Assembly (NCBI GenBank): GCA_007694185.1
Contig: RECD01000108.1
Location: forward strand, 1 to 58,759
Source: Planctomycetaceae bacterium
GTDB taxonomy: Bacteria; Planctomycetota; Planctomycetia; Pirellulales; Pirellulaceae
DNA: 58,759 nt
Direction: 5' to 3'
Shown here: positions 1 to 58,759 of the stretch, one piece after another
Layout of the letters: each line of letters opens with the position of its first letter
How positions within the stretch are numbered: position 1 is the stretch's first letter
Translations under genes and position numbers: made by a program
Notes under the pieces: model-generated
Told to the model about the DNA's origin: nothing
The model's input: only the letters and a program-made list of their open reading frames with translations
Databases searched by the model: none

Positions 1-1892
1 GTCGTGCCAGAGGTACGGACGCTTGGTATTTCGATCAGCGGTCTGGCGTTTATTCGAATGACCCCTCGGAGAAAGGCTTTCTGCAGGGCGGGATGGCGAT
101 GGGCGTCGACATGGACCAGTCGCGGATGTCCACGAACGACGGCCTCGGCCGTCTCCCGGAACTCGGCCTCCCCAGCGCCGTAAGTCCCATGGAAATGGAA
201 ATGGGCGGCATGGAGATGGAAATGGGCGGCATGGGGATGGGCGGCGGTATGGGCATGGGCGGCATGATGAGCGGGATGCCTCCCGGCGGACGCGGTCCGG
301 GGATGGCGGGAGACCGGTTCGAGCCGATCACCGACAACCCGTTCAAACGGGTCGTCGAACATCCGCTCAGCACCTTTTCGGCCGATGTCGACACGGCCAG
401 CTACAGCAAGCTGCGTGACGTGTTGATCCGGGCTCAACAGCCCCCACGTCCCGACGCGGTACGGATCGAGGAGATGATCAATTACTTCGAGTACGGCTAT
501 GAGCCGCCGGCGGCTGATGCTGAGCACCCGCTGGCCGCCCGTATCGACATCGTCTCTTGCCCTTGGAACGAATCGCATCGGCTGGCCCGAGTCGCGATCA
601 AGGGGCGGACGATCGATACGAGCTCCCGCCCGGCATGCAATCTCGTTTTTCTGATCGATACCAGCGGATCGATGAACGCCCCGAACCGCTTGCCGTTGGT
701 GCTGGATGGGATTCGGATGTTGCTGACGACGCTGAGTCCCCATGACCGGGTTGCGATCGTCACCTACGCCGGTTCGGCCGGCCTGGTGCTCGATTCGACC
801 CCGGCTAGCAAGTTGCAGGTGATCCGCGAAGCTTTGGATCGGCTCAGTGCCGGTGGCAGCACCAACGGCGGTGCCGGCATCCGGTTGGCATACCAAACGG
901 CCCGTGATCACCTGATTCCCGGCGGCGCCAATCGTGTGATCCTCTGCACCGACGGCGATTTCAACGTCGGCGTGACGGGGACGGACGAGTTGGTTCGGGT
1001 GGTCGAAGAGGAGGCCCGATCGGGAATCTTCTTGACGGTACTCGGCTTCGGCATGGGCAACCACAACGACGCGATGCTGGAACAGATCAGCGGCCGTGGG
1101 AACGGCAACTACAGCTTCATCGATAGCCAACAGGAAGCCCGTAAGGTGCTGGTCCAACAGGTCGACGGGACGCTGTTCACGATCGCCAAGGATGTCAAGT
1201 TGCAAGTCGAGTTCAACCCGCGGCGGGTCGCCGCCTATCGCCTGATCGGCTACGAGAACCGGGTGTTGGCGAAGGAGGATTTCAACGACGACCGGAAGGA
1301 CGCCGGCGAAGTCGGTGCCGGTCATACCGTCACGGCGTTTTACGAGATCGTGCCGGCCGGGGTGGAATCCTCCAAGTTGCCTCCGGCCGTCGATGAGCTG
1401 AAGTACCAGACGGAACTCGCCCCAGCACCCGGCACGGAGGAAGACGAAACCTTGACCGTCAAGATCCGTTACAAGGCACCGGACGGCGACGTCAGCCGCC
1501 TGGTCGAGTTCCCCGCGGTCGATAGCGACCGGGAATTTGCCGAGGCGGACGATGACATGCGGTTCGCCGCCGCGGTCGCCGGGTTGGGGATGAAGTTGCG
1601 ACGCAGCCCCTATGCCGGAACGTGGACGTTCCGTGACATCACCCGCACCGCCTCGGCCGCGATCGGCGAGGACCGCGATGGCTTGCGGGCCGAGTTCCTC
1701 TACCTGACTTCGCTCGCCAGCCGCTGGTTCGGTCCGGAGCCCGAGTCGACTGAAACGCCCCCCGCAGCTTCGGACGCTTCACCCGCCGTGTCGGATCCGG
1801 CACCCGAGCCGCAAACCCCGGCACCTGAAGCGTCGGACCCGGCACCCGAAACGCCGGCGGACGACCCTGCGGAGCCGGGTTCCGATCGGTGA
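1..1892 (+). CDS. YfbK-type von Willebrand factor A protein, 5'-truncated
   Basis: The reading frame is open from base 3, so the true N-terminus lies outside the window; the first internal ATG is at 93. Numbered from that ATG, a Met/Gly-rich stretch fills residues about 33-70. A conserved YfbK-type N-terminal region follows (FSADVDTASY near 94-103), then a vWA domain whose MIDAS motif is DTSGS at 189-193. The C-terminal region fits the DUF3520/YfbK_C extension, and the tail is a Pro/Glu/Asp-rich repeat (PAPE, SDPAPE). vWA domains bind partners through a metal ion, and YfbK-type proteins are usually exported or membrane-attached, but the signal region is not visible here. The exact role is unknown. 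An intrinsic terminator follows. The fold call is secure. Confidence 0.88.
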   Translation, partial: RARGTDAWYFDQRSGVYSNDPSEKGFLQGGMAMGVDMDQSRMSTNDGLGRLPELGLPSAVSPMEMEMGGMEMEMGGMGMGGGMGMGGMMSGMPPGGRGPGMAGDRFEPITDNPFKRVVEHPLSTFSADVDTASYSKLRDVLIRAQQPPRPDAVRIEEMINYFEYGYEPPAADAEHPLAARIDIVSCPWNESHRLARVAIKGRTIDTSSRPACNLVFLIDTSGSMNAPNRLPLVLDGIRMLLTTLSPHDRVAIVTYAGSAGLVLDSTPASKLQVIREALDRLSAGGSTNGGAGIRLAYQTARDHLIPGGANRVILCTDGDFNVGVTGTDELVRVVEEEARSGIFLTVLGFGMGNHNDAMLEQISGRGNGNYSFIDSQQEARKVLVQQVDGTLFTIAKDVKLQVEFNPRRVAAYRLIGYENRVLAKEDFNDDRKDAGEVGAGHTVTAFYEIVPAGVESSKLPPAVDELKYQTELAPAPGTEEDETLTVKIRYKAPDGDVSRLVEFPAVDSDREFAEADDDMRFAAAVAGLGMKLRRSPYAGTWTFRDITRTASAAIGEDRDGLRAEFLYLTSLASRWFGPEPESTETPPAASDASPAVSDPAPEPQTPAPEASDPAPETPADDPAEPGSDR

Positions 1893-1920
1893 CCGCGAGG
1901 GCAACCCGATTTCGAAAGAC

Positions 1921-1960
1921 AACGGCTCGTGGACTCGCCAGGGTTCACGAGCCGTTTTTT
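1921..1960 (+). terminator. Intrinsic terminator of the vWA gene
   Basis: A perfect 11-bp stem (aacggctcgtg at 1921-1931 paired with cacgagccgtt at 1946-1956) with a 14-nt loop runs into six T residues at 1955-1960. It starts 29 nt after the stop codon and points in the direction of the vWA gene. There is no T-run on the opposite strand, so it should not stop the converging lactonase transcript. Confidence 0.85.
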
Positions 1961-1993
1961 GTTTGGGCCGTTTTTCGTTTGGGCGGCTGTCCG

Positions 1994-3253
1994 TCAGCGC
2001 CCTGCGTCCGCTGCCAGGATCCGGATGCACGACGGCGACTTGGTCGCCAGCGGTTCGCCGGCCGGCGTCAGCTTGCCGGTGGCCGGATCGATGGCGAACG
2101 TCGCCAAGTTGTTGCCAGGCATGTTCGCGCAGAGCAGCCAGCGACCGTCGGGCGTGATCGCGAGGTTTTGGGGACCTTGACCGAGCGACGCGCGGATCTC
2201 GATCAGCGTCAAGTCGCCCCCTTCGCCGATCGCGTAGGCCACCACGCTGTCATGCCCTCGGTTGGTCCCGTAAAGAAATCGCCCATCGGGGGTGATTTTC
2301 AAATCAGCGCAGTGGCTGGTCCCGATGAAATCGTCCGGCAGCGTCGAGATCGTCCGGCCCTCGATCAGGAAGCCCGAATCCGGCAGGTAGCGGAAGTGGG
2401 TGACGGAGTTCAGCAGCTCGTTGATCACGTAGACATTCCGTCCGTCGGGCGCGAACGTCAGGTGCCGCGGACCGGCCCCGGGGGGCGTCCGCACGAAGGG
2501 CTGGGGGGCAGGCGAGATCGTGCCGGTCGCGGGATCGAGCTGATATGCCAAGATGCGGTCGATCCCCAAGTCGGCCGAATAAGCGAACCGGTTGTCGGGG
2601 CTGATGGTGAAGCAGTGGGCATGAGGAGCGACTTGGCGATCCGGGTTGACGCTCGACCCCGAATGCTGAACGAACGACGCGATCGGACCGAGCGAGCCGT
2701 CTTCCCGAATCGGAAAGCTGGCGACGCTGCCGGTCAGGTAATTGGCTACCAAAGCCTGCTTGCCGGTGGCGTCGACGTCGACGTAGCAGGCGGCGGTACC
2801 GCGAGTCGATTGGCGGTTCAGCCTGGTCAACGTCCCGCCGTCGGCGCTGACTTTCCACGCGGTCAGGAACTCGTCCTCGGTCCCCCCGAAACTGCCTGGA
2901 GCTTCGATCGAATAAAGAAAGCGACCGTCGGGCGAAAAGGCGAAGAAGAATGGGTGTTCGATCGCGACCCCGTCTCGCAGTGGGGTCAGTTCGCCGGAGT
3001 TGGCGTCCAGCCGAAACGAACGGATCGCCCCCTCGTCGCCGGCGGCGAATGCCGAAACGAATAGCTGCCAATGGGTCGGTTCGGCCGAGCCGGCACGAGA
3101 GCTGTCGGATTGGGGGCTGTCGGATTGGGCATGCGTCATGGGCGTGGGGACCAGCAGGGGGAAGGCGAACAACCAGACGGCGGTCGAGAACAAGTTTCGA
3201 CGGCCGGTTGGCAACGCGGTTAGTCGGCGGGGACGAAAGACGGTAAGGGGCAT
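1994..3253 (-). CDS. Lactonase-family seven-bladed beta-propeller (6-phosphogluconolactonase-like), exported
   Basis: This 419-aa protein has an N-terminal hydrophobic signal (about residues 20-43, ending near THAQS). Propeller-type repeats follow, with recurrent phrases such as FSPDGRFLYS, ISPDNRFAYSADLG, FAPDGRNVYVINE, ITPDGRFLYGTNRG and ITPDGRWLLCANM. That spacing, and the GAGPRHLTFAPDGR motif, are typical of the YbhE/Pgl lactonase family (Pfam Lactonase). Cytosolic family members hydrolyse 6-phosphogluconolactone. The signal peptide argues for a periplasmic role here, perhaps on another lactone, so the substrate is uncertain. The gene is convergent with the vWA gene and divergent from the photolyase gene, with about 170 bp between the two starts. 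Confidence 0.87.
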   Translation of the reverse strand: MPLTVFRPRRLTALPTGRRNLFSTAVWLFAFPLLVPTPMTHAQSDSPQSDSSRAGSAEPTHWQLFVSAFAAGDEGAIRSFRLDANSGELTPLRDGVAIEHPFFFAFSPDGRFLYSIEAPGSFGGTEDEFLTAWKVSADGGTLTRLNRQSTRGTAACYVDVDATGKQALVANYLTGSVASFPIREDGSLGPIASFVQHSGSSVNPDRQVAPHAHCFTISPDNRFAYSADLGIDRILAYQLDPATGTISPAPQPFVRTPPGAGPRHLTFAPDGRNVYVINELLNSVTHFRYLPDSGFLIEGRTISTLPDDFIGTSHCADLKITPDGRFLYGTNRGHDSVVAYAIGEGGDLTLIEIRASLGQGPQNLAITPDGRWLLCANMPGNNLATFAIDPATGKLTPAGEPLATKSPSCIRILAADAGR

Positions 3254-3426
3254 CGGTGGGGAAACTCCGGGTGGTCAGCGAATCGGTTCGATCCGGTATC
3301 TTAGCCCGACCGACCGGAGTTCGCGTGACTCCCAACGCCCGCGACGGGTTTACCGGCGAGCCGAGCCGCATCCGTTCCGCCGGTTTCCCTTTCTCGAATC
3401 GATCGTCTCCAGCAAGGCGAGTTTTC

Positions 3427-4944
3427 ATGCCGATCCCAGCTATCCGCTTGACCGACGCCAACGAAGCACCGATTCGGGGCGAGGGCGAATACGTCTTGTA
3501 CTGGATGATCGCGCACCGTCGGTTGAGTTGGAATTTCGCCTTGGATCATGCGATCGATGAGGCGAAACGACTCGGCAAACCGCTGCTGATCTTCGAGCCG
3601 TTGCGGGTGCGATACGAATGGGCCAGCGATCGCCTGCACCGCTTCATCATCGAAGGGATGCGCGATCATGCGGCGGCACTGCGTGACCACCCGGTCGGCT
3701 ACTATCCCTATGTCGAGCCGCACGCCGGGGCGGCAGCATCCTCCGGCGGCCTGCTGGCGACGCTGGCCAGACGGGCCTGTTTGGTGATCAGTGACGAGTA
3801 TCCCTGTTTCTTCCTGCCGCGGTTGATCGACGCGGTCCGGGATCGCGTGCCCGTCCGGCTGAGGCTCGTCGACAGCAGCACGGTGATGCCGTTGCGGTTG
3901 GCCGACCGGACGTTCACCGTCGCCCACAGCTACCGGCGGTGGATGCAAAAACAGATTCTCGACGTGTTGCCGGACTTCCCCCGTCCGCGTCCTTTGGCCG
4001 GTGGCCGATTGCCTCCTTTCCCCGGCGTCGAGGCCAAAATCCTTCGGCGCTGGCCGGCTGCCGACCTCGATCGGTTGCTCTCCCCCGGCGGACTCGACTC
4101 GATCCCAATCGATCACGCGGTCGGACCCTGTCCAGAAACCGTGGGCGGCGATGGCGAGGCGGTGCGGCGGTTACGGGGCTTTCTGAAAACGGGATTGGCC
4201 GCCTACGGCGACGACCGGAATCATCCCGACCGTCGGGCCACCAGCGGGCTGAGTCCCTACCTGCATTTCGGCCATTTGTCGCCACACCAGATCGTCAGCG
4301 AACTGCTCGATCGAGAAGGCTGGACGCCCGATCGGGCGGCTCCGGCCAACGGCAAGAATCATGGATTCTGGAACACCAGCGAAACGGCCGAAGCGTTCCT
4401 CGACCAACTGCTCACCTGGCGAGAATTGGGATTCAACCTCAGCCACCGCCAACCCGACGATTATGACCGCTACGAATCGTTGCCCGATTGGGCACTCAAG
4501 ACGCTCGACCAACATCGGCGTGACCCACGGCCCACGATTTACGATCTGGACCAATTCGAGCGGGCGGAAACCCACGACGAGATCTGGAACGCGGCCCAGC
4601 GGGAACTGGTCAGCACGGGCGCGATGCACAATTACCTGCGGATGCTCTGGGGCAAGCTGATCCTGCACTGGTCTGCGACGCCGGAGGAGGCGTTGCGGGT
4701 GATGGTCGAGCTAAACAACAAATACGCCTTAGACGGACGCGACCCGAATTCGTACAGCGGCATCTTTTGGACGCTCGGCCGCTATGACCGCCCGTGGGGG
4801 CCGACGCGGCCGGTGTTCGGCAACGTCCGCTACATGACCAGCGACAGCACCCGGAGGAAATTGAAGTTGAAGGGCTACCTCGCCAAGTTCGCCGGTCCGG
4901 GGACACCGGAAAAGTCGGCCGCTGAACGCAAGCTCTTCGATTGA
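3427..4944 (+). CDS. phr: Class II deoxyribodipyrimidine photolyase
   Basis: The enzyme uses light and FADH- to split cyclobutane pyrimidine dimers in DNA. The C-terminal half has the class II signature blocks: GLSPYLHFGHLSPHQI, FLDQLLTWRELGFN, WNAAQRELVSTGAMHNYLRM, then LNNKYALDGRDPNSYSG and FWTLGRYDRPWGP. The N-terminal part (VLYWMIAHRRLSWNFAL onward) fits the Rossmann-like photolyase domain. The ATG at 3427 was chosen over an upstream start at 3256: it gives 505 aa, close to the usual 450-500, begins just before the conserved domain, and has an AAGGCGAG Shine-Dalgarno-like sequence about 6 nt upstream. The upstream 57 codons look like non-conserved leader. The gene stands alone, divergent from the lactonase and convergent with the kinase. 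Confidence 0.95.
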   Translation: MPIPAIRLTDANEAPIRGEGEYVLYWMIAHRRLSWNFALDHAIDEAKRLGKPLLIFEPLRVRYEWASDRLHRFIIEGMRDHAAALRDHPVGYYPYVEPHAGAAASSGGLLATLARRACLVISDEYPCFFLPRLIDAVRDRVPVRLRLVDSSTVMPLRLADRTFTVAHSYRRWMQKQILDVLPDFPRPRPLAGGRLPPFPGVEAKILRRWPAADLDRLLSPGGLDSIPIDHAVGPCPETVGGDGEAVRRLRGFLKTGLAAYGDDRNHPDRRATSGLSPYLHFGHLSPHQIVSELLDREGWTPDRAAPANGKNHGFWNTSETAEAFLDQLLTWRELGFNLSHRQPDDYDRYESLPDWALKTLDQHRRDPRPTIYDLDQFERAETHDEIWNAAQRELVSTGAMHNYLRMLWGKLILHWSATPEEALRVMVELNNKYALDGRDPNSYSGIFWTLGRYDRPWGPTRPVFGNVRYMTSDSTRRKLKLKGYLAKFAGPGTPEKSAAERKLFD

Positions 4945-4970
4945 CCGGGCAGCGGGCCGATGGTCGGCCG

Positions 4971-5864
4971 TCAGGCGGCGTCTCGGCGGCGTGAGGAACC
5001 CTTGCGACCGGTCGTGGTCGGCCGTTTGGGCTTGGCGAGTTCACGCAGCGGGTTGCGAATCTTTGCCATCGCGTTCTTCAGCGCGACCGCATCCCGGAAT
5101 CGCTTGGTGGGGTTCGGGTCGATCGACTTGCGGATCAGATCCAGGAAGTCGACATGCAGCGACCTGCGCATCCGGGTCAATCCCGGCAGCGGCGATGCGA
5201 ACGGATAGCTCGGCAATTCGCCGGAGAAAAGCCGGTACAGCACCAAGCCGAGGCTAAACACATCGCTGCGGAAAGACGGCTTGCCCATCGCCTGTTCGGG
5301 AGCCATGTAGCCCAACGTGCCGCTGGCCGACAAATCGACCCGGCCCCGATGGATCCGGGCCAGGCCGAAATCGGTCAGCCTCAATTGGTTGTCTCGGAAC
5401 AGGACAAAATTGTCCGGTTTGATGTCGCGGTGCAGCACCTTGTTGCCGTGGGCGAAGGCGACGGCCTCGATCATTTGGGTCGCGAAATCGAAGGCATTCT
5501 GACGAGCGATCCGGCGTTGGAGTCGCGAATCGAGCGACTCGAGCCCCAATGGGAAAACCATCACGAAGCGGCCATCGATGAACCTCGCGTCCTTCAGTTG
5601 CAGGATGTTCGGGTGATCGAGTTTCGCCATGATGCGAACCTCCCGCTGCAGGTCCTCCAGCGACGCGACGTCCGACACGTACTTTTCTTCCGGCACCTTG
5701 AGGGCAACCTGGCGGTTCTCGATTTGGTCCAACGCCGCATAGACGGTCGAAAAACCGCCATGCCCCAGACGTCTGATCAGCCGGTATTTGTCGAGGCGGC
5801 TACCGATTCGAAACGATCGCACCACGTCCCCATCGCCACAAAAAAGCTTGAGTGAAACCGTCAT
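4971..5864 (-). CDS. Serine/threonine protein kinase (Hanks type), soluble
   Basis: This 297-aa protein is little more than a kinase domain. The Gly-rich loop GHGGFS is at 34-39, the ATP-anchoring Lys is K56 in VALKVP, the alpha-C Glu is probably E75, the catalytic loop HRDIKPDN starts at 145, DFG is at 165-167, and APE at 188-190. All catalytic residues are present, so it should be active. No membrane segment or sensory domain follows; the last about 30 residues are basic (KPKRPTTTGRKGSSRRR), perhaps for nucleic-acid or membrane contact. Small single-domain kinases like this are common in planctomycetes. Substrate unknown. The 3' end converges on the photolyase gene with only 26 bp between. 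Confidence 0.93.
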   Translation of the reverse strand: MTVSLKLFCGDGDVVRSFRIGSRLDKYRLIRRLGHGGFSTVYAALDQIENRQVALKVPEEKYVSDVASLEDLQREVRIMAKLDHPNILQLKDARFIDGRFVMVFPLGLESLDSRLQRRIARQNAFDFATQMIEAVAFAHGNKVLHRDIKPDNFVLFRDNQLRLTDFGLARIHRGRVDLSASGTLGYMAPEQAMGKPSFRSDVFSLGLVLYRLFSGELPSYPFASPLPGLTRMRRSLHVDFLDLIRKSIDPNPTKRFRDAVALKNAMAKIRNPLRELAKPKRPTTTGRKGSSRRRDAA

Positions 5865-6534
5865 CCCGAGATCCGTCCCGTTGTCTTGCCGCCATCATCT
5901 CGGCCCTTCAGACCCGATCTTCGGGTCACGCCGATCAAGTCATTCAATCGACACAAGTGCCGCCATGGCAACAACCTTTTTTGCGGCCCGCGGTCCTGTC
6001 GGCAGGTCCGCGTCTCCGCCGTGGCGAAGGCGGTGCCAAAACCGGGCTTCGCCACCTGCCCCCTGTTCGTCCCTCGGTCAACCCCTAGACTCCGTATCCT
6101 GTGGGCTTCGTCGGTTGCGGAACCATCTCCCCGCCTGGATCCGCAGTTGCCCAGCCGGTTTCGGTCGCCGCCACACCGCCGAATTGCCGGTGGCGCGGAC
6201 GCCGAGCCAAGGATTTGCAACCTTCCGAAGGGTCGGTCGCGGTAATATCGGTGATACTCTCGCTGATTCGCTGTCCGTTCCCAGGTCAGCCACGGGGAAG
6301 CGGCGGTCTCGGAACCGGACTGCCCAGGTGAGCCTTTCAGCGGGTGATTTTCCCCGCGTCTGCTTCTCGCTGGGATTCCGCACGGAATGGCGGGCGACCG
6401 CCGTGAAGATTAACCAATGAGCGGCAAAAAAGTGTCCGGACACTTTTTTACCGCACGATCCTAACCGGTATGGAGCGGTTTCCGAAGTGAAAATCGCCAA
6501 CAATTTCTCAGATTTCGAAAGCGAGCCCAACCGC
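5865..6534. other. Long intergenic region between kinase and rph
   Basis: About 670 bp with no convincing gene; open frames here have no recognisable motif and composition gives no preference. It must hold the kinase promoter (reading left) and the rph promoter (reading right). The one clear structure is the palindromic repeat at 6415-6466, described separately. No tRNA, SRP RNA or riboswitch could be recognised by eye. Confidence 0.5.
6415..6466. repeat. Palindromic intergenic repeat, intact copy
   Basis: The 34-nt core at 6421-6454 is an inverted repeat: left arm gcggcaaaaaagtgtcc is the reverse complement of right arm ggacacttttttaccgc except for one C/T mismatch. Flanks caatgagcgg (left, overlapping the arm) and gatcctaacc (right) are shared with a second copy at 35921-35958. 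An A-run, stem and T-run arrangement means the palindrome could also terminate transcription in both directions. It lies 68 bp upstream of rph. REP- or MITE-like origin is inferred from the repeat structure. Confidence 0.8.
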
Positions 6535-7278
6535 ATGCGTCCCACCGATCAACTCCGTCCGATCGAGATCACCCGCCACTACTTGTCGGGGTCTCCAGGA
6601 AGCGTTTTGTACCGCTGTGGCGAGACCGTGGTGCTCTGCACGGCATCGGTCCAGGAAGGGGTGCCACCCTGGATGGCAGGTCGGGGAAAGGGCTGGGTCA
6701 CTGCGGAGTACAACATGTTGCCGAACAGCACTGCGCCCCGAAAACCGCGGGAACGTCAGGGAAAAGTGGACGGCCGGACGACCGAAATCCAGCGGCTGAT
6801 CGGGCGGAGCATGCGGGCCGTGATCGATCTGGAGGCGTTGGGCGAACGGAGTGTCACGGTCGATTGTGACGTGTTGCAAGCGGACGGGGGCACGCGAACG
6901 GCAGCGATCACGGGGGGCTTCATCGCCCTGGTCGATGCGATTTCCGCCGTCATGCCCGGGCGAGTCTGGGCGACAGCCGGCGCGCAAGGACACGGCGAAT
7001 CCGGCGGCGGGCCGATCCGAGACAGCGTCGCGGCGGTCAGCGTCGGGGTCGTGGATGGGATAAGCTACTTAGACCTCGACTACGCGTTGGACCATCGCGC
7101 CGAAGTCGACATGAACGTCGTCATGACCGGTGGCGGCCGATTCGTGGAGATCCAAGGCTGCGGCGAGGAGGCCACCTTCGATCAGGAACAACTGCACGCT
7201 TTGCTCGGATTAGCCGGCCAGGGAATCCGGGCGTTGACCGAACGACAATGCGGCGCGTTGGCGTCCGCACCGAACTGA
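6535..7278 (+). CDS. rph: Ribonuclease PH
   Basis: RNase PH is a phosphate-dependent 3'-5' exoribonuclease that trims the 3' ends of tRNA precursors and works as a hexameric ring. Diagnostic stretches are RPTDQLRPIEITRHYL at the start, GSVLYRCGETVVLCTASVQ, GRGKGWVTAEYNMLP, and the phosphate-binding CDVLQADGGTRTAAITG, then YLDLDYALDHRAEVDMNVV. The start at 6535 gives 247 aa, near the usual about 240, and fits the conserved MRP..QLRP opening. An in-frame ATG at 6487 would add 16 non-conserved residues. It sits just after a palindromic repeat. The following SulP gene starts 90 nt downstream. Confidence 0.96.
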   Translation: MRPTDQLRPIEITRHYLSGSPGSVLYRCGETVVLCTASVQEGVPPWMAGRGKGWVTAEYNMLPNSTAPRKPRERQGKVDGRTTEIQRLIGRSMRAVIDLEALGERSVTVDCDVLQADGGTRTAAITGGFIALVDAISAVMPGRVWATAGAQGHGESGGGPIRDSVAAVSVGVVDGISYLDLDYALDHRAEVDMNVVMTGGGRFVEIQGCGEEATFDQEQLHALLGLAGQGIRALTERQCGALASAPN

Positions 7279-7367
7279 GCCGCCGAACCGGCCTGCTAAG
7301 CGGTCACGAACGGCTGGTTAAAAACAGCCCCGCCTTCGTTCTTTTCTCTTCATTTCATGGCGAATCG

Positions 7368-9647
7368 ATGCAGTCGGAAACCCTGACCAAAAAGACGTGG
7401 CTGGGCAGAGACCTGCTCGCCGGCTTTGTCGTCTTTTTGGTGGCGATCCCGACCAGTCTGGGGATCGCCGAATCGATCGGCGCGCCGCTGGCATCGGGGA
7501 TTTTAGCCGGCATCATCGGCGGGATCGTGGTCGGGTTGCTCAGCGGTTCGCAGACCAGCGTCAGCGGCCCGTCGCCCGGGTTGATCGGCATTTTGGCCGC
7601 CCAACTGCTGCTGCTCGGCTCCTTCGAGTCGCTGCTGGTCGCAGTCCTGATTGCCGGACTGATCCAGATCGTCTTCGGGTTGACCGGCGCCGGCTATTTG
7701 TCGCTGTTCGTCCCGTCCGGTGTCGTCCGGGGCTTGATCGCGGCCTTTGGGGTCATCTTGATCTTGAAACAGATCCCCCACTTGGTCGGTGACCACAACG
7801 ATCCCGAGGGCGAGATGTCGTTTTGGCAACCGGACCGCCAGACGACCCTGACGGAATTGGGGTCGATGACCGGCAATTATCACGTCGGAGCGGCGGTGAT
7901 CGGGATCCTGTCAGTGATCTTGCTCGTTCTGTGGGATGCCCGTCGCCCGCAAAAGCTCGGGTTTTTACCGGGTGCGGTGCTGGTGCTGATCGTCGCCATG
8001 TCGCTCCGTTGGCTCTTTCAGGGCTGGGGGAGCAATTGGGAGTTGGGTCGGGAACGGTTGCTACCCATGCCGATCCAGCCGGGGATGGCAGGGGTTTACG
8101 ACCTGGTCACGCCACCCGATTGGTCCGCCTTCGCCGAGGGGAAGGTTTACCTGGCGGGGCTGATCATCGCCCTGGTCGCGTCGTTAGAAACGATATTGAA
8201 TATCCAGGCGGTCGATCGGATCGATCCGCGGCGGCGGAGGACGCCCGTCAACCGCGAGCTGATGGCGCAAGGGGTTGGCAATGTCACCTGCGGGTTGCTC
8301 GGTGGCTTACCGTTAACGTCGCTGGTCCCTCAGAGCGCCGTCGACATCCATGCCGGCGGACGAACCAAGCGGGCGACGGTCTTTCACGGGCTGTTTTTCG
8401 TCAGCGGCGTGCTGCTGTTGCCGCAATTCCTCAGCCTGATCCCGCTGTCGGCGCTCGCGGCCGTGCTCTTCGTGACCGGTGTGAAGCTGGTCCGGAACGC
8501 CGTGACGTGGCGGATCTGGGAGGAAGGGCGCTACCAATTGTTGCCGTTTCTGACAACGTTGGTGGCCATCGTCTTTTCCGATTTGCTGGTCGGCGTGTTG
8601 ATCGGGCTGGCGGTCAGCATCGCGTTCATTCTGTACGGAAACATGCAGCGACCGCTGCGGCGGATCATCGAAAAGCACCTCAACGAAGAGGTTTTTCACA
8701 TCGAGTTGGCAACCCAGGTCAGTTTCCTCAATCGCGGCGTCCTCGATCGGACGCTGAGCGAACTGCCCGCGGGGACGCACGTGCTGCTCGACGCGACCGA
8801 TACCGAGTTCATCGATCCGGACATCCTGACCTTGATCAAGGAGTTCTGTGACGAGATCGCCCCGCAGCGGAACATCAAGGTCAGCCTGAAGGGGTTCCTT
8901 GAGCATCACGAACTCCTCGACGAAATCCAGTTCGTCGATTACTCCAGCCGCGAGCTGCAACAGGAGATCAGCCCTTCGCAGGTGTTGGAAATCCTCCAGG
9001 AAGGGAACCAGCGGTTCCGCACGGGGCAACGTTTGCCCCGTGATTTGAAGGCGCAGATCCACGGCTCGTCAGTCGGCCAATTCCCTCTGGCGGTCGTCTT
9101 GAGCTGCATCGATTCGCGGAATCCGGTCGAAATCATCTTCGACTTGGGGCTGGGAGATGTGTTCAGCGTTCGCGTGGCCGGCAACGTCGTCGGCCCGAAC
9201 CTGTTGGGCAGCATGGAGTACAGCACGGCTGTTGCCGGAGCCAAGTTGGTGTTGGTGATGGGCCACACCAGCTGCGGCGCGGTCAACGCGGCGATCAGCT
9301 TGGCCCATGCTTCCCAAGATTATGAGGCCGACACCGGTTGTCAGAACTTGGCACCGATCGTCGACCAGATCAAAAAGTCGATCGATCGCGACGAGTGGGA
9401 GGCGAACCTACAAGCCCCCAAAGAGCAGCAGAAGCGGTTCGCGGATGGCGTCGCCAAGGCGAACGTGCTGCGGGTGTTGCAGGATATCCTCGACGAAAGC
9501 CGCACGATCCGCCGGCTGGTTGACGAGGGCAAGGTCGCCCTCATCGGCGCGATCTACGACGTGGCGACCGCGAAGATCGAATTCTTTACCGACGACGCCA
9601 TCGGGCTGACGCCGACGGGGGAACCCCCCGTCGAGCAGACCGTCTGA
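7368..9647 (+). CDS. SulP-family anion transporter fused to a beta-carbonic anhydrase
   Basis: A 759-aa, three-part fusion. Residues about 10-430 are a SulP/SLC26 permease with many hydrophobic helices and typical blocks (LVAIPTSLGIAESIGAPLASG, VSGPSPGLIGI). Residues about 440-540 form a STAS-like domain (VSFLNRGVLDRTLSELP, LLDATDTEFIDPD). Residues about 545-750 are a beta-class carbonic anhydrase with the zinc ligands intact: C580 and D582 in SCIDSR, H633 and C636 in GHTSCGAV. SulP-CA fusions are known from bacteria and are thought to couple bicarbonate (or another anion) transport to CO2/HCO3- interconversion at the inner membrane face. The ATG at 7368 was chosen because the upstream 40 codons overlap rph and lack conservation. 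Convergent with glgX after 32 bp. Confidence 0.95.
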   Translation: MQSETLTKKTWLGRDLLAGFVVFLVAIPTSLGIAESIGAPLASGILAGIIGGIVVGLLSGSQTSVSGPSPGLIGILAAQLLLLGSFESLLVAVLIAGLIQIVFGLTGAGYLSLFVPSGVVRGLIAAFGVILILKQIPHLVGDHNDPEGEMSFWQPDRQTTLTELGSMTGNYHVGAAVIGILSVILLVLWDARRPQKLGFLPGAVLVLIVAMSLRWLFQGWGSNWELGRERLLPMPIQPGMAGVYDLVTPPDWSAFAEGKVYLAGLIIALVASLETILNIQAVDRIDPRRRRTPVNRELMAQGVGNVTCGLLGGLPLTSLVPQSAVDIHAGGRTKRATVFHGLFFVSGVLLLPQFLSLIPLSALAAVLFVTGVKLVRNAVTWRIWEEGRYQLLPFLTTLVAIVFSDLLVGVLIGLAVSIAFILYGNMQRPLRRIIEKHLNEEVFHIELATQVSFLNRGVLDRTLSELPAGTHVLLDATDTEFIDPDILTLIKEFCDEIAPQRNIKVSLKGFLEHHELLDEIQFVDYSSRELQQEISPSQVLEILQEGNQRFRTGQRLPRDLKAQIHGSSVGQFPLAVVLSCIDSRNPVEIIFDLGLGDVFSVRVAGNVVGPNLLGSMEYSTAVAGAKLVLVMGHTSCGAVNAAISLAHASQDYEADTGCQNLAPIVDQIKKSIDRDEWEANLQAPKEQQKRFADGVAKANVLRVLQDILDESRTIRRLVDEGKVALIGAIYDVATAKIEFFTDDAIGLTPTGEPPVEQTV

Positions 9648-9679
9648 AACTCGCCGCCGTCCGGCGAAGCGGCCGACCC

Positions 9680-11770
9680 TCAGCGGTTGGCCGGTTCGCT
9701 GACGAAGACCTTCAGCGAATGAGGCAACAGCTTCACCGGCCCGTTCTCGGGCGGTTTGGGGCCGTTGAGCGACGGGAAGATGTCGCCCGGTGAGGCCGCG
9801 GCCGTGTCGACGAACATCCCCCAATTCACGTTCTGGCCCGGTTGGGGCAGCGTGAATTCGCGATCGGCGCCGGTGCTGTTGAACAGCATCAACACATCCC
9901 GTCCCAAGCCGTCCGGGTCATCGATCCCCGACGGGGCGGCGATGTACACGACCATCGCCAAGTCGCCTTGGCCCCAATTCAGCGGTTGGCCGTCGGGGCC
10001 GTACCACGATACGTCTGGGACGGTGCGTCCGGCGACGGTTTGCCCCGTCAGGAAAGCGGTGCGGCGGACGGTCGGCTGAGCTTTGCGGAACGCGATCAGC
10101 CCCTGTGTGAAGCGGAACATTTCGGTGTTTCGCTCGACCAACTTCCAATCGAACCAACTCGTTTCGTTGTCCTGACAATAGGCGTTGTTGTTGCCCCGCT
10201 GGGTGCGCCGGATTTCGTCACCGCTGACCAACATCGGCACGCCTTGGCTGAGCATCAGCGTCGTCATCATGTTCTTGATCTGACGCCTCCGAACCTCGTT
10301 GACGATCCGTTTGCGGGTCGGCCCTTCGACGCCGTAATTGTCACTGATGTTGTGGTTGTCGCCGTCCCGGTTTTCCTCGCCGTTCGCCAGGTTGTGCTTG
10401 TCCTTGTACGACACCAGGTCGTTGAGCGTGAACCCGTCGTGGCTGGTGATGAAGTTGATGCTGCTGGCGGGCATCCGTCCGCTGTGATGGTACAGGTCGC
10501 TGCTGCCGGCCAACCGCGTGGCCAGGGCCCCAAGGGTCCCGCCGTCACCCCGCCAAAACCCCCGGACGTCGTCGCGATAGCGGCCGTTCCACTCGGCCCA
10601 GCGGGCCGTGCCGAACGAGCCCACCTGGTAGGCGCCGGCGGCGTCCCAGGCCTCGGCGATGATCTTGGTATCCGCCAGCAACGGGTCCTCGGCGATCAAT
10701 TCCACCATCGGCGGGTTGGGGACCAAATTGCCAGTGCGGTCGCGGCTGAGGATGCTCGCCAAGTCGAATCGAAAGCCATCGATGTGATAGTTATGTACCC
10801 AACTGCGCAAGCAGTGAAAGATCATCTCGCGGACGACCGGATGGTTGCCGTTGATCGTGTTGCCACAGCCGCTGTAATTGCTGTAGTGGCGGCCTTCGCT
10901 GAGGATGTAATAGACCTGGTTTTCGAGCCCCTTGAACGACAGGGTCGGTCCGTTCTCGTTCCCCTCGCAGGTGTGATTGAAGACGACGTCGAGGATCACT
11001 TCGATCCCCGCGGCGTGCAACGCCTTGACCATCGTCTTGAACTCGCGAACCTGCGCCCCCGGCTGCTGGTCATGCGCGTAGCCCCGATGAGGCGCGAAGA
11101 ACGCCATCGGGTCGTATCCCCAGTAATTCGGCCGGCGGAGGCGTTCGCCACGGGGACCGTTGATCGGGAACTCGTGGACCGGCATCAACTCGACCGCGGT
11201 CACGCCGAGCGATTTCAGATAGGGGATCTTCTCGATCACCCCCAGGTAACTGCCGGGGGCATCCGCCCCAGACGAACGCGATTTGGTAAACCCGCGGACA
11301 TGCATCTCGTAGATCACCGAATCACTGAGCGGCCGGCAGATGTGCCGATCACCCTCCCAGTCGAACTCGTGATCGACCACCACGCAGCGGGGCGGCCGCA
11401 GCACGCCGTCATCCGATTTTTGGAACGTGCCGGCCAACGCATCGGCGTAAGGGTCGATCAGCCTGGCGGCCGAGTCGAACCGCTGACCCCGTTCCGGTGC
11501 CCAGGGGCCGGAGGCTTGAAAATGATAAAGCTGACCGGGGCTGATGCCGGGAACGAATAAACTCCAAACATCCCCCCAGCGATCCTGGTGCCGGTCAAAT
11601 TCGATCACCTCCGTCGGCTCACGATCCCGGACGTCGTTGTACAGGAGCAGTCGCATGGCGGTCGCCGAGCGACTGAATACCGAGAACTGCACGCCCGCCT
11701 CGTGGACGGTCGCACCGAACGGGGCATGATAGGAAAACTGCAACGGGGGACAAGGTTGACGCATGAGCAT
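9680..11770 (-). CDS. glgX: Glycogen debranching enzyme GlgX (GH13 isoamylase-type)
   Basis: The enzyme hydrolyses alpha-1,6 branches of glycogen or limit dextrin in the cytoplasm. The 696-aa protein has an N-terminal CBM48-like domain (about 14-130), then a GH13 TIM barrel. Visible active-site residues are the nucleophile D336 in DGFRFDLAS, the acid/base E373 in IIAEAWD, and D445 in ITSHDGFTLNDL; the first GH13 region is DVVFNHT near 261. GNENGPTLSFKG and WFDWKLVERN are GlgX-like. The start at 11770 has AAGGAAAG about 8 nt upstream on the coding strand; a second ATG two codons later is possible. No other glycogen genes are nearby. Confidence 0.95.
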   Translation of the reverse strand: MLMRQPCPPLQFSYHAPFGATVHEAGVQFSVFSRSATAMRLLLYNDVRDREPTEVIEFDRHQDRWGDVWSLFVPGISPGQLYHFQASGPWAPERGQRFDSAARLIDPYADALAGTFQKSDDGVLRPPRCVVVDHEFDWEGDRHICRPLSDSVIYEMHVRGFTKSRSSGADAPGSYLGVIEKIPYLKSLGVTAVELMPVHEFPINGPRGERLRRPNYWGYDPMAFFAPHRGYAHDQQPGAQVREFKTMVKALHAAGIEVILDVVFNHTCEGNENGPTLSFKGLENQVYYILSEGRHYSNYSGCGNTINGNHPVVREMIFHCLRSWVHNYHIDGFRFDLASILSRDRTGNLVPNPPMVELIAEDPLLADTKIIAEAWDAAGAYQVGSFGTARWAEWNGRYRDDVRGFWRGDGGTLGALATRLAGSSDLYHHSGRMPASSINFITSHDGFTLNDLVSYKDKHNLANGEENRDGDNHNISDNYGVEGPTRKRIVNEVRRRQIKNMMTTLMLSQGVPMLVSGDEIRRTQRGNNNAYCQDNETSWFDWKLVERNTEMFRFTQGLIAFRKAQPTVRRTAFLTGQTVAGRTVPDVSWYGPDGQPLNWGQGDLAMVVYIAAPSGIDDPDGLGRDVLMLFNSTGADREFTLPQPGQNVNWGMFVDTAAASPGDIFPSLNGPKPPENGPVKLLPHSLKVFVSEPANR

Positions 11771-12190
11771 GGGGCTGAACTTTCCTTATTCGATGGGACG
11801 CGACCGGACCGCTGTTCGTCAGCGAACCGTCCGCCACTTGGTAAGACCCGGGCGGAAGGTCGACGTTGGAAACCTACCACCAAAGGGTCGGCACTGCCGA
11901 CAAATGGGGAGGCAACTGACGCCGTTTCGACGGGGCCAGGTTCCGGCCGCTGCGGTCGGGTGATCGATTCGGGAAAGTCCTGAGTTGCCGGCTGTTCCTG
12001 GGAAGAGGGTCTGGGAAGCTGGGGGACGTCCATGCGTTGACGCCCTGACTTCGCCTAGCATAACTGCTCGCGCGGCCGCCTGCGTGCCCGGTTGCCAGCT
12101 AGGCCCCTAGCGGGGATCATTCGGGCAACAAAATCGCTGACGCCCATTCGAGCGTTTTCCCCTTCGCACGCCCCCTTCCGCAGCCGTTTC
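11771..12190. other. Divergent intergenic region between glgX and purM
   Basis: About 420 bp with no supported gene. Both flanking genes read outward, so it should contain two promoters, which I could not place. Near the purM side there is a nested inverted repeat at 12091-12129: outer arms gttgcc/ggcaac and an inner perfect gctagg/cctagc hairpin at about 12099-12112. It has no following T-run, so it is not a terminator. No purine-riboswitch core was recognised. Confidence 0.4.
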
Positions 12191-13249
12191 ATGGCCTCGA
12201 CTTACCGCGACGCTGGCGTTGATCTCGACCTGTACGCCGAATCGATGGGGCGGCTTCCGGCGTTGATGCATCGGACGTTCAGCCCCCGAGTGCTCCGCAG
12301 CGACGGCGGCTTCGCCGGTCTGTTCCGGCTCGATTTTGACGGTCGGCTCTTCGCCAGAAATTATCGCGAGCCGGTGCTCGTCAGCGGCACGGACGGCGTG
12401 GGAACGAAGTTGAAGATCGCCCAGTCGCTCGGACGCCACGACACGGTCGGCATCGACCTGGTCGCGATGTGCGTCAACGACCTGCTCTGCACCGGCGCCG
12501 AACCGCTCTTTTTTCTCGACTATGTCGCGATGGGCAAGGACGATCCCGACCGGTTGGAACGGATCGTCAAGGGGATCAGCGACGGCTGCATCCAAGCCGA
12601 TTGCTCGCTCCTGGGGGGCGAAACGGCGATCATGCCGGACATGTACGCTCAGGAAGATTACGACCTGGCGGGCTTCGCGGTCGGCGTCGTCGAACGCGGC
12701 CGGCTGATCGATGGCAAAGCGATCGCCCCTGGCGACCGGCTGATCGGACTCCCCTCCAGCGGTATCCATAGCAACGGCTTCAGCCTGGTTCGTAAAGTGA
12801 TCCGCGATCAGGGGCTGGCGTTCGATTCCCAGGTCCCCGAATTGTCGGAACCGCTAGCGGACCTGTTGATGAAACCGACGGTCATCTACGCCTCCGCCGT
12901 GCGTGCCGTCCAATCGCACTATCGGGTCAAACAGGTCCTGCACGGGATCGCCCACATCACCGGCGGCGGGATCGCCGAAAACCTGGCTCGGATTTTGCCC
13001 GCCGGGGTCGCAGCCCGAATCAGTACCAACTGCTGGACCGCTCCCGAAATCTTCGGCTGGTTGCAGTCGGCCGGAGGGATCGAAACGGAAGAGATGCGCC
13101 GCGTATTCAATCTCGGCATCGGCATGGTGCTGGTCGTCTCGGCCTACTACAGCCCCGGCGTCGTCGGCCGCTTGCGGCAACTCGGGATCGACGCGGTGGA
13201 GATCGGTGAGGTCACGACCGGTGCGGGTGAGGTTATCCTGGACGGTTGA
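12191..13249 (+). CDS. purM: Phosphoribosylformylglycinamidine cyclo-ligase (AIR synthetase)
   Basis: The enzyme catalyses the fifth step of purine synthesis: ATP-dependent ring closure of FGAM to AIR. Conserved blocks are [69 protein letters not shown] and [16 protein letters not shown], in the order expected for PurM. Starting at 12191 ([11 protein letters not shown]) gives 352 aa, the usual size and the usual opening; an open extension back to 12092 is not conserved. No other pur gene is next to it. The next gene begins within about 70 bp of its stop but is unrelated. Confidence 0.96.
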
Positions 13250-13317
13250 CGCGTTGGGGCAAATCGCTGCCCCGACGGCTCGACCGTCGCCCTCCCGCCT
13301 CCACCCCCGGTGCCGGA

Positions 13318-16300
13318 ATGTCGCCCTGCTCTTCAGCCACCGAGCCCTTCGCAACCGAGTTGTTTACCATCGAGCGGTTCGGTGCCCCGAATCGAGCCAA
13401 CTCGGCCCGCCGGCTTTGGTCGGATGTCCGGGCTGTGCGACGCCGTCGGGTTGCTGCCCTGTCGCTGGCCGTTTTCCTGCTGCCGATCTGCCAGGTTTGC
13501 GCCGCGCAAACGGTCGATTTCGACACCGAGATCGCCCCGATCCTGCAAGCGAATTGCCTGAGTTGCCATAACGCGGAGGAGGCCGAAGGGGACGTCCGGT
13601 TCGATTCCGCGGCCGAAGCTGCGGCTACCATCACCGCCGGAGACCCCGCCGCCAGCCCGCTGCTGGACCAGGTCAGCGGGCCAGAACCGGAAATGCCCAA
13701 AGGAGGGCCGCCGCTGACCGCCGATCAGGTCGATTCGCTCCGCCGCTGGATCGCCGCCGGTGCCCCCTGGCCCGCCGGGCGGATTTTGCGCGACGAGCCG
13801 GTCCGCGATCTGGATTGGTGGAGCCTCCGGCCGATCATTCGTCACGAGCCGCCGACCATGGCGCCTACCACCGCCGACGCTTCCCCGGATACCAGCGTCC
13901 ATCCGATCGACGCGTTCCTCGACGCGGAACTCGCCCGCCATGGCCTGACCCCCGTCGGCCCCGCCGACCCGCAGACGCTGCTGAGGCGGCTGACGTTCGA
14001 TCTGACCGGACTTCCCCCGACCCCCGAACAACTCGACTCCTTCTCGTCGGACGACTACGAGTCCTTCGTCGATCGGCTGCTCGATTCGCCCGAGTTCGGT
14101 GAAAAATGGGCGCGGCATTGGTTGGATCTCGCTCGCTACGCCGAAACTCACGGGTACGACAAGGACAAACCGCGAGACCGAGCTTGGCCGTATCGCGATT
14201 ACGTGATCCGCAGCTTCAACACCGACAAACCGCTCGATCGCTTCGCTCGCGAACAGATCGCCGGCGATGCGATCTACCCAGGACAACCCGACGGCGTATT
14301 GGGTTTGGGCTTCCTCGCGGCCGGACCCTGGGACTTCATCGGTCATGTCGAGGTCGGCGAAGGAAAAGTCGACGGCAGGATCGCCAAACACCTCGATCGG
14401 GACGAAATGATCTCGGCCGTCTACAACGTCTTCGCCAGCACGACGGTGCAGTGCGCCCAGTGCCACCACCACAAGTTCGACCCGATCACGATGGAGGATT
14501 ATTACCGCCTCCACGCCGTGTTCGCCGCCGTCGACCGAGCCGATCGCGTTTATGAAGGACTGAGCGAGTCCGACGAGCGTCGGCGGTTGGAATGGACCGA
14601 GTCGCTAAAGCAAACGCGTGCAGAACGGGAATCGCTCGAGCGGGAAATCCGTGATCTGGTCCGCGCACAACTCGGTGACTTGGCCGATCAACTGGCCGAT
14701 TGGCAATCTCGGCCACGCCCCGAACCACCGGCCGCCCACGGTTGGCACAGCGGTATCGTCGCCGACCCGGAAAGCGAACTTTGGGTACAGGTCGACCTCG
14801 GCCAACCCCGCTCGATCGATCACTTGCGACTATTCCCAGCCTTCGATCGCTTCGCCGGGATCGGGGCGGGATTCGGATTTCCGGCCGAATACCGAGTGGA
14901 AGTTTCCGGCGGATCGGAGTTCACTGCCGACCAATCTCGATTAGTACACGAGACCCGCGGTCCAACGACCGGTACGGTCCCCGGCCGCGACGTGAGAATC
15001 GATGTCGGTGGCGAGCCGATCCGCTTCATCCGCGTCACGGCAACCCGCTTGGCCGAACGGCAAAACGATTACATCTTTGCCCTCGCGGAACTGGAAGCTT
15101 GGGGGAACGTCGATCCGATCCCCTCAGCTGAGACGCCCGAACCGGCGGCGACCGACCGGCTACACAACCACGCCGCCGGAGCCGTGGTCACCTCAGCGAC
15201 CAGCATCGAGGCGGGACCTCGCTGGGGCCGAGCCAACCTGACCGACGGCGTTTATTACCGCGAGTTCGACGATCCGGAACAACTGGCTCGCTGGTGGGAA
15301 TTGCAAGCGGCGCAGGGCCAAGCCGAAGCCGAAGTGCGGACTCCCGAGCGAACCGAGCGGCTGCAACACTTGAGTCAAGCGAGCCGCGACTTAGAAGCGA
15401 GCTTGGCGTCGCTCCCCCCCGGCCAGCAACTCTACGCCGTCACAAACCGGTTCGCGGCGCAAGGCCAATTCCGGGCCGCCGAAACCCCCCGGCTGATCCA
15501 TCGCCTCCACCGCGGCGACATCCGAGCCCCCGGCCAACGGATGCGACCGGGGATGGCGCCGCTCTGGCCGAGTGCGCCAGCCGAGTTCGAAATCGACGAG
15601 CCGGCGAACGCACCGAACTCAGGCGACGAAGCCACTCTCGCGGCCGGTGAAGCTCGGATGCGCGCCGCTCTGGCTACGGCGATCACCGCGGAGGACAACC
15701 CGCTGTTCTGGCGGAGCTTCGCCAACCGGATCTGGCAGTGGACTTTCGGCAAGCCGTTGGTCGGAACCCCCAACGATTTCGGCCGGATGGGGATGCAGCC
15801 GACCCATCCCGAATTGCTCGATTACCTCGCCGCATCCCTCCGCGACGATCCCCAGCGGTCGCTCAAGCGAATCGTCCGCTTGCTCGTGACCAGCAAGGCT
15901 TATCGACGGTCGAGTGAATCGCTGCCCGCCAACGCTCGGATCGATGCCGACAACACGTACCGCTGGCGCGCCGACCGCCGACGGTTGACCGCCGAGGAGT
16001 TTCGCGACGCGGTGTTGGCGACTTCCGGCCGGCTGCGTCTCGACGCCCACGGCGGCCCCAGCTTTCGCGATTTCGTGATCGAAAAACCGCAGCATTCCCC
16101 GCACTACGAATACCAACTGCACGACCCCGAGGATGTCGCCTCGCACCGCCGCAGCATCTACCGGTTCGTCGTTCGCTCCCAACCACAGCCCTTTCTCACC
16201 GCCCTCGACTGTGCCGACCCGTCGTTGAGCGTGCCCGCGCGAGACGAATCGACGACGTCGCTGCAGGCCTTGACCCAGTGGAACAACCGCTTGGTCGAAG

Positions 16301-16494
16301 CGATGTCCAGGGCGTTGGGCGAGCGGATCGCGGCGACCGACGACGACCCGATCGGGTTCGCTTGCCGGATCACCCTGGCACGCTCGCCGGACGAAGCGGA
16401 ACGCCCCATCCTCGAAACCCACCTGCGGGAACAGGGTCCCGCCAGCTTGGCGAGAGTCCTGTTCAACCTGAATGCCTTTCTCTACCTCGATTGA
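13318..16494 (+). CDS. Planctomycete PSCyt1/DUF1549/DUF1553 cytochrome-c-like protein with discoidin-type insert
   Basis: An exported protein of about 1058 aa (start uncertain; 13318 is the best ATG, with a hydrophobic signal near residues 46-63). It begins with a PSCyt1 domain carrying a haem-binding CLSCH at about C80-H84. A DUF1549/PSCyt2 region follows (DAFLDAELARHGLTP, FDLTGLPPTPEQL), with a second CxxCH in CAQCHHHKFDP. A galactose-binding/discoidin-like domain is inserted next (VDLGQPRSIDHLRLFPAF to LAELEAWG). The C-terminal DUF1553/PSD1 region contains FWRSFANRIWQWTFGKPLV. The function of these abundant planctomycete proteins is unknown; haem motifs suggest extracytoplasmic redox chemistry. 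Such genes are usually paired with a DUF1501 gene; none is present here. Confidence 0.9.
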   Translation: MSPCSSATEPFATELFTIERFGAPNRANSARRLWSDVRAVRRRRVAALSLAVFLLPICQVCAAQTVDFDTEIAPILQANCLSCHNAEEAEGDVRFDSAAEAAATITAGDPAASPLLDQVSGPEPEMPKGGPPLTADQVDSLRRWIAAGAPWPAGRILRDEPVRDLDWWSLRPIIRHEPPTMAPTTADASPDTSVHPIDAFLDAELARHGLTPVGPADPQTLLRRLTFDLTGLPPTPEQLDSFSSDDYESFVDRLLDSPEFGEKWARHWLDLARYAETHGYDKDKPRDRAWPYRDYVIRSFNTDKPLDRFAREQIAGDAIYPGQPDGVLGLGFLAAGPWDFIGHVEVGEGKVDGRIAKHLDRDEMISAVYNVFASTTVQCAQCHHHKFDPITMEDYYRLHAVFAAVDRADRVYEGLSESDERRRLEWTESLKQTRAERESLEREIRDLVRAQLGDLADQLADWQSRPRPEPPAAHGWHSGIVADPESELWVQVDLGQPRSIDHLRLFPAFDRFAGIGAGFGFPAEYRVEVSGGSEFTADQSRLVHETRGPTTGTVPGRDVRIDVGGEPIRFIRVTATRLAERQNDYIFALAELEAWGNVDPIPSAETPEPAATDRLHNHAAGAVVTSATSIEAGPRWGRANLTDGVYYREFDDPEQLARWWELQAAQGQAEAEVRTPERTERLQHLSQASRDLEASLASLPPGQQLYAVTNRFAAQGQFRAAETPRLIHRLHRGDIRAPGQRMRPGMAPLWPSAPAEFEIDEPANAPNSGDEATLAAGEARMRAALATAITAEDNPLFWRSFANRIWQWTFGKPLVGTPNDFGRMGMQPTHPELLDYLAASLRDDPQRSLKRIVRLLVTSKAYRRSSESLPANARIDADNTYRWRADRRRLTAEEFRDAVLATSGRLRLDAHGGPSFRDFVIEKPQHSPHYEYQLHDPEDVASHRRSIYRFVVRSQPQPFLTALDCADPSLSVPARDESTTSLQALTQWNNRLVEAMSRALGERIAATDDDPIGFACRITLARSPDEAERPILETHLREQGPASLARVLFNLNAFLYLD

Positions 16495-17264
16495 CTCCGA
16501 CTCCTTCACCAAAGCTGCTGCCGGTTTCGGTTGCCAGCGGAGCCGAAGGTTCCTTTATATAGACTATAAGGGTGACGGCCTCTCGATTGCGTCCGTCGAG
16601 CCTCCCCGGATCGGTTGCCCCATCACTTGCAGCGCATGCTCCTGGCGTGACCAACGGGGCGTTCTTTCTCCTTAAGTTTTCTTAGTGTTGCGCGGAGGCC
16701 CCTCAGTGTTTTCGCAAGAACTACGGACTTGAATACACCTTTAGAAGCCCGGCAAGGAACTTTGCGCGGCCTTCCCGAGGGAATGGATTTTCGGGGTGCT
16801 CAGTGTCCGCTACCGACGGTCGCGTTTGGCAGCAATTCGGCACCGGCTGACGCGGGGAATGATGAAGGAAACGTGAGAGATTCTCGCGGATCGGATCATT
16901 TTTTTCTTGAATCCGTGTCCGCGGGACGGTACAAATGAACGTGGTGATCCATGTCACCCGCGCAGTCACACCACCTTGACCAAGCCGTCTTGGTCAACCT
17001 GCCGAGCATCCCACCTGAAAGCCTTCACCCAAGACTGCGTGGAGAGGCGATCGTTTTCCGGCCCGTATGATCGTTCTTTTAAGTTTGCTGTCGGTTGATC
17101 GGTGCGAATCCTTTGCGGCCTTTCAATCGTTCTGCGATTCTTATTATTGAGTTGCTTCGGAAGCCAACCGCTTCCGAGTGGCTCGCATTGGGACGGCCGG
17201 ATCAAAATCGAAGGGATGTCGAAATCGGCGGATCGTATTCTTTTTCCTCCTGGAGAATGTTTTG
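16495..17264. other. Long intergenic region upstream of the first DUF1559 gene
   Basis: About 770 bp without a convincing gene; short open frames here show no motif. It is less GC-rich in places than the flanks, as expected for a regulatory region. It contains a perfect 9-bp inverted repeat with a 4-nt loop (16976-16997), listed separately, and the 14-mer tttttttcttgaat at 16899-16912, which recurs exactly at 18541-18554 upstream of the second DUF1559 gene. I could not place a promoter with confidence. Confidence 0.45.
16976..16997. repeat. Perfect inverted repeat (hairpin or operator-like)
   Basis: TTGACCAAG, loop CCGT, then CTTGGTCAA: nine perfect base pairs. There is no T-run after it on either strand, so it is unlikely to be a terminator. 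It lies about 270 bp before the first DUF1559 start and could be a protein-binding site or part of a 5' leader; both are guesses. Confidence 0.6.
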
Positions 17265-18290
17265 ATGCTCGTTCGTTATAAGCGTCCGGTCGTTCGTCGA
17301 GGGTTCACGCTGGTCGAATTGCTGGTGGTCATCGCGATCATCGGGGTCATGGTCGGGCTGCTGTTGCCGGCCGTGCAAGCGGCTCGGGAAGCGGCCCGAC
17401 GGATGTCCTGTTCCAACAACATGAAGCAGTTGGGGTTGGCGCTGCACAATTACCACTCAACCCATGAAAAGTTTCCTTACTCCGTTCTGAATGGTGGGTC
17501 GATCGAAGCCGGCTCGGCTCGTCCGGGCGACCTTCGGGTCCGCAATCACCGCGGCTGGTTGATGCTGTTGCCATTCATCGAGCAGCAGGGTCTCTACGAC
17601 CTGGCCGATTTTCGGTTGGCAACCGGTGCTTACGCCCGCGGCCCAGCAGGTACCCCGAGCGGCCCTCTCCCGGGTGCACCGGGCAACCGGAATGACGAGG
17701 TCGTGAGCACGCCCGTTAGCTCGTTCCTCTGCCCTTCCGATCCCAACCCGACGAACTACGCGACCACGACGAGTGCGAATTACTCGATCTCGCCCGGTAC
17801 CACGGTCCTCCAGGGCGCCTTCACGAACTACGACTTCAGCGTTCGGCGAACGTCCAGTTCCGCAGCCCTTTGGACTGCGGAAGATCCGGCGACCCGGCCG
17901 CTGTTCGGCCATGACGCCTCCTCGAAGTTTCGGGACATCGTCGACGGCACCAGCAACGTCATCGCGCTCGGCGAAACGTTGCGGCTGACTTGGGACGGCG
18001 TTTCGCAGACTTGGGGCTACGCCAAATGGGTCGGCCACGGTGTCGACGTGGCGTACTTCACCGGGATGAACTGGAATTTCTGCTGCGGTTGGGATGCGAC
18101 CCCGAACGTCCGGCAACCGGTACTCAAGCAACGACTCGGCAACTGGTCGACGGTCGGCAGCATGCACCCGGGTGGTGCCCAATTCACCCTCGGTGACGGT
18201 TCGGTTCGATTCATTTCCGAGTCGATCGAGCTGGTGACGCTGCAACGTCTGGCCCGCATCGCCGACGGGCAACCGCTGGGCGAATTCTAA
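17265..18290 (+). CDS. DUF1559 family protein with prepilin-type N-terminus, copy 1
   Basis: This 341-aa protein opens with a type IV prepilin/pseudopilin motif: basic leader, then GFTLVELLVVIAIIGVMVG, with the processing site expected after the Gly before FTLVE. The helix continues LLLPAVQAAREAARRMSCSNN, the hallmark of the DUF1559 (SBP_bac_10) family, and the end carries HPGGAQFTLGDGSVRFIS. The family is hugely expanded in planctomycetes and probably makes surface or pseudopilus-like structures; the role is unproven. The start at 17265 has GGAG about 9 nt upstream and begins the leader; earlier in-frame codons add a non-conserved extension. The next gene is a close paralogue, well over four-fifths identical by eye. 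Confidence 0.94.
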   Translation: MLVRYKRPVVRRGFTLVELLVVIAIIGVMVGLLLPAVQAAREAARRMSCSNNMKQLGLALHNYHSTHEKFPYSVLNGGSIEAGSARPGDLRVRNHRGWLMLLPFIEQQGLYDLADFRLATGAYARGPAGTPSGPLPGAPGNRNDEVVSTPVSSFLCPSDPNPTNYATTTSANYSISPGTTVLQGAFTNYDFSVRRTSSSAALWTAEDPATRPLFGHDASSKFRDIVDGTSNVIALGETLRLTWDGVSQTWGYAKWVGHGVDVAYFTGMNWNFCCGWDATPNVRQPVLKQRLGNWSTVGSMHPGGAQFTLGDGSVRFISESIELVTLQRLARIADGQPLGEF

Positions 18291-18751
18291 TCGCCGCAGC
18301 CGAAAATCGGCCGCATTCAAGGCGTTCAGTCTCAGCAGGCCGGCAAGTCACGGGCACCCGTTGCCCGCGTTTGCCAGGCCTGCAAGAGAAGGGAGTGCCA
18401 TCGACGAACGTCAGCGGTCGATCATGCCGCCTTTCTGGGGCTTACGCGGACACCAATTCGCGTCAGTCGAAGCTCACGTCGGAGAGCGGTCGATTAACGC
18501 GTGTCTCCCCCAAGTGCCGATTATTTGTCAATAATTTGTCTTTTTTTCTTGAATGGCCCACATCTGCCCGATAAAACGAAACGCACTCGTCTGCCTACTC
18601 GGTCGCAAAGATTCGTCCATGCATCGCCTTGGCGATCGATGCGCATCGTCGTTGCGGATGAGCGATTTATGGGATGCCACTGGTTGATCACGATTGTCTG
18701 TGATCGCTGGTGGGGTTCATTTCGTTCTTTTTCGTAATGGAGAGGTCGTTC
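18291..18751. other. Intergenic region between the two DUF1559 genes
   Basis: About 460 bp with no supported gene. It contains the nested hairpin at 18335-18383 (separate entry) and an exact second copy of tttttttcttgaat at 18541-18554, in an AT-rich patch (about 18520-18585) that could hold the promoter of copy 2. A purine-rich GGAGAGG sits 8 nt before the ATG at 18752. Confidence 0.45.
18335..18383. repeat. Nested hairpin downstream of DUF1559 copy 1
   Basis: Outer arms gcaggccggcaa (18335-18346) and ttgccaggcctgc (18371-18383) pair over 12 bp with a single bulged A. Inside, cgggca (18351-18356) pairs with tgcccg (18362-18367). It starts 45 nt after the stop codon of DUF1559 copy 1. No T-run follows, so it is not a classical terminator; it could stabilise the 3' end of the transcript or be a repeat element. 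Confidence 0.65.
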
Positions 18752-19777
18752 ATGCCTGTTCGATGCACAAGGCTGGCAGCCCGCCGAGGGTTCACGCTGG
18801 TCGAATTGTTGGTGGTCATCGCGATCATCGGGGTCATGGTCGGTTTGTTGCTGCCGGCGGTTCAAGCCGCCCGGGAAGCCGCTCGGCGGATGTCCTGCTC
18901 CAACAACATGAAGCAGTTGGGGTTGGCTCTGCACAATTACCACTCGACCCATGAAAGGTTTCCCTACTCCGTTTTGATGAGTGGGTCGGTTGAGGCCGGC
19001 TCGGCACGTCCGGGCGATCTTCGCGTTCGCAATCACCGTGGTTGGCTGATGGTGTTGCCGTTCATCGAACAGCAGGCGTTGTACGATTTGGCCGATTTTC
19101 GGCTGTCGACCGGCGCTTACGTCCGCCCCCCCGCGGGCAGCTTGAGCGGTCCTCGTCCTGGTGAAGTTGGCAACCGCAACGACGAGGTCGTTAGCACGCC
19201 GGTCAGTTCTTTCCTTTGCCCGTCTGATCCTAACCCGACGAATTACGCGACCACAACGAGCGCGAATTACTCGATCTCGCCCGGCACCACGGTCCTCCAG
19301 GGTGCCTTCACGAACTACGACTTTAGCATTCGTCGAACTTCCAGCAGCGACAACAATTGGGGAGCGGAAGCGGTTGCCACCCGCCGTTTGTTCGGCCAAA
19401 ACGAATCCTCAAGGTTCCGTGACATCGTTGACGGCACGAGCAACGTGATCGCGCTTGCCGAAACGCTTCGACTGACGTGGAATGGCGTGTCGCCGACCTG
19501 GGGTTACGCCAAGTGGGTCGGCCACGGCGTCGATGTTACCTACGCGCGGGGGATGAACTTCAATTTCTGTTGTGGCTGGGATTCTCCTCCCATGGTTCGG
19601 CAGCCGGTTCTCAAGCAGCGGTTGGGTGACTGGTCGACTGCGGGCAGCATGCACCCGGGTGGAGCTCAATTCACCTTGGGCGATGGGTCGGTTCGGTTCA
19701 TCTCCGAATCGATCGAATTGATCACGTTGCAGCGTTTGGCCTTCATCGCGGACGGCCAGCCGCTCGGCGAGTTCTGA
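18752..19777 (+). CDS. DUF1559 family protein with prepilin-type N-terminus, copy 2
   Basis: A 341-aa paralogue of the gene just upstream, the same length and nearly the same throughout: leader then GFTLVELLVVIAIIGVMVG, AREAARRMSCSNNMKQ, a middle section RNDEVVSTPVSSFLCPSDPN, and the C-terminal HPGGAQFTLGDGSVRFIS. Differences cluster at residues about 120-140 and 195-215, probably surface loops. Codon third positions look less GC-rich than in copy 1 (more GTT, TTG, CGT), so the two have drifted for some time. The ATG at 18752 is preferred because GGAGAGG lies 8 nt upstream; an ATG at 18737 would start inside that ribosome-binding site. A tandem terminator follows. Confidence 0.94.
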   Translation: MPVRCTRLAARRGFTLVELLVVIAIIGVMVGLLLPAVQAAREAARRMSCSNNMKQLGLALHNYHSTHERFPYSVLMSGSVEAGSARPGDLRVRNHRGWLMVLPFIEQQALYDLADFRLSTGAYVRPPAGSLSGPRPGEVGNRNDEVVSTPVSSFLCPSDPNPTNYATTTSANYSISPGTTVLQGAFTNYDFSIRRTSSSDNNWGAEAVATRRLFGQNESSRFRDIVDGTSNVIALAETLRLTWNGVSPTWGYAKWVGHGVDVTYARGMNFNFCCGWDSPPMVRQPVLKQRLGDWSTAGSMHPGGAQFTLGDGSVRFISESIELITLQRLAFIADGQPLGEF

Positions 19778-19796
19778 CGGAAGCGTCGGATGTTCG

Positions 19797-19838
19797 GGCG
19801 AGATGAGTCGGCAAACAAGCGACTCTTCTCGCCTTTTT
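19797..19838 (+). terminator. Intrinsic terminator after DUF1559 copy 2
   Basis: Stem ggcgagatgagtcg (19797-19810) and cgactcttctcgcc (19820-19833), 14 positions with one internal T-T mismatch, 9-nt loop, then TTTTT at 19834-19838. It starts 20 nt past the stop codon and is strong. Confidence 0.88.
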
Positions 19839-19862
19839 CGGCGGTCGCGTGACCGCCGTTTT
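19839..19862 (+). terminator. Second, tandem intrinsic terminator
   Basis: Immediately after the first terminator: stem cggcggtc, loop gcgt, stem gaccgccg, then TTTT. Two terminators back to back isolate the DUF1559 transcript from the downstream lipoprotein gene. They also argue against any lipoprotein start upstream of 19863. Confidence 0.75.
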
Positions 19863-19901
19863 GATTTCTCACGGGTTCTGTTTCGGATGGATAATCAGCT
19901 C

Positions 19902-20345
19902 ATGTCAGTCGTTACGCAGCGTTTGTCGGCTTGCCTGTTGGTCGGATTTTTGGCGTTCGCAGGATGTTCGGGGCCGCCGGATGAGACGGTTGCTGCGGGC
20001 GGGGTTGTGCACTTGGACGGCAAACCGGTCGAAGGGGTGACGGTTTCGTTGATTCCGCAATCGAGTGTCCGCGGTCCCGGTGGCTACGGTGTTTCGGATG
20101 CCGAGGGCAAATTCACGCTGTCGTCGGGTCCCGAAACGATCGGCGTGATGCCGGGGACGTACCGCGTGATGTTTCAAAAAATGCGACAGAAAGACGGCTC
20201 GCCGATCCCTCCCGATGTGATGGCGGCTGACATCGACATCATCAATCAGTTGCCCGCGGTCTACAGCAGCCCGGAAAACACGCCGATTTCGGCCACCATT
20301 CCGAATCCCGACGGCGATTTTCTGTTCGAGCTCAAGAGCCGCTGA
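19902..20345 (+). CDS. Small lipoprotein with carboxypeptidase-regulatory/transthyretin-like fold
   Basis: About 147 aa. A signal peptide ends in the lipobox LAFAGC, so it should be lipid-anchored. After it, GGVVHLDGKPVEGVTVSLIP and DAEGKFTL..PGTYRV are the usual marks of a carboxypeptidase-regulatory-like beta-sandwich. In planctomycetes such lipoproteins commonly sit next to DUF1559 genes, as here, which suggests a shared surface role. The start could be 19887 (ATG GAT) or 19902 (ATG TCA); 19902 has GGATGG-like sequence upstream and gives a normal signal length. Both lie after the tandem terminators, so the gene needs its own promoter. Its last 14 bp overlap the convergent histidine kinase gene. 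Confidence 0.82.
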   Translation: MSVVTQRLSACLLVGFLAFAGCSGPPDETVAAGGVVHLDGKPVEGVTVSLIPQSSVRGPGGYGVSDAEGKFTLSSGPETIGVMPGTYRVMFQKMRQKDGSPIPPDVMAADIDIINQLPAVYSSPENTPISATIPNPDGDFLFELKSR

Positions 20346-23300
20346 TCCGCTCTACCCATCGCTCGGCGATGGGTAGGATTTTCTTCAAGCACGTATCGGC
20401 GGTCGACCAATCACCCGTGTCGGCCGCCGATTCGATCCGTTGTGCCAGTTGCCACTCCGAGTCCGGAGCGACGTAGCGCAGGCACGATTTGAGCGTGTGC
20501 GCCGCGCGGCTTGCGGCAGCCGGATCGCGTTCGCTGGTAGCTCGCGATAGTTCTCGCGCCAACTCCGGGACCTCCGTCAGGAACGCCTCGATCAGGCTAC
20601 CGGTAACGGCCGGATCGCCGCCCCCGAGTTTCGCAAATTTGGCGGCCCAATCGCCGGCAGGTGCTTCCGAGGTCGCAACGGGCGGTGTTCCGCCGGACGA
20701 TTCGGCCACCTGCTCCGCTGCGCTAGTCGCGCTGACGCCGACATCCGTTGGATTAGGCACCTCCGACGTCGCAAGGTTGGCAGCGACGGACCGGAGCAGT
20801 TCCAACCGGTCGATCGGTTTGACCAGGAAATCACGCATTCCCTCCTCCAGGCAGCGGCGGCGATGCTCCTGCGTTGCGTGAGCCGTGAGGGCGATGAACG
20901 GCGGTGCGGGGCGTCCTTGGCCCTCCAGCTCCCGCAGGATTTCTCGCATCGTCTCGATCCCGTCCATTCCCGGCATCTGCAGGTCCATCAGCACGCAATC
21001 GAACGGACGTTTTCGGATCGTTTCGATCGCCTGGTCGCCGTCGCAGGCCAACGCGACGCCATAGCCGGCCGCGGTGAGGAATTCGCGGATCACGGAGCGG
21101 TTGACGGGGCTATCGTCGACCAGCAACAGCTGCGGTTGATCGACGGACGAACCGTGGGTGCCAGCCGATCGGGCACGATTGCCGGGTAAATCCTCGGTGG
21201 TCGGGTCGGCACTCGGTCGCTCCGCAACATGGCCACTTCCCCGAAAGCGTTTTACGGCGCTGGGGGTGTAATTGTGAGCGTCGGATGCGGGGCGGTCGAG
21301 CGGATCGGGTTCCGTTTCCTCTCGTAGCCAAGCCAGCAGGTCATCGGCGAGGATCGGCTTGATCAGCACCGGGTCGGCGGGGTCCTGACCGTCTGCGGTC
21401 GGTTCGTCCACCCGGGCCAGCCAAATCGTGCGCGCCTGAGGGTCGGAAGCATGTCGTTCGGATTGCCGCCAAGCGAGCGATTGGTCGACGATCCGAAGGG
21501 GCGAGCGAGGATCGATCCGATAACCCGCCGCCATCAATGAGTCTTGAATCGCTTCGCGTTGCAGCGGATGCGGAATTTCTAAGGCGACCCCGAGCGGTTG
21601 TCGATCGTTCTGCGGCACCGCGGGGGGCACGCCAACCTGATGCTCCGCCAACCCATCCGCAGCTGATTCGTCGAGTGACGGCAAGGGCAAACGGCAACGG
21701 AAAGTGCTCCCTTGCCCCGGGATGCTGATCACGTTGATCGATCCGCCCATCCGGCGAACCAATTGCTCGCTGATCGACAACCCCAAGCCCGTGCCGCCAA
21801 ATCGACGGGTGGTCCCCGAGTCCCCTTGCTCGAACGGTTCGAAGATCTTGGCCAAGCGATCTTCCGCGATCCCGATCCCGCTGTCCGTCATCTCGAGTTT
21901 CAGCCACTCGTTGTCCTCGACTTCGACGCCGAACCGCACGTAACCGCGGGGCGTGAACTTGATCGCGTTGCCCGCCAGGTTGATCACGATTTGACGAAGT
22001 CGGTTGGCGTCAAACATCGCCACCCGCGGGACATCCGGCCGGATATCGAGAATCAGCTCCAAGTCCTTGCCCATCGCCTTTGTCGCCAAGGCGCGAAAGG
22101 GTTCACCGAGACATCGGTGCAGGTCGGTCGGGGTGGCGCTGATCTGCAAGCGACCGGCCTCGATCGAAGCCAAGTCGAGGATGTCACCGATGACGCCGCT
22201 GAGCAGTTCGCCACTGGTTCGGATCATGTCGACGTATTGGCGAGCTCTGGGTGACAGTTCCATCTGATCGAGCAGCTCGGCCGAGCCTGTGATTCCGCCC
22301 AGCGGGGTGCGGATTTCGTGGCTGACGTTCGCCATGAATTCACTCTTGATGCGACTCGCTTCTTCGGCCGCCAATTTCGCCTGCCGCAGGGCCTCCACCG
22401 CCCGGTGGCGAAGCGTCACGTCGCGGATGAAGATCGCCAAACCGAACGAGTTTTCCAGCGGGATCGGATGCACCGATACCTCTGCCGGAAAACTCGCTGC
22501 TCCCGCCGTTCGGAGGACGATTTCGCGGCGTTTCCCCAGCGGCAGGTCGGTCCAACGCATCGGCTGGGCGGGGGGAGCATCACTTGCCAGACGCTCCGTC
22601 TCCGCTTGTCCGGCGGGCCGCACATCGGCCTCTTTCCCCAAGCCGGTAACTGTCCCGACGGGCGGGGGTGACGTGGCCGCGTCCCCATGATCGGGGTCCG
22701 AATGATCGGGATCCGGAGATTCCAGCGAATGGGCGGCATTGGCCAAGGTCGATTCGGGCGAGGCGATCTGTTCGAGCCGACGACCGACCAGTTGCCGACC
22801 GTTGATCGACAGCATCGCCTCGGCCGCCGGGTTCGACTCGACCACCACGCCCGTTGCGTCGACCAGCAGCACCGCTTCCCGTGCGGCATCGAGCAACGCC
22901 CGTTTGCGGGCCGCGCTGCGCCGCAATTCCTCCGTTTTTCGGTAGCTGTCCGTCACGTCCCAGAAAACCATCTGAATCCCGATCACCCGATTCTGGGCGT
23001 CGTATTCCGGTGCCTTGAAAACCTGGACCCAACCGGTGCGACCGTCCGCGGCCGGATGGGATTCGATGTGATCGACGGGCTGGCCCGTCAGGATCACGCG
23101 TTCATCGTCCGTGCGGTAGGACGTGGCGATGGTCGAGGGATAGAGATCGGCGTCGGTGCTGCCGATCACCTCATCGACCGACTTGCCGATCCCCCGGCAA
23201 AAGGCTTCGTTGGCATAGGTGATCACACCATCAATGTCCTTGCGGAGGACCTGCAATTGCATCCGCTGGGCCAGCGATTCGAGGTGGGTTTCGGCCCGAC

Positions 23301-23751
23301 TCAGCCGTTGCTGTGTCTCCTGTCGCCGCGCGATTTCGCGCCGCAGCGCGTCGTTGATCCGGCGGATCTGGACGTTGCGCTTCCAGACACGCTGCTGCAA
23401 TTGCTGACGGATCTCCAACCGGCGTCGGCGGCGGCGTTGGATTTCGAAGTGATAGGCGGCGGCCGCGATCAACCCCGCCAAGACCCACCACCGCGCCGGG
23501 CTAAACGGTTCGCTACCGAGTCGGATGATGCCCGCCAGCAGGGTCAGTGCCGCGATGGCGGCGATCAGCCGCGGGATCTGCTGTCGGGCAAGAAATTGCA
23601 ACGCGATCCAGAGCACGGTCAGTTGCAAAACACAGACCGACCAGGTGGCGGCGGCGAACACGTCTGCCGTCGCCACCACGGCGGATAGCACCAACCAAAA
23701 CCACAGTCGCGCGGCCAACCCGAACGCCGTTTCTCGCAAGCTTTTCTTCAT
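20332..23751 (-). CDS. Hybrid sensor histidine kinase with PAS, receiver and Hpt domains
   Basis: An 1139-aa membrane-bound phosphorelay protein. The N-terminus has about three or four hydrophobic segments (residues about 12-100), then a basic coiled-coil-like region (105-165). A PAS domain lies at about 165-265 and a second at about 285-450. HisKA has the phosphorylatable H478 in SHEIRTPL, and the HATPase has NLAGNAIKF at about 591, DSGIGI and GGTGLGLSI. Residues 715-815 look like a degenerate receiver without a clear phospho-acceptor. A canonical receiver has D923 in LMDLQMPGMDG, and a C-terminal Hpt has H1085 in AAHTLKS. The full His-Asp-His chain implies transfer to a separate response regulator, not encoded nearby. 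Signal unknown. Confidence 0.93.
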   Translation of the reverse strand: MKKSLRETAFGLAARLWFWLVLSAVVATADVFAAATWSVCVLQLTVLWIALQFLARQQIPRLIAAIAALTLLAGIIRLGSEPFSPARWWVLAGLIAAAAYHFEIQRRRRRRLEIRQQLQQRVWKRNVQIRRINDALRREIARRQETQQRLSRAETHLESLAQRMQLQVLRKDIDGVITYANEAFCRGIGKSVDEVIGSTDADLYPSTIATSYRTDDERVILTGQPVDHIESHPAADGRTGWVQVFKAPEYDAQNRVIGIQMVFWDVTDSYRKTEELRRSAARKRALLDAAREAVLLVDATGVVVESNPAAEAMLSINGRQLVGRRLEQIASPESTLANAAHSLESPDPDHSDPDHGDAATSPPPVGTVTGLGKEADVRPAGQAETERLASDAPPAQPMRWTDLPLGKRREIVLRTAGAASFPAEVSVHPIPLENSFGLAIFIRDVTLRHRAVEALRQAKLAAEEASRIKSEFMANVSHEIRTPLGGITGSAELLDQMELSPRARQYVDMIRTSGELLSGVIGDILDLASIEAGRLQISATPTDLHRCLGEPFRALATKAMGKDLELILDIRPDVPRVAMFDANRLRQIVINLAGNAIKFTPRGYVRFGVEVEDNEWLKLEMTDSGIGIAEDRLAKIFEPFEQGDSGTTRRFGGTGLGLSISEQLVRRMGGSINVISIPGQGSTFRCRLPLPSLDESAADGLAEHQVGVPPAVPQNDRQPLGVALEIPHPLQREAIQDSLMAAGYRIDPRSPLRIVDQSLAWRQSERHASDPQARTIWLARVDEPTADGQDPADPVLIKPILADDLLAWLREETEPDPLDRPASDAHNYTPSAVKRFRGSGHVAERPSADPTTEDLPGNRARSAGTHGSSVDQPQLLLVDDSPVNRSVIREFLTAAGYGVALACDGDQAIETIRKRPFDCVLMDLQMPGMDGIETMREILRELEGQGRPAPPFIALTAHATQEHRRRCLEEGMRDFLVKPIDRLELLRSVAANLATSEVPNPTDVGVSATSAAEQVAESSGGTPPVATSEAPAGDWAAKFAKLGGGDPAVTGSLIEAFLTEVPELARELSRATSERDPAAASRAAHTLKSCLRYVAPDSEWQLAQRIESAADTGDWSTADTCLKKILPIAERWVERISGS

Positions 23752-23832
23752 GTCGGCCGCCCGTCGTGGATTCGGTTTGTCTGCCGTCGTCAGCTTGCTG
23801 GTGCGGGTTCACGCCCGATTCGCGGCACGCCG

Positions 23833-25164
23833 CTACCGCAGGGTGTGAAACACCAGTCCGCTGAGCAGCTTGGGGAAAAAGTAGGTGCTTTTGGCCGGCA
23901 TCCGTTCCTTGTGCAAGCTGATCGCTTCCACGTCGCTGACCCGCGCGGGCATCACCAGCGCTGCAAACGAAAAGGGTTCGTCCGATTCGTTCTCGCCCAA
24001 GCTCGCTTCCCCACGTAAGCCGTCGATCACCTCGTCAACTTGGTGAACGTAAGTCGGTTTCGGGTGACCCGCAGCCCCCAACAGTTCATCGATCACCAAG
24101 CGGTGCAGGAGGCTGACCCCCAACCCCCGCCAATCTTCGCTGTGGTCCGGGGCGACCCGCCGCATCGCCTCCGTAGCGGCTTCGGTCGCGTCACACAGCA
24201 CCCATTGGGAGTCGCCGGTCGCGAACACGGCCATCAGCCCTTGGCGGTCTTCGCTCTCCATCCGCTGCCAACAAGCGGCGGCGGCTTCCACGTCCTGCCC
24301 CAGCTTCTGGCAGGTGAACAGATCGCCCAGCCGACTGATGATCTCGTCGCTCGAGAATTGCGGGGTTCCCCGCAGCAGGCGATGGGTCGGCAGGACGATC
24401 ATGCCGGGATCGTTCATGCTGACCAATTGGGTCATCACGAAGTTCGCCGGATGGTCCGCAGGCAGCGGCCCCTGCTGCTCGATCAAAAAATCGCGGTAGT
24501 TGCAAGCCGTTTCGTAACGGTGGTGCCCGTCCGCGACGAACATCGGCTTGTCGCGCAGCAGTTCCGAAACCTCCGCGATCACGGCCGGATCGCTGACCGG
24601 CCACATCGTGTGCTCGACCCCGAGGTGGTCGGTGGCCGACAGCGGGGTCACCCCGTCGCAAGCCCGTTCGAGCAGCTCTTGGGCCGCGTTCTCAGGGTCC
24701 GGATAGAGCCCAAAGATTTGGCTGCAATTGGTCCCACAGGCCTTGGTCAATTTCAACCGATCGACCTTGGCTTTGGGGTGCGTCTCCTCATGCGGGTAGA
24801 TGTTCCCCTCGCCGAACTTGCTCAGCCGCACACGGCCCATGAATCCGCGCCGCAGGATCGTCTGGCCGTCGTATTGAAACTGCTGGTTGTAGACGTAGAA
24901 GGCCGGCTGAGGGTCCCGCTTCAAAATGCCCTCCTGCTGCCAGCGGCTGAAAAACTCGGCCGCTCGGGCGTACTTGGCGTCCTCATCATCACCCGGCTCG
25001 GGGCGGTTCAGGATCACGCGAACCACGTTCGCCGCATGCAGGTCGTAGAGCTGGGCCTGCAGCGCCGGGTCGATCACGTCGTAAGGTGGGGCGATCACGT
25101 CGGAAAGGGAGCCGACCACGTCCAAGTCGTAGCGAAGTCCGGCAAAAGGGGCGATGATGGGCAT
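23833..25164 (-). CDS. DUF1015 family protein
   Basis: A 443-aa cytoplasmic protein matching the DUF1015 family (COG4198): it opens IIAPFAGLRYD, followed by DVIAPPYDVIDPA. It contains GILKRDPQPAFYVYNQQF, the GFMGRVRL block, and VADGHHRYETACNYRD near the middle, all typical. The biochemical role was not settled in my knowledge; the conserved HHRYET segment suggests an enzyme active site. No signal peptide or membrane segment is seen. It reads away from the FTHF cyclo-ligase gene and is about 80 bp upstream of the histidine kinase on the same strand, so the two could be co-transcribed. Confidence 0.88.
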   Translation of the reverse strand: MPIIAPFAGLRYDLDVVGSLSDVIAPPYDVIDPALQAQLYDLHAANVVRVILNRPEPGDDEDAKYARAAEFFSRWQQEGILKRDPQPAFYVYNQQFQYDGQTILRRGFMGRVRLSKFGEGNIYPHEETHPKAKVDRLKLTKACGTNCSQIFGLYPDPENAAQELLERACDGVTPLSATDHLGVEHTMWPVSDPAVIAEVSELLRDKPMFVADGHHRYETACNYRDFLIEQQGPLPADHPANFVMTQLVSMNDPGMIVLPTHRLLRGTPQFSSDEIISRLGDLFTCQKLGQDVEAAAACWQRMESEDRQGLMAVFATGDSQWVLCDATEAATEAMRRVAPDHSEDWRGLGVSLLHRLVIDELLGAAGHPKPTYVHQVDEVIDGLRGEASLGENESDEPFSFAALVMPARVSDVEAISLHKERMPAKSTYFFPKLLSGLVFHTLR

Positions 25165-25448
25165 GGGCGAAGGTCACTCGCAGGTCGTTACAGGAAGCAA
25201 AAGGGGAATCGAAGGTTGAGTGATCCGATTCATCGGACGGCTCCGAACCGCGTCACGCGCTCGGCAGTCAACCTTCGAGCGGCGCAGTTTACCGCTTCCC
25301 CAAGGTGATGTTGAAGGGCCGATGCCAAGCCCTCCTGAGGGCGGGAGACCCGAATCGGCGGATCGGTACTTGGGCGGCGGCTCATTTTTCGGATACGATC
25401 CGAGAGTTCTCACGTCATTCGTTTCCACCAGCCCCCCCGATTGCCGTC

Positions 25449-26054
25449 ATGACCGAGCAAGAACTCGCGGACCAAAAAACCGCTATCCGTGCCGCCGCTC
25501 ACGCCGCCCGGAAGGCCCAAGCCGACAAGGAGGCGGTGAGCGCTCGGATCACCGACCGCGTGATGGAGATGCCCTCCTACCAGTCGGCCGGCAGTGTGAT
25601 GTGGTACGTCGACGTCCGCGACGAAGTCCGCACGCGACACGCCCTGCCCGCGGCCCTCGCTCAAGGCAAGCGGGTCATCGTCCCGTACTGCGTCGATGGC
25701 GAGTTGGAACTGTTTCACCTGGAATCGATGGACGAACTGGAAGTGGGGATGTATCGCATCCTGGAACCGCGAGCCGACCTGCGCGATGTCGAGAGCAAGC
25801 GGATTGCCCCCGAACAGCTCGATTTCGTCATGGTTCCGGGCGTCGCGTTCGACCGGACCGGCGGCCGGACGGGACATGGGAAAGGTTATTACGACAAGCT
25901 GCTGCAGCACGCTCGCCCCGACGCGCCGCTCGTGGCCCTGGCGTTCGAATGTCAACTGTTCGACGAAATCCCGATGCAGCCCCACGACATCTACATGGAT
26001 GCGATCGTCACCGAAGCGGCCGTCTACCCAGGACGTGGCCGAGGCGACGGCTGA
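25449..26054 (+). CDS. 5-formyltetrahydrofolate cyclo-ligase
   Basis: The enzyme uses ATP to convert 5-formyl-THF to 5,10-methenyl-THF, returning folate to the one-carbon pool. The family signature is clear: an N-terminal RAAAHAARKAQA basic helix, VMWYVDVRDEVRT, then DFVMVPGVAFDRTGGRTGHG followed by KGYYDKLL, the ATP/folate-binding loop. The ATG at 25449 gives 201 aa, the normal size; the upstream open frame back to 25305 has no conservation. A hairpin terminator follows at 26198-26226, before the tRNA gene. Confidence 0.93.
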   Translation: MTEQELADQKTAIRAAAHAARKAQADKEAVSARITDRVMEMPSYQSAGSVMWYVDVRDEVRTRHALPAALAQGKRVIVPYCVDGELELFHLESMDELEVGMYRILEPRADLRDVESKRIAPEQLDFVMVPGVAFDRTGGRTGHGKGYYDKLLQHARPDAPLVALAFECQLFDEIPMQPHDIYMDAIVTEAAVYPGRGRGDG

Positions 26055-26197
26055 GCCCGGGCCTTTAGTCACGAAAACGAGGCCGTTCTGTCGCAGATCC
26101 ATAGCCGTCGACGGTTGGCGAACCGTGGCGTCACGCCGAATTGTTCTCGACGCAGGACTAGACAGCGATCGGTTGGGAACCTAACCTTTTCGCCAGG

Positions 26198-26226
26198 ATC
26201 GGGAGAAAAAACCGCTCCCGATTTTT
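26198..26226 (+). terminator. Intrinsic terminator between FTHF cyclo-ligase and tRNA-Ala
   Basis: Stem atcgggag (26198-26205) and ctcccgat (26215-26222), 9-nt A-rich loop, then TTTTT ending at 26226. It ends 4 bp before the tRNA gene, so the tRNA is either read from a promoter overlapping this hairpin or depends on readthrough. Confidence 0.75.
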
Positions 26227-26230
26227 AGAT

Positions 26231-26303
26231 GGGGCCGTAGCTCAGTTGGGAGAGCGCTGCGTTCGCAATGCAGAGGTCGAGGGTTCGACTCCCTTCGGCT
26301 CCA
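26231..26303 (+). tRNA. tRNA-Ala (anticodon CGC)
   Basis: A 73-nt cloverleaf with every stem pairing: acceptor ggggccg/cggctcc including the G3-U70 pair that marks alanine tRNAs; D arm gctc...gagc; anticodon stem ctgcg/tgcag around loop ttcgcaa, giving anticodon CGC (reads GCG); T arm gaggg/ccctt with ttcgact loop. Discriminator base A is at 26303. The genome encodes CC but then T, so the CCA end must be completed by the tRNA nucleotidyltransferase. A terminator follows directly. Confidence 0.97.
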
Positions 26304-26307
26304 CCTC

Positions 26308-26346
26308 AAAAAACCCCGGAAAACCAAGCGTTTTCCGGGGTTTTTT
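26308..26346 (+). terminator. Intrinsic terminator of tRNA-Ala
   Basis: A long stem aaccccggaaaac / gttttccggggtt extended by A-T pairs on both sides, 5-nt loop, then six T at 26341-26346 and more after a G. The A-run on the left makes it potentially bidirectional. Confidence 0.88.
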
Positions 26347-26695
26347 GTTTTTGTGTCACTCGAGCCAGAAATCCCGCCTTGGCCATATCGTGCCAGTTGA
26401 GGTATCGGTTGCTCCAGTTTGGGGCAACATCCCGGGGCAACCGACAACGGACCGGCGATCGGTCTATCGCTTCGGCGTTCGGTCGCGGCATCGGTCCCCG
26501 CGGCGGTCGTTCGACATCACGGCAGGCGGTGATGGAACGCTCGCTCCCACCGAGCCGTCGCCGGCGGTCGTTCGGGCTAGACCACTCAACACCCGCCTAT
26601 TCGAAACGTCTTACCGGGAATTTTTTTGCATTTTTCCTCATGGGGCGCATATTTCGACAGTGAATGTCCTTTCTGTCTGTGTGCTTGGGTGCCCC
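26347..26695. other. Intergenic region upstream of the small lipoprotein
   Basis: About 350 bp with no supported gene or structure. An AT-rich patch at about 26617-26640 could be promoter sequence for the lipoprotein gene that starts at 26696. Confidence 0.35.
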
Positions 26696-26932
26696 ATGAG
26701 ATACTTTTCCGTGTCGGTCGTGATGCTCGCGACCTGCCTGTCGGCCGGTTGCGGCGTCGTGCGAAACATCGAGCAGTGGAAGTGCGACAACCTAGGGATG
26801 TGCCATTTCGGGACCACGCCTTCCGGGGGGATGGGCGTGAGGCCCTGCGAGGACGGCAATTGTTCCCCGCCTATGCACTACGGCGAACCGGTCCTGTCGG
26901 CACCCCAGCCCTTTTCCGGGCAGATGGATTGA
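26696..26932 (+). CDS. Small Cys-rich lipoprotein of unknown function
   Basis: 78 aa. The first 19 residues are a lipoprotein signal (MRYFSVSVVMLATCLSAGC, lipobox LSAGC). The mature part is short and has three further cysteines (KCDN, MCHF, PCEDGNC has two), which could form disulfides outside the cytoplasm or bind metal. No family recognised. The ATG at 26696 is preferred because it exactly begins a lipoprotein signal; the frame is open far upstream through the tRNA gene, which cannot be coding. It is convergent with the TPR gene, 34 bp apart. Confidence 0.7.
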   Translation: MRYFSVSVVMLATCLSAGCGVVRNIEQWKCDNLGMCHFGTTPSGGMGVRPCEDGNCSPPMHYGEPVLSAPQPFSGQMD

Positions 26933-26966
26933 GCGACGGCGGACGGAACCAGAGACGCTCTGCCGT

Positions 26967-28361
26967 TCAGGGGCCGCTCGGTTCGGTAAGATGCCTTCGC
27001 TTCGCCTCCGCCGGCCCATGCCCCGGGCGGATTTCCAGACACCGTTCATACGCCGCGAGGGCCAGTTCGGGCTGACGTCGGTGAAAACGGATTTCTCCAA
27101 GGTAGAACCACGGGTTGGGGTCGCGCGGATTGAACCGCGTCGCCGCTTCCAAGTTTTCGATCGCGGTGGCCAACCGGTCGCCGCGATAGTCTTCGATCCC
27201 CTGCAGCAGTTTCGCTTGAGCGAGGTGGCGGTCACGTCGCTCGGGATCGGGTTGATGACTGTCGAAATGCCTAGCAAGCTTTTCGTGCAGGCCGACGGAC
27301 GGCGTCAGCAACAGGGCGCGTTGCCAGTGCTCGGCCGCTCGTTCGGGCTGCTCGAGCATCTCCCAGGCGTCCCCTTCGGCTTCCAGCATTCCGGCATTTT
27401 CCCTCCCTTCGACGCGTAACTCGGCGAGCAGTTCGAGCACCCGCTCGGGACGTTTGCCGCGGACGGCGACATCGAGCAACTGATCGTCGACGATCTTGGC
27501 CATGAACACGGGCGTGTCCCCTTGGGCGGCTTTGACCTGCTTCGCGAGTTCCTCAATTCGATCGAGGTCATCGGTGCCGGCGACTTCCCCGAGCGGGCTG
27601 ATCAGCGTCGACAGGCCGGTCATCCGTTCGAGCGGCATGACGTATTCGGTATAGAAGTTCAACGAGACGACGTAGTCCGATCGTTCCATCATCGCGGCCG
27701 CCTCGAAAGCGGCGCGGGGGCGCCCGAGTGCCAACTGCAGGCGATGGTCGAGAAAATGGAATTCGAGCGACCTGGGTAGCTCGGCCAATTTCCGGCGGAT
27801 GATCGGCGCCGCCTGCTCCGCGCGGTCCGAACGCAGCAGCAATTGGGCGAGCAGATAATCGGCCGGGCTGAATCCCGAATTCACCTTGAACGACTCCTCG
27901 GCGCCGACCAGGTTCTCTTGCCGCAGGGCGTTTCGGCCGATGGCATGGAGCGCATGAACTTGGTTCAGCTTCTGGTTTTCCGATCGCGGGTTGAGCTGAG
28001 TTACCTTGCGATACTCGCTGGAGCTTTCTGCCATCCGGCCGAGGCGATCGAGGCTGAAGGCCAAGCCGAACTGGGCATCGGCGTTTTGGGCGTTTGACCG
28101 CAGGGCGTCGCGAAACGCCCATTCGGCATGCCCATAAAAACCTTTGCCCAACAGGGCCATGCCGAAGCGGGTTTGGTCGTCGGAGTCGCCCCGGTCAGCG
28201 GCTCTCGCTAACTCCTTAAGTTGCGGCATGACCAACGGATCGTGCAGCACCACCGCGGGGACTTGGGCTTCCTGCCGCAGCGCTCGGCGAGCCAACAGGA
28301 TGCCGGCGACCGCCGTTTCGAACAACACGACGGCGATCAGCAGACGCAGTATGAGGATCAT
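26967..28361 (-). CDS. TPR-repeat protein, membrane-anchored
   Basis: 464 aa. An N-terminal hydrophobic segment (ILILRLLIAVVLFETAVAG) anchors or exports it. The rest is helical with tetratricopeptide-like repeats: FGMALLGKGFYGHAEWAFRDAL, FGLAFSLDRLGRMAESSSEY and, near the C-terminus, ENLEAATRFNPRDPNPWFYL then FHRRQPELALAAYERCLEIR. TPR domains scaffold protein complexes. Its start codon overlaps the stop of the upstream FG-GAP gene (ATGA, 28358-28361), so the two are translationally coupled and probably act together. Specific function unknown. Confidence 0.85.
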   Translation of the reverse strand: MILILRLLIAVVLFETAVAGILLARRALRQEAQVPAVVLHDPLVMPQLKELARAADRGDSDDQTRFGMALLGKGFYGHAEWAFRDALRSNAQNADAQFGLAFSLDRLGRMAESSSEYRKVTQLNPRSENQKLNQVHALHAIGRNALRQENLVGAEESFKVNSGFSPADYLLAQLLLRSDRAEQAAPIIRRKLAELPRSLEFHFLDHRLQLALGRPRAAFEAAAMMERSDYVVSLNFYTEYVMPLERMTGLSTLISPLGEVAGTDDLDRIEELAKQVKAAQGDTPVFMAKIVDDQLLDVAVRGKRPERVLELLAELRVEGRENAGMLEAEGDAWEMLEQPERAAEHWQRALLLTPSVGLHEKLARHFDSHQPDPERRDRHLAQAKLLQGIEDYRGDRLATAIENLEAATRFNPRDPNPWFYLGEIRFHRRQPELALAAYERCLEIRPGHGPAEAKRRHLTEPSGP

Positions 28362-29674
28362 CGTTCGCCTCGCAGTACGCTGCTTTCGCCTCGCTGCCCG
28401 CTAACCCAAGCCGAAATCCTGCCGGCTTGCGCATGGGGCCTGCGGACATTCAGGCTGCCGGCGACGATATCCGGCAGGCCGTCCCCATCGATGTCACCCG
28501 CCGCCACGGTAACCAAGTGCATCGGGTGGGAAGCGATCTGCCAGGGGGTGAAGTTTTGCTGGCCGTCGTTCTGCAACCAGATGACGCTGGCGTTGTCGGG
28601 CCCGAGCCAATCGTTGGTCAAGCTCACCAGCACCACATCCTGGTGCCCGTCGCCATCGAAATCGGCGACGGCCGCGGCGTAGGTCCCGCCCAAATCGCTG
28701 ATCCGTCGCATCTCGAACCGCCAGTTTCCGAGGTTCTCGAACCAGTAACAACCGTGATAGGGTTGAGGATAAGCGTCGAAGTCCTCGAGGTTGTCGCCGG
28801 CCGGCAGGATCAGATCGAGATCGCCATCGCCGTCCAGGTCGGCCGCGACGAGGCCCGCGCCGCCGAGGTCGAGGTTGATCGTCATCCACAGTCGGCGAGC
28901 GACGAAGGTGCCGTCCCCTTGGTTCTCGAACCCCCACAGCTCCTCTTCGTTTTGGGTCACGATCGCCATGATGTCGAGGTCACCGTCCTGATCGAAGTCA
29001 CCGACCGGGACGTGGATCGCGCCCGGGGCGCTGAGCAAGGTGTGCGAACGGAACTCGAAGTCGCCCAAGTTTTCCAACCACAGCACCTCGCCGCGGGCGT
29101 AGCCGAAGACGGCGACCGCCAGATCGAGTTTGCCGTCGCCGTTGAAGTCGCCGTACTGGACGTCCGCCACACGACGGACGTCATCCAGGATCACGTGCCT
29201 CACGAACCCCTCATCACGATTTTCGAAAAGCTCAACCCGTCCGATCACCCCGTCGTCGGGCATCAGGTTACCGAGGACAGCGACGATCACGTCCAGGTCA
29301 CCGTCGTCGTCGATATCGACCACGGTCACATGGGCCGGCACGGAGACGTCTGCGATCAACACCGACTCTTCCCACGATCCGTCTGACTGTCGTTTGTGGA
29401 TCAGAATTCGGTTCCCCAACGCGTCGCAAGCGATGATCTCATTCTGGCCGTCGTCGTCGAAATCGACGATTTGCACGTTGGTGATCAGCGGCAATCCTGT
29501 GAACGGCGGACCGATCTCTTGGAACCGGAAATCGAGTTCCGAGGCCGGGTAGCTTGTCCCGCCCGAGTAGATCGCCGGCGGGGTTCTCCAAGCCGGGACC
29601 TGTGGCAGCCACATGGCGGTTCCGACGGGGATCGCGATCGCCAGCGAAAACCAAAGCAAAAACTTGCCGAGCAT
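28358..29674 (-). CDS. FG-GAP/VCBS repeat protein with calcium-binding repeats
   Basis: 438 aa from the chosen start. The N-terminus MLGKFLLWFSLAIAIPVG is a signal or anchor. The rest is a beta-propeller of FG-GAP repeats, each with a DxDxDGxxD calcium loop: DFDDDGQNEI, DIDDDGDLDV, DFNGDGKLDL, DFDQDGDLDI, DLDGDGDLDL, DFDGDGHQDV and DIDGDGLPDI, seven in all, as for an integrin-alpha-like propeller. The start at 29674 has GGGAAGGG just upstream and begins a signal; an open extension to 29866 is poor. Such exported propellers are common in planctomycetes and are thought to bind partners or polymers. It is the first gene of a two-gene operon with the TPR protein. Confidence 0.9.
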   Translation of the reverse strand: MLGKFLLWFSLAIAIPVGTAMWLPQVPAWRTPPAIYSGGTSYPASELDFRFQEIGPPFTGLPLITNVQIVDFDDDGQNEIIACDALGNRILIHKRQSDGSWEESVLIADVSVPAHVTVVDIDDDGDLDVIVAVLGNLMPDDGVIGRVELFENRDEGFVRHVILDDVRRVADVQYGDFNGDGKLDLAVAVFGYARGEVLWLENLGDFEFRSHTLLSAPGAIHVPVGDFDQDGDLDIMAIVTQNEEELWGFENQGDGTFVARRLWMTINLDLGGAGLVAADLDGDGDLDLILPAGDNLEDFDAYPQPYHGCYWFENLGNWRFEMRRISDLGGTYAAAVADFDGDGHQDVVLVSLTNDWLGPDNASVIWLQNDGQQNFTPWQIASHPMHLVTVAAGDIDGDGLPDIVAGSLNVRRPHAQAGRISAWVSGQRGESSVLRGER

Positions 29675-30174
29675 GAACCCTTCCCGAACGAACGCGAACG
29701 CGATCCTGCGACCTCTGCCGGACCGACCGCTCCAGTTTGTCACCCCAGCAGCGACGGCGAAAGCGAGCGCATCGCAAAACGACGCAATTCTGCTTCCCCG
29801 CTCAGCGGCGCTGCCACCGAGCACCCCGCTGCGGGGCGTATTTGTCGGCTCGTCCGACATCATCATCAGCCAGCAAACCGAGGTTTACCGGAGGGTTTTT
29901 GTCTTGGTGAATCGTGAGGTCTGAAAATGTCCCGGCAACGGGACCACCCATGGGACAACGGTTGGAACCGCCGGTCCCCTTCCACTTCCGGTTGCGCCGG
30001 ATCGCTGGCAAGGCGAGTGGGATTTGGATGCCAGATCGCGGCTTCTCTCTCGGGCCGAGAGGCCAGGGGACAGGTAGTTGCTCCTGCCCTTGGCCAGGGA
30101 AGCCTGCTACACGCGGGTGGGTGGGCTGTCGCTGCCTACGGGTCTTGCGTTTCCACGGTCGATCGGTGGGCGGA
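29675..30174. other. Intergenic region between rhomboid and FG-GAP genes
   Basis: About 500 bp with no supported gene; open frames here lack motifs. It should hold the end of the rhomboid transcript and the promoter of the FG-GAP/TPR operon. An imperfect hairpin at 30061-30095 (ggccaggggacagg with cctgcccttggcc) could mark the transcript end but has no T-run. Confidence 0.4.
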
Positions 30175-30951
30175 TCAGAAGCGGTGGGGGCGGCTGGTTT
30201 CGGTCGTTTCGGTGCGGCCGAAACGGATCCATTTGACAACCAGGGCTAAGAGGGCGCCGGCTATGAACCCGCCGATGTGAGCCCACCAGGCAACCCCGGT
30301 CGAACCGCTGCCGGCGGCGACGCCGCTGACCATCTGAAACACGAACCAGATCCCCAAAAAGACCGGCGCGGGGAGGACGAAGAAATGCAGGAAGATGAAG
30401 ATCGGCAGGACGGTCATCACCCGGGCGTGTGGATACAGCAACGCGTAGGCGCCCATCACCCCGGCGATCGCACCGCTGGCCCCGATGGTGGGAATCGGTG
30501 AGTTCATATCGGTCGCCCAGTGGCTGACCGCGGCCGCGATCCCGGTGCCGAGATAGAGCAACAGGTAGCCGAGGTGACCGAAACGGTCCTCGACGTTGTC
30601 ACCAAAGATGAACAGGAACCACATGTTCCCCAAGAAGTGCATCCAACCGCCGTGCAGGAACATGCAGGTCAGGATCGTCATCCACGGGTTGATCGCCGAC
30701 GGCGCCAGCACCTGCATCCGCTCTTGGACGATCATCCCCAGCGGCGTCGCGATCTGCTCTTGAATCGGGATCGCGGCGACGGCGGCCGGGTCAGTCAACC
30801 GCAGCGGCACCATCCCGTATCGCTCGATGATCCGTTGGCCGCCGTCATCGCTGGAAACCTGAGCGAAGAATGCCATGCCGCACAGCAGGATCATCGCGTA
30901 ATTGACGAACGGCGTGTGGGTCGACGGGATGCTGTCGCGAATCGGGATCAT
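30175..30951 (-). CDS. Rhomboid-family intramembrane serine protease
   Basis: 258 aa, with six or more hydrophobic helices. The catalytic Ser is S159 in GASGAIAGVMGAY and the catalytic His is H225 in AHIGGFIAG; the oxyanion motif HGGWMHFLGNMW has H105 and N109. It therefore looks active and cuts substrates within or next to the membrane. The gene starts 3 bp after the sulfatase stop, so it is the last gene of an operon: acidic protein, sulfatase, rhomboid. Substrate unknown; an operon partner is a candidate. Confidence 0.95.
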   Translation of the reverse strand: MIPIRDSIPSTHTPFVNYAMILLCGMAFFAQVSSDDGGQRIIERYGMVPLRLTDPAAVAAIPIQEQIATPLGMIVQERMQVLAPSAINPWMTILTCMFLHGGWMHFLGNMWFLFIFGDNVEDRFGHLGYLLLYLGTGIAAAVSHWATDMNSPIPTIGASGAIAGVMGAYALLYPHARVMTVLPIFIFLHFFVLPAPVFLGIWFVFQMVSGVAAGSGSTGVAWWAHIGGFIAGALLALVVKWIRFGRTETTETSRPHRF

Positions 30952-30954
30952 CGA

Positions 30955-32520
30955 TCACCACACCAGCCTGGCATCATCGGGGCCCATTCGTCCAGGCGGG
31001 CGGACGTCCGAGCCGGTGCGGTCGGTCAATCGATCGCCAAGCTCCGCGCGAGCTCGCTCGGCCGCAGCCGCCAATTCGGCGACGACTTCCGGATAGCGGT
31101 CCGCCACGTCGGTCGTCTCGCCGGGATCGGCGTCCAGATCAAAGAGCGTCAATCCGATCTTGCTGGTGTCGTAAGGAACGGGTACGCCGCCGCTGCCGCC
31201 GGGGCGTCCGCTCAGGGTGCGGTAGGGATGCGGGACATGCAGCTTCCACCGTGGCGTCCGGATCGCATGCAGCGAACTCGGGGTGTAGAAGCAATAAAAA
31301 TACTCGTGTGGCGAACGTGCCTGGTCGTCGTGCAAGAGAGCCGTGATGTCCTTGCCGTCGATCGGATGTTCCGGTAGCTCCGCACCGATCAGGCTGGCGA
31401 TCGTCGGCACCAGATCGATCGTCGAGCAAAGCTGATCGCAGGCCGTCCCGGCGGGAATCTTCGCAGGCCAGCGCATCAGCGCCGGCACGCGGTAGCCTCC
31501 TTCAAACATCGTCCCCTTCCCTTCGCGGAACGGCCCCGCCGAACCGGCATGATCGCCATAGGAGAGCCACGGGCCGTTGTCGCTGGTGAAGATCACGAGC
31601 GTGTTGTCACCGATCCCCAAGTCGTCGAGCGTGTCGAGGATTTTTCCGACCGACCAATCGACCTCCATCACCACGTCGCCGAACAGCCCCGCGCCGCTTT
31701 TCCCTTCGAAAGCCTCGGACACGTACAACGGAACGTGGACCATCGGATGCGGGAGGTAAACGAAAAACGGTTCGGCGGCATGTTCACGGATGAAGTCGAC
31801 GGCACGGTCGGTCAGATCCCGGGTCATCCGCTTTTGGTCCGCGGGCTGCATGTCGGCGTTCAGGACGGTGACTTCGCCGGGCGCCTGTGATTCCAGCAAC
31901 GGCAGCGGTGGCCAAGCCGATTCGGCATTCGGGTTGCGGCGCATGCGAGCGACGTTCTCCGGATGGAGTGGCCACATGTCGTTGCTGTAGGGAATCCCGT
32001 AGTAACGATCGAAGCCGTGACTCGTGGGCAAAAATCGGGGGTGGTGGCCGAGATGCCATTTCCCGAAGCAGGCGGTGGCGTAACCGCGGGAACGGCACAG
32101 TTCGGCGAGCGTCCGTTCGTCGTCACTGATCCCGACCTCGCTTTTGGGACCCAGTGCCCCGTCGATGCCGATCCGCTGGTGGTAGCAACCGGTCAACAGC
32201 GCCGCTCGCGAAGCGGAACAGACCGCCGTCGACGTCACAAAATCGGTGAACTTGCGGCCCTGTGACGCCATCCGGTCGAGATTCGGGGTCGGATAATCTT
32301 TTGCGCCGAACGGGCCGATGTCCGCGTACCCCATGTCGTCGATGAAAATCAGCACCACGTTGGGAGGCGTCTCGGCCCCGCCGGCAGTCGCGGTCAGCCC
32401 GAACGACCCGAACAGCCCGGCGATCAACGTCATGCACAAAGACGCCACACGGCAGGACGCCGCCTGGAGAAACGCCGCGTGGTCGCAACGGGTTCCCAGG
32501 ACATTGAGTCGAAGCAGCAT
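30955..32520 (-). CDS. Sulfatase (arylsulfatase type, formylglycine-dependent)
   Basis: 521 aa. It opens with an exported signal, then NVVLIFIDDMGYADIG with the two metal-binding aspartates, and the sulfatase signature TAVCSASRAALLTGCYHQR, where the Cys (about residue 101) would be converted to formylglycine by an FGE or anaerobic maturase (not in this window). FGKWHLGHHP, VFTSDNGPW and GGYRVPALMRWP are further sulfatase blocks. It releases sulfate from sulfated polysaccharides or other esters, most likely outside the cytoplasm. The start at 32520 has GAGGA upstream; earlier in-frame codons would run into the upstream acidic-protein gene. Second gene of an operon; substrate not predictable. 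Confidence 0.94.
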   Translation of the reverse strand: MLLRLNVLGTRCDHAAFLQAASCRVASLCMTLIAGLFGSFGLTATAGGAETPPNVVLIFIDDMGYADIGPFGAKDYPTPNLDRMASQGRKFTDFVTSTAVCSASRAALLTGCYHQRIGIDGALGPKSEVGISDDERTLAELCRSRGYATACFGKWHLGHHPRFLPTSHGFDRYYGIPYSNDMWPLHPENVARMRRNPNAESAWPPLPLLESQAPGEVTVLNADMQPADQKRMTRDLTDRAVDFIREHAAEPFFVYLPHPMVHVPLYVSEAFEGKSGAGLFGDVVMEVDWSVGKILDTLDDLGIGDNTLVIFTSDNGPWLSYGDHAGSAGPFREGKGTMFEGGYRVPALMRWPAKIPAGTACDQLCSTIDLVPTIASLIGAELPEHPIDGKDITALLHDDQARSPHEYFYCFYTPSSLHAIRTPRWKLHVPHPYRTLSGRPGGSGGVPVPYDTSKIGLTLFDLDADPGETTDVADRYPEVVAELAAAAERARAELGDRLTDRTGSDVRPPGRMGPDDARLVW

Positions 32521-32542
32521 CGGGTGGGTCCTCAACAGGGGG

Positions 32543-33094
32543 TCAGTCAGCCACATCTTCATCGAGATCGTCAACATCCGTCGCATCGACCTCGTCCAGA
32601 TCCTCCAGATCGGCATCGGTATCGCCGCCGCCACTCAGCCCGAATTCAGCGCTGATCTCGTCCTCGATCTCGATCTCGTAGTCATCTTCGAGTTCCTCTT
32701 CGAAGTCGTCGTCAAAATCGTCGTCGAAATCGTCGTCGTCGATGTCATCGAAATCATCGAACTCGTCCTCTTCGCCTTCTTCCCCGGAGGGGTTATCCGA
32801 ATCGCCGTAGTCCTCTTCGTCGTCATCGAAACCCGACAATTCCGCGATCGCCACCGAGACGCCGCCGACCAAGGGCGGTTCGCCGACGACACCTTCCGGC
32901 AGACCGCACGGGAGCGGCTGGGGACCGGGAGCGACCGAGGGCGACGGGACGACGAACGCCGGTTCGATCGTGCGGACCGAGCCGGAAACGACGGCGTCCG
33001 AGACCGACCCACACGGCGGTGGCAATTCATCCAACCACGCTTCCAGCGAGTCGGCGGAATCGATTGCAGCAGCGGTCACAGACGGATGGTTCAT
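32543..33094 (-). CDS. Highly acidic low-complexity protein of unknown function
   Basis: 183 aa in two parts. Residues 1-85 are ordinary, slightly hydrophobic, and include PPCGSVSDAVVSGSV and a Pro-rich patch. Residues about 90-183 are almost entirely Asp/Glu with some Phe and Ile: blocks such as FDDIDDDDFDDDFDDDF and EDDYEIEIEDEI. The DNA there is a near-perfect array of gac/gat/ttc units. Such a tail could bind calcium or basic partners. The opposite strand is also open, but it would be a stretch of Val/Ile/Leu and is an expected by-product of the Asp/Glu codons. The gene ends 22 bp before the sulfatase start. No family recognised; moderately confident that it is real. Confidence 0.65.
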   Translation of the reverse strand: MNHPSVTAAAIDSADSLEAWLDELPPPCGSVSDAVVSGSVRTIEPAFVVPSPSVAPGPQPLPCGLPEGVVGEPPLVGGVSVAIAELSGFDDDEEDYGDSDNPSGEEGEEDEFDDFDDIDDDDFDDDFDDDFEEELEDDYEIEIEDEISAEFGLSGGGDTDADLEDLDEVDATDVDDLDEDVAD

Positions 33095-33769
33095 GGTAGT
33101 GGCGGTGTCGGGTCGAGTGATCGATCAATTCAGCGGGAACGTCTGGGCTGTTCTTCGGCGGCCGGCATTGGCTCAGCCGGCAAAACATCCCGCGCGGCAA
33201 GAATAGTCAACTTGGCCTCAAAAGTTTAGCCGCCCAACCGGCAAGGGGCGAGCCTCGGGGGATTCGTGGGGCGAATTCGTCAACCCAAGGCGAAGACGCG
33301 AGCGAGACAGCGGCCTGATTTTTCCAAAGGCTTGCTGGAACGAATCCCGCGTTCGTTCACGTCACCGCCGGTGCCGCCCGGGAACCCGCGAAACCCAAAG
33401 CCTCGGGCCGAAAAACCACGAGACCGGCGGCAGCCGCAAGCTTGGCTGCGAGCCTTCGCAAAAACGCCGCAACCCGAAATAACCGCAAAAAAAGAGATGG
33501 ATGCGGCCGATTTTGACGATTAAGAATCGGTACGTCGCGGTGTTTTCGGAAAAAAAGCCGATTCTGCGGACGGGTCCTGAGGCAGCCGGGTTTACCCAAT
33601 CTCTCTTTCGCTGCCTCGCCACCTTCGGTTACAGAACGGGGGTGTGGGTTGCGGGGCTTCGCGACAGATTGGTTTCGGACAAATGAGTTTATTTCGGACG
33701 ATCAGCGGTTTCGGCGGAGCCGGGACGCGATTCGCCGATGGGCAGCCGATTGATAAAGGAGTGGCCGCA
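33095..33769. other. Divergent intergenic region upstream of the acidic-protein operon and LpoB-like gene
   Basis: About 675 bp with no supported gene. It should contain promoters in both directions. Visible structures are a perfect hairpin gcagcc/ggctgc (8-nt loop) at about 33432-33451, and an inverted pair gaggcagc (33579-33586) / gctgcctc (33610-33617). Neither has a T-run. Purine-rich runs at 33485-33497 and 33549-33556 are unexplained. Confidence 0.4.
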
Positions 33770-34504
33770 GTGAACCGACGTCGCATGCTGCTTTGGCTGG
33801 CGGGGGCTGGGATCGCGTCCGGAACCGGCTGCGCAAAAACCCGTTACGCCCACATCATGAAAAGCGATTCGATCGACATGGTCGGCAGCCATGACGCGGG
33901 GGCAGCGGTCTGGAACCCCTTGGTCGACGAGTCGGTCGCCAAGTTGTTGTCGCGTTGCCCTCCCAGCGTCCAGCAGGTCGGCTTCGGCGGCGCGATGCTG
34001 GAGTCCGCCAACGGTTCCGCGACGCCGCTGGTCAGCGAAGCCGGTTCGGGATTGGTTTCCGGGGTTTCGACAGTCTGCTTTGTCGGGATCGAGAACAAGA
34101 GTGCTGAGGAGCTGAACGACTTCAAGGACCAGATTTACGAAAGGATCGATTCGCAGATCAACCAGTCGGAGAGCTTCCGGAGCGTCAGCCGCCGGATGAT
34201 CGACGCGGCGCTGCTGGAAACCCGCCTGCGTCCCGATTCGCTGTTTCTGCCCGGCAACCGAGAACTGTTCGCCGCGTCGCTCGGCCGCCAAGGTTCGCCG
34301 GTCGACACATTGATGTACGCGACGATCACCAGCGGGACGACCGACCGCAACCATTCGACCCAGCGAGACTACCTGCTGACGCTCGAAATGGTGAACCTGC
34401 ATACCGGCGAGTACCTGAAGGAATCGGCGACCATCCGCAAGGGATATCACAAAACGCGAGCGGGCAAGTGGTGGAACTTCGGCCTCGGCCAAGGCGACGG
34501 CTGA
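33770..34504 (+). CDS. LpoB-like (penicillin-binding-protein activator family) lipoprotein, Tat-type signal
   Basis: 244 aa. The start is a GTG at 33770 with a strong AAGGAG 8 nt upstream, which decides against the neighbouring in-frame GTG at 33761. The signal NRRRMLLWLAG..GTGC has twin arginines and a lipobox Cys. The mature part has a FlgO/TolB-N/LpoB-like layout: a beta strand then NKSAEELNDFKDQIYERIDSQIN, SFRSVSRRMIDAALLETRLRP, LYATIT-type strand (LMYATITSG) and LEMVNLHTGEYLKES. In proteobacteria LpoB switches on PBP1b to build peptidoglycan; whether this one does so is inference. It is followed within 100 bp by another lipoprotein gene (COG3014-like), the pairing seen in other bacteria. 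Confidence 0.72.
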   Translation: MNRRRMLLWLAGAGIASGTGCAKTRYAHIMKSDSIDMVGSHDAGAAVWNPLVDESVAKLLSRCPPSVQQVGFGGAMLESANGSATPLVSEAGSGLVSGVSTVCFVGIENKSAEELNDFKDQIYERIDSQINQSESFRSVSRRMIDAALLETRLRPDSLFLPGNRELFAASLGRQGSPVDTLMYATITSGTTDRNHSTQRDYLLTLEMVNLHTGEYLKESATIRKGYHKTRAGKWWNFGLGQGDG

Positions 34505-34602
34505 TCGTCCCCGGACGCCCGAAGCTCGCGTCAGGCGACCGCATCGCGATCGCTCCCATGGGCGATTGTGATGCCGGGACGCGATCGCTGGGAACCGGGC
34601 GG

Positions 34603-35919
34603 ATGCCGCTTGGGAGAGCGATCGTCGTCCTGTTGCTGGTTTGCGGACTCGGCGGTTGCCGCTCGTTGACCCATGGCGTCGAGCGTGCCCGCGGCGCGTA
34701 TCACTTGGGCCGGTTCGATGCAGCCCACGCCGAATTGACGAAAATTGCCGACGGCCGCACGCCGCGGGCACCCGCGGCGGCGCTCGATTTGGCCATGGTC
34801 GAAATCGCTTCGGGAAAGGCGGAACAGGCGATCAAGCGGCTCCGAAAGCTGCGGGATGACTTCGAGGATCCTAGCCTAACCGCGCCGGTCGGTGACCTGG
34901 CCTCGCTGATCGCCGACGACAACGTTCGGCAGTATCGGCCCAGCGGCTACGAACAGGTGATGATCCGTTCGATGCTGGCCCTTTCCAGCCTCGCCGTCGG
35001 TGACGGGGACGCCGACAGCTACGCGTTGCAGGCCCAAATGTTCCAGCAGGATTTGGCGCGGCAGGCCGAGTCGCGAGGATTGAAACTGAGCCAAGACGTT
35101 TACCAACCGCTGGCGCTGGCACCCTACCTCCGTGGCGTGCTCCGCGAATCGACAATGAGGGATTACGACGACGCGATCCGGGCTTACGAACAGGTCACTC
35201 ACCTGCGTCCGTCGTTCGCCCCGGCGGCTCTCGATATCCAGCGGTGCGTCAACGGGATTCATAGCCCGCCGGATCACGGCGCGCTCTACGTGATCGCGCT
35301 GGTGGGCCGAGGTCCGGTGCTGGATGAAGTTTCGGCGGAAGCCACGACCACGGCCCTGCAGATCGCAAGCCAGGTCTATTCGATCGCCGAGCACGAACGC
35401 TGGATGTTGCCGAATCTGGTCAGCATCAAGGTCCCTGAAGTCCGGATTCCCTATTCGCCCGCCGCCGCCGTTTCACTCGACAGTTCCGGCGTCTGGTTGG
35501 GCGCGACCCAACCGCTGGTCGATGTTGGCGAAATGGCGGTCCGGCAATCCGAAGCCGAAATGCCTTGGACGCTGGCCAGGGCGGTCGCCCGCCGAGTGGC
35601 GAAAGAAGTCGCCGTTTCGCAAACCGCCAAGGCGGCCGGACTCACCGGCGGCGGCCGTGAAATCGCCCGCTTCGCTTCGGTCAATCTGATCTCGCTCGGT
35701 GAACACGCGGATACCCGCTGCTGGGGTTTGTTGCCACGGGAAGTCCAAGTCTTAAGAGCCGAACTGCCAGTCGGGACGCATCAGCTCGGCATGCGGGTCG
35801 TCGACGCGAGCGGACGTGCCTTGGGGGTTCAGTCCAAGACGGATGTCCGCATCGAGAACGGACGCAATACCTACGTGACGGTCGTGGCCAGCGACCGGGA
35901 AGCGTTCGTCGCTCGCTAA
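34603..35919 (+). CDS. COG3014-like helical-repeat lipoprotein
   Basis: 438 aa. The ATG at 34603 begins a lipoprotein signal (MPLGRAIVVLLLVCGLGGC); in-frame codons back to 34468 overlap the upstream gene and have no signal. The mature part is helical with TPR-like repeats: GRFDAAHAELTKI, MVEIASGKAEQAIKRLRKL, GYEQVMIRSMLALSSLAVG, MRDYDDAIRAYEQVTHLRP. The C-terminal part begins GALYVIALVGRGPVLDE, which resembles the COG3014 family, whose genes often sit beside lpoB-like genes. Function unknown; cell-envelope or wall maintenance is a context guess. The stop codon is followed at once by the second palindromic repeat. Confidence 0.7.
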   Translation: MPLGRAIVVLLLVCGLGGCRSLTHGVERARGAYHLGRFDAAHAELTKIADGRTPRAPAAALDLAMVEIASGKAEQAIKRLRKLRDDFEDPSLTAPVGDLASLIADDNVRQYRPSGYEQVMIRSMLALSSLAVGDGDADSYALQAQMFQQDLARQAESRGLKLSQDVYQPLALAPYLRGVLRESTMRDYDDAIRAYEQVTHLRPSFAPAALDIQRCVNGIHSPPDHGALYVIALVGRGPVLDEVSAEATTTALQIASQVYSIAEHERWMLPNLVSIKVPEVRIPYSPAAAVSLDSSGVWLGATQPLVDVGEMAVRQSEAEMPWTLARAVARRVAKEVAVSQTAKAAGLTGGGREIARFASVNLISLGEHADTRCWGLLPREVQVLRAELPVGTHQLGMRVVDASGRALGVQSKTDVRIENGRNTYVTVVASDREAFVAR

Positions 35920-35920
35920 G

Positions 35921-35958
35921 CAATGAGCGGTAAAAAAGTGTCCGGACGATCCTAATCC
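35921..35958. repeat. Palindromic intergenic repeat, copy with half the palindrome deleted
   Basis: Matches the repeat at 6415-6466: caatgagcgg, then taaaaaagtgtccggac, then directly gatcctaatcc. It lacks the 15 nt that form the right arm in the other copy (6442-6456). The lost piece is flanked by AC on both sides, which fits a slippage deletion. It starts 2 bp after a stop codon and lies between two convergent genes. Confidence 0.8.
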
Positions 35959-37814
35959 ACGCCAAGCTTCCCATCGGACGATGGGTCAGCCTGATCGTCC
36001 GCTTTGTCAGCTTTTTCTCTCTCCACGTCGTCGTCCTCGTCTGGAACAGCCTCGGCGATCGGTTCGAGCGTCAGCAGATCGATGGCGCCTCCTGAGGCGA
36101 CGGTGATGAAGGGCGGATGGCGGGCTTGCCCGTCGTCAGGATCGGCATCCAGCAGCGGACCGGCGATGAAGTGAGCGGAATCCTTGCCGATCACTTCCGC
36201 CCGCGATCCGCTGACGACCAAGGCGGTCGCCTCGTCGATCCCGATCCCGATCAGTTTCGGGTGTTGACGAACCACCTGCAGCAGATCGGGATGCCGCCCG
36301 CGTTGGGTGAAATGCTGATCGATCGCGACGCCCGGAAGAAATCCGAAACCCCGTTCGTAGCCTTCTGCCATCATCACGCGGTTGCCGAGCGGGTGGCCGC
36401 GGACCAGGTACTCGCCCTGAATCGTCGCCCCCGCGGAACTGCCGCCGATCACGCCACCCCGTCGCAGGACGTCGTGGAACAGCTCCACCGCATCTGTGTT
36501 TTCGTACGCGTCAACAAAATTCCATTGACGACCGCCGTCAAACCAAACCCCGGTCGCCTCGGCCAGTGCCTCGCGAAACTCCTCGTCAGCGACCTCGGCG
36601 GTGCGACTTTGAGGCAACATCTTGACCGAAGCGACACCGGCTCGGGTCAGGAACCGCGGCGGGCGGCTGGCGAACGCTTCCTCCCGTGATACGGCCGTCG
36701 GCAGCACGACGATCCGCGCTTCCGAACCGCCGGCCAACTGGACGAACCGGTCGACGACCGATTGTGGCATGCCGCCGCCACCGACGATCACGAGCGACCC
36801 GCTTTCCACCGTGGGTGGCCCCAACGTCGGCACGCCCGGGTCGATCCCCGCCCCCCGCCAACGGGCGGCGCGACGCAGTTGGACCCAATCGGCCATCGAC
36901 CCGGCGGGGATGTCCATTTCCGCTGCGTCCCGATGGGGTGCGGCGGCCAGCGCCAGCCCGACCGTCCCGTCTCCGAGCACCTCCCAGCGGCGGCCACGCA
37001 GCATGACACCTGTCGGCTCGTCGATCGCGATCGCGACCCGGTGGGGCTGAGCCGCCAAGGCTGTGCGGAGCCGTTCGGTTCGGCGGTCGGGTTGCGGTCG
37101 GATGTCGATCAGGGCGTCCGTGAGCAAATCCCAACCGACCGCCAGCGCGAGCGTGCCCTCTTTGCTACCCCATGCCGCGCCGCAGCATCCGGCGACGACG
37201 CCGGATGCCCCGACGACACCGCCTCGCCGCAGGACTTCCATAAGTTCCACGCCCCACTCGGCGAATCGGGCGGACCCGCCTGCGATCTCGGCAGCGATCT
37301 CGGTGGCCGAACCGGCGGCGCACAACCAGACGGCATCAGCGGTCGCGATGTCGTCGGTCGTGGAGGCCTCGGTGACCTCGAGGGCGATCGCTGCGTTAGG
37401 CCCTTCCTCCGGTTCGCGCTCTTTACGGAGCCATGCGATCACCTGTTCAGTTCGATTCGACGGTTCCGCGTCGATTTTCGGTTCGCCGCTCAGGTCCACG
37501 ACCACCACCGTGGCGTCTTTCGGCAGGGCTGACAGAAAAGCCCGACGCACCGTTTCGGTCGGCTCCTCGGAACCGCCCAGGATCAACGTACCCGCGTAAC
37601 CCTCCTGCTCGATCCGGTGCTGCGTCGCCAGCCGCTCAGCGAGCTCGGTTGTGGTGGCACGATCAGGATTGGCGACGTTTTCATCCGCCCACGCCGCAGG
37701 TCCTGGAAAAGTCAGCAGTCCGATCAAAAGGGTGGCGACCGTTTTGGCGATTTTCGCGCCGACGAGTCCGAGCGGAGGCGTAGGGGTTAGCGAAACTTGG
37801 AGGGCTACAACCAT
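35952..37814 (-). CDS. Cyanophycinase-like (peptidase S51 fold) protein, internally duplicated
   Basis: 620 aa with a signal peptide (about 22-43). The C-terminal half (about 340-585) is a cyanophycinase-type S51 domain: LVIVGGGGMP, VWFDGGRQWNFVDAY, the nucleophile motif GGVIGGSSAGATIQG with S460, and GIGIDEATALVVSGSRAEVIG. The N-terminal half (about 73-300) repeats the same plan: GTLILGGSEEP, GGVVGASGVVAGCCG at about 198-212, and AIAIDEPTGVMLRGRRWEVLG. There the GGSSAG motif has become GASGVVAG, so the nucleophile elbow is altered and the half is probably inactive. S51 enzymes cut after Asp or digest cyanophycin; the substrate here is unknown. A charged tail ends the protein. Divergent from the RND adaptor gene. 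Confidence 0.88.
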   Translation of the reverse strand: MVVALQVSLTPTPPLGLVGAKIAKTVATLLIGLLTFPGPAAWADENVANPDRATTTELAERLATQHRIEQEGYAGTLILGGSEEPTETVRRAFLSALPKDATVVVVDLSGEPKIDAEPSNRTEQVIAWLRKEREPEEGPNAAIALEVTEASTTDDIATADAVWLCAAGSATEIAAEIAGGSARFAEWGVELMEVLRRGGVVGASGVVAGCCGAAWGSKEGTLALAVGWDLLTDALIDIRPQPDRRTERLRTALAAQPHRVAIAIDEPTGVMLRGRRWEVLGDGTVGLALAAAPHRDAAEMDIPAGSMADWVQLRRAARWRGAGIDPGVPTLGPPTVESGSLVIVGGGGMPQSVVDRFVQLAGGSEARIVVLPTAVSREEAFASRPPRFLTRAGVASVKMLPQSRTAEVADEEFREALAEATGVWFDGGRQWNFVDAYENTDAVELFHDVLRRGGVIGGSSAGATIQGEYLVRGHPLGNRVMMAEGYERGFGFLPGVAIDQHFTQRGRHPDLLQVVRQHPKLIGIGIDEATALVVSGSRAEVIGKDSAHFIAGPLLDADPDDGQARHPPFITVASGGAIDLLTLEPIAEAVPDEDDDVEREKADKADDQADPSSDGKLGVD

Positions 37815-38064
37815 CGACGATCACCCAAGACGAACCGAGATCCAAAAATGTGCCCCACGGCGGCGCCCGGGGCTCTGGAATCGGTTAGTATAGTGGGCGG
37901 TGACTACGGAGAGTCTTTTCGCGACCGCGTCCCGCGCCAGATCGGGGATGAACGCGAAAGAGAAATCCGTTAACGATCGGGTCCGTCGCTGGGGCAGTGC
38001 GGGACCGAGACACCACCCCTCCATGTCCCCTCCCACCTCTCCACACCCCCCCTTCAGGCGATTC

Positions 38065-39456
38065 ATGAACCCATCGAATCCGTCGACGGACTCACGGTTT
38101 CGTTACTCCCGCCCTGGCGCCCTGTTGCTCGCGGCCTGTTTTTCGTTCGCTTGCTTGCCAGGCGGCTGTGGTAACGAGCCGCAGTCGGCCAAGCAAAATC
38201 AAAGCCCCGCAGGCGAGGCTGTCACCGAGGAGTTGAACGCCCAGACCGTCGTCTTGCAGCCGGTCGAGTGGCCTCAATCGATTCGGGTTCAGGGGACACT
38301 CTATGCGGACGAGGTTTCGGCCGTCGGCGCTCGGGTGTCGGGTCGCATCCGTGAAGTCCACGTGCAGTTGGGTGACGACGTGCAAGCCGGCCAGCCGCTG
38401 GTCAGCCTCGATACGGAGGAGTTCCAGTTGATGGTTTCGCAGGCCGAAGCCCAATTGGCGCAGGCCCGCGCCGCGGTCGGGTTGGGGAAGGACGCCGACC
38501 AACCGATCGAAGAGTGGAACGACACGCTCGATCCTGAAAACTCCCCTCCGGTCCGCCAGCAACGTGCCCTGTGGGGGGAAGCCCGCGCCAGTCTCCAGCG
38601 GGCTGGCAAGCTGTTGGAACAAGGTGCGATTTCCGAGGGCGAGTTCGATGTGGTCGAAGCGGAGGAAAAGGTTGCCGAAGCGAGGTATGCCGCGGCGATC
38701 AACGCGGTCGAGGAGAAGTTGTCGTTGATCGGTGTCCGCCGAGTCGAGCTCGAACTGGCTCGCCAACGGTTGCGAGACGCGGTGATCTTGGCCCCTTTCG
38801 ATGGGGCGGTGGAGAACCGTTTGGTTGCCCCAGGTGGTTATCTCTCAGCGGGCGATTCGGTGGTGACGTTGGTCCGAAGCAACCCGATTTGGTTTCGAGG
38901 TCAAATTCCTGAGCGATACGTCGCGAAGCTGGCTGTCGGTTTGCCGCTGCAAGTGACGATCGAGTCGCTGGCAGCACCGGTCGATGCGGTGGTGACGAGA
39001 ATCAGCCCTTCGCTCGATTTGTCGAGCCGATCGTTGTCCTTCGAAGCCCGCCTGGATAACGCCGATGGCCAGTATCGTTCTGGTATTTTTGCCACGGCTG
39101 ACCTCATGATCGATCCGTCTTCCAAAGCGCTGTCCATCCCGATTTCAGCGGTCTCGCGATTCGCCGGGTCCGAGAAGGTTTGGAAGCTCACGGACGGGGT
39201 CGCCCGTCAGGTTGAGATCCATACCGGCGCCAGACGCGGCGACCTGGTCGAGGTGATCGATGGGCTCGCCGATCGCGATGCGATCCTGGCCGATGCCACG
39301 GTCGGACGCATCGCTCGGGTGGTGCCGATCACCCTCAAGGACGTCAGCCAAGGCGAGACCGGGATCGGATCGGCCGTGCCCGTTGGTGACTCCGCTCCGG
39401 CCGCGGCCCGTACTGGAAAACCGCTCGATACGCTGGTCGGCATTCAAGCGAACTGA
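38065..39456 (+). CDS. RND efflux membrane-fusion (adaptor) lipoprotein
   Basis: 463 aa. The signal peptide ends at the lipobox LPGGC, so it is lipid-anchored in the periplasm. HlyD/AcrA-type blocks follow: VGARVSGRIREVHVQLGDDV with VQAGQPLVSLDT (biotinyl-lipoyl-like half), a helical hairpin with VSQAEAQLAQARAA, then VILAPFDGAVENRLVAPGGYL (second lipoyl half) and beta-barrel and membrane-proximal regions. It would link the inner-membrane RND pump encoded next to an outer-membrane channel, which is not encoded here. The start at 38065 begins the signal; upstream codons to 37900 are non-conserved. Gap to the pump gene is small. Confidence 0.93.
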   Translation: MNPSNPSTDSRFRYSRPGALLLAACFSFACLPGGCGNEPQSAKQNQSPAGEAVTEELNAQTVVLQPVEWPQSIRVQGTLYADEVSAVGARVSGRIREVHVQLGDDVQAGQPLVSLDTEEFQLMVSQAEAQLAQARAAVGLGKDADQPIEEWNDTLDPENSPPVRQQRALWGEARASLQRAGKLLEQGAISEGEFDVVEAEEKVAEARYAAAINAVEEKLSLIGVRRVELELARQRLRDAVILAPFDGAVENRLVAPGGYLSAGDSVVTLVRSNPIWFRGQIPERYVAKLAVGLPLQVTIESLAAPVDAVVTRISPSLDLSSRSLSFEARLDNADGQYRSGIFATADLMIDPSSKALSIPISAVSRFAGSEKVWKLTDGVARQVEIHTGARRGDLVEVIDGLADRDAILADATVGRIARVVPITLKDVSQGETGIGSAVPVGDSAPAAARTGKPLDTLVGIQAN

Positions 39457-39475
39457 GTCTTCGAGATTTCTTGCT

Positions 39476-42400
39476 TTGTACAAGCTGGCCGAAATTTGCG
39501 TTAACCGCCCTGTCTTCGCGCTGATGCTGATCACGGCATTGGTCGTCGCGGGGCTCGCGTCTTACCCACAACTGGGCGTCGACCGTTTCCCGAACATCGA
39601 CATGGCCCAGGTCTCGGTCCGCGCGGACTACCCGGGCGCGGCGGCGACGGAGGTCGAATCGGAAGTGACCGCGATCCTCGAGGATGCCGTCGCGACCGTC
39701 GCCGGGATCGACGAGCTGCGTTCGATCTCGTGGGACGCCCAGTCGCTGGTGATGGTCACGTTCCAACTCGATCGTGACACGAACGCGGGCGTGCAGGACA
39801 TCCGCGACGCGGTTTCCGCCGCGATGCGGCGACTTCCTCGGGGCATCGACCCGCCTGTCGTGCAGAAACGCGACATCGATTCGTCACCGATCCTGTCGCT
39901 GGCCGTTGCCGGTCCGCGGTCGCCGCGGGAGCTGTTTTTGCTCGCCGACCAGTCCGTCAAGAACACGATCGAGTCGGCCAAAGGGGTCGGCCAGGTCGTG
40001 ATCGCCGGGTCGGCCGAGCGAGCCATCCAGATCGACGTCAGCGCCGATCGGCTCGCCGCCAACCGCCTGTCGATTCTCGAGGTTCGAGACGCGGTCGAAC
40101 GTCAAAACGCCGAAATCCCCGGCGGGCGGATGGACCAGGGGATGCGGGAACGGATCGTCCGCACCCAAGGTCGACTCGACGATTCCGACGGATTCGCAAA
40201 TCTGGTCGTCGCCACCCGTGGCGAGGCGGCGATCCGCCTCGGTGACGTCGCCGAAATCCGCGACGCGACGAAGGAGGTCCGGACGCTGGCCCGTCTGGAT
40301 GGCGAACCGGCGGTCGTTTTGCAAGTCCAGCGTCAATCGGGGGAAAACACGGTCGAGGTGATCGACGACATCAAGCGTTTGCTCCCCCGGGCCCAAGCGC
40401 TCTTGCCCGAAGACGTCCGCGTCACCGTCGTGCAAGACCAATCGAGGTACATCCGCGCGGCGCTGCACGAGATCGAACAACACCTGATCTTCGGCAGCAT
40501 CCTGGCTTGCCTCACCGTACTGATGTTCATGCGATCCTGGCGCTCGACCGTGATCGCCTCCGTCGCCATCCCGACATCGATCATCGCCACCTTCGCGTTC
40601 ATGCGGGCGTTCGGCTTCACGCTCAACAACGTCACGATGCTGGCGCTTGTGCTGATGGTCGGTGTGGTGATCGACGACGCGATCGTGGTGCTAGAGAACA
40701 TCTTTCGCCACATCGAAGAGAAGGGCGCTTCGCCTCGCGAGGCGGCGATCCGGGGAACCCGCGAGATCGGGCCGGCTGTGGTCGCGACGACACTCTCCTT
40801 GGTGATCGTCTTCCTGCCGGTCTCGTTCCTGTCGAGCGTCACCGGTCGGATGCTGTTCCAATTCGGGATCACGGCTACCGTGGCGATCCTGATTTCGATG
40901 TTGGTCAGTTTCACGCTGACCCCGATGATGTGCAGCAAAATGTTGCGACCCGTGCGGCCACGGGACAAGCGGGGCGAGGATGGCGGTGAATCCGCCGTGG
41001 CTTCTCGTCGGGGCCTGTACGGGCGTGTCGAAACGGCCTACTTGGCGACCCTACGCCTCGCCCTCCGCGGACGTTGGGCCGTTCTGGCGCTCGTCGTCGT
41101 CGTGATCGCTTCGAACTTCGCACTGCAAGCCCGCGTCCAGCGCGATTACATCCCGCTGAACGTCGATGAGTCCGAGTTCGAAATACGGGTTGAAGCCCCG
41201 CGGGGCTCGACGATCCCGGCGATGCGAGAAACGGTCGATGCCGTCGAAGCCGAATTGGCTGATATCGAGGGGATCGAGAAGGTCGTCACCACGGTCGGCA
41301 GCAGCGGCTTTGGGGATGTCAACCGAGCGACTTTTTACATCCGGCTGGTCGACAGCGAATCACGGACCTTTTCTTTCGAGCGGTTGTTTGCCGGATTGAT
41401 CCGAGGCGATCCCGGGGAAGCCTTCCGCGGCAACTACACGCAGCGTCAACGGATGGCCGATGTCCGCAAGCGGCTGAACGAACTCGGCGATCTCCAGATC
41501 TCGGTCCGCAACCTGACGTCGCTCCGTCAAGGCTCCTCCTCCGACGTCGACTTCTCGATCACCGGCCCGAACCTCGATCAATTGATGGAATTCAGCGATC
41601 GGCTGTTGGCGAAGGCCCGTGAACTGCCGCCGTTGGCCGATACCTACACGACGCTGGTGATCGACAACCCGGAGTTGCTGGTCAGCATCGATCGCGAACG
41701 GGCGGCGGCCTTGGGGGTCGACGTGACCGAGATCGCGGACACCCTGCGGATCGCCGTCGGTGGAGATGACCGGGTGTCACGTTATCTCGACTCCACGGTG
41801 GACGAAGCCTACGACGTCGAGGTCCGCTTGGTCGGCTTGGATCGTCGTGACATCGATTCGATCTCGCAACTCTATGTCCGGACGGGCGCGGCCGCCACGA
41901 CCGGCGATTATCGCTCCGTGGCGCCGACCACACTGGTCGCCAGCCCCACGTTCGGCGCGGAGAGCGGGCCAGCCGTCGGTCACACGCGGCTGGACAACCT
42001 GGTCGATTTCGAGTTCGGACAGAATGCCTCGCGGATCGACCGTTTGGGGAGGCAAAAGATGGTCGCGGTTCGCGGCAACATCGCATCAGGCTACGGGCTG
42101 ACCGATGGTCTGGACGCGATGTGGGCTGCGGTGCGGGAACTCGGGGTCCCTCCCGAACTCGATGTCCAGGTGCTCGGGGGTGGCCGGGAACTCGATCGCA
42201 CGATGCTCGACTTCCGCTGGACCTTCCTGATGTCGCTGTTATTCATGTACATCGTCCTGGCTGCCCAGTACGAACACCTCGTCTACCCGCTGATCATCCT
42301 GCTGTCGCTGCCGCTGGCCGTCCCCTTCGGATTGCTGAGCCTCTACTGGGGTGGCGAGACGCTGAATCTTTATTCCGCCATGGGCGTGTTGGTGCTGTTC

Positions 42401-42763
42401 GGGGTCGTCAAGAAGGCGGCGATTTTGCAAGTCGATCACACGAACGTCCTTCGTCGTGGTGGGATGCCCCGTGAGCAGGCGCTGCTACAAGCCAATCGCG
42501 ATCGACTCCGCCCGATCCTGATGACCACCGTCTCGTTCGTGGCGGGCCTGCTGCCGTTGCTGATCGCCACCGGGCCGGGGGCCGAAGAACGACGTTCGAT
42601 CGCCGTGCTCGTCGTCGGCGGCCAAACCCTCTCGTTGGTGCTGACGCTGATCGCGATCCCGGTCCTCTACACGTTCTTCGACGACCTGACGCAGTTGGTT
42701 TGGAAGCCGGCCCCCGATGCACCGGCGGAACCAGTTGTGGCGATCGACGCGGCGGCGAGCTGA
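39476..42763 (+). CDS. RND-family efflux transporter permease (AcrB/MexF type)
   Basis: About 1095 aa, with the usual 12 transmembrane helices and two large periplasmic loops. It opens YKLAEICVNRPVFALML, then GVDRFPNIDMAQVSV and YPGAAATEVE. LMVGVVIDDAIVVLENIFRH carries the helix-4 acidic pair (about DD) typical of proton-coupled RND pumps. Late blocks are FLMSLLFMYIVLAAQYEHLVYP and GVLVLFGVVKKAAILQVDHTN. The start is not certain: the frame is open back to 39260, but conservation begins about 39476, where a TTG precedes YKLAE. No strong ribosome-binding site is seen, so coupling to the adaptor gene (stop at 39456) is likely. Substrate unknown. Confidence 0.94.
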   Translation: MYKLAEICVNRPVFALMLITALVVAGLASYPQLGVDRFPNIDMAQVSVRADYPGAAATEVESEVTAILEDAVATVAGIDELRSISWDAQSLVMVTFQLDRDTNAGVQDIRDAVSAAMRRLPRGIDPPVVQKRDIDSSPILSLAVAGPRSPRELFLLADQSVKNTIESAKGVGQVVIAGSAERAIQIDVSADRLAANRLSILEVRDAVERQNAEIPGGRMDQGMRERIVRTQGRLDDSDGFANLVVATRGEAAIRLGDVAEIRDATKEVRTLARLDGEPAVVLQVQRQSGENTVEVIDDIKRLLPRAQALLPEDVRVTVVQDQSRYIRAALHEIEQHLIFGSILACLTVLMFMRSWRSTVIASVAIPTSIIATFAFMRAFGFTLNNVTMLALVLMVGVVIDDAIVVLENIFRHIEEKGASPREAAIRGTREIGPAVVATTLSLVIVFLPVSFLSSVTGRMLFQFGITATVAILISMLVSFTLTPMMCSKMLRPVRPRDKRGEDGGESAVASRRGLYGRVETAYLATLRLALRGRWAVLALVVVVIASNFALQARVQRDYIPLNVDESEFEIRVEAPRGSTIPAMRETVDAVEAELADIEGIEKVVTTVGSSGFGDVNRATFYIRLVDSESRTFSFERLFAGLIRGDPGEAFRGNYTQRQRMADVRKRLNELGDLQISVRNLTSLRQGSSSDVDFSITGPNLDQLMEFSDRLLAKARELPPLADTYTTLVIDNPELLVSIDRERAAALGVDVTEIADTLRIAVGGDDRVSRYLDSTVDEAYDVEVRLVGLDRRDIDSISQLYVRTGAAATTGDYRSVAPTTLVASPTFGAESGPAVGHTRLDNLVDFEFGQNASRIDRLGRQKMVAVRGNIASGYGLTDGLDAMWAAVRELGVPPELDVQVLGGGRELDRTMLDFRWTFLMSLLFMYIVLAAQYEHLVYPLIILLSLPLAVPFGLLSLYWGGETLNLYSAMGVLVLFGVVKKAAILQVDHTNVLRRGGMPREQALLQANRDRLRPILMTTVSFVAGLLPLLIATGPGAEERRSIAVLVVGGQTLSLVLTLIAIPVLYTFFDDLTQLVWKPAPDAPAEPVVAIDAAAS

Positions 42764-42881
42764 ATCGCCCACGCCGTCCGCCCATGCGTGCGACTCGGGC
42801 CACCGAACACGCCGCACCGATTACGGATTTCTGCTTGGGGGAGTTTCCGCTTCATCACGCCGACGCGAACTGATCGCTGAC

Positions 42882-45029
42882 TCAGCTCGCCGGTTCCGCG
42901 GGGACCTCGACGTTGGCCAGGTCGCCATGCGAGCGGGGCAGAAACGGGTGTTCCGTCCGGTCGGTCTGCTCGTCCCAACCCAACCACTTGCGAAGCAACA
43001 CCGCCTCGGGACTCGCTTCCCAATTGGCGAGGATCGCGATCGAGTGCCGCCGCGCCGCGGACGGATCGACGACTTCCGGTTCGACGCCCCAGTCGCCGGA
43101 ATAGATGCCGGTCAACATCCAGTGAGCCCGCCGGCGGACGCTGGTACAAACCTGCGGGTCGTTAGCAATCGATTCGTAAGCCCGGATCGCTTCGGGCACC
43201 TTCCGCTGGACCAAAAAGGCGTGATCGGCGACGAGTTCCTTGACCAACGACGAAGAATCGATCTCGTTCCGATAGCGAAACGCCCGGCCGAGCGACCGCT
43301 TCATCTCGCGCATCGCCTCTTCAGCCACTTCCGTTTCGCCTCGGCCCTGAGCGGCGGTGGCCAAGTTGAAGTGAATGTTGGCCAATAACCAGTGGGCCAA
43401 GCCGTTGGTCGATTCGGTCTTCAGCGCGGCTTCGGCCGCTTGCTGCGCTTCCGCCAACCGCGCACCCGCGGTCGGATCGGTCGCCAACTTTCCGAGTACC
43501 TGTTCGAGCGTCTCGAGCGCGAAGAGGATTTCGCGAGCCGTCCCGGGCTGCCGCGCCAGCGGGCGAACGAGTTCCTGCGTGCGGCTCGACGGCTGATCGG
43601 CATCACCACCGGTTGCTGGTGGAACGAGCCCACGTAAACGGTCGTCCGGGGCCTTTTCCAACATGAAGCTGGCCAAACGCGTGTACTCCCCTTCATGAGG
43701 CACACGCAGCAGCGGCTCCGCCGTTCCCTTCGCGTAGACGACCGACAAAACCGGATTCCCGGCGGCGTCGCCCTCTCCCCAGACGACGTAATCGACGCCC
43801 AATTGGTTCGCGATCGCTTGCACTTGCTGGTCGTCGTTCAACCCTGCGGCACGCATCCTGCGGACCCGGCGCTCGACATCGTAGGGGCTCGACATCCGCA
43901 CCCGCGGGAGACTTTCGAGCTTGTGCCTGAGATGCGTCGCGATCTGCACGGCGGGTTTGCCGGCATCAAAGCTCATCTGATGGATCGGCAAATGCGGCAA
44001 CACCGCGATCCGCACCTCGGCTGCCGTCGGATCGGCTTCCGCCGAGGCAACCGCCGTCTCCTTGCCGAACGCTTCCCGGGCCAGCACCAAGTCCGAGCGA
44101 GTGATCGGCTCGATCTCGAGCAGATCCGCTCTCGGTTGACGCCCCGCTTCCACGATCGCCTGCCGGATGTCGGGATAGGAAAGGTCGAGCATCAGGCCGC
44201 CGGTGCCCGCCGCCAGCGCGTTCATGAAACTGCGGGTTTCCGGCAAGGCTTGTCGATAGGTCGCTTGCAATTCGGGCGAACTCTCGCACAGCACGGAGTG
44301 GATTTGGATTCCTTTGCGGCCTGCTAAGGCGACCAGCAGATCGGTGGAATAGTGCCGTCTCGCTTCGGGAAAATCGGCTGGCACGAACGACTCGGCGTAC
44401 GGGGGGGCGTCGCCGAACAGGAACACCCAACGGGTCGTGTCGGCCCCGGTCGACCAAGGCAGACGATCGAGTGCCGTGTGAACGCCGACGTCGACGAGTT
44501 CGTGAAAAAATGGCTCGCCCGATTCGGCCCGCAGCGACTCGAGCGCTTGCCCCAGCGATTCGCCGTCGGCGGTGAAGCGATCTTGCAGGATTTGGACCGG
44601 ACCCGCCGGCGCCGCGTAATCACGGAACACGACCAGCGCCGTCCGCACCTCACCGCTCCGGCCACGACGCAGGTCCTCCAACATCGCGACGGCCGATTCA
44701 CGCACACCCGCGATCGCCGTCTCCATGCTGCCGGTACCGTCGATGACCAGCGCGATCTCCAGATCGCTGTCCCGTTGCGGGATGATTTCCAAGAAACTCC
44801 GCTGCAGCAACCCCATCGTTTTGCGTGGCGGGGCGGCGGAAAATGAGAAGATCGAACGCAAGGTAGCCGAGGTCGACGCTTGAGGTTGCGGTTCGTCCGC
44901 CACAACCAATGACGGCGCCACAACGAGCAGCCCGAGCCCGAGAGAGGCGATCCTTACCGACCGGCGAGCCCTCAGCACTCGAGCCCACCGATCGCTTCGA
45001 AAACGCTGCGGCGAAAAAAATGACGGCAT
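42882..45029 (-). CDS. Exported vWA protein with TolB-N/LpoB-like domain and helical tail
   Basis: 715 aa. A signal peptide (about 25-44) ends near VVADEP. A vWA domain spans about 89-290; its MIDAS motif is DGTGS at 97-101, with DAPP at 207-210. A segment at about 338-445 (VRIAVLPHLPIHQMSF, ANQLGVDYVVWGEG) resembles the TolB-N/LpoB/FlgO alpha-beta fold. The C-terminal third is helical, TPR-like (LAHWLLANIHFNLATAAQ, EAIRAYESIANDP). It looks like an extracytoplasmic protein that binds partners through a metal-dependent vWA. It is divergent from the WD40-caspase gene, with 88 bp between starts, and convergent with the RND pump gene. Function unknown. Confidence 0.83.
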   Translation of the reverse strand: MPSFFSPQRFRSDRWARVLRARRSVRIASLGLGLLVVAPSLVVADEPQPQASTSATLRSIFSFSAAPPRKTMGLLQRSFLEIIPQRDSDLEIALVIDGTGSMETAIAGVRESAVAMLEDLRRGRSGEVRTALVVFRDYAAPAGPVQILQDRFTADGESLGQALESLRAESGEPFFHELVDVGVHTALDRLPWSTGADTTRWVFLFGDAPPYAESFVPADFPEARRHYSTDLLVALAGRKGIQIHSVLCESSPELQATYRQALPETRSFMNALAAGTGGLMLDLSYPDIRQAIVEAGRQPRADLLEIEPITRSDLVLAREAFGKETAVASAEADPTAAEVRIAVLPHLPIHQMSFDAGKPAVQIATHLRHKLESLPRVRMSSPYDVERRVRRMRAAGLNDDQQVQAIANQLGVDYVVWGEGDAAGNPVLSVVYAKGTAEPLLRVPHEGEYTRLASFMLEKAPDDRLRGLVPPATGGDADQPSSRTQELVRPLARQPGTAREILFALETLEQVLGKLATDPTAGARLAEAQQAAEAALKTESTNGLAHWLLANIHFNLATAAQGRGETEVAEEAMREMKRSLGRAFRYRNEIDSSSLVKELVADHAFLVQRKVPEAIRAYESIANDPQVCTSVRRRAHWMLTGIYSGDWGVEPEVVDPSAARRHSIAILANWEASPEAVLLRKWLGWDEQTDRTEHPFLPRSHGDLANVEVPAEPAS

Positions 45030-45117
45030 AAAACGTACCCGTTACCTGATCGCGGTCTTATGATGAGAAAAGAAGAGGAGCCTGCGACACCCTCCTCGAC
45101 CAACTTGTCTCGATTCG

Positions 45118-48100
45118 ATGTCTCGTCCATTCAATCTATACCAACCGCGGAGCAAAGGCATGGGTTTCGGTTCGGGAAGATCCCGGAAAATCGGTCATGG
45201 CCGCTACTTCCGGACCCGCCGCTTGATCGTCACCACCGCCCTGGCCGGGCTGTGGCCGCTCGGCTTCGCGATTGGCCAATCCCCCGCTCCGCTATCCGCG
45301 CCGCCGGCCGCGCGCTTTCCCTCACAGGCAACGGCGACCAACTTACCGAGCGAAGCGGAACTGCCCAGCAGAACCAGACGACCCACGGTCCGTCCGTCGG
45401 CGCCGCCAACTGATTTGCCTCCCGTCTCTCCCCCTGCCGTTCCGGTTGCCCCGGCGATCCCGCCGACTCCCGGTGCGGATCAGCAGCCGACGAAATCGCC
45501 GGAGCCGCCGGTTTCTGCGAACCGTTCGCCCGCCCCCACAGAATCGGCCGGCGTGCTCCCTGACGAATCGGTATGGCTCCCCGAATGGCTGCGTCGTCAG
45601 CAGCTTCCCGAAACGTCGCCTGCGACGGCAATGGAACCGATGGTCGTCACGCTTCCCGACGAGTCGGTTTTGGCTTCCGCACCCACGCCGCCGCCGGCCT
45701 CCGACAACACCCCCACCGACCCGAATTCTGACCCGCAGTCCGAAGCGGCACCCCAAGCCAACGCGGGGCAGGCAGGCGCCGCTGACGCCGCGAACGCCGG
45801 TTCCGACACGTCGCCTGGTGAGAACCGCCCATTCCTGCGTTTGAATTACGAGGGCCCGACCGAGCGGGTGCGTTCGATCGCCTTGTCGTCCGACGGCCAG
45901 TGGGCCGTGTCGGGTGGCGAAGACAAGGTGTTGCAAGTTTGGCAACGTGCCGCCGACCGCGGCTGGTTGCATCGGCGGACTATCCGGTGGCAGGTGGAAC
46001 GGGGGCAATCGGGCAGGATTCAGCGGGTCGCGATCCGCGATCGCTTCGCCGCCTTCGCCGGCTACGGGGCATCCGGAGGGATCGGTGAAATCTGGATCGT
46101 CGACGTCAGCACCGGTGAACTGAGCCGCGCGCTGTTCGACCCAGAAACGGCCCATCGCCAGACGATCGCGCAGCTCGCCTGGGCACCCGGCGATCAACCG
46201 GCGCTCCTTTCGGCCGACGTCGAGGGCCGTGTCGTCGTTTGGCGACCCGATCCGCAAACCGGCTTGTGGGCGGGAAAGATGCTGGTCGATCGGGATGAAG
46301 TCACTTACGGACCCCAGCGAGCCAACTACTTGTCGGCGATCCGCGGATTCGTCTGCGCCGCTTTCGTCGGACCCGATCGAATCGTGGTGCCCAAGTACGT
46401 GGGCCAGGTCGCGAATCAGCCTCGTGTGCCACTCTGGCGACTCGAATTGGTCCCTTTGGATGGTCCCGGTTCGGTGCTGCTCGGCCGTTCCGATCACACC
46501 CACCTGGTGGTGTCGTTGGCCGTTTCCAACGATTCCCGCCGAATCGCCTCGGCTGACGGGACCGGCCGCGTGCGGACTTGGGAACTGGCCCCGCCGGTGA
46601 CCGGCAGTCCCGCCGCCGTCACGATCCGCCGCGTCATCGATTTGACGAAACCGGCCGTTTCGGGCCAGACGCTCGACTTGGATTGGGACGCGAGCGGGCG
46701 GCGTCTGCTGGTCGCCTACAGCGGCGGGGTGATCGCTGCCCCCGGCGGCGCTACCACCCCGAATCCTGGCGGCGGGATCGATCTCTGGGATTTTTCGGCT
46801 ACCAACCCACGTCGATCGGCCGCCTTGGCCACGCCCGCGGCTGTTTTCTCGGGCAGCTTGTCCGCTACCGGTGAGGAAGCGTGGATCAGCCAAGGGAACG
46901 AGATCCGTATCCATCGGGTCGACCCGCAAGGCAGGCTCGCCTCGCAACCCGTTCAGCGGTTGGCGACACCCGTCCGAGCGATCCGCGAGGTCGCGTTCGT
47001 CGATCGGGATGACGCGTACCAAGTGGCGGTTCGGTGGGGCGACGCCTGGGAAACCATGTTCGACTTGTCTCGGGTCGAGATCGGCCGCGAGGCCGAACCG
47101 GATGCGACCCGGCTGCGGCCTGCCCAAACCGCTTCGGCCGTGTGGTCTGCCGGCAAAGAGCAAGACCCGGCGGGTGACCGCTACCGTTTGTTCTACGGGA
47201 ACGAGCCCCGCGCTCGGTTGGATTGGAAGCCGGAAACCCACGGCACGCCGACAACGATCGCGGTGATTGCGAACGTCAAACCGGCTGCTGAGGATCAGCC
47301 GAATGAAGATCCCGCCACCGCTTCGCCCGCAGCCGTTGCTCAAAACGCCCCGATCGCGTTGGCCGTCGGCAGCACTTTCCGCAACAACATCTACGTCTAC
47401 GAGGCGCCGGGCGAGCGGACCGATCAGCCGCCACGGTTGTTACGTCAATTCCGTGGTCATTCCGGTTCGATCCGGTCACTGAGCGTTTCGGCGGACGGCC
47501 GTTACCTGACGAGTGCCTCGGATGACGCGACGATCGCGATTTGGCCGCTGGGCGAATTGTGGGAATCGAACCGACTGGAAGCGAACTGGGGGATCGATCT
47601 GGAGGAGACGCAGCGAGGGCTGGAAGTGAGCCGAGCACGCGAGGACGGGCCGCTCTTCTTTCGGGGTGTCCGCGAGGGCGACAACTTGGTCGAAATCCGC
47701 TGGGCCGATCCGAATTCCCCGGCCGACGTGAAGAAACTGAACGAACCTGCGGCGATCCTTGACGCCTTGCAAACGCTCCCTTTCGACACGCTCGTCGTCT
47801 TTCGCTGGCACCGCCGCGACGAAACCCTTCCCGAATTTCAGAGCTATCCCGCTTGGCAACCGCTCGCCCAACTGCTGCTCGGCCGTGACCGCGAGTGGGC
47901 CATGTGGACGCCGGCCGGGATCTACGACGCCTCGGTCAATGGGCATCGGCGCTTCGGTTGGCAGGTCAATCGCGGCATCCATCGCTTGCCCGACTTCTTT
48001 CGTGCCGACCAATTCCGGGAACGGCTGGAACGCCCCGCCGTGCTCCGTCGGCTATTGGAACGAGGCAGCCTCTCGGGGGCCTTGCTCGCCGCTGGCGAAG

Positions 48101-49293
48101 GGCTGGCTCCGATCGGCGAAGCGACGATCGTGAACCAGTTGAAATCGCGTCCCGAAATCGAATGGCTGGGCCCCGACCCGAACCGCCCGATCGTCGGCCA
48201 GCGGCTGGAGGTCGAAGCGAGGATCCGATTGCCCGCCGGGGCAGACCAAGCCATCGTCAAACTGTTTGCCGATGGGGTCGCCGCCTCCGCCTCGACCCGC
48301 GTCGCCGTCTGGACCGAAGGGGGGCGACAGGTCGAACACCATCGCTGGTCGGTGCCGCTGGTCCGCAACCCACAGATCCTGGTGGAAGTCGTGGCCGCGA
48401 CCCCCGCCGGCGCATTCGATCGCATCACCCAGGTCGTCCAACGCCAAATCGAGGACGACGAGCCCGCTGAACAGCCGCGACTGCACCTGCTCGCGGTCGG
48501 TGTCGGCGATTATCGTGACCCGCAGATCAGCTCGCTCGATTTCGCCGCGCGAGGTGCCGCGGAAATTCATGATTTGTTCGCCCGTTTGGCGACGCCCGTC
48601 TATCGATTCGAGGGCACGCGGTTGCTCGACAATGACGCGATCCGGCCACTTTGGAACCTGCATGCGGAAGGGTTGGTCGAACGGCTGGCAGGCACGGTCC
48701 GTCCCGATGACTTGGTCTTGATGTATTTGTGTGGACACGGCGTTCGCGATCCGGGTACCGGCAGGTGGTACTTCGTAACCGCCGACGCCCGTCATAACGA
48801 CCTGATGAATGATCGCTACGCCGACTGCCTCTCCTTCGATGACCTGACCGCCTTCGCACAACTTCCCTGTCGGAAGTTAGCGATCCTCGACTCGTGCCAC
48901 AGCGGCGCCGTTCAACCGGTGATACACACCGAAGACCTGAAATCGGCCCTGCGGTTCCTGCAAGAAGATCGCATCCTGACGCTGACCGCTTCCGAAGGGC
49001 ACCAAGAGGCTGCCGAAGATCGTGATGCCCGACTGGGACGCTTCACATCCCACCTGATCGCAGCCTTAGAAGGGGCCGCCGATGGAGTGGAGGACGCGAA
49101 TTGGGGCGGAGGTCGTGGCACCGCAGACGGCGTTGTTACCCTGGACGAAGTGGTCGCGTACGTTACCCGCGCGCTGGCCGAAGATGCTCAACAGGACGGA
49201 TTCTTGCAACGCCCGACCGCCGGCCCGAGCGATTACATCCGTGCTTTGCGGTTGCCGCTGACGTCACCTAGGCAGACTTTGACGGCTAGGTAG
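45118..49293 (+). CDS. Exported WD40-repeat caspase-like (peptidase C14) protein
   Basis: 1391 aa. The basic N-terminus and hydrophobic stretch (about 34-53, RTRRLIVTTALAG) are a signal or anchor. A Pro/Ala-rich linker spans about 55-240. WD40-type repeats run about 242-830, for example RVRSIALSSDGQWAVSGGED and SIRSLSVSADGRYLTSASDD. Next, WTPAGIYDASVNGHRRFGWQ and FRADQFRERLERPAVL are a linker typical of WD40-caspase proteins. The C-terminal caspase-like domain (about 1120-1385) has H1207 in YLCGHGV and C1260 in LDSCHSGA, so the catalytic dyad is intact; metacaspases cut after Arg or Lys. Substrate unknown. Being exported, it is unlikely to be a simple intracellular suicide protease. Divergent from the vWA gene. 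Confidence 0.92.
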   Translation: MSRPFNLYQPRSKGMGFGSGRSRKIGHGRYFRTRRLIVTTALAGLWPLGFAIGQSPAPLSAPPAARFPSQATATNLPSEAELPSRTRRPTVRPSAPPTDLPPVSPPAVPVAPAIPPTPGADQQPTKSPEPPVSANRSPAPTESAGVLPDESVWLPEWLRRQQLPETSPATAMEPMVVTLPDESVLASAPTPPPASDNTPTDPNSDPQSEAAPQANAGQAGAADAANAGSDTSPGENRPFLRLNYEGPTERVRSIALSSDGQWAVSGGEDKVLQVWQRAADRGWLHRRTIRWQVERGQSGRIQRVAIRDRFAAFAGYGASGGIGEIWIVDVSTGELSRALFDPETAHRQTIAQLAWAPGDQPALLSADVEGRVVVWRPDPQTGLWAGKMLVDRDEVTYGPQRANYLSAIRGFVCAAFVGPDRIVVPKYVGQVANQPRVPLWRLELVPLDGPGSVLLGRSDHTHLVVSLAVSNDSRRIASADGTGRVRTWELAPPVTGSPAAVTIRRVIDLTKPAVSGQTLDLDWDASGRRLLVAYSGGVIAAPGGATTPNPGGGIDLWDFSATNPRRSAALATPAAVFSGSLSATGEEAWISQGNEIRIHRVDPQGRLASQPVQRLATPVRAIREVAFVDRDDAYQVAVRWGDAWETMFDLSRVEIGREAEPDATRLRPAQTASAVWSAGKEQDPAGDRYRLFYGNEPRARLDWKPETHGTPTTIAVIANVKPAAEDQPNEDPATASPAAVAQNAPIALAVGSTFRNNIYVYEAPGERTDQPPRLLRQFRGHSGSIRSLSVSADGRYLTSASDDATIAIWPLGELWESNRLEANWGIDLEETQRGLEVSRAREDGPLFFRGVREGDNLVEIRWADPNSPADVKKLNEPAAILDALQTLPFDTLVVFRWHRRDETLPEFQSYPAWQPLAQLLLGRDREWAMWTPAGIYDASVNGHRRFGWQVNRGIHRLPDFFRADQFRERLERPAVLRRLLERGSLSGALLAAGEGLAPIGEATIVNQLKSRPEIEWLGPDPNRPIVGQRLEVEARIRLPAGADQAIVKLFADGVAASASTRVAVWTEGGRQVEHHRWSVPLVRNPQILVEVVAATPAGAFDRITQVVQRQIEDDEPAEQPRLHLLAVGVGDYRDPQISSLDFAARGAAEIHDLFARLATPVYRFEGTRLLDNDAIRPLWNLHAEGLVERLAGTVRPDDLVLMYLCGHGVRDPGTGRWYFVTADARHNDLMNDRYADCLSFDDLTAFAQLPCRKLAILDSCHSGAVQPVIHTEDLKSALRFLQEDRILTLTASEGHQEAAEDRDARLGRFTSHLIAALEGAADGVEDANWGGGRGTADGVVTLDEVVAYVTRALAEDAQQDGFLQRPTAGPSDYIRALRLPLTSPRQTLTAR

Positions 49294-49400
49294 CTTCAGC
49301 AGGTGATGGCGATTGGCGCTAGGATCTGGTTTTTGATCATTTTTAGGCCATTCCGTGTCCGATTCTTCCGGTGATGCATGCTTTCACGGAGGAACGGGTG

Positions 49401-51269
49401 ATGAGAATCGGTTCGATCCTAACGACTCAGCGGTCTGATTACCGGTCTCGATCTTCTCTTGTCGCCAAAAGCGTCTCACGCCTGGCTTGGCTGGCCGCCG
49501 CGGGGTTGATCGGTTCCACCAACCAGGCGGAAGCCCAGTTGCCATGGATACCGCTGCGACCTCAGCCTCCCGCATGTGACACCCTGCCGCCCGGTGACCT
49601 GTCGGGCAAACTTCCGAGCGATTCCCTATTCTCGCCCCGTGGCCGAAAACCCCATGCGATCGATTCATGGAATTGCCCCGATGGCACCTGGACGATGCCA
49701 CACCATCCGACGGCCCCGTCCACGCCTTCGCACCCATCCGTTAGATTTCCCGACCCGATCGCCGATCCGGAAAGCCCCACGCCAGGAACCGACCCGCCCG
49801 ACCCGCCCGACCCGCCCGACGGGCCGGTTCGGAGCCCCAGTGACGTCGAGCCGGGAGATGCCGCAACGGCCGATCCGGCTGATGCCCCAGCCGCCGACGA
49901 TCTGGGAACGGCCGCGCTGTCGTTGAGCAGCGCCCTGGCAGACGCCTCTGCGGGGCGGGGCAGTTTCTCGGCCGCGCCCAACATGACCGGCGACTTTTTC
50001 GGGGCCGGCGTCTACCAGTTCTCGGGAGTGACCCAAGTCCCGTTCAGCGCCGTGTTGCCCGGTTTCATTCAGAATGAAGCCCCTCCCGGCTCGCCGAACG
50101 CGCTGATGTTTTTCGGTGACTTCAATGAGACTCAAAACCCGCTCTTCGGTTTGGAATCCTCCGGTCAAGGCTTTTCCAGTCAAGAAGACGGGCCGATCGA
50201 CACGTTCGCATTGGGCGAGCCGCAGAACCCCAACCAGTTCCCCACCTCCCCCGGGCCGGGGTTCATTTTCGACGGCGGCACCGCAGTCTGGTTGGGCCAA
50301 GGCCCCCAGAATCCCGAGTTCCGAGATGGGGACGATTGGCAGGTCGATTACAGCTATTCGAGCCAATTCAATGCCGATGGTCAGCCGATCACCTTGGCCG
50401 GCCCCGACGTCGCAACCCGGCGGGTGAAGCTGAGTGAAAACTTCAGCCCCGAGGTGCGGGATCGCTTCTTCATGAATTACAGCTACTTCAACAACGCCAT
50501 GGGCGGGCTTGGGGATGTCAATCGCTGGGTGATGGGGATGGAGCGAATCCTGTACGAGGACATGGTGTCGATCGAATTGCGTCAGCCCATGGCCGGTACC
50601 CTGCGGAGCCGCCAAGACATCGGCTCCCCCGGCGACCGCTCGTTCGAACTGGGTAACCTGACGGCGATCGCCAAAGCCGTCCTGTTCCGAAACCACCGCT
50701 GGATCTGGACCTCAGGGATGGGCGTCACCGCCCCGCTCGCGGACGACTCCCGGTTGATGCGAGGTAACGAAACCCTGCTCCGGATCGAAAACCAGTCGGT
50801 CCATCTGCTCCCTTACACCGCGTTCCTCTATCGCCACGACTCGACCAACCTGTTCCAGTTCTATACCCAACTCGATGTGGACGTCCGCGGCAATCGAATC
50901 AGTGGTGATCTGAACGGCGGACCGCTCCCCTTGCTGGGACAATACAGCGAAGCCTCGCTGATCCACGTCGACGCCTCCTACCACCGCGTTCTGACCCGCA
51001 ACAATCGCAACGGCTTGGTTCGTCAGGCGATCGCGAACGCCGAGTTGCATTACACCGGATCGCTGGAAGATTCGCCGGTCGTCTCCGGCAACGGGATCAC
51101 GATCACGAACTTGGCCCGCCGGTTCAATGTCGTGAACGCGACCTTCAGCAATCACCTGGTGCTGAACAACAATCTAGTCGTCACGCCCGGGATCGCCGTC
51201 CCGTTGCGGGGCGGTACCGATCGTCAATTCAACTTCGAAGCGATCCTGCAAGTGAATTATCTCCGCTGA
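49401..51269 (+). CDS. Probable envelope protein, beta-rich C-terminal region (outer-membrane barrel-like)
   Basis: 622 aa. The start at 49401 follows GGAGG by 8 nt; the signal is about 25-45, ending STNQAEA. Residues 45-180 are Pro/Asp-rich, including a DPP repeat. The remainder alternates hydrophobic and polar residues, with many Tyr/Phe/Gly, as in beta-barrels: FFMNYSYFNNAMGGLG, FLYRHDSTNLFQFYTQLDVDV, and a final FNFEAILQVNYLR. The last residue is Arg, not the usual Phe. I recognise no family. It follows the caspase gene by about 107 bp on the same strand, with a good ribosome-binding site, and may share its transcript. Confidence 0.68.
   Translation: MRIGSILTTQRSDYRSRSSLVAKSVSRLAWLAAAGLIGSTNQAEAQLPWIPLRPQPPACDTLPPGDLSGKLPSDSLFSPRGRKPHAIDSWNCPDGTWTMPHHPTAPSTPSHPSVRFPDPIADPESPTPGTDPPDPPDPPDGPVRSPSDVEPGDAATADPADAPAADDLGTAALSLSSALADASAGRGSFSAAPNMTGDFFGAGVYQFSGVTQVPFSAVLPGFIQNEAPPGSPNALMFFGDFNETQNPLFGLESSGQGFSSQEDGPIDTFALGEPQNPNQFPTSPGPGFIFDGGTAVWLGQGPQNPEFRDGDDWQVDYSYSSQFNADGQPITLAGPDVATRRVKLSENFSPEVRDRFFMNYSYFNNAMGGLGDVNRWVMGMERILYEDMVSIELRQPMAGTLRSRQDIGSPGDRSFELGNLTAIAKAVLFRNHRWIWTSGMGVTAPLADDSRLMRGNETLLRIENQSVHLLPYTAFLYRHDSTNLFQFYTQLDVDVRGNRISGDLNGGPLPLLGQYSEASLIHVDASYHRVLTRNNRNGLVRQAIANAELHYTGSLEDSPVVSGNGITITNLARRFNVVNATFSNHLVLNNNLVVTPGIAVPLRGGTDRQFNFEAILQVNYLR
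49791..49817 (+). repeat. Three exact 9-nt tandem repeats within the beta-rich protein gene
   Basis: gacccgccc three times in a row, followed by gacgggccg, encoding DPP-DPP-DPP-DGP. A 9-nt unit keeps the reading frame, so copy number could vary without breaking the gene. Confidence 0.85.
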
Positions 51270-51338
51270 GCCCCACCGGCCGGCAGGCCGACAGGCCGAC
51301 GTTTCGCGGCTTCATAGGCTTCATCAGCGTTAAAGGGG

Positions 51339-54074
51339 TCAAGGACCAGTTCGCGGGTCGCCCTCGAAACTCAGCGAATCGATGTTCATCAACCCACCTC
51401 GGTTGACCGGATTGACGAACACCAGGTAGAGCGTGTCGCGTCCGGAGGCCGCCCGCAGTCCGATCCGCTCCTCACGGAACTCTTCCCAAGCCCCGTTCAC
51501 TTCGACTCGGATCGACCCGAGCAACGGGCCTTCGACCGCGCCCCTGCGCACTTCGATCTCGCCACCCGCCCCGGCACTGGCAACCCGCACCCCGACGGAG
51601 CGAAGTCCGTCCAACGGGATGTCGTCGAACCTCAGGAAGGCGCCGTGTTCGATCCCTCCCATGAACCGCTTGCCCTCCGCCCGGTCCGAGTTCAATGGCT
51701 GAGTCCCCCGGTACTCATCCGCCGCTTCTGCTTGAACCCGGCGACTGCGGAGCGTGACGGCACCGACGCCGACCAACTTGGGGATGTCGTCTCGCCCCAG
51801 ATCGGTATAAGTCGCTTCTAACCGCAGCCTTCCCGGGACCTCACCGATCTCGAGTCGGTTGTTGAAACCGTGCGCGGTCGGATTGCTGGCGGCCGACGTG
51901 ACCGAGTAGACATACTCGACCATCTGGGTGACTTCCGCTGCGGTGTGCTGCTGGTGAGGCAACATGCCGATTTTGCCCCACACCCCGGTCGATCCCTCGC
52001 GGACCCGAGCGACCGACTCGGGCAACCGGTGTGGTTCGTCCCGATACTTGTCGGCGATCTCGACGAAGCTCGGACCGACCAGACGCCGATTCGCGGCATG
52101 GCATTGGAAGCAATCACTTTTTCGGATCAACGCCAACCCTGGCGATTCTTCGCCGGCAGCTGATTCGCCCACCACGGGGATCGCTTCGACGAATAGCCGC
52201 GACGGTGCCAGCGATTCGATCAGGTGCCAATCGTCCTCCTCGGCTTCGTCCGCGTCGCTGGTGCCGTCCTCGAGATCCCGGACAACCAGTCGGTACGCGA
52301 TCGGCTGACCCGGATCAAAGAAATCACCGTCCTGCGGTTCCAAGAATCGAACTTCCGGACGTGAGTTGCCGACGATCACCGGCAGCGAGGAAATGCTGCT
52401 GGCACCCGACGGATCACGGACTTCCAATTCGACCGTGTACACCCCGGGCTGATCGAACCGAAATTCCGTGTCCACGCTATCGCCGATCGGTTGCCGTCCG
52501 TCAGCCTCTTTGCCCGCTTGCACGTAGGTCCAGCGGTATTCGAGCGGATCGCCATCTTTGTCGGTGGAGCCCTGGCCGGACAGCCGCACGGTCAACGGTT
52601 CTCGACCGACCGCGTTGTCAACTTCCGCCACAGCAACCGGCCTGCGGTTGCCACGAACGTAATCGATCCGCACCAATCGGGCGTCCGGATTGACTCCCCA
52701 AGTCTCCCCGTATTCCAAGACAAACAACGAACCGCCACGATCGAAGTGCAGATCGACCGGGCGGATGAACGGCACTTCGGGAAGAAATCGCTCCAGCCTT
52801 GCGACCCGCGAGTCTTCGTCCAAATGAACGGCCAAAATCCAGTTCCGCGACCATTCGAAGGCGAACAACGTGCGGTCATAAGCGGCCGGAAACCGCGTCT
52901 CCGATCCCCGCTTCGGGTCATGGTAATACACCGGGCCGGCGCAGGCCGTTCGCCCGCCCGTTCCGACCTCCGGAAACTCCTTCGACACCCCCGCCGGATA
53001 ATAAATCATCGCAGGCATCGCCGAAGGCAACTCCTTTGCTCCCGTGTTGTTGACCGACCGATTGACCGGCCGCTGCGGGTCTTGTAGCGGACCGATTTCA
53101 CCGGTTTTGAAATCGACCATCGCGTAGGGAGCGTTGTTGCCGACGAAGTACGGCCAACCGAAGTTGCCGGCTTCGCGGGCTTGGTTGATCTCGTCATACC
53201 CGCGCGACCCACGGGGGCCATCCGCGCCGGCATCCGGACCGACGTCACCCCAGTACAGATATCCGGTCCGCTGATCGACACCAATCCGCCAAGGGTTTCG
53301 ACATCCCATCACGTAGATTTCGGGATGCCCGATCGCCCCGTCTTTCGGAAACAGGTTGCCGTCGGGAATCGAGTAGGTGCCGTCCGGTTCCGGCCGGATT
53401 CGCAGCACCTTGCCGTTGTAATTTTTGGTATTCGCCGCTGTCCGCTGGGCGTCCCAGGGCTCGCGGTCCGCCCGCTCGTCGATCGGCGCGTAACCCTCCG
53501 AATCGTTGAACGGGTTCGTGTTGTCCCCGGTGCCGATGTAGAGATTGCCGTCCGGACCGAACTCCAACGAACCGGCATGATGACAGCACTCCCGCCGCTG
53601 TTCCTCATACGAAAACAGCCGTCGCTCGCTGCTCAGGTCGAGCCGGTCGTCGCGAAAATCGAACCGACTGACGTACTGGCCCGAAAAATCGGGGGGCGAG
53701 TATTGGAGATAGATCCAGCCGTTTTCATCGAACTGCGGATCGAGCGCCATGCCGATCAGCCCGTTCTCTTGCACGGTGGTCACTTCCAATTCCCCGACCA
53801 CGGTCGCCTGGCCGCTCACCGCGTCGATCCGCTTCAACTTCCCGCCCAACTCGATGACGAAGATCCGCCCGTCCGACGCGACTTCCACCTCCATCGGCTG
53901 AACCAGCCCGGTGTGCAGCACCGTCCGCTCAAACCGGCTCGGATCGACCTCTTCCGCCCGACCAATCGCACCTCCGAAAATGAGTGCGATGAAGCCGAGC
54001 GGCTTGATCAACCACAGCCGATGAGCACCACGCGATCGGGGACGGCAACCGAGCCAACGAACAGGACGTACCAT
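51339..54074 (-). CDS. Sorbosone/glucose-dehydrogenase-like propeller with PKD, cytochrome-c and sugar-binding-type domains
   Basis: 911 aa, exported (signal about 21-40). Residues about 47-470 are a GSDH/HHIP-type six-bladed propeller: ENGLIGMALDPQFDENGWIY, HHAGSLEFGPDGNLYIGTGD, GHPEIYVMGCRNPWRIGVD, GRTACAGPVYYHD. A PKD domain follows at about 480-575 (VRLSGQGSTDKDGDPLEYRW). A cytochrome-c-type haem site CFQCH is at 655-659 with a distal MLPHQQHTA. The C-terminal part (about 770-900) resembles CBM6/galactose-binding sandwiches. Homologous propellers oxidise sugars or alcohols with PQQ and pass electrons to a cytochrome; the attached haem suggests internal transfer. PQQ binding was not verified. 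The gene is single and reads toward the beta-rich protein gene. Confidence 0.9.
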   Translation of the reverse strand: MVRPVRWLGCRPRSRGAHRLWLIKPLGFIALIFGGAIGRAEEVDPSRFERTVLHTGLVQPMEVEVASDGRIFVIELGGKLKRIDAVSGQATVVGELEVTTVQENGLIGMALDPQFDENGWIYLQYSPPDFSGQYVSRFDFRDDRLDLSSERRLFSYEEQRRECCHHAGSLEFGPDGNLYIGTGDNTNPFNDSEGYAPIDERADREPWDAQRTAANTKNYNGKVLRIRPEPDGTYSIPDGNLFPKDGAIGHPEIYVMGCRNPWRIGVDQRTGYLYWGDVGPDAGADGPRGSRGYDEINQAREAGNFGWPYFVGNNAPYAMVDFKTGEIGPLQDPQRPVNRSVNNTGAKELPSAMPAMIYYPAGVSKEFPEVGTGGRTACAGPVYYHDPKRGSETRFPAAYDRTLFAFEWSRNWILAVHLDEDSRVARLERFLPEVPFIRPVDLHFDRGGSLFVLEYGETWGVNPDARLVRIDYVRGNRRPVAVAEVDNAVGREPLTVRLSGQGSTDKDGDPLEYRWTYVQAGKEADGRQPIGDSVDTEFRFDQPGVYTVELEVRDPSGASSISSLPVIVGNSRPEVRFLEPQDGDFFDPGQPIAYRLVVRDLEDGTSDADEAEEDDWHLIESLAPSRLFVEAIPVVGESAAGEESPGLALIRKSDCFQCHAANRRLVGPSFVEIADKYRDEPHRLPESVARVREGSTGVWGKIGMLPHQQHTAAEVTQMVEYVYSVTSAASNPTAHGFNNRLEIGEVPGRLRLEATYTDLGRDDIPKLVGVGAVTLRSRRVQAEAADEYRGTQPLNSDRAEGKRFMGGIEHGAFLRFDDIPLDGLRSVGVRVASAGAGGEIEVRRGAVEGPLLGSIRVEVNGAWEEFREERIGLRAASGRDTLYLVFVNPVNRGGLMNIDSLSFEGDPRTGP

Positions 54075-54142
54075 GAGACAAGCGATCCGAGGAGGAAGGG
54101 TGACAGCAGACGGAGCCGATGGTCATGGCCGATGCTCAACGC

Positions 54143-54179
54143 CCGGGCCGAACATCCGGGCCGAACATCCGGGCCGAGC
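54143..54179. repeat. Short tandem repeat in the intergenic gap
   Basis: Two exact copies of the 13-mer ccgggccgaacat (54143-54155 and 54156-54168), then a partial third (ccgggccgagc). No spacers, so not CRISPR. The 224-bp gap (54075-54298) has no gene; the repeat lies in the upstream region of the dehydrogenase-like gene. Confidence 0.75.
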
Positions 54180-54298
54180 GTTCGGGCAATACGCTCGGGC
54201 CGATCGCCATGAGTCTCCGTGAAACGCCATTGTAACCAAAGCCTCCCGGCTCGGCCCGACTTCGGCTCACGAGCATCCGCCTCACATGCATCCGAGTG

Positions 54299-55558
54299 CT
54301 AGACCTCCGAAATCATTCCCGTGCTGGCACCAAACCGGTCCGCTTCGATCTCCAAGTGATGCAGCATCCGGACAAACAGGTTCGCCATCGGGGTGTTGTC
54401 TTTGGTGTCGAAGCCGAGGTGTCCCTGATGCCGGAAGCTGCCGCCGGCCAACAAAATCGGCAGGTTGTTGTTGTCGTGAGACGACGAATTGCCGAGGTTG
54501 CTGGCGTACAACACCGCGGTTCGGTCGAGCAGCGATCGGTCGCCGTCACCGGATTGACGCAGCTTTTCCAAGAACTCACCAAAGGCGCCGATCTCGGCCT
54601 CCTCGATCAACGCCAACTGCTCCAACTTCGCGGGATCCTGGCCGTGGTGAGACGCGTCGTGGTGCCCGAGGTTGACGCCGGCGATGTCGGGCCGCTCCTG
54701 AGTTCCCAACCACAACGAGATGACGCGGGTCGAATCGGTTTGCAACGCCAAATGGACGATGCTGTACCACTGCCGCGAACGCTCGATCAGTTGCGGCCCG
54801 CCGTAATCACTGGTCGGGACGGGCAAGTCGACGACCGGCTTGGCCGCGGTGCTCCAGTGCTCGTCTTGTCGCAACGTCTGCTCGGCCTCGCGGAGTGACG
54901 ACAGGAACAGGTCGAGCCGGTTGCGGTCGCCGCGGCCGACCCGCCGATTCAAATCGCGAATCTGCTCGCCGACATCGTCCAAGATGCTCCGGCCGTCTCG
55001 CACCCGCTGCAACTCGTTGGCCTGCTCTTCCGGCGTCCCGGCAATGAAGAGTTTTCGGAACACCTGCGTCGCGCGAGTCTCGGCCGGAATGCGGACACCC
55101 CGCCGGTTCCAGGCGACGTCACCGCCGCCGAGGATGAGCGAAGAGAAGCGAGTTTGGTTGCCGAGCCGCGATGCCGCTTCTTGATCGAGCGAAATGCCGT
55201 TCTTGATCGCCTTGTCGCGGATCTGCTCCGGCGCCACCCCCGTGAACAACCCGACTTCGGCGAAGTGCCCCGACGCATAGCGGTGCGACATGCCCGAAAC
55301 GACGGTGAAGTGATCCCGCATGGATTCCAGCCGCTTCAGATACCGGCTCGGCTCGTAATCCCGGCCCGTTCGCTCGGGGAAAAAATGAGGGGCGTACATT
55401 CCCAACGGCTGACCGACCAGCACCATCCGTGGTGGCTGGGCGAGAGGGGATCGGGCCTCCGACGCGCCGGCGGATGCCATCGCTTCCAAAAACGGCAGGC
55501 CGATCGCGACCCCCGAGGCACGCAGCAGCGTTCGACGATCGATGGGTTGTATGGGCAT
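54299..55558 (-). CDS. DUF1552 family protein with Tat-type signal
   Basis: 419 aa. The N-terminus has a twin-arginine signal: IDRRTLLRASGVAIGLPFLE. The rest matches DUF1552, a planctomycete/Verrucomicrobia family related to the DUF1501/sulfatase-like fold: RMVLVGQPLGMYAPHFFPE, FTVVSGMSHRYASGHF, and near the end AVLYASNLGNSSSHDNNNLP and LFVRMLHHLEIEADRFG. Function unknown. It almost always follows a DUF1592 gene, as here, 24 bp downstream of it. The ATG at 55558 (MPIQPIDRR) is preferred over one three codons earlier, because the signal starts there. Tat export implies folding in the cytoplasm first, perhaps to bind a cofactor. Confidence 0.92.
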   Translation of the reverse strand: MPIQPIDRRTLLRASGVAIGLPFLEAMASAGASEARSPLAQPPRMVLVGQPLGMYAPHFFPERTGRDYEPSRYLKRLESMRDHFTVVSGMSHRYASGHFAEVGLFTGVAPEQIRDKAIKNGISLDQEAASRLGNQTRFSSLILGGGDVAWNRRGVRIPAETRATQVFRKLFIAGTPEEQANELQRVRDGRSILDDVGEQIRDLNRRVGRGDRNRLDLFLSSLREAEQTLRQDEHWSTAAKPVVDLPVPTSDYGGPQLIERSRQWYSIVHLALQTDSTRVISLWLGTQERPDIAGVNLGHHDASHHGQDPAKLEQLALIEEAEIGAFGEFLEKLRQSGDGDRSLLDRTAVLYASNLGNSSSHDNNNLPILLAGGSFRHQGHLGFDTKDNTPMANLFVRMLHHLEIEADRFGASTGMISEV

Positions 55559-55582
55559 GACTTCCACCGCTTTCCCAAAAGG

Positions 55583-58066
55583 TCATTTCATCAAAAAGAG
55601 TCGGCTCTGGACCACTTCGTGGACCAGTTGCCGAAAACCGTAGTCCCCGTCGCGCAACCGTACGACGATTTCTTCCACCACCTCCCGATCGGCGAACTGG
55701 ATGTCGGCCCCAGTGGCATAAACCAACAACTTGCTGGTCAGGTTCCGCGCGATCTGGTCGGGGTCCCTGAGCAGCAACCGCTTGTAATCATCGATATTGC
55801 GAAACTCGTGGCCGTCGGCGGTCTGTCCGCCCAACTCGACATCGGGCCCCCGATAAATCGCCCGGCCCGAACCGTAAGGCAACTCGACCAACCCCGCCGT
55901 GGTCCGTGTCGCCACGCGGTAGAAGTCTCGCCAATTGCCGATCGGATCAAAACTTTCCAACGCGAACCCCGGCGGGTCGATGTGCCGGTGGCAGCTCGCG
56001 CAAGCCGGCGTGTCTCGGTGCCGCTCGAGTTGTTGCCGGATCGTCTCAGCCCCTCGGATATCGGGCTCGATCGGCGGGATGTCAGGCGGCGGCGGAGCCG
56101 GCGGGGTGCCGACAATCCGATCGAGCACCCAAGTCCCCCGGAGCACCGGCGAGGTTCGTGTCCCATCTGCCGTAACCTTCAAAACGCTCGCTTGGGTCAT
56201 CACACCGCCGCGCCGTGACTCCGTAGGCAACGTCACCTTACGAAACCGGCTCCCATCAACCCCGTCGACGCCGTAGAGGATCGCGAGCCGTTCGTTGAGC
56301 ATCGACCAATCCGAATCGACAAAATTGAGCAGGCTCATGTCCTGGCGAAGCACTTCCTCAAAGAACGCTTCGGTTTCCAACGGCATCGACCACTGCAACA
56401 ACGGGTCAAAGTCGGAATACAGCAGCGGATCGGGGATCGTGAAATCGATCCGCCGCAGGTCGAGCCATTGGCCGGTAAAGTTTCGGATGAACTGCTGCGC
56501 CCGTGAGGAATCGAGCATCCTGTCAACTTGCTCTCGCAGCACTTCCGGCCGGCTGAGTACCCCGCGATCCGCCAGGCTTAACAGTTCCTCATCAGGCGCG
56601 GTTGACCACAGGAAGTAGGACAGTCGGGATGCCAACGCGTGATCGCTGAGCGTCGTGTCGTCGCCGGTGTCGAGCAAGAGCAGGAAGCTCGGTGAGGCGA
56701 GGATCAGTTGGTAACCGTACCGCATCGCCTCGTCAAAACGCCGCCCCCGATCGAGTTGCCGCAGCGTCGCGTCGACGAAATGCCTCGCTTCCTTTTCCGT
56801 TACCGGACGCCGAAACGCACGCGGCAAGAACGCGCGAATCAATCGCTCGGCATCTGCCGCGGGTGACTCAGAAACCGGCACGAGCGGATCGGCATGCCAC
56901 TGCGCGAACGTACGCTGGTCACTGATGACCGGAACTCGCCCGCCGGAGGCTTCCGCCCTGACGACCGAACGCGGCTTCAGCGGCACGCCGTCAAAGAGGC
57001 TGGCATAGCGAGGCGGCGGGAAAGGGTCGATCGGCCCCTCGATTTCCATCCACTCCACCAACAAACCGGGCCCCGTGTATTCTTCGATCGGTCGTTTGAA
57101 TCGACGGATATCCCAAGTGGTCAACAGGTTGACGACGAACGCCTGGCGGGCGATCAAATCGCATTCAAACTCATGGACCTGTGGCTCGCCGGAAGGAATG
57201 TCCTGGACCTGTTTCAACACCGGCTCTTCGCGGCCGCTCTGCATGACCGTCATCAGTCCGACCGAAATCGACCGGTTGTCCTCCCCGACCGCCGCCGCCT
57301 TCAGCCGCACGCGATAACGCCCCGCCGTCGGTACCGCCGCCGTAGCGCACAGGCCATACCTCGGCAACTTGGTGTAAAAGACCAACGTGTCACCCGACAG
57401 CACGCAGGTTCGTCCCAGGCCCTGACGGAAATTAGGACCCTTCTCGGTCATCTCCAGTCCGGTTCGCCGATCGTTGAACCGGATCGGCGGATGAATCGGA
57501 ACGACGGCGTCGATCGCCAGCGAAGCCGCTTCCTGATACCGCAGGAAGTGCATCGCCGAAAGATCGAGCCCCGCGCTGACCGTATCGAAGCCGGCCGTCG
57601 AATTGTCCTCCGGCAACCACTCGCGAAGCGGGATGTTGATCCCGAGCAAGTCATGCAGCGTCTGCTCATACTCGAAACCGTTCAGCCGCCGGACCGGCAC
57701 CCGCCCATCTCGCTGCTGCCTCCGCAACGATGCCGCGTGCAAGCCCGATCGGAGCTCTGCCGTCGCGGCAGCAAGTAGCTCCCGCTGCGGTTGCTCTTCC
57801 GATTCCGGCGGCATCTCACCCGCGTCGAGCTTGTCGAGCACCGTGACCCAGCGGCGTTCCGCTTCCAGGTCGTCCCAATCCGTCGCCAGTTCGCCGAGTC
57901 GGAAGCCGCCGCTGGCGTTCTCAGGCCCATGGCAGGTGACGCAGTACCCCCGCAGCAACGCCTCGACGTTTTCCGACAAAGGCGCCGCAGCGCAGCGACC
58001 GCCGGACACCCCCAATAGCAGGCAACAAACCACCAAGCTCGGGGCAAGGGCGCGGAAGAATGTCAT
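55583..58066 (-). CDS. DUF1592/DUF1587/DUF1588/DUF1585 (PSD-type) protein with N-terminal haem motif
   Basis: 827 aa, exported (signal about 5-28). A cytochrome-c-like N-terminus has CVTCH at 42-46 in GYCVTCHGP. The planctomycete PSD domains follow: DUF1587 near VRRLNGFEYEQTLHDLLGI, DUF1595/DUF1592 with LIRAFLPRAFRRPVTEKEA and LASRLSYFLWSTAPDEELL, then DUF1588 with RRGGVMTQASVLKVTADGTR. DUF1585 closes with CASCHRHIDPPGFALESFD, a second CxxCH. Role unknown; two haem-type motifs suggest periplasmic electron transfer or oxidation. It forms an operon with the DUF1552 gene downstream. Confidence 0.93.
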   Translation of the reverse strand: MTFFRALAPSLVVCCLLLGVSGGRCAAAPLSENVEALLRGYCVTCHGPENASGGFRLGELATDWDDLEAERRWVTVLDKLDAGEMPPESEEQPQRELLAAATAELRSGLHAASLRRQQRDGRVPVRRLNGFEYEQTLHDLLGINIPLREWLPEDNSTAGFDTVSAGLDLSAMHFLRYQEAASLAIDAVVPIHPPIRFNDRRTGLEMTEKGPNFRQGLGRTCVLSGDTLVFYTKLPRYGLCATAAVPTAGRYRVRLKAAAVGEDNRSISVGLMTVMQSGREEPVLKQVQDIPSGEPQVHEFECDLIARQAFVVNLLTTWDIRRFKRPIEEYTGPGLLVEWMEIEGPIDPFPPPRYASLFDGVPLKPRSVVRAEASGGRVPVISDQRTFAQWHADPLVPVSESPAADAERLIRAFLPRAFRRPVTEKEARHFVDATLRQLDRGRRFDEAMRYGYQLILASPSFLLLLDTGDDTTLSDHALASRLSYFLWSTAPDEELLSLADRGVLSRPEVLREQVDRMLDSSRAQQFIRNFTGQWLDLRRIDFTIPDPLLYSDFDPLLQWSMPLETEAFFEEVLRQDMSLLNFVDSDWSMLNERLAILYGVDGVDGSRFRKVTLPTESRRGGVMTQASVLKVTADGTRTSPVLRGTWVLDRIVGTPPAPPPPDIPPIEPDIRGAETIRQQLERHRDTPACASCHRHIDPPGFALESFDPIGNWRDFYRVATRTTAGLVELPYGSGRAIYRGPDVELGGQTADGHEFRNIDDYKRLLLRDPDQIARNLTSKLLVYATGADIQFADREVVEEIVVRLRDGDYGFRQLVHEVVQSRLFLMK

Positions 58067-58175
58067 GACAGCTCGACCGATGCGTCAAAGGGGCCGTCTG
58101 GTGACAACCGAATCTCCCAGTCTAGAGCGAGCCACCATGACGAGCAAATCCCGGTCCGCTGTCACCGGCAAATAG

Positions 58176-58207
58176 CCTCCGCAAGGTGCCACCTCCGCAA
58201 GGTGCCA
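58176..58207 (+). repeat. Two exact tandem 16-mers upstream of the transposase
   Basis: cctccgcaaggtgcca occurs twice without a gap (58176-58191 and 58192-58207), followed by cccactttt. They lie 73 bp before the transposase start and may be its element end or recognition site; that is inference. Confidence 0.75.
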
Positions 58208-58280
58208 CCCACTTTTCGCTTGCGTTCGGCTTGGCGTGCTGATTTAATTTGGAAATCATTCCGTTTCTCGAAGGTGTCCC

Positions 58281-58759
58281 ATGGGCAGGCCCGCTCGGTC
58301 CGATCAGTTCATCCCCGACGAAATCGCTGTCGTTCACGCCGTCCAACGATGCGTCCGGCGGGCGTTCCTCGCCGGCGTCGATCCGGTCTCCGGCAAGGAC
58401 TTTTCTTTCCGACGTGAGTGGATTCGCAGACGCATGGAAGCTCTCGCTTCCGTCTTCGGCATCGATGTGCTGACCTACGCCGTGATGAGCAACCACCTCC
58501 ACCTGATCCTCCGCAACCGGCCCGACGTCGTTGCCCAGTGGTCCGACGAACAGGTCGCCATCCGTTGGCTGCGAGTTTTTCCCGGCCGTAGGCTCGAAGA
58601 ACACCTCGCCGAACCGACCCAAAACGACGTTCAAATGCTGATCAACCAACCGGAAAGGCTGGCGCTGATCCGACAGCGGTTGTCGGATATCTCCTGGTTC
58701 ATGCGGGCCCTCTCCGAACCGATCGCCCGGATGGCTAACCGCCAAGAGGAGTGTACGGG
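58281..58759 (+). CDS. Y1 (HUH) transposase, IS200/REP-associated type, cut by window edge
   Basis: The frame is open from the ATG at 58281 to the last base, 159 residues without a stop. AAGGTG lies 4-5 nt upstream as a ribosome-binding site. MSNHLHLIL at 69-77 has the HUH metal-binding pair H72 and H74 of the Y1 transposase family, which nick and join single-stranded DNA. The N-terminal half (GRPARSDQFIPDEIAVVHA) resembles planctomycete transposase-like proteins; REP-associated tyrosine transposases share the motif. The catalytic Tyr is not in the visible part, so activity cannot be judged. No IS ends could be defined because the 3' end is missing. Confidence 0.87.
   Translation, partial: MGRPARSDQFIPDEIAVVHAVQRCVRRAFLAGVDPVSGKDFSFRREWIRRRMEALASVFGIDVLTYAVMSNHLHLILRNRPDVVAQWSDEQVAIRWLRVFPGRRLEEHLAEPTQNDVQMLINQPERLALIRQRLSDISWFMRALSEPIARMANRQEECT

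Follow-up and report, generated by a model that had tools for sequence, protein, structure and literature searches.

A probable extracytoplasmic caspase-vWA-receptor-kinase module conserved in Pirellulaceae

Introduction

Bacterial caspase and vWA domains have mostly been discussed as parts of conflict systems that act inside the cell, and in Apaf-1 tandem WD40 propellers are tied to caspase control. The locus analyzed here lies in a window of 58,759 nucleotides (the whole stretch of DNA that was analyzed) and contains a WD40-caspase gene that is divergent from a vWA gene. It resembles MoxR-vWA ternary conflict systems, which, according to PMC7159879, have a vWA protein with a MIDAS site, as do all vWA sequences compared here, and for which peptide binding, a beta-propeller subsystem, caspase effectors and occurrence in planctomycetes are also described. 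In contrast to these systems, however, a scan of eight genes at 35952–55567 of the window found none for an AAA+ MoxR protein, both main proteins have signal-like N-termini, and a predicted transmembrane kinase takes the place of the NTPase. The membrane-associated two-gene EACC1-caspase system (NF047832), as outlined in the same paper, has the family that best matches the caspase domain of the locus, but the caspase of the window reaches only about half of the NF047832 cut-off (68.7 versus 140 bits) and is partnered by a vWA protein. Pfam and NCBIfam, whose libraries may hold no EACC1 model, gave no match of that name among the scanned neighbours.

Prokaryotic WD40 metacaspases share the His-Cys dyad with the caspase of the window, and the main text of PMC3501461 gives WD40 as their commonest extra domain and already notes N-terminal helices as possible signal peptides. 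The terms 'von Willebrand' and 'vWA' are absent from that text, and the fixed vWA partner, the LPxExxLP tail and the kinase association distinguish the present proteins from the metacaspases described in it. Planctomycetes WD40 genes are reported in PMC5587647 to adjoin or contain Ser/Thr kinases, whereas the caspase-vWA-kinase unit was not found in the parts of that paper concerned with this association. Among the titles and abstracts retrieved by searches of open-licence literature, none describes the unit.

Architecture of the caspase and vWA proteins

The two divergent genes have the following features (strand in brackets; positions in the vWA protein are given as residues).

42882–45029 (−): vWA gene, apparently exported product of 715 aa (ORF list, Pfam, hydropathy, structure model)
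residues 32–43 (−): signal-like hydrophobic segment of the vWA protein (hydropathy)
residues ~59–80 (−): conserved stretch 'SIFS..AP..KTMGLLQRSFL' of the vWA protein (homologue comparison)
residues ~86–296 (−): vWA domain with MIDAS D97, T99, S101 and D207 (Pfam, model, homologues)
residues ~338–460 (−): LpoB/TolB-N-like alpha/beta part of the vWA protein (model, weak profile match)
residues ~495–683 (−): TPR-like helices of the vWA protein (model, homologue profiles)
45030–45117 (no strand): gap of 88 bp separating the divergent starts (measured)
45118–49293 (+): WD40-caspase gene, apparently exported product of 1391 aa (ORF list, Pfam, NCBIfam, structure search)
45238–45273 (+): hydrophobic core of the caspase signal-like segment, residues 41–52 (hydropathy)
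45280–45825 (+): caspase Pro-rich tail/linker, residues 55–236 (composition)
45847–46965 (+): first beta-propeller, residues ~244–616 (7bie structural match)
46966–47970 (+): second propeller-like region, limits approximate (sequence comparison, structure search)
48493–49182 (+): caspase domain, residues 1126–1355 (NCBIfam NF047832)
48736–48738 (+): catalytic His1207, YLCGHG (dyad check on homologues)
48895–48897 (+): catalytic Cys1260, DSCHSG (dyad check on homologues)

The interval 45030–51269, in which an earlier note on this DNA had placed the locus, thus leaves out the vWA gene itself. Other observations of that note were confirmed. The divergent starts are 88 bp apart, the dyad residues H1207 and C1260 are exactly these residues in the 1391-aa ORF, and the signal or anchor and long Pro-rich linker correspond to a hydrophobic segment of modest strength (12-residue mean of 1.73 by hydropathy) and a tail in which 41 of 182 residues are Pro, compared with 6.4% in the remainder of the protein. 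By its His-Cys dyad, the protein is a predicted member of the clan CD caspase-like cysteine proteases. The His-Gly and the Cys of the dyad are conserved in 35/35 caspases, with the residue adjoining the Cys changed in two (this set differs partly from the 35 sequences of the motif count below, as it contains L038, L047 and L068 and lacks L060, L159 and L177). Pfam detected WD40 in the window caspase at 4e-21; Peptidase_C14 (PF00656) is absent from its 25 Pfam families at E ≤ 1, and a PF00656 search of the window's own genome gave no match on the window's contig. The caspase domain matched NF047832 (caspase, EACC1-associated) at 4.9e-19, under the cut-off, and this family is the top match of the domain in 14/14 homologues scanned.

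In the structural model of the caspase, the first propeller aligns with 7bie over 281 residues (Z 32.0, rmsd 2.2), and a conserved stretch, PAW.PLA...REWA.WTP.G.YDAS, lies near the end of the second propeller-like region. Propellers fill the match list of this search, so it did not probe the caspase domain. Apaf-1 (3sfz) aligns with 14–688 of the model with a Z of 30.2 and an rmsd of 15.7, which means that the two-propeller arrangement is not superposable; unlike in Apaf-1, propellers and protease are here located in a single chain.

The reading of the divergent neighbour as an exported vWA protein was borne out by a VWA_4 match of 28.4 bits (cut-off 27) and by the hydrophobic segment, the latter from hydropathy only. 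VWA_4 was matched in 22/22 homologues at E ≤ 10 (best 5.7e-8). The MIDAS is formed by D97-x-T-x-S and D207, with Dx[ST]xSM present in 39/39 vWA sequences and DAPP in 38/39. The model (pLDDT 83) aligns with integrin beta-I domains over 185 residues (Z 17.5, rmsd 2.8), a match that indicates the fold and not the ligand, since integrins dominate the vWA entries of the PDB. By its VWA_4 match, this alignment and its MIDAS, the domain belongs to the vWA/integrin I type. The TolB-N/LpoB-like domain that had been proposed for this protein can be kept as a weak likeness: LpoB was matched in 1/22 homologues (E 0.07), and the good model has a mixed alpha/beta order at 339–458, its structure match list being filled by the vWA domain. 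TPR_19 was found in 11/22 homologues at E ≤ 10 (best 3.8e-6). This TPR-like C-terminal part had escaped the earlier note, as had the tail repeats and the candidate receptor kinase described below. The conserved [KR][TS]MG site of the vWA protein was considered as a caspase cut site; it is basic in most sequences, but L173 and L174 have Asn, and a cut site is therefore not claimed there. Shared control of the two genes, suggested from their spacing, received no support from a scan of 42600–51500 for one promoter type, in which no sigma-70-like promoter was found.

Conservation of the divergent pair

Among 241 Pirellulaceae genomes, the full-length vWA protein is present in 38 and an orthologous caspase (best match of at least 186 bits, 37–100% identical) in 36, all of which also have the vWA protein (Fisher p 7e-41, with genome kinship ignored). 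The genes are divergent neighbours in 32/38 vWA genomes, so the pair is kept across this family, and it passes the test of conservation in planctomycete genomes that the earlier note had set for itself. Rubripirellula obstinata and Roseiconus nitratireducens are among the carriers of the pair. The gap measures 46–365 bp in nine other intact divergent loci, with start codons chosen by the analyst. In G050 the caspase start, with its motif, is divergent from the vWA gene, and in G088 and G424 contig ends fall at the locus and the arrangement is not readable. G515 and G477 retain both genes apart; in G477 another gene occupies the divergent place and the caspase is on a different contig. The 88% complete genome G459 has the vWA protein, with a DUF3352 gene in the divergent place, and no caspase match. 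Within genera g10, g14, g24, g37, g45, g46 and g68 the distribution is patchy: some members carry both genes, and others lack the vWA gene as well as the orthologous caspase.

Across the kept pairs, identity to the proteins of the window is 30–60% for the vWA protein and 39–66% for the C-terminal parts of the caspase. Distances of the two proteins are correlated (r 0.92, 16 pairs, Mantel p 1e-4), as shared species history would also produce. All tabulated sequences, 19 caspases and 22 vWA proteins, have a signal-like N-terminus by hydropathy, in line with the earlier suggestion that both proteins are exported, which they apparently are. Co-function, formerly argued from gene order in a single genome, is much better founded now because the N-termini are signal-like and the divergent pair is conserved, and the two proteins likely work together outside the cytoplasm.

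Repeats in the caspase tail

The Pro-rich tail of the window caspase contains three copies, in differing states of preservation, of a short motif.

45343–45366 (+): strict LPxExxLP copy LPSEAELP, residues 76–83
45556–45576 (+): degenerate copy LPDESVW, residues 147–153, outside both motif tallies
45652–45675 (+): relaxed copy LPDESVLA, residues 179–186

The motif LPxExxLP, typically LPxESxLPG, is repeated in 35/35 tails counted, most often at a spacing of 16 residues. The strict copies number 68, whereas shuffling gives 0.05 on average (at most 2 in 1000 shuffles); the counted sequences include close relatives and are those in which the motif had first been spotted by eye. Outside the tail, these 35 caspases contain no strict copy. 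Where the propeller start was not recognised, 250 residues from the beginning of the open frame served as the tail, and the open frames of L159 onward, L109 and L110 start at the upstream stop and not at a start codon. L038 (frame-broken) and L041, L048 and L104 (N-terminus lost at contig ends) were dropped, L054 and L060 are represented by L159 and L177, and L047 and L068 were left out as lacking the motif and not being orthologous by score. At these two distant loci a vWA homologue with an intact MIDAS lies near the motif-less caspase, so the MIDAS does not need LPxExxLP. No strict copy occurs in the vWA proteins or in 19 kinases, and LPx[ED][ST]x[LF] is absent from the beta-rich proteins read, a set excluding that of the window. 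The window's own beta-rich protein has LPSDSLF near its N-terminus.

A predicted transmembrane WD40 kinase

A Ser/Thr kinase that combines a WD40 part with a predicted transmembrane helix was matched in 35/38 vWA genomes versus 7/203 others, at a presence cut-off set by the analyst within a large kinase family; at this cut-off it is missing from G018, G507 and G508. The kinase and vWA genes converge in at least 20 genomes; the window's genome has the kinase gene on a different contig. Pfam kinase and propeller matches were obtained for all three kinases scanned. In 19/19 kinases examined, a segment of transmembrane strength follows the kinase domain, at 333–458, from which the topology is predicted, and the catalytic Asp is kept (HCD in 14, HRD in 4, HGD in 1); DFG is present in 18/19. 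The kinase probably belongs to the caspase-vWA module.

Discussion

On balance, the data favour a conserved extracytoplasmic module of Pirellulaceae composed of caspase, vWA protein and receptor kinase. The vWA domain, which is integrin-like, may grip the Glu of the LPxESxLP repeats through its MIDAS metal, and a single caspase could, through its repeats, be bound by several vWA molecules at once or cluster on them. A propeller ligand or envelope damage would then alter the vWA-caspase contact, and the altered contact would activate the protease, either by proximity or by release. The kinase, its propeller expected in the same compartment, would relay the event to the cytoplasm. According to the relevant part of PMC7159879, vWA MIDAS sites bind extended or unstructured peptides; binding of the caspase repeats by the MIDAS is a tentative proposal. 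The complete route, a death- or stress-type pathway outside the cytoplasm in which the caspase tail is bound in integrin fashion and activation is read by the propeller-ectodomain kinase, is more speculative still. A role in envelope stress, predation or surface processing, as put forward in the earlier note, is conjectural.

Among other explanations, self-killing or anti-phage/anti-predator defence, with a caspase effector that destroys the envelope once a sensor is triggered, is the strongest, although we consider it unlikely. It fits the patchy distribution within genera and the occurrence of caspase and vWA domains in the bacterial conflict systems treated in PMC7159879. However, PADLOC gave no match at E ≤ 1 for the caspase, vWA and beta-rich proteins, and the neighbouring window genes that were scanned are of ordinary kinds (RND pump, GSDH, sulfatase). 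With a somewhat smaller chance of being correct, the LPxESxLP repeats could be attachment or processing sites, by which the exported caspase is anchored to the wall or surface or cut to release the mature enzyme. Short repeats within a disordered tail suit such roles, and in many homologues the first copy comes soon after the hydrophobic segment, close to where the mature N-terminus probably lies. Against this, seven paralogous caspases examined, all without a vWA partner, lack the motif. The motif is also unlike a general sorting signal, a candidate that was rejected: DNA encoding it occurs at 28 sites in the window's genome versus 20 for the reversed control, which is no clear enrichment, and six of the 27 other sites, when inspected, were each single matches without a repeat tail (one of these ORFs is cut by a contig end).

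A housekeeping role in envelope maturation, in which the caspase trims surface proteins with the vWA protein as adaptor, is less probable again. Its candidate substrates include the family of the third gene.

49371–51269 (+): beta-rich envelope protein of 632 aa, signal-bearing by eye, loosely associated (ORF list)

This ORF, listed in the earlier note, exists, and its product has no Pfam or NCBIfam match at E ≤ 1. A homologue adjoins the caspase in 7/10 vWA-caspase loci L031–L040, and in others, as the maturation model would expect. Fixed membership of the gene in the locus was not supported, however: the family is found in 48/100 genomes, often in multiple copies and mostly without the pair, its orientation next to the caspase differs between loci and it is not always there, and in L039, L164, L167, L168, L169, L170, L172, L173 and L174 the stretches covered contain no match adjoining the pair. 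The beta-rich gene is thus loosely linked to the pair. Passive linkage, with the two genes moving as a block without joint function, would fit the patchy presence in Pirellulaceae but is very improbable, as both genes persist when apart (G515, G477), seven flanking window genes are unmatched in divergent loci within the stretches covered, and gene order and signal-like N-termini are conserved in proteins that have diverged to 30–40% identity.

In summary, the analysis suggests that Pirellulaceae have a caspase signalling system that is sited in the cell envelope and not in the cytoplasm. The LPxESxLP motif makes the proposed partner contact checkable by one peptide-binding experiment in a cultured species. 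If the proposal is true, a caspase with a single vWA partner and a receptor kinase facing the envelope would represent bacterial protease signalling outside the cytoplasm.

Conservation of the divergent caspase–vWA gene pair

The WD40-caspase gene of the window is divergent from a vWA gene, with a gap of 88 bp between them, and is followed by a beta-rich gene:

42882–45029, − strand, vWA gene (715 aa), divergent from the caspase gene
45118–49293, + strand, WD40-caspase gene (1391 aa)
49371–51269, + strand, beta-rich gene (632 aa)

The earlier note proposed to check whether this pair is kept across planctomycete genomes, and in relatives it is. The full-length vWA protein was found in 38 of 241 Pirellulaceae genomes, and in 32 of the 38 the two genes are divergent neighbors (from coordinates, rechecked using the N-terminus of the caspase). 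In the other six, the contig stops at the gene (G088 and G424), the caspase lies elsewhere (G477 and G515, with both G515 genes ∼20 kb from contig ends), the genes share a strand (G018), or a caspase match is absent (G459). The assignment of these genomes to Pirellulaceae rests on G496, whose caspase coordinates are those of the L064 genome, Rubripirellula obstinata. Caspase matches at E ≤ 1e-20 were present in 51 of the 241 genomes. The best match reached at least 186 bits (37–100% identity) in 36 genomes, every one with the vWA protein, and 15 genomes contained only weaker, paralogue-like matches (≤183 bits, best match ≤31% identity), with the vWA protein in G018 alone; the 186-bit line was drawn after the list had been inspected, and the lowest match above it is contig-cut (G537, 41% identity). 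In a first sample of 100 Pirellulaceae genomes, the vWA protein occurred in 14, each with a caspase match, and caspase matches in 23.

In a phylum sample of 294 genomes, the full-length vWA protein was found in three, all Pirellulaceae, and the vWA domain only in 59 more. A search of named contigs, based on two short peptide patterns and overlapping in its loci with the 241 genomes, returned 27 loci; in 18 the match spans most of the vWA protein, and all are titled planctomycetes. The caspase is divergent in 14 of these 18. L051 and L055 stop close to the gene, the caspase of L057 (which comes from the G515 genome) is carried by a separate contig, and at L068 a distant caspase gene precedes the vWA gene in the same orientation. 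Seven flanking genes of the window had no match in the stretches of the divergent loci that were covered.

Individual loci show further details. At L068 (231–6383, +), the distant caspase and vWA genes are 105 bp apart, with signal-like N-termini and no LPxExxLP motif, a possible second arrangement. In G018, the two genes are separated by a 473-aa gene (L047:5958–7379, −) whose start is signal-like and which has no Pfam match. In G050, the vWA gene and the beginning of the caspase gene, which encodes LPDESVLP, diverge (L138:3–1310, −, and 1453–3552, +), and the remaining caspase is on another contig. In genus g67, both genomes have an exported-looking gene in the slot upstream of the vWA gene (L176:6628–9549, −, DUF3352; L178:2179–4479, −). 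Both genes are frame-broken in one metagenome-assembled genome (L038:8402–14842), which may be an assembly error.

Homologues of the beta-rich gene adjoin many, not all, pairs, on either strand, and the family occurs in 48 of 100 genomes, often in multiple copies; we treat it as associated, not core. The window protein has no Pfam match and carries LPSDSLF near its N-terminus, which resembles the caspase tail motif and was not seen in the homologues read. Many family members have an 'M[IVT]GDFFGGG'-like stretch before the beta-rich part.

Domain architecture and predicted export

The catalytic dyad of the window caspase is intact, as claimed earlier (H1207 and C1260). Pfam matched WD40 and gave no Peptidase_C14 match; among caspase families, NF047832 (EACC1-associated) comes closest, scoring 68.7 bits where the cut-off is 140, and all 14 caspase homologues scanned match it as well. 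The window vWA protein matches VWA_4 slightly above the family cut-off, 22/22 vWA homologues match the family at E ≤ 10, and the MIDAS, the metal site of the domain, is intact in 39/39 vWA sequences. A second, YfbK-type vWA gene (93–1892, +; YfbK_C 2.4e-70) lies 41 kb away, and no link to the pair was seen.

The vWA model (pLDDT 83) comprises a vWA domain, an alpha/beta domain and a helical repeat, and its vWA part aligns with integrin beta-I domains (Z 17.5, rmsd 2.8, 185 residues). The caspase model (residues 232–1391, pLDDT 79, pTM 0.57) shows one clear propeller of the seven-bladed type and another region that is propeller-like; the structure search with this model speaks to the propellers, not to the caspase domain.

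Both proteins had been proposed to be exported. An N-terminal hydrophobic segment is present in every tabulated sequence (19 caspases and 22 vWA proteins, including those of the window), with a best 12-residue Kyte-Doolittle mean of 1.47–3.15 (window caspase 1.73, window vWA 2.58). Past residue 90, no segment in these sequences is stronger than the N-terminal one (19-residue maximum 1.65). Export is predicted from hydropathy, not from a signal-peptide predictor, without a control set and with start codons picked by the analyst.

A repeated motif in the caspase tail

Behind the hydrophobic segment, the Pro-rich caspase tails are dissimilar across species apart from LPxExxLP repeats, typically LPxESxLPG. 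Among the 35 proteins whose N-terminus could be read, none is without a strict copy, and relaxed copies number at least two in 33 and at least three in 24. The motif was spotted by eye in the same sequences before counting, and some are close relatives; the 68 strict copies compare with 0.054 on average in shuffled sequences (no more than 2 in any of 1000 shuffles), and the 94 relaxed copies with 2.5. No strict copy lies outside the tail in the 35 proteins. The G050 tail, outside this set, carries the motif too. The window caspase belongs with the more degenerate proteins, having a single strict copy, a single relaxed copy and a broken one. The motif is absent from seven paralogous caspases and from the two distant vWA-linked caspases (L047 and L068). 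The paralogous WD40-caspases (L042–L046, L049 and L050) have no vWA match nearby, and several have a signal-like start by eye.

A Ser/Thr kinase associated with the pair

Reading of the loci brought up a gene for a Ser/Thr kinase with WD40, which runs convergent to the vWA gene. A kinase match at E ≤ 1e-55 was found in 42 of 241 genomes, 35/38 with the vWA protein versus 7/203 without (Fisher p 1e-31, not corrected). Since this cut-off was chosen by the analyst, at most four candidates were scored per genome and most matches span the kinase domain only, membership of the kinase is less certain than that of the pair. The kinase is convergent with the vWA gene in at least 20 genomes, a lower bound because contigs end in several others, and in 18 of these 20 the caspase is divergent as well. 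In 19/19 kinases examined, the kinase domain is followed by a transmembrane-strength segment, which would turn the C-terminal part outward, and 14 of the 19 have HCD instead of HRD. The kinase beside the L068 pair is of a different type, with no WD40 match. In the window genome, the best match is on another contig (C25:5187–8093, +; L179), is HCD-type with a transmembrane segment and WD40, and follows a gene of 1433 aa that has LVIVD repeats.

Relation to known systems and a possible mechanism

In the parts of these papers available to us, MoxR-vWA systems and a membrane-associated EACC1-caspase system (PMC7159879), WD40 metacaspases with N-terminal helices that are possibly signal peptides (PMC3501461), and a WD40-kinase association in Planctomycetes (PMC5587647) are described, and a caspase–vWA–kinase unit is not; PMC4452313 had no bearing on the question. 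The window locus differs from the EACC1 and MoxR systems: its caspase scores below the NF047832 cut-off, and a MoxR AAA+ gene is absent among the eight window genes scanned at 35952–55567. Orthocaspases are reported to cleave after positively charged residues (PMC6426788). Alongside the observed co-occurrence, gene order, intact dyad, intact MIDAS and tail repeats, we propose that the MIDAS could grip the Glu of the tail repeats, although L047 and L068 keep the MIDAS without the repeats, which argues against such docking. Contact between the vWA protein and the repeats would hold or cluster the caspase, the propellers may sense a ligand, and the kinase would report to the cytoplasm. The caspase–vWA–kinase unit would work like a protease–adaptor–receptor module.
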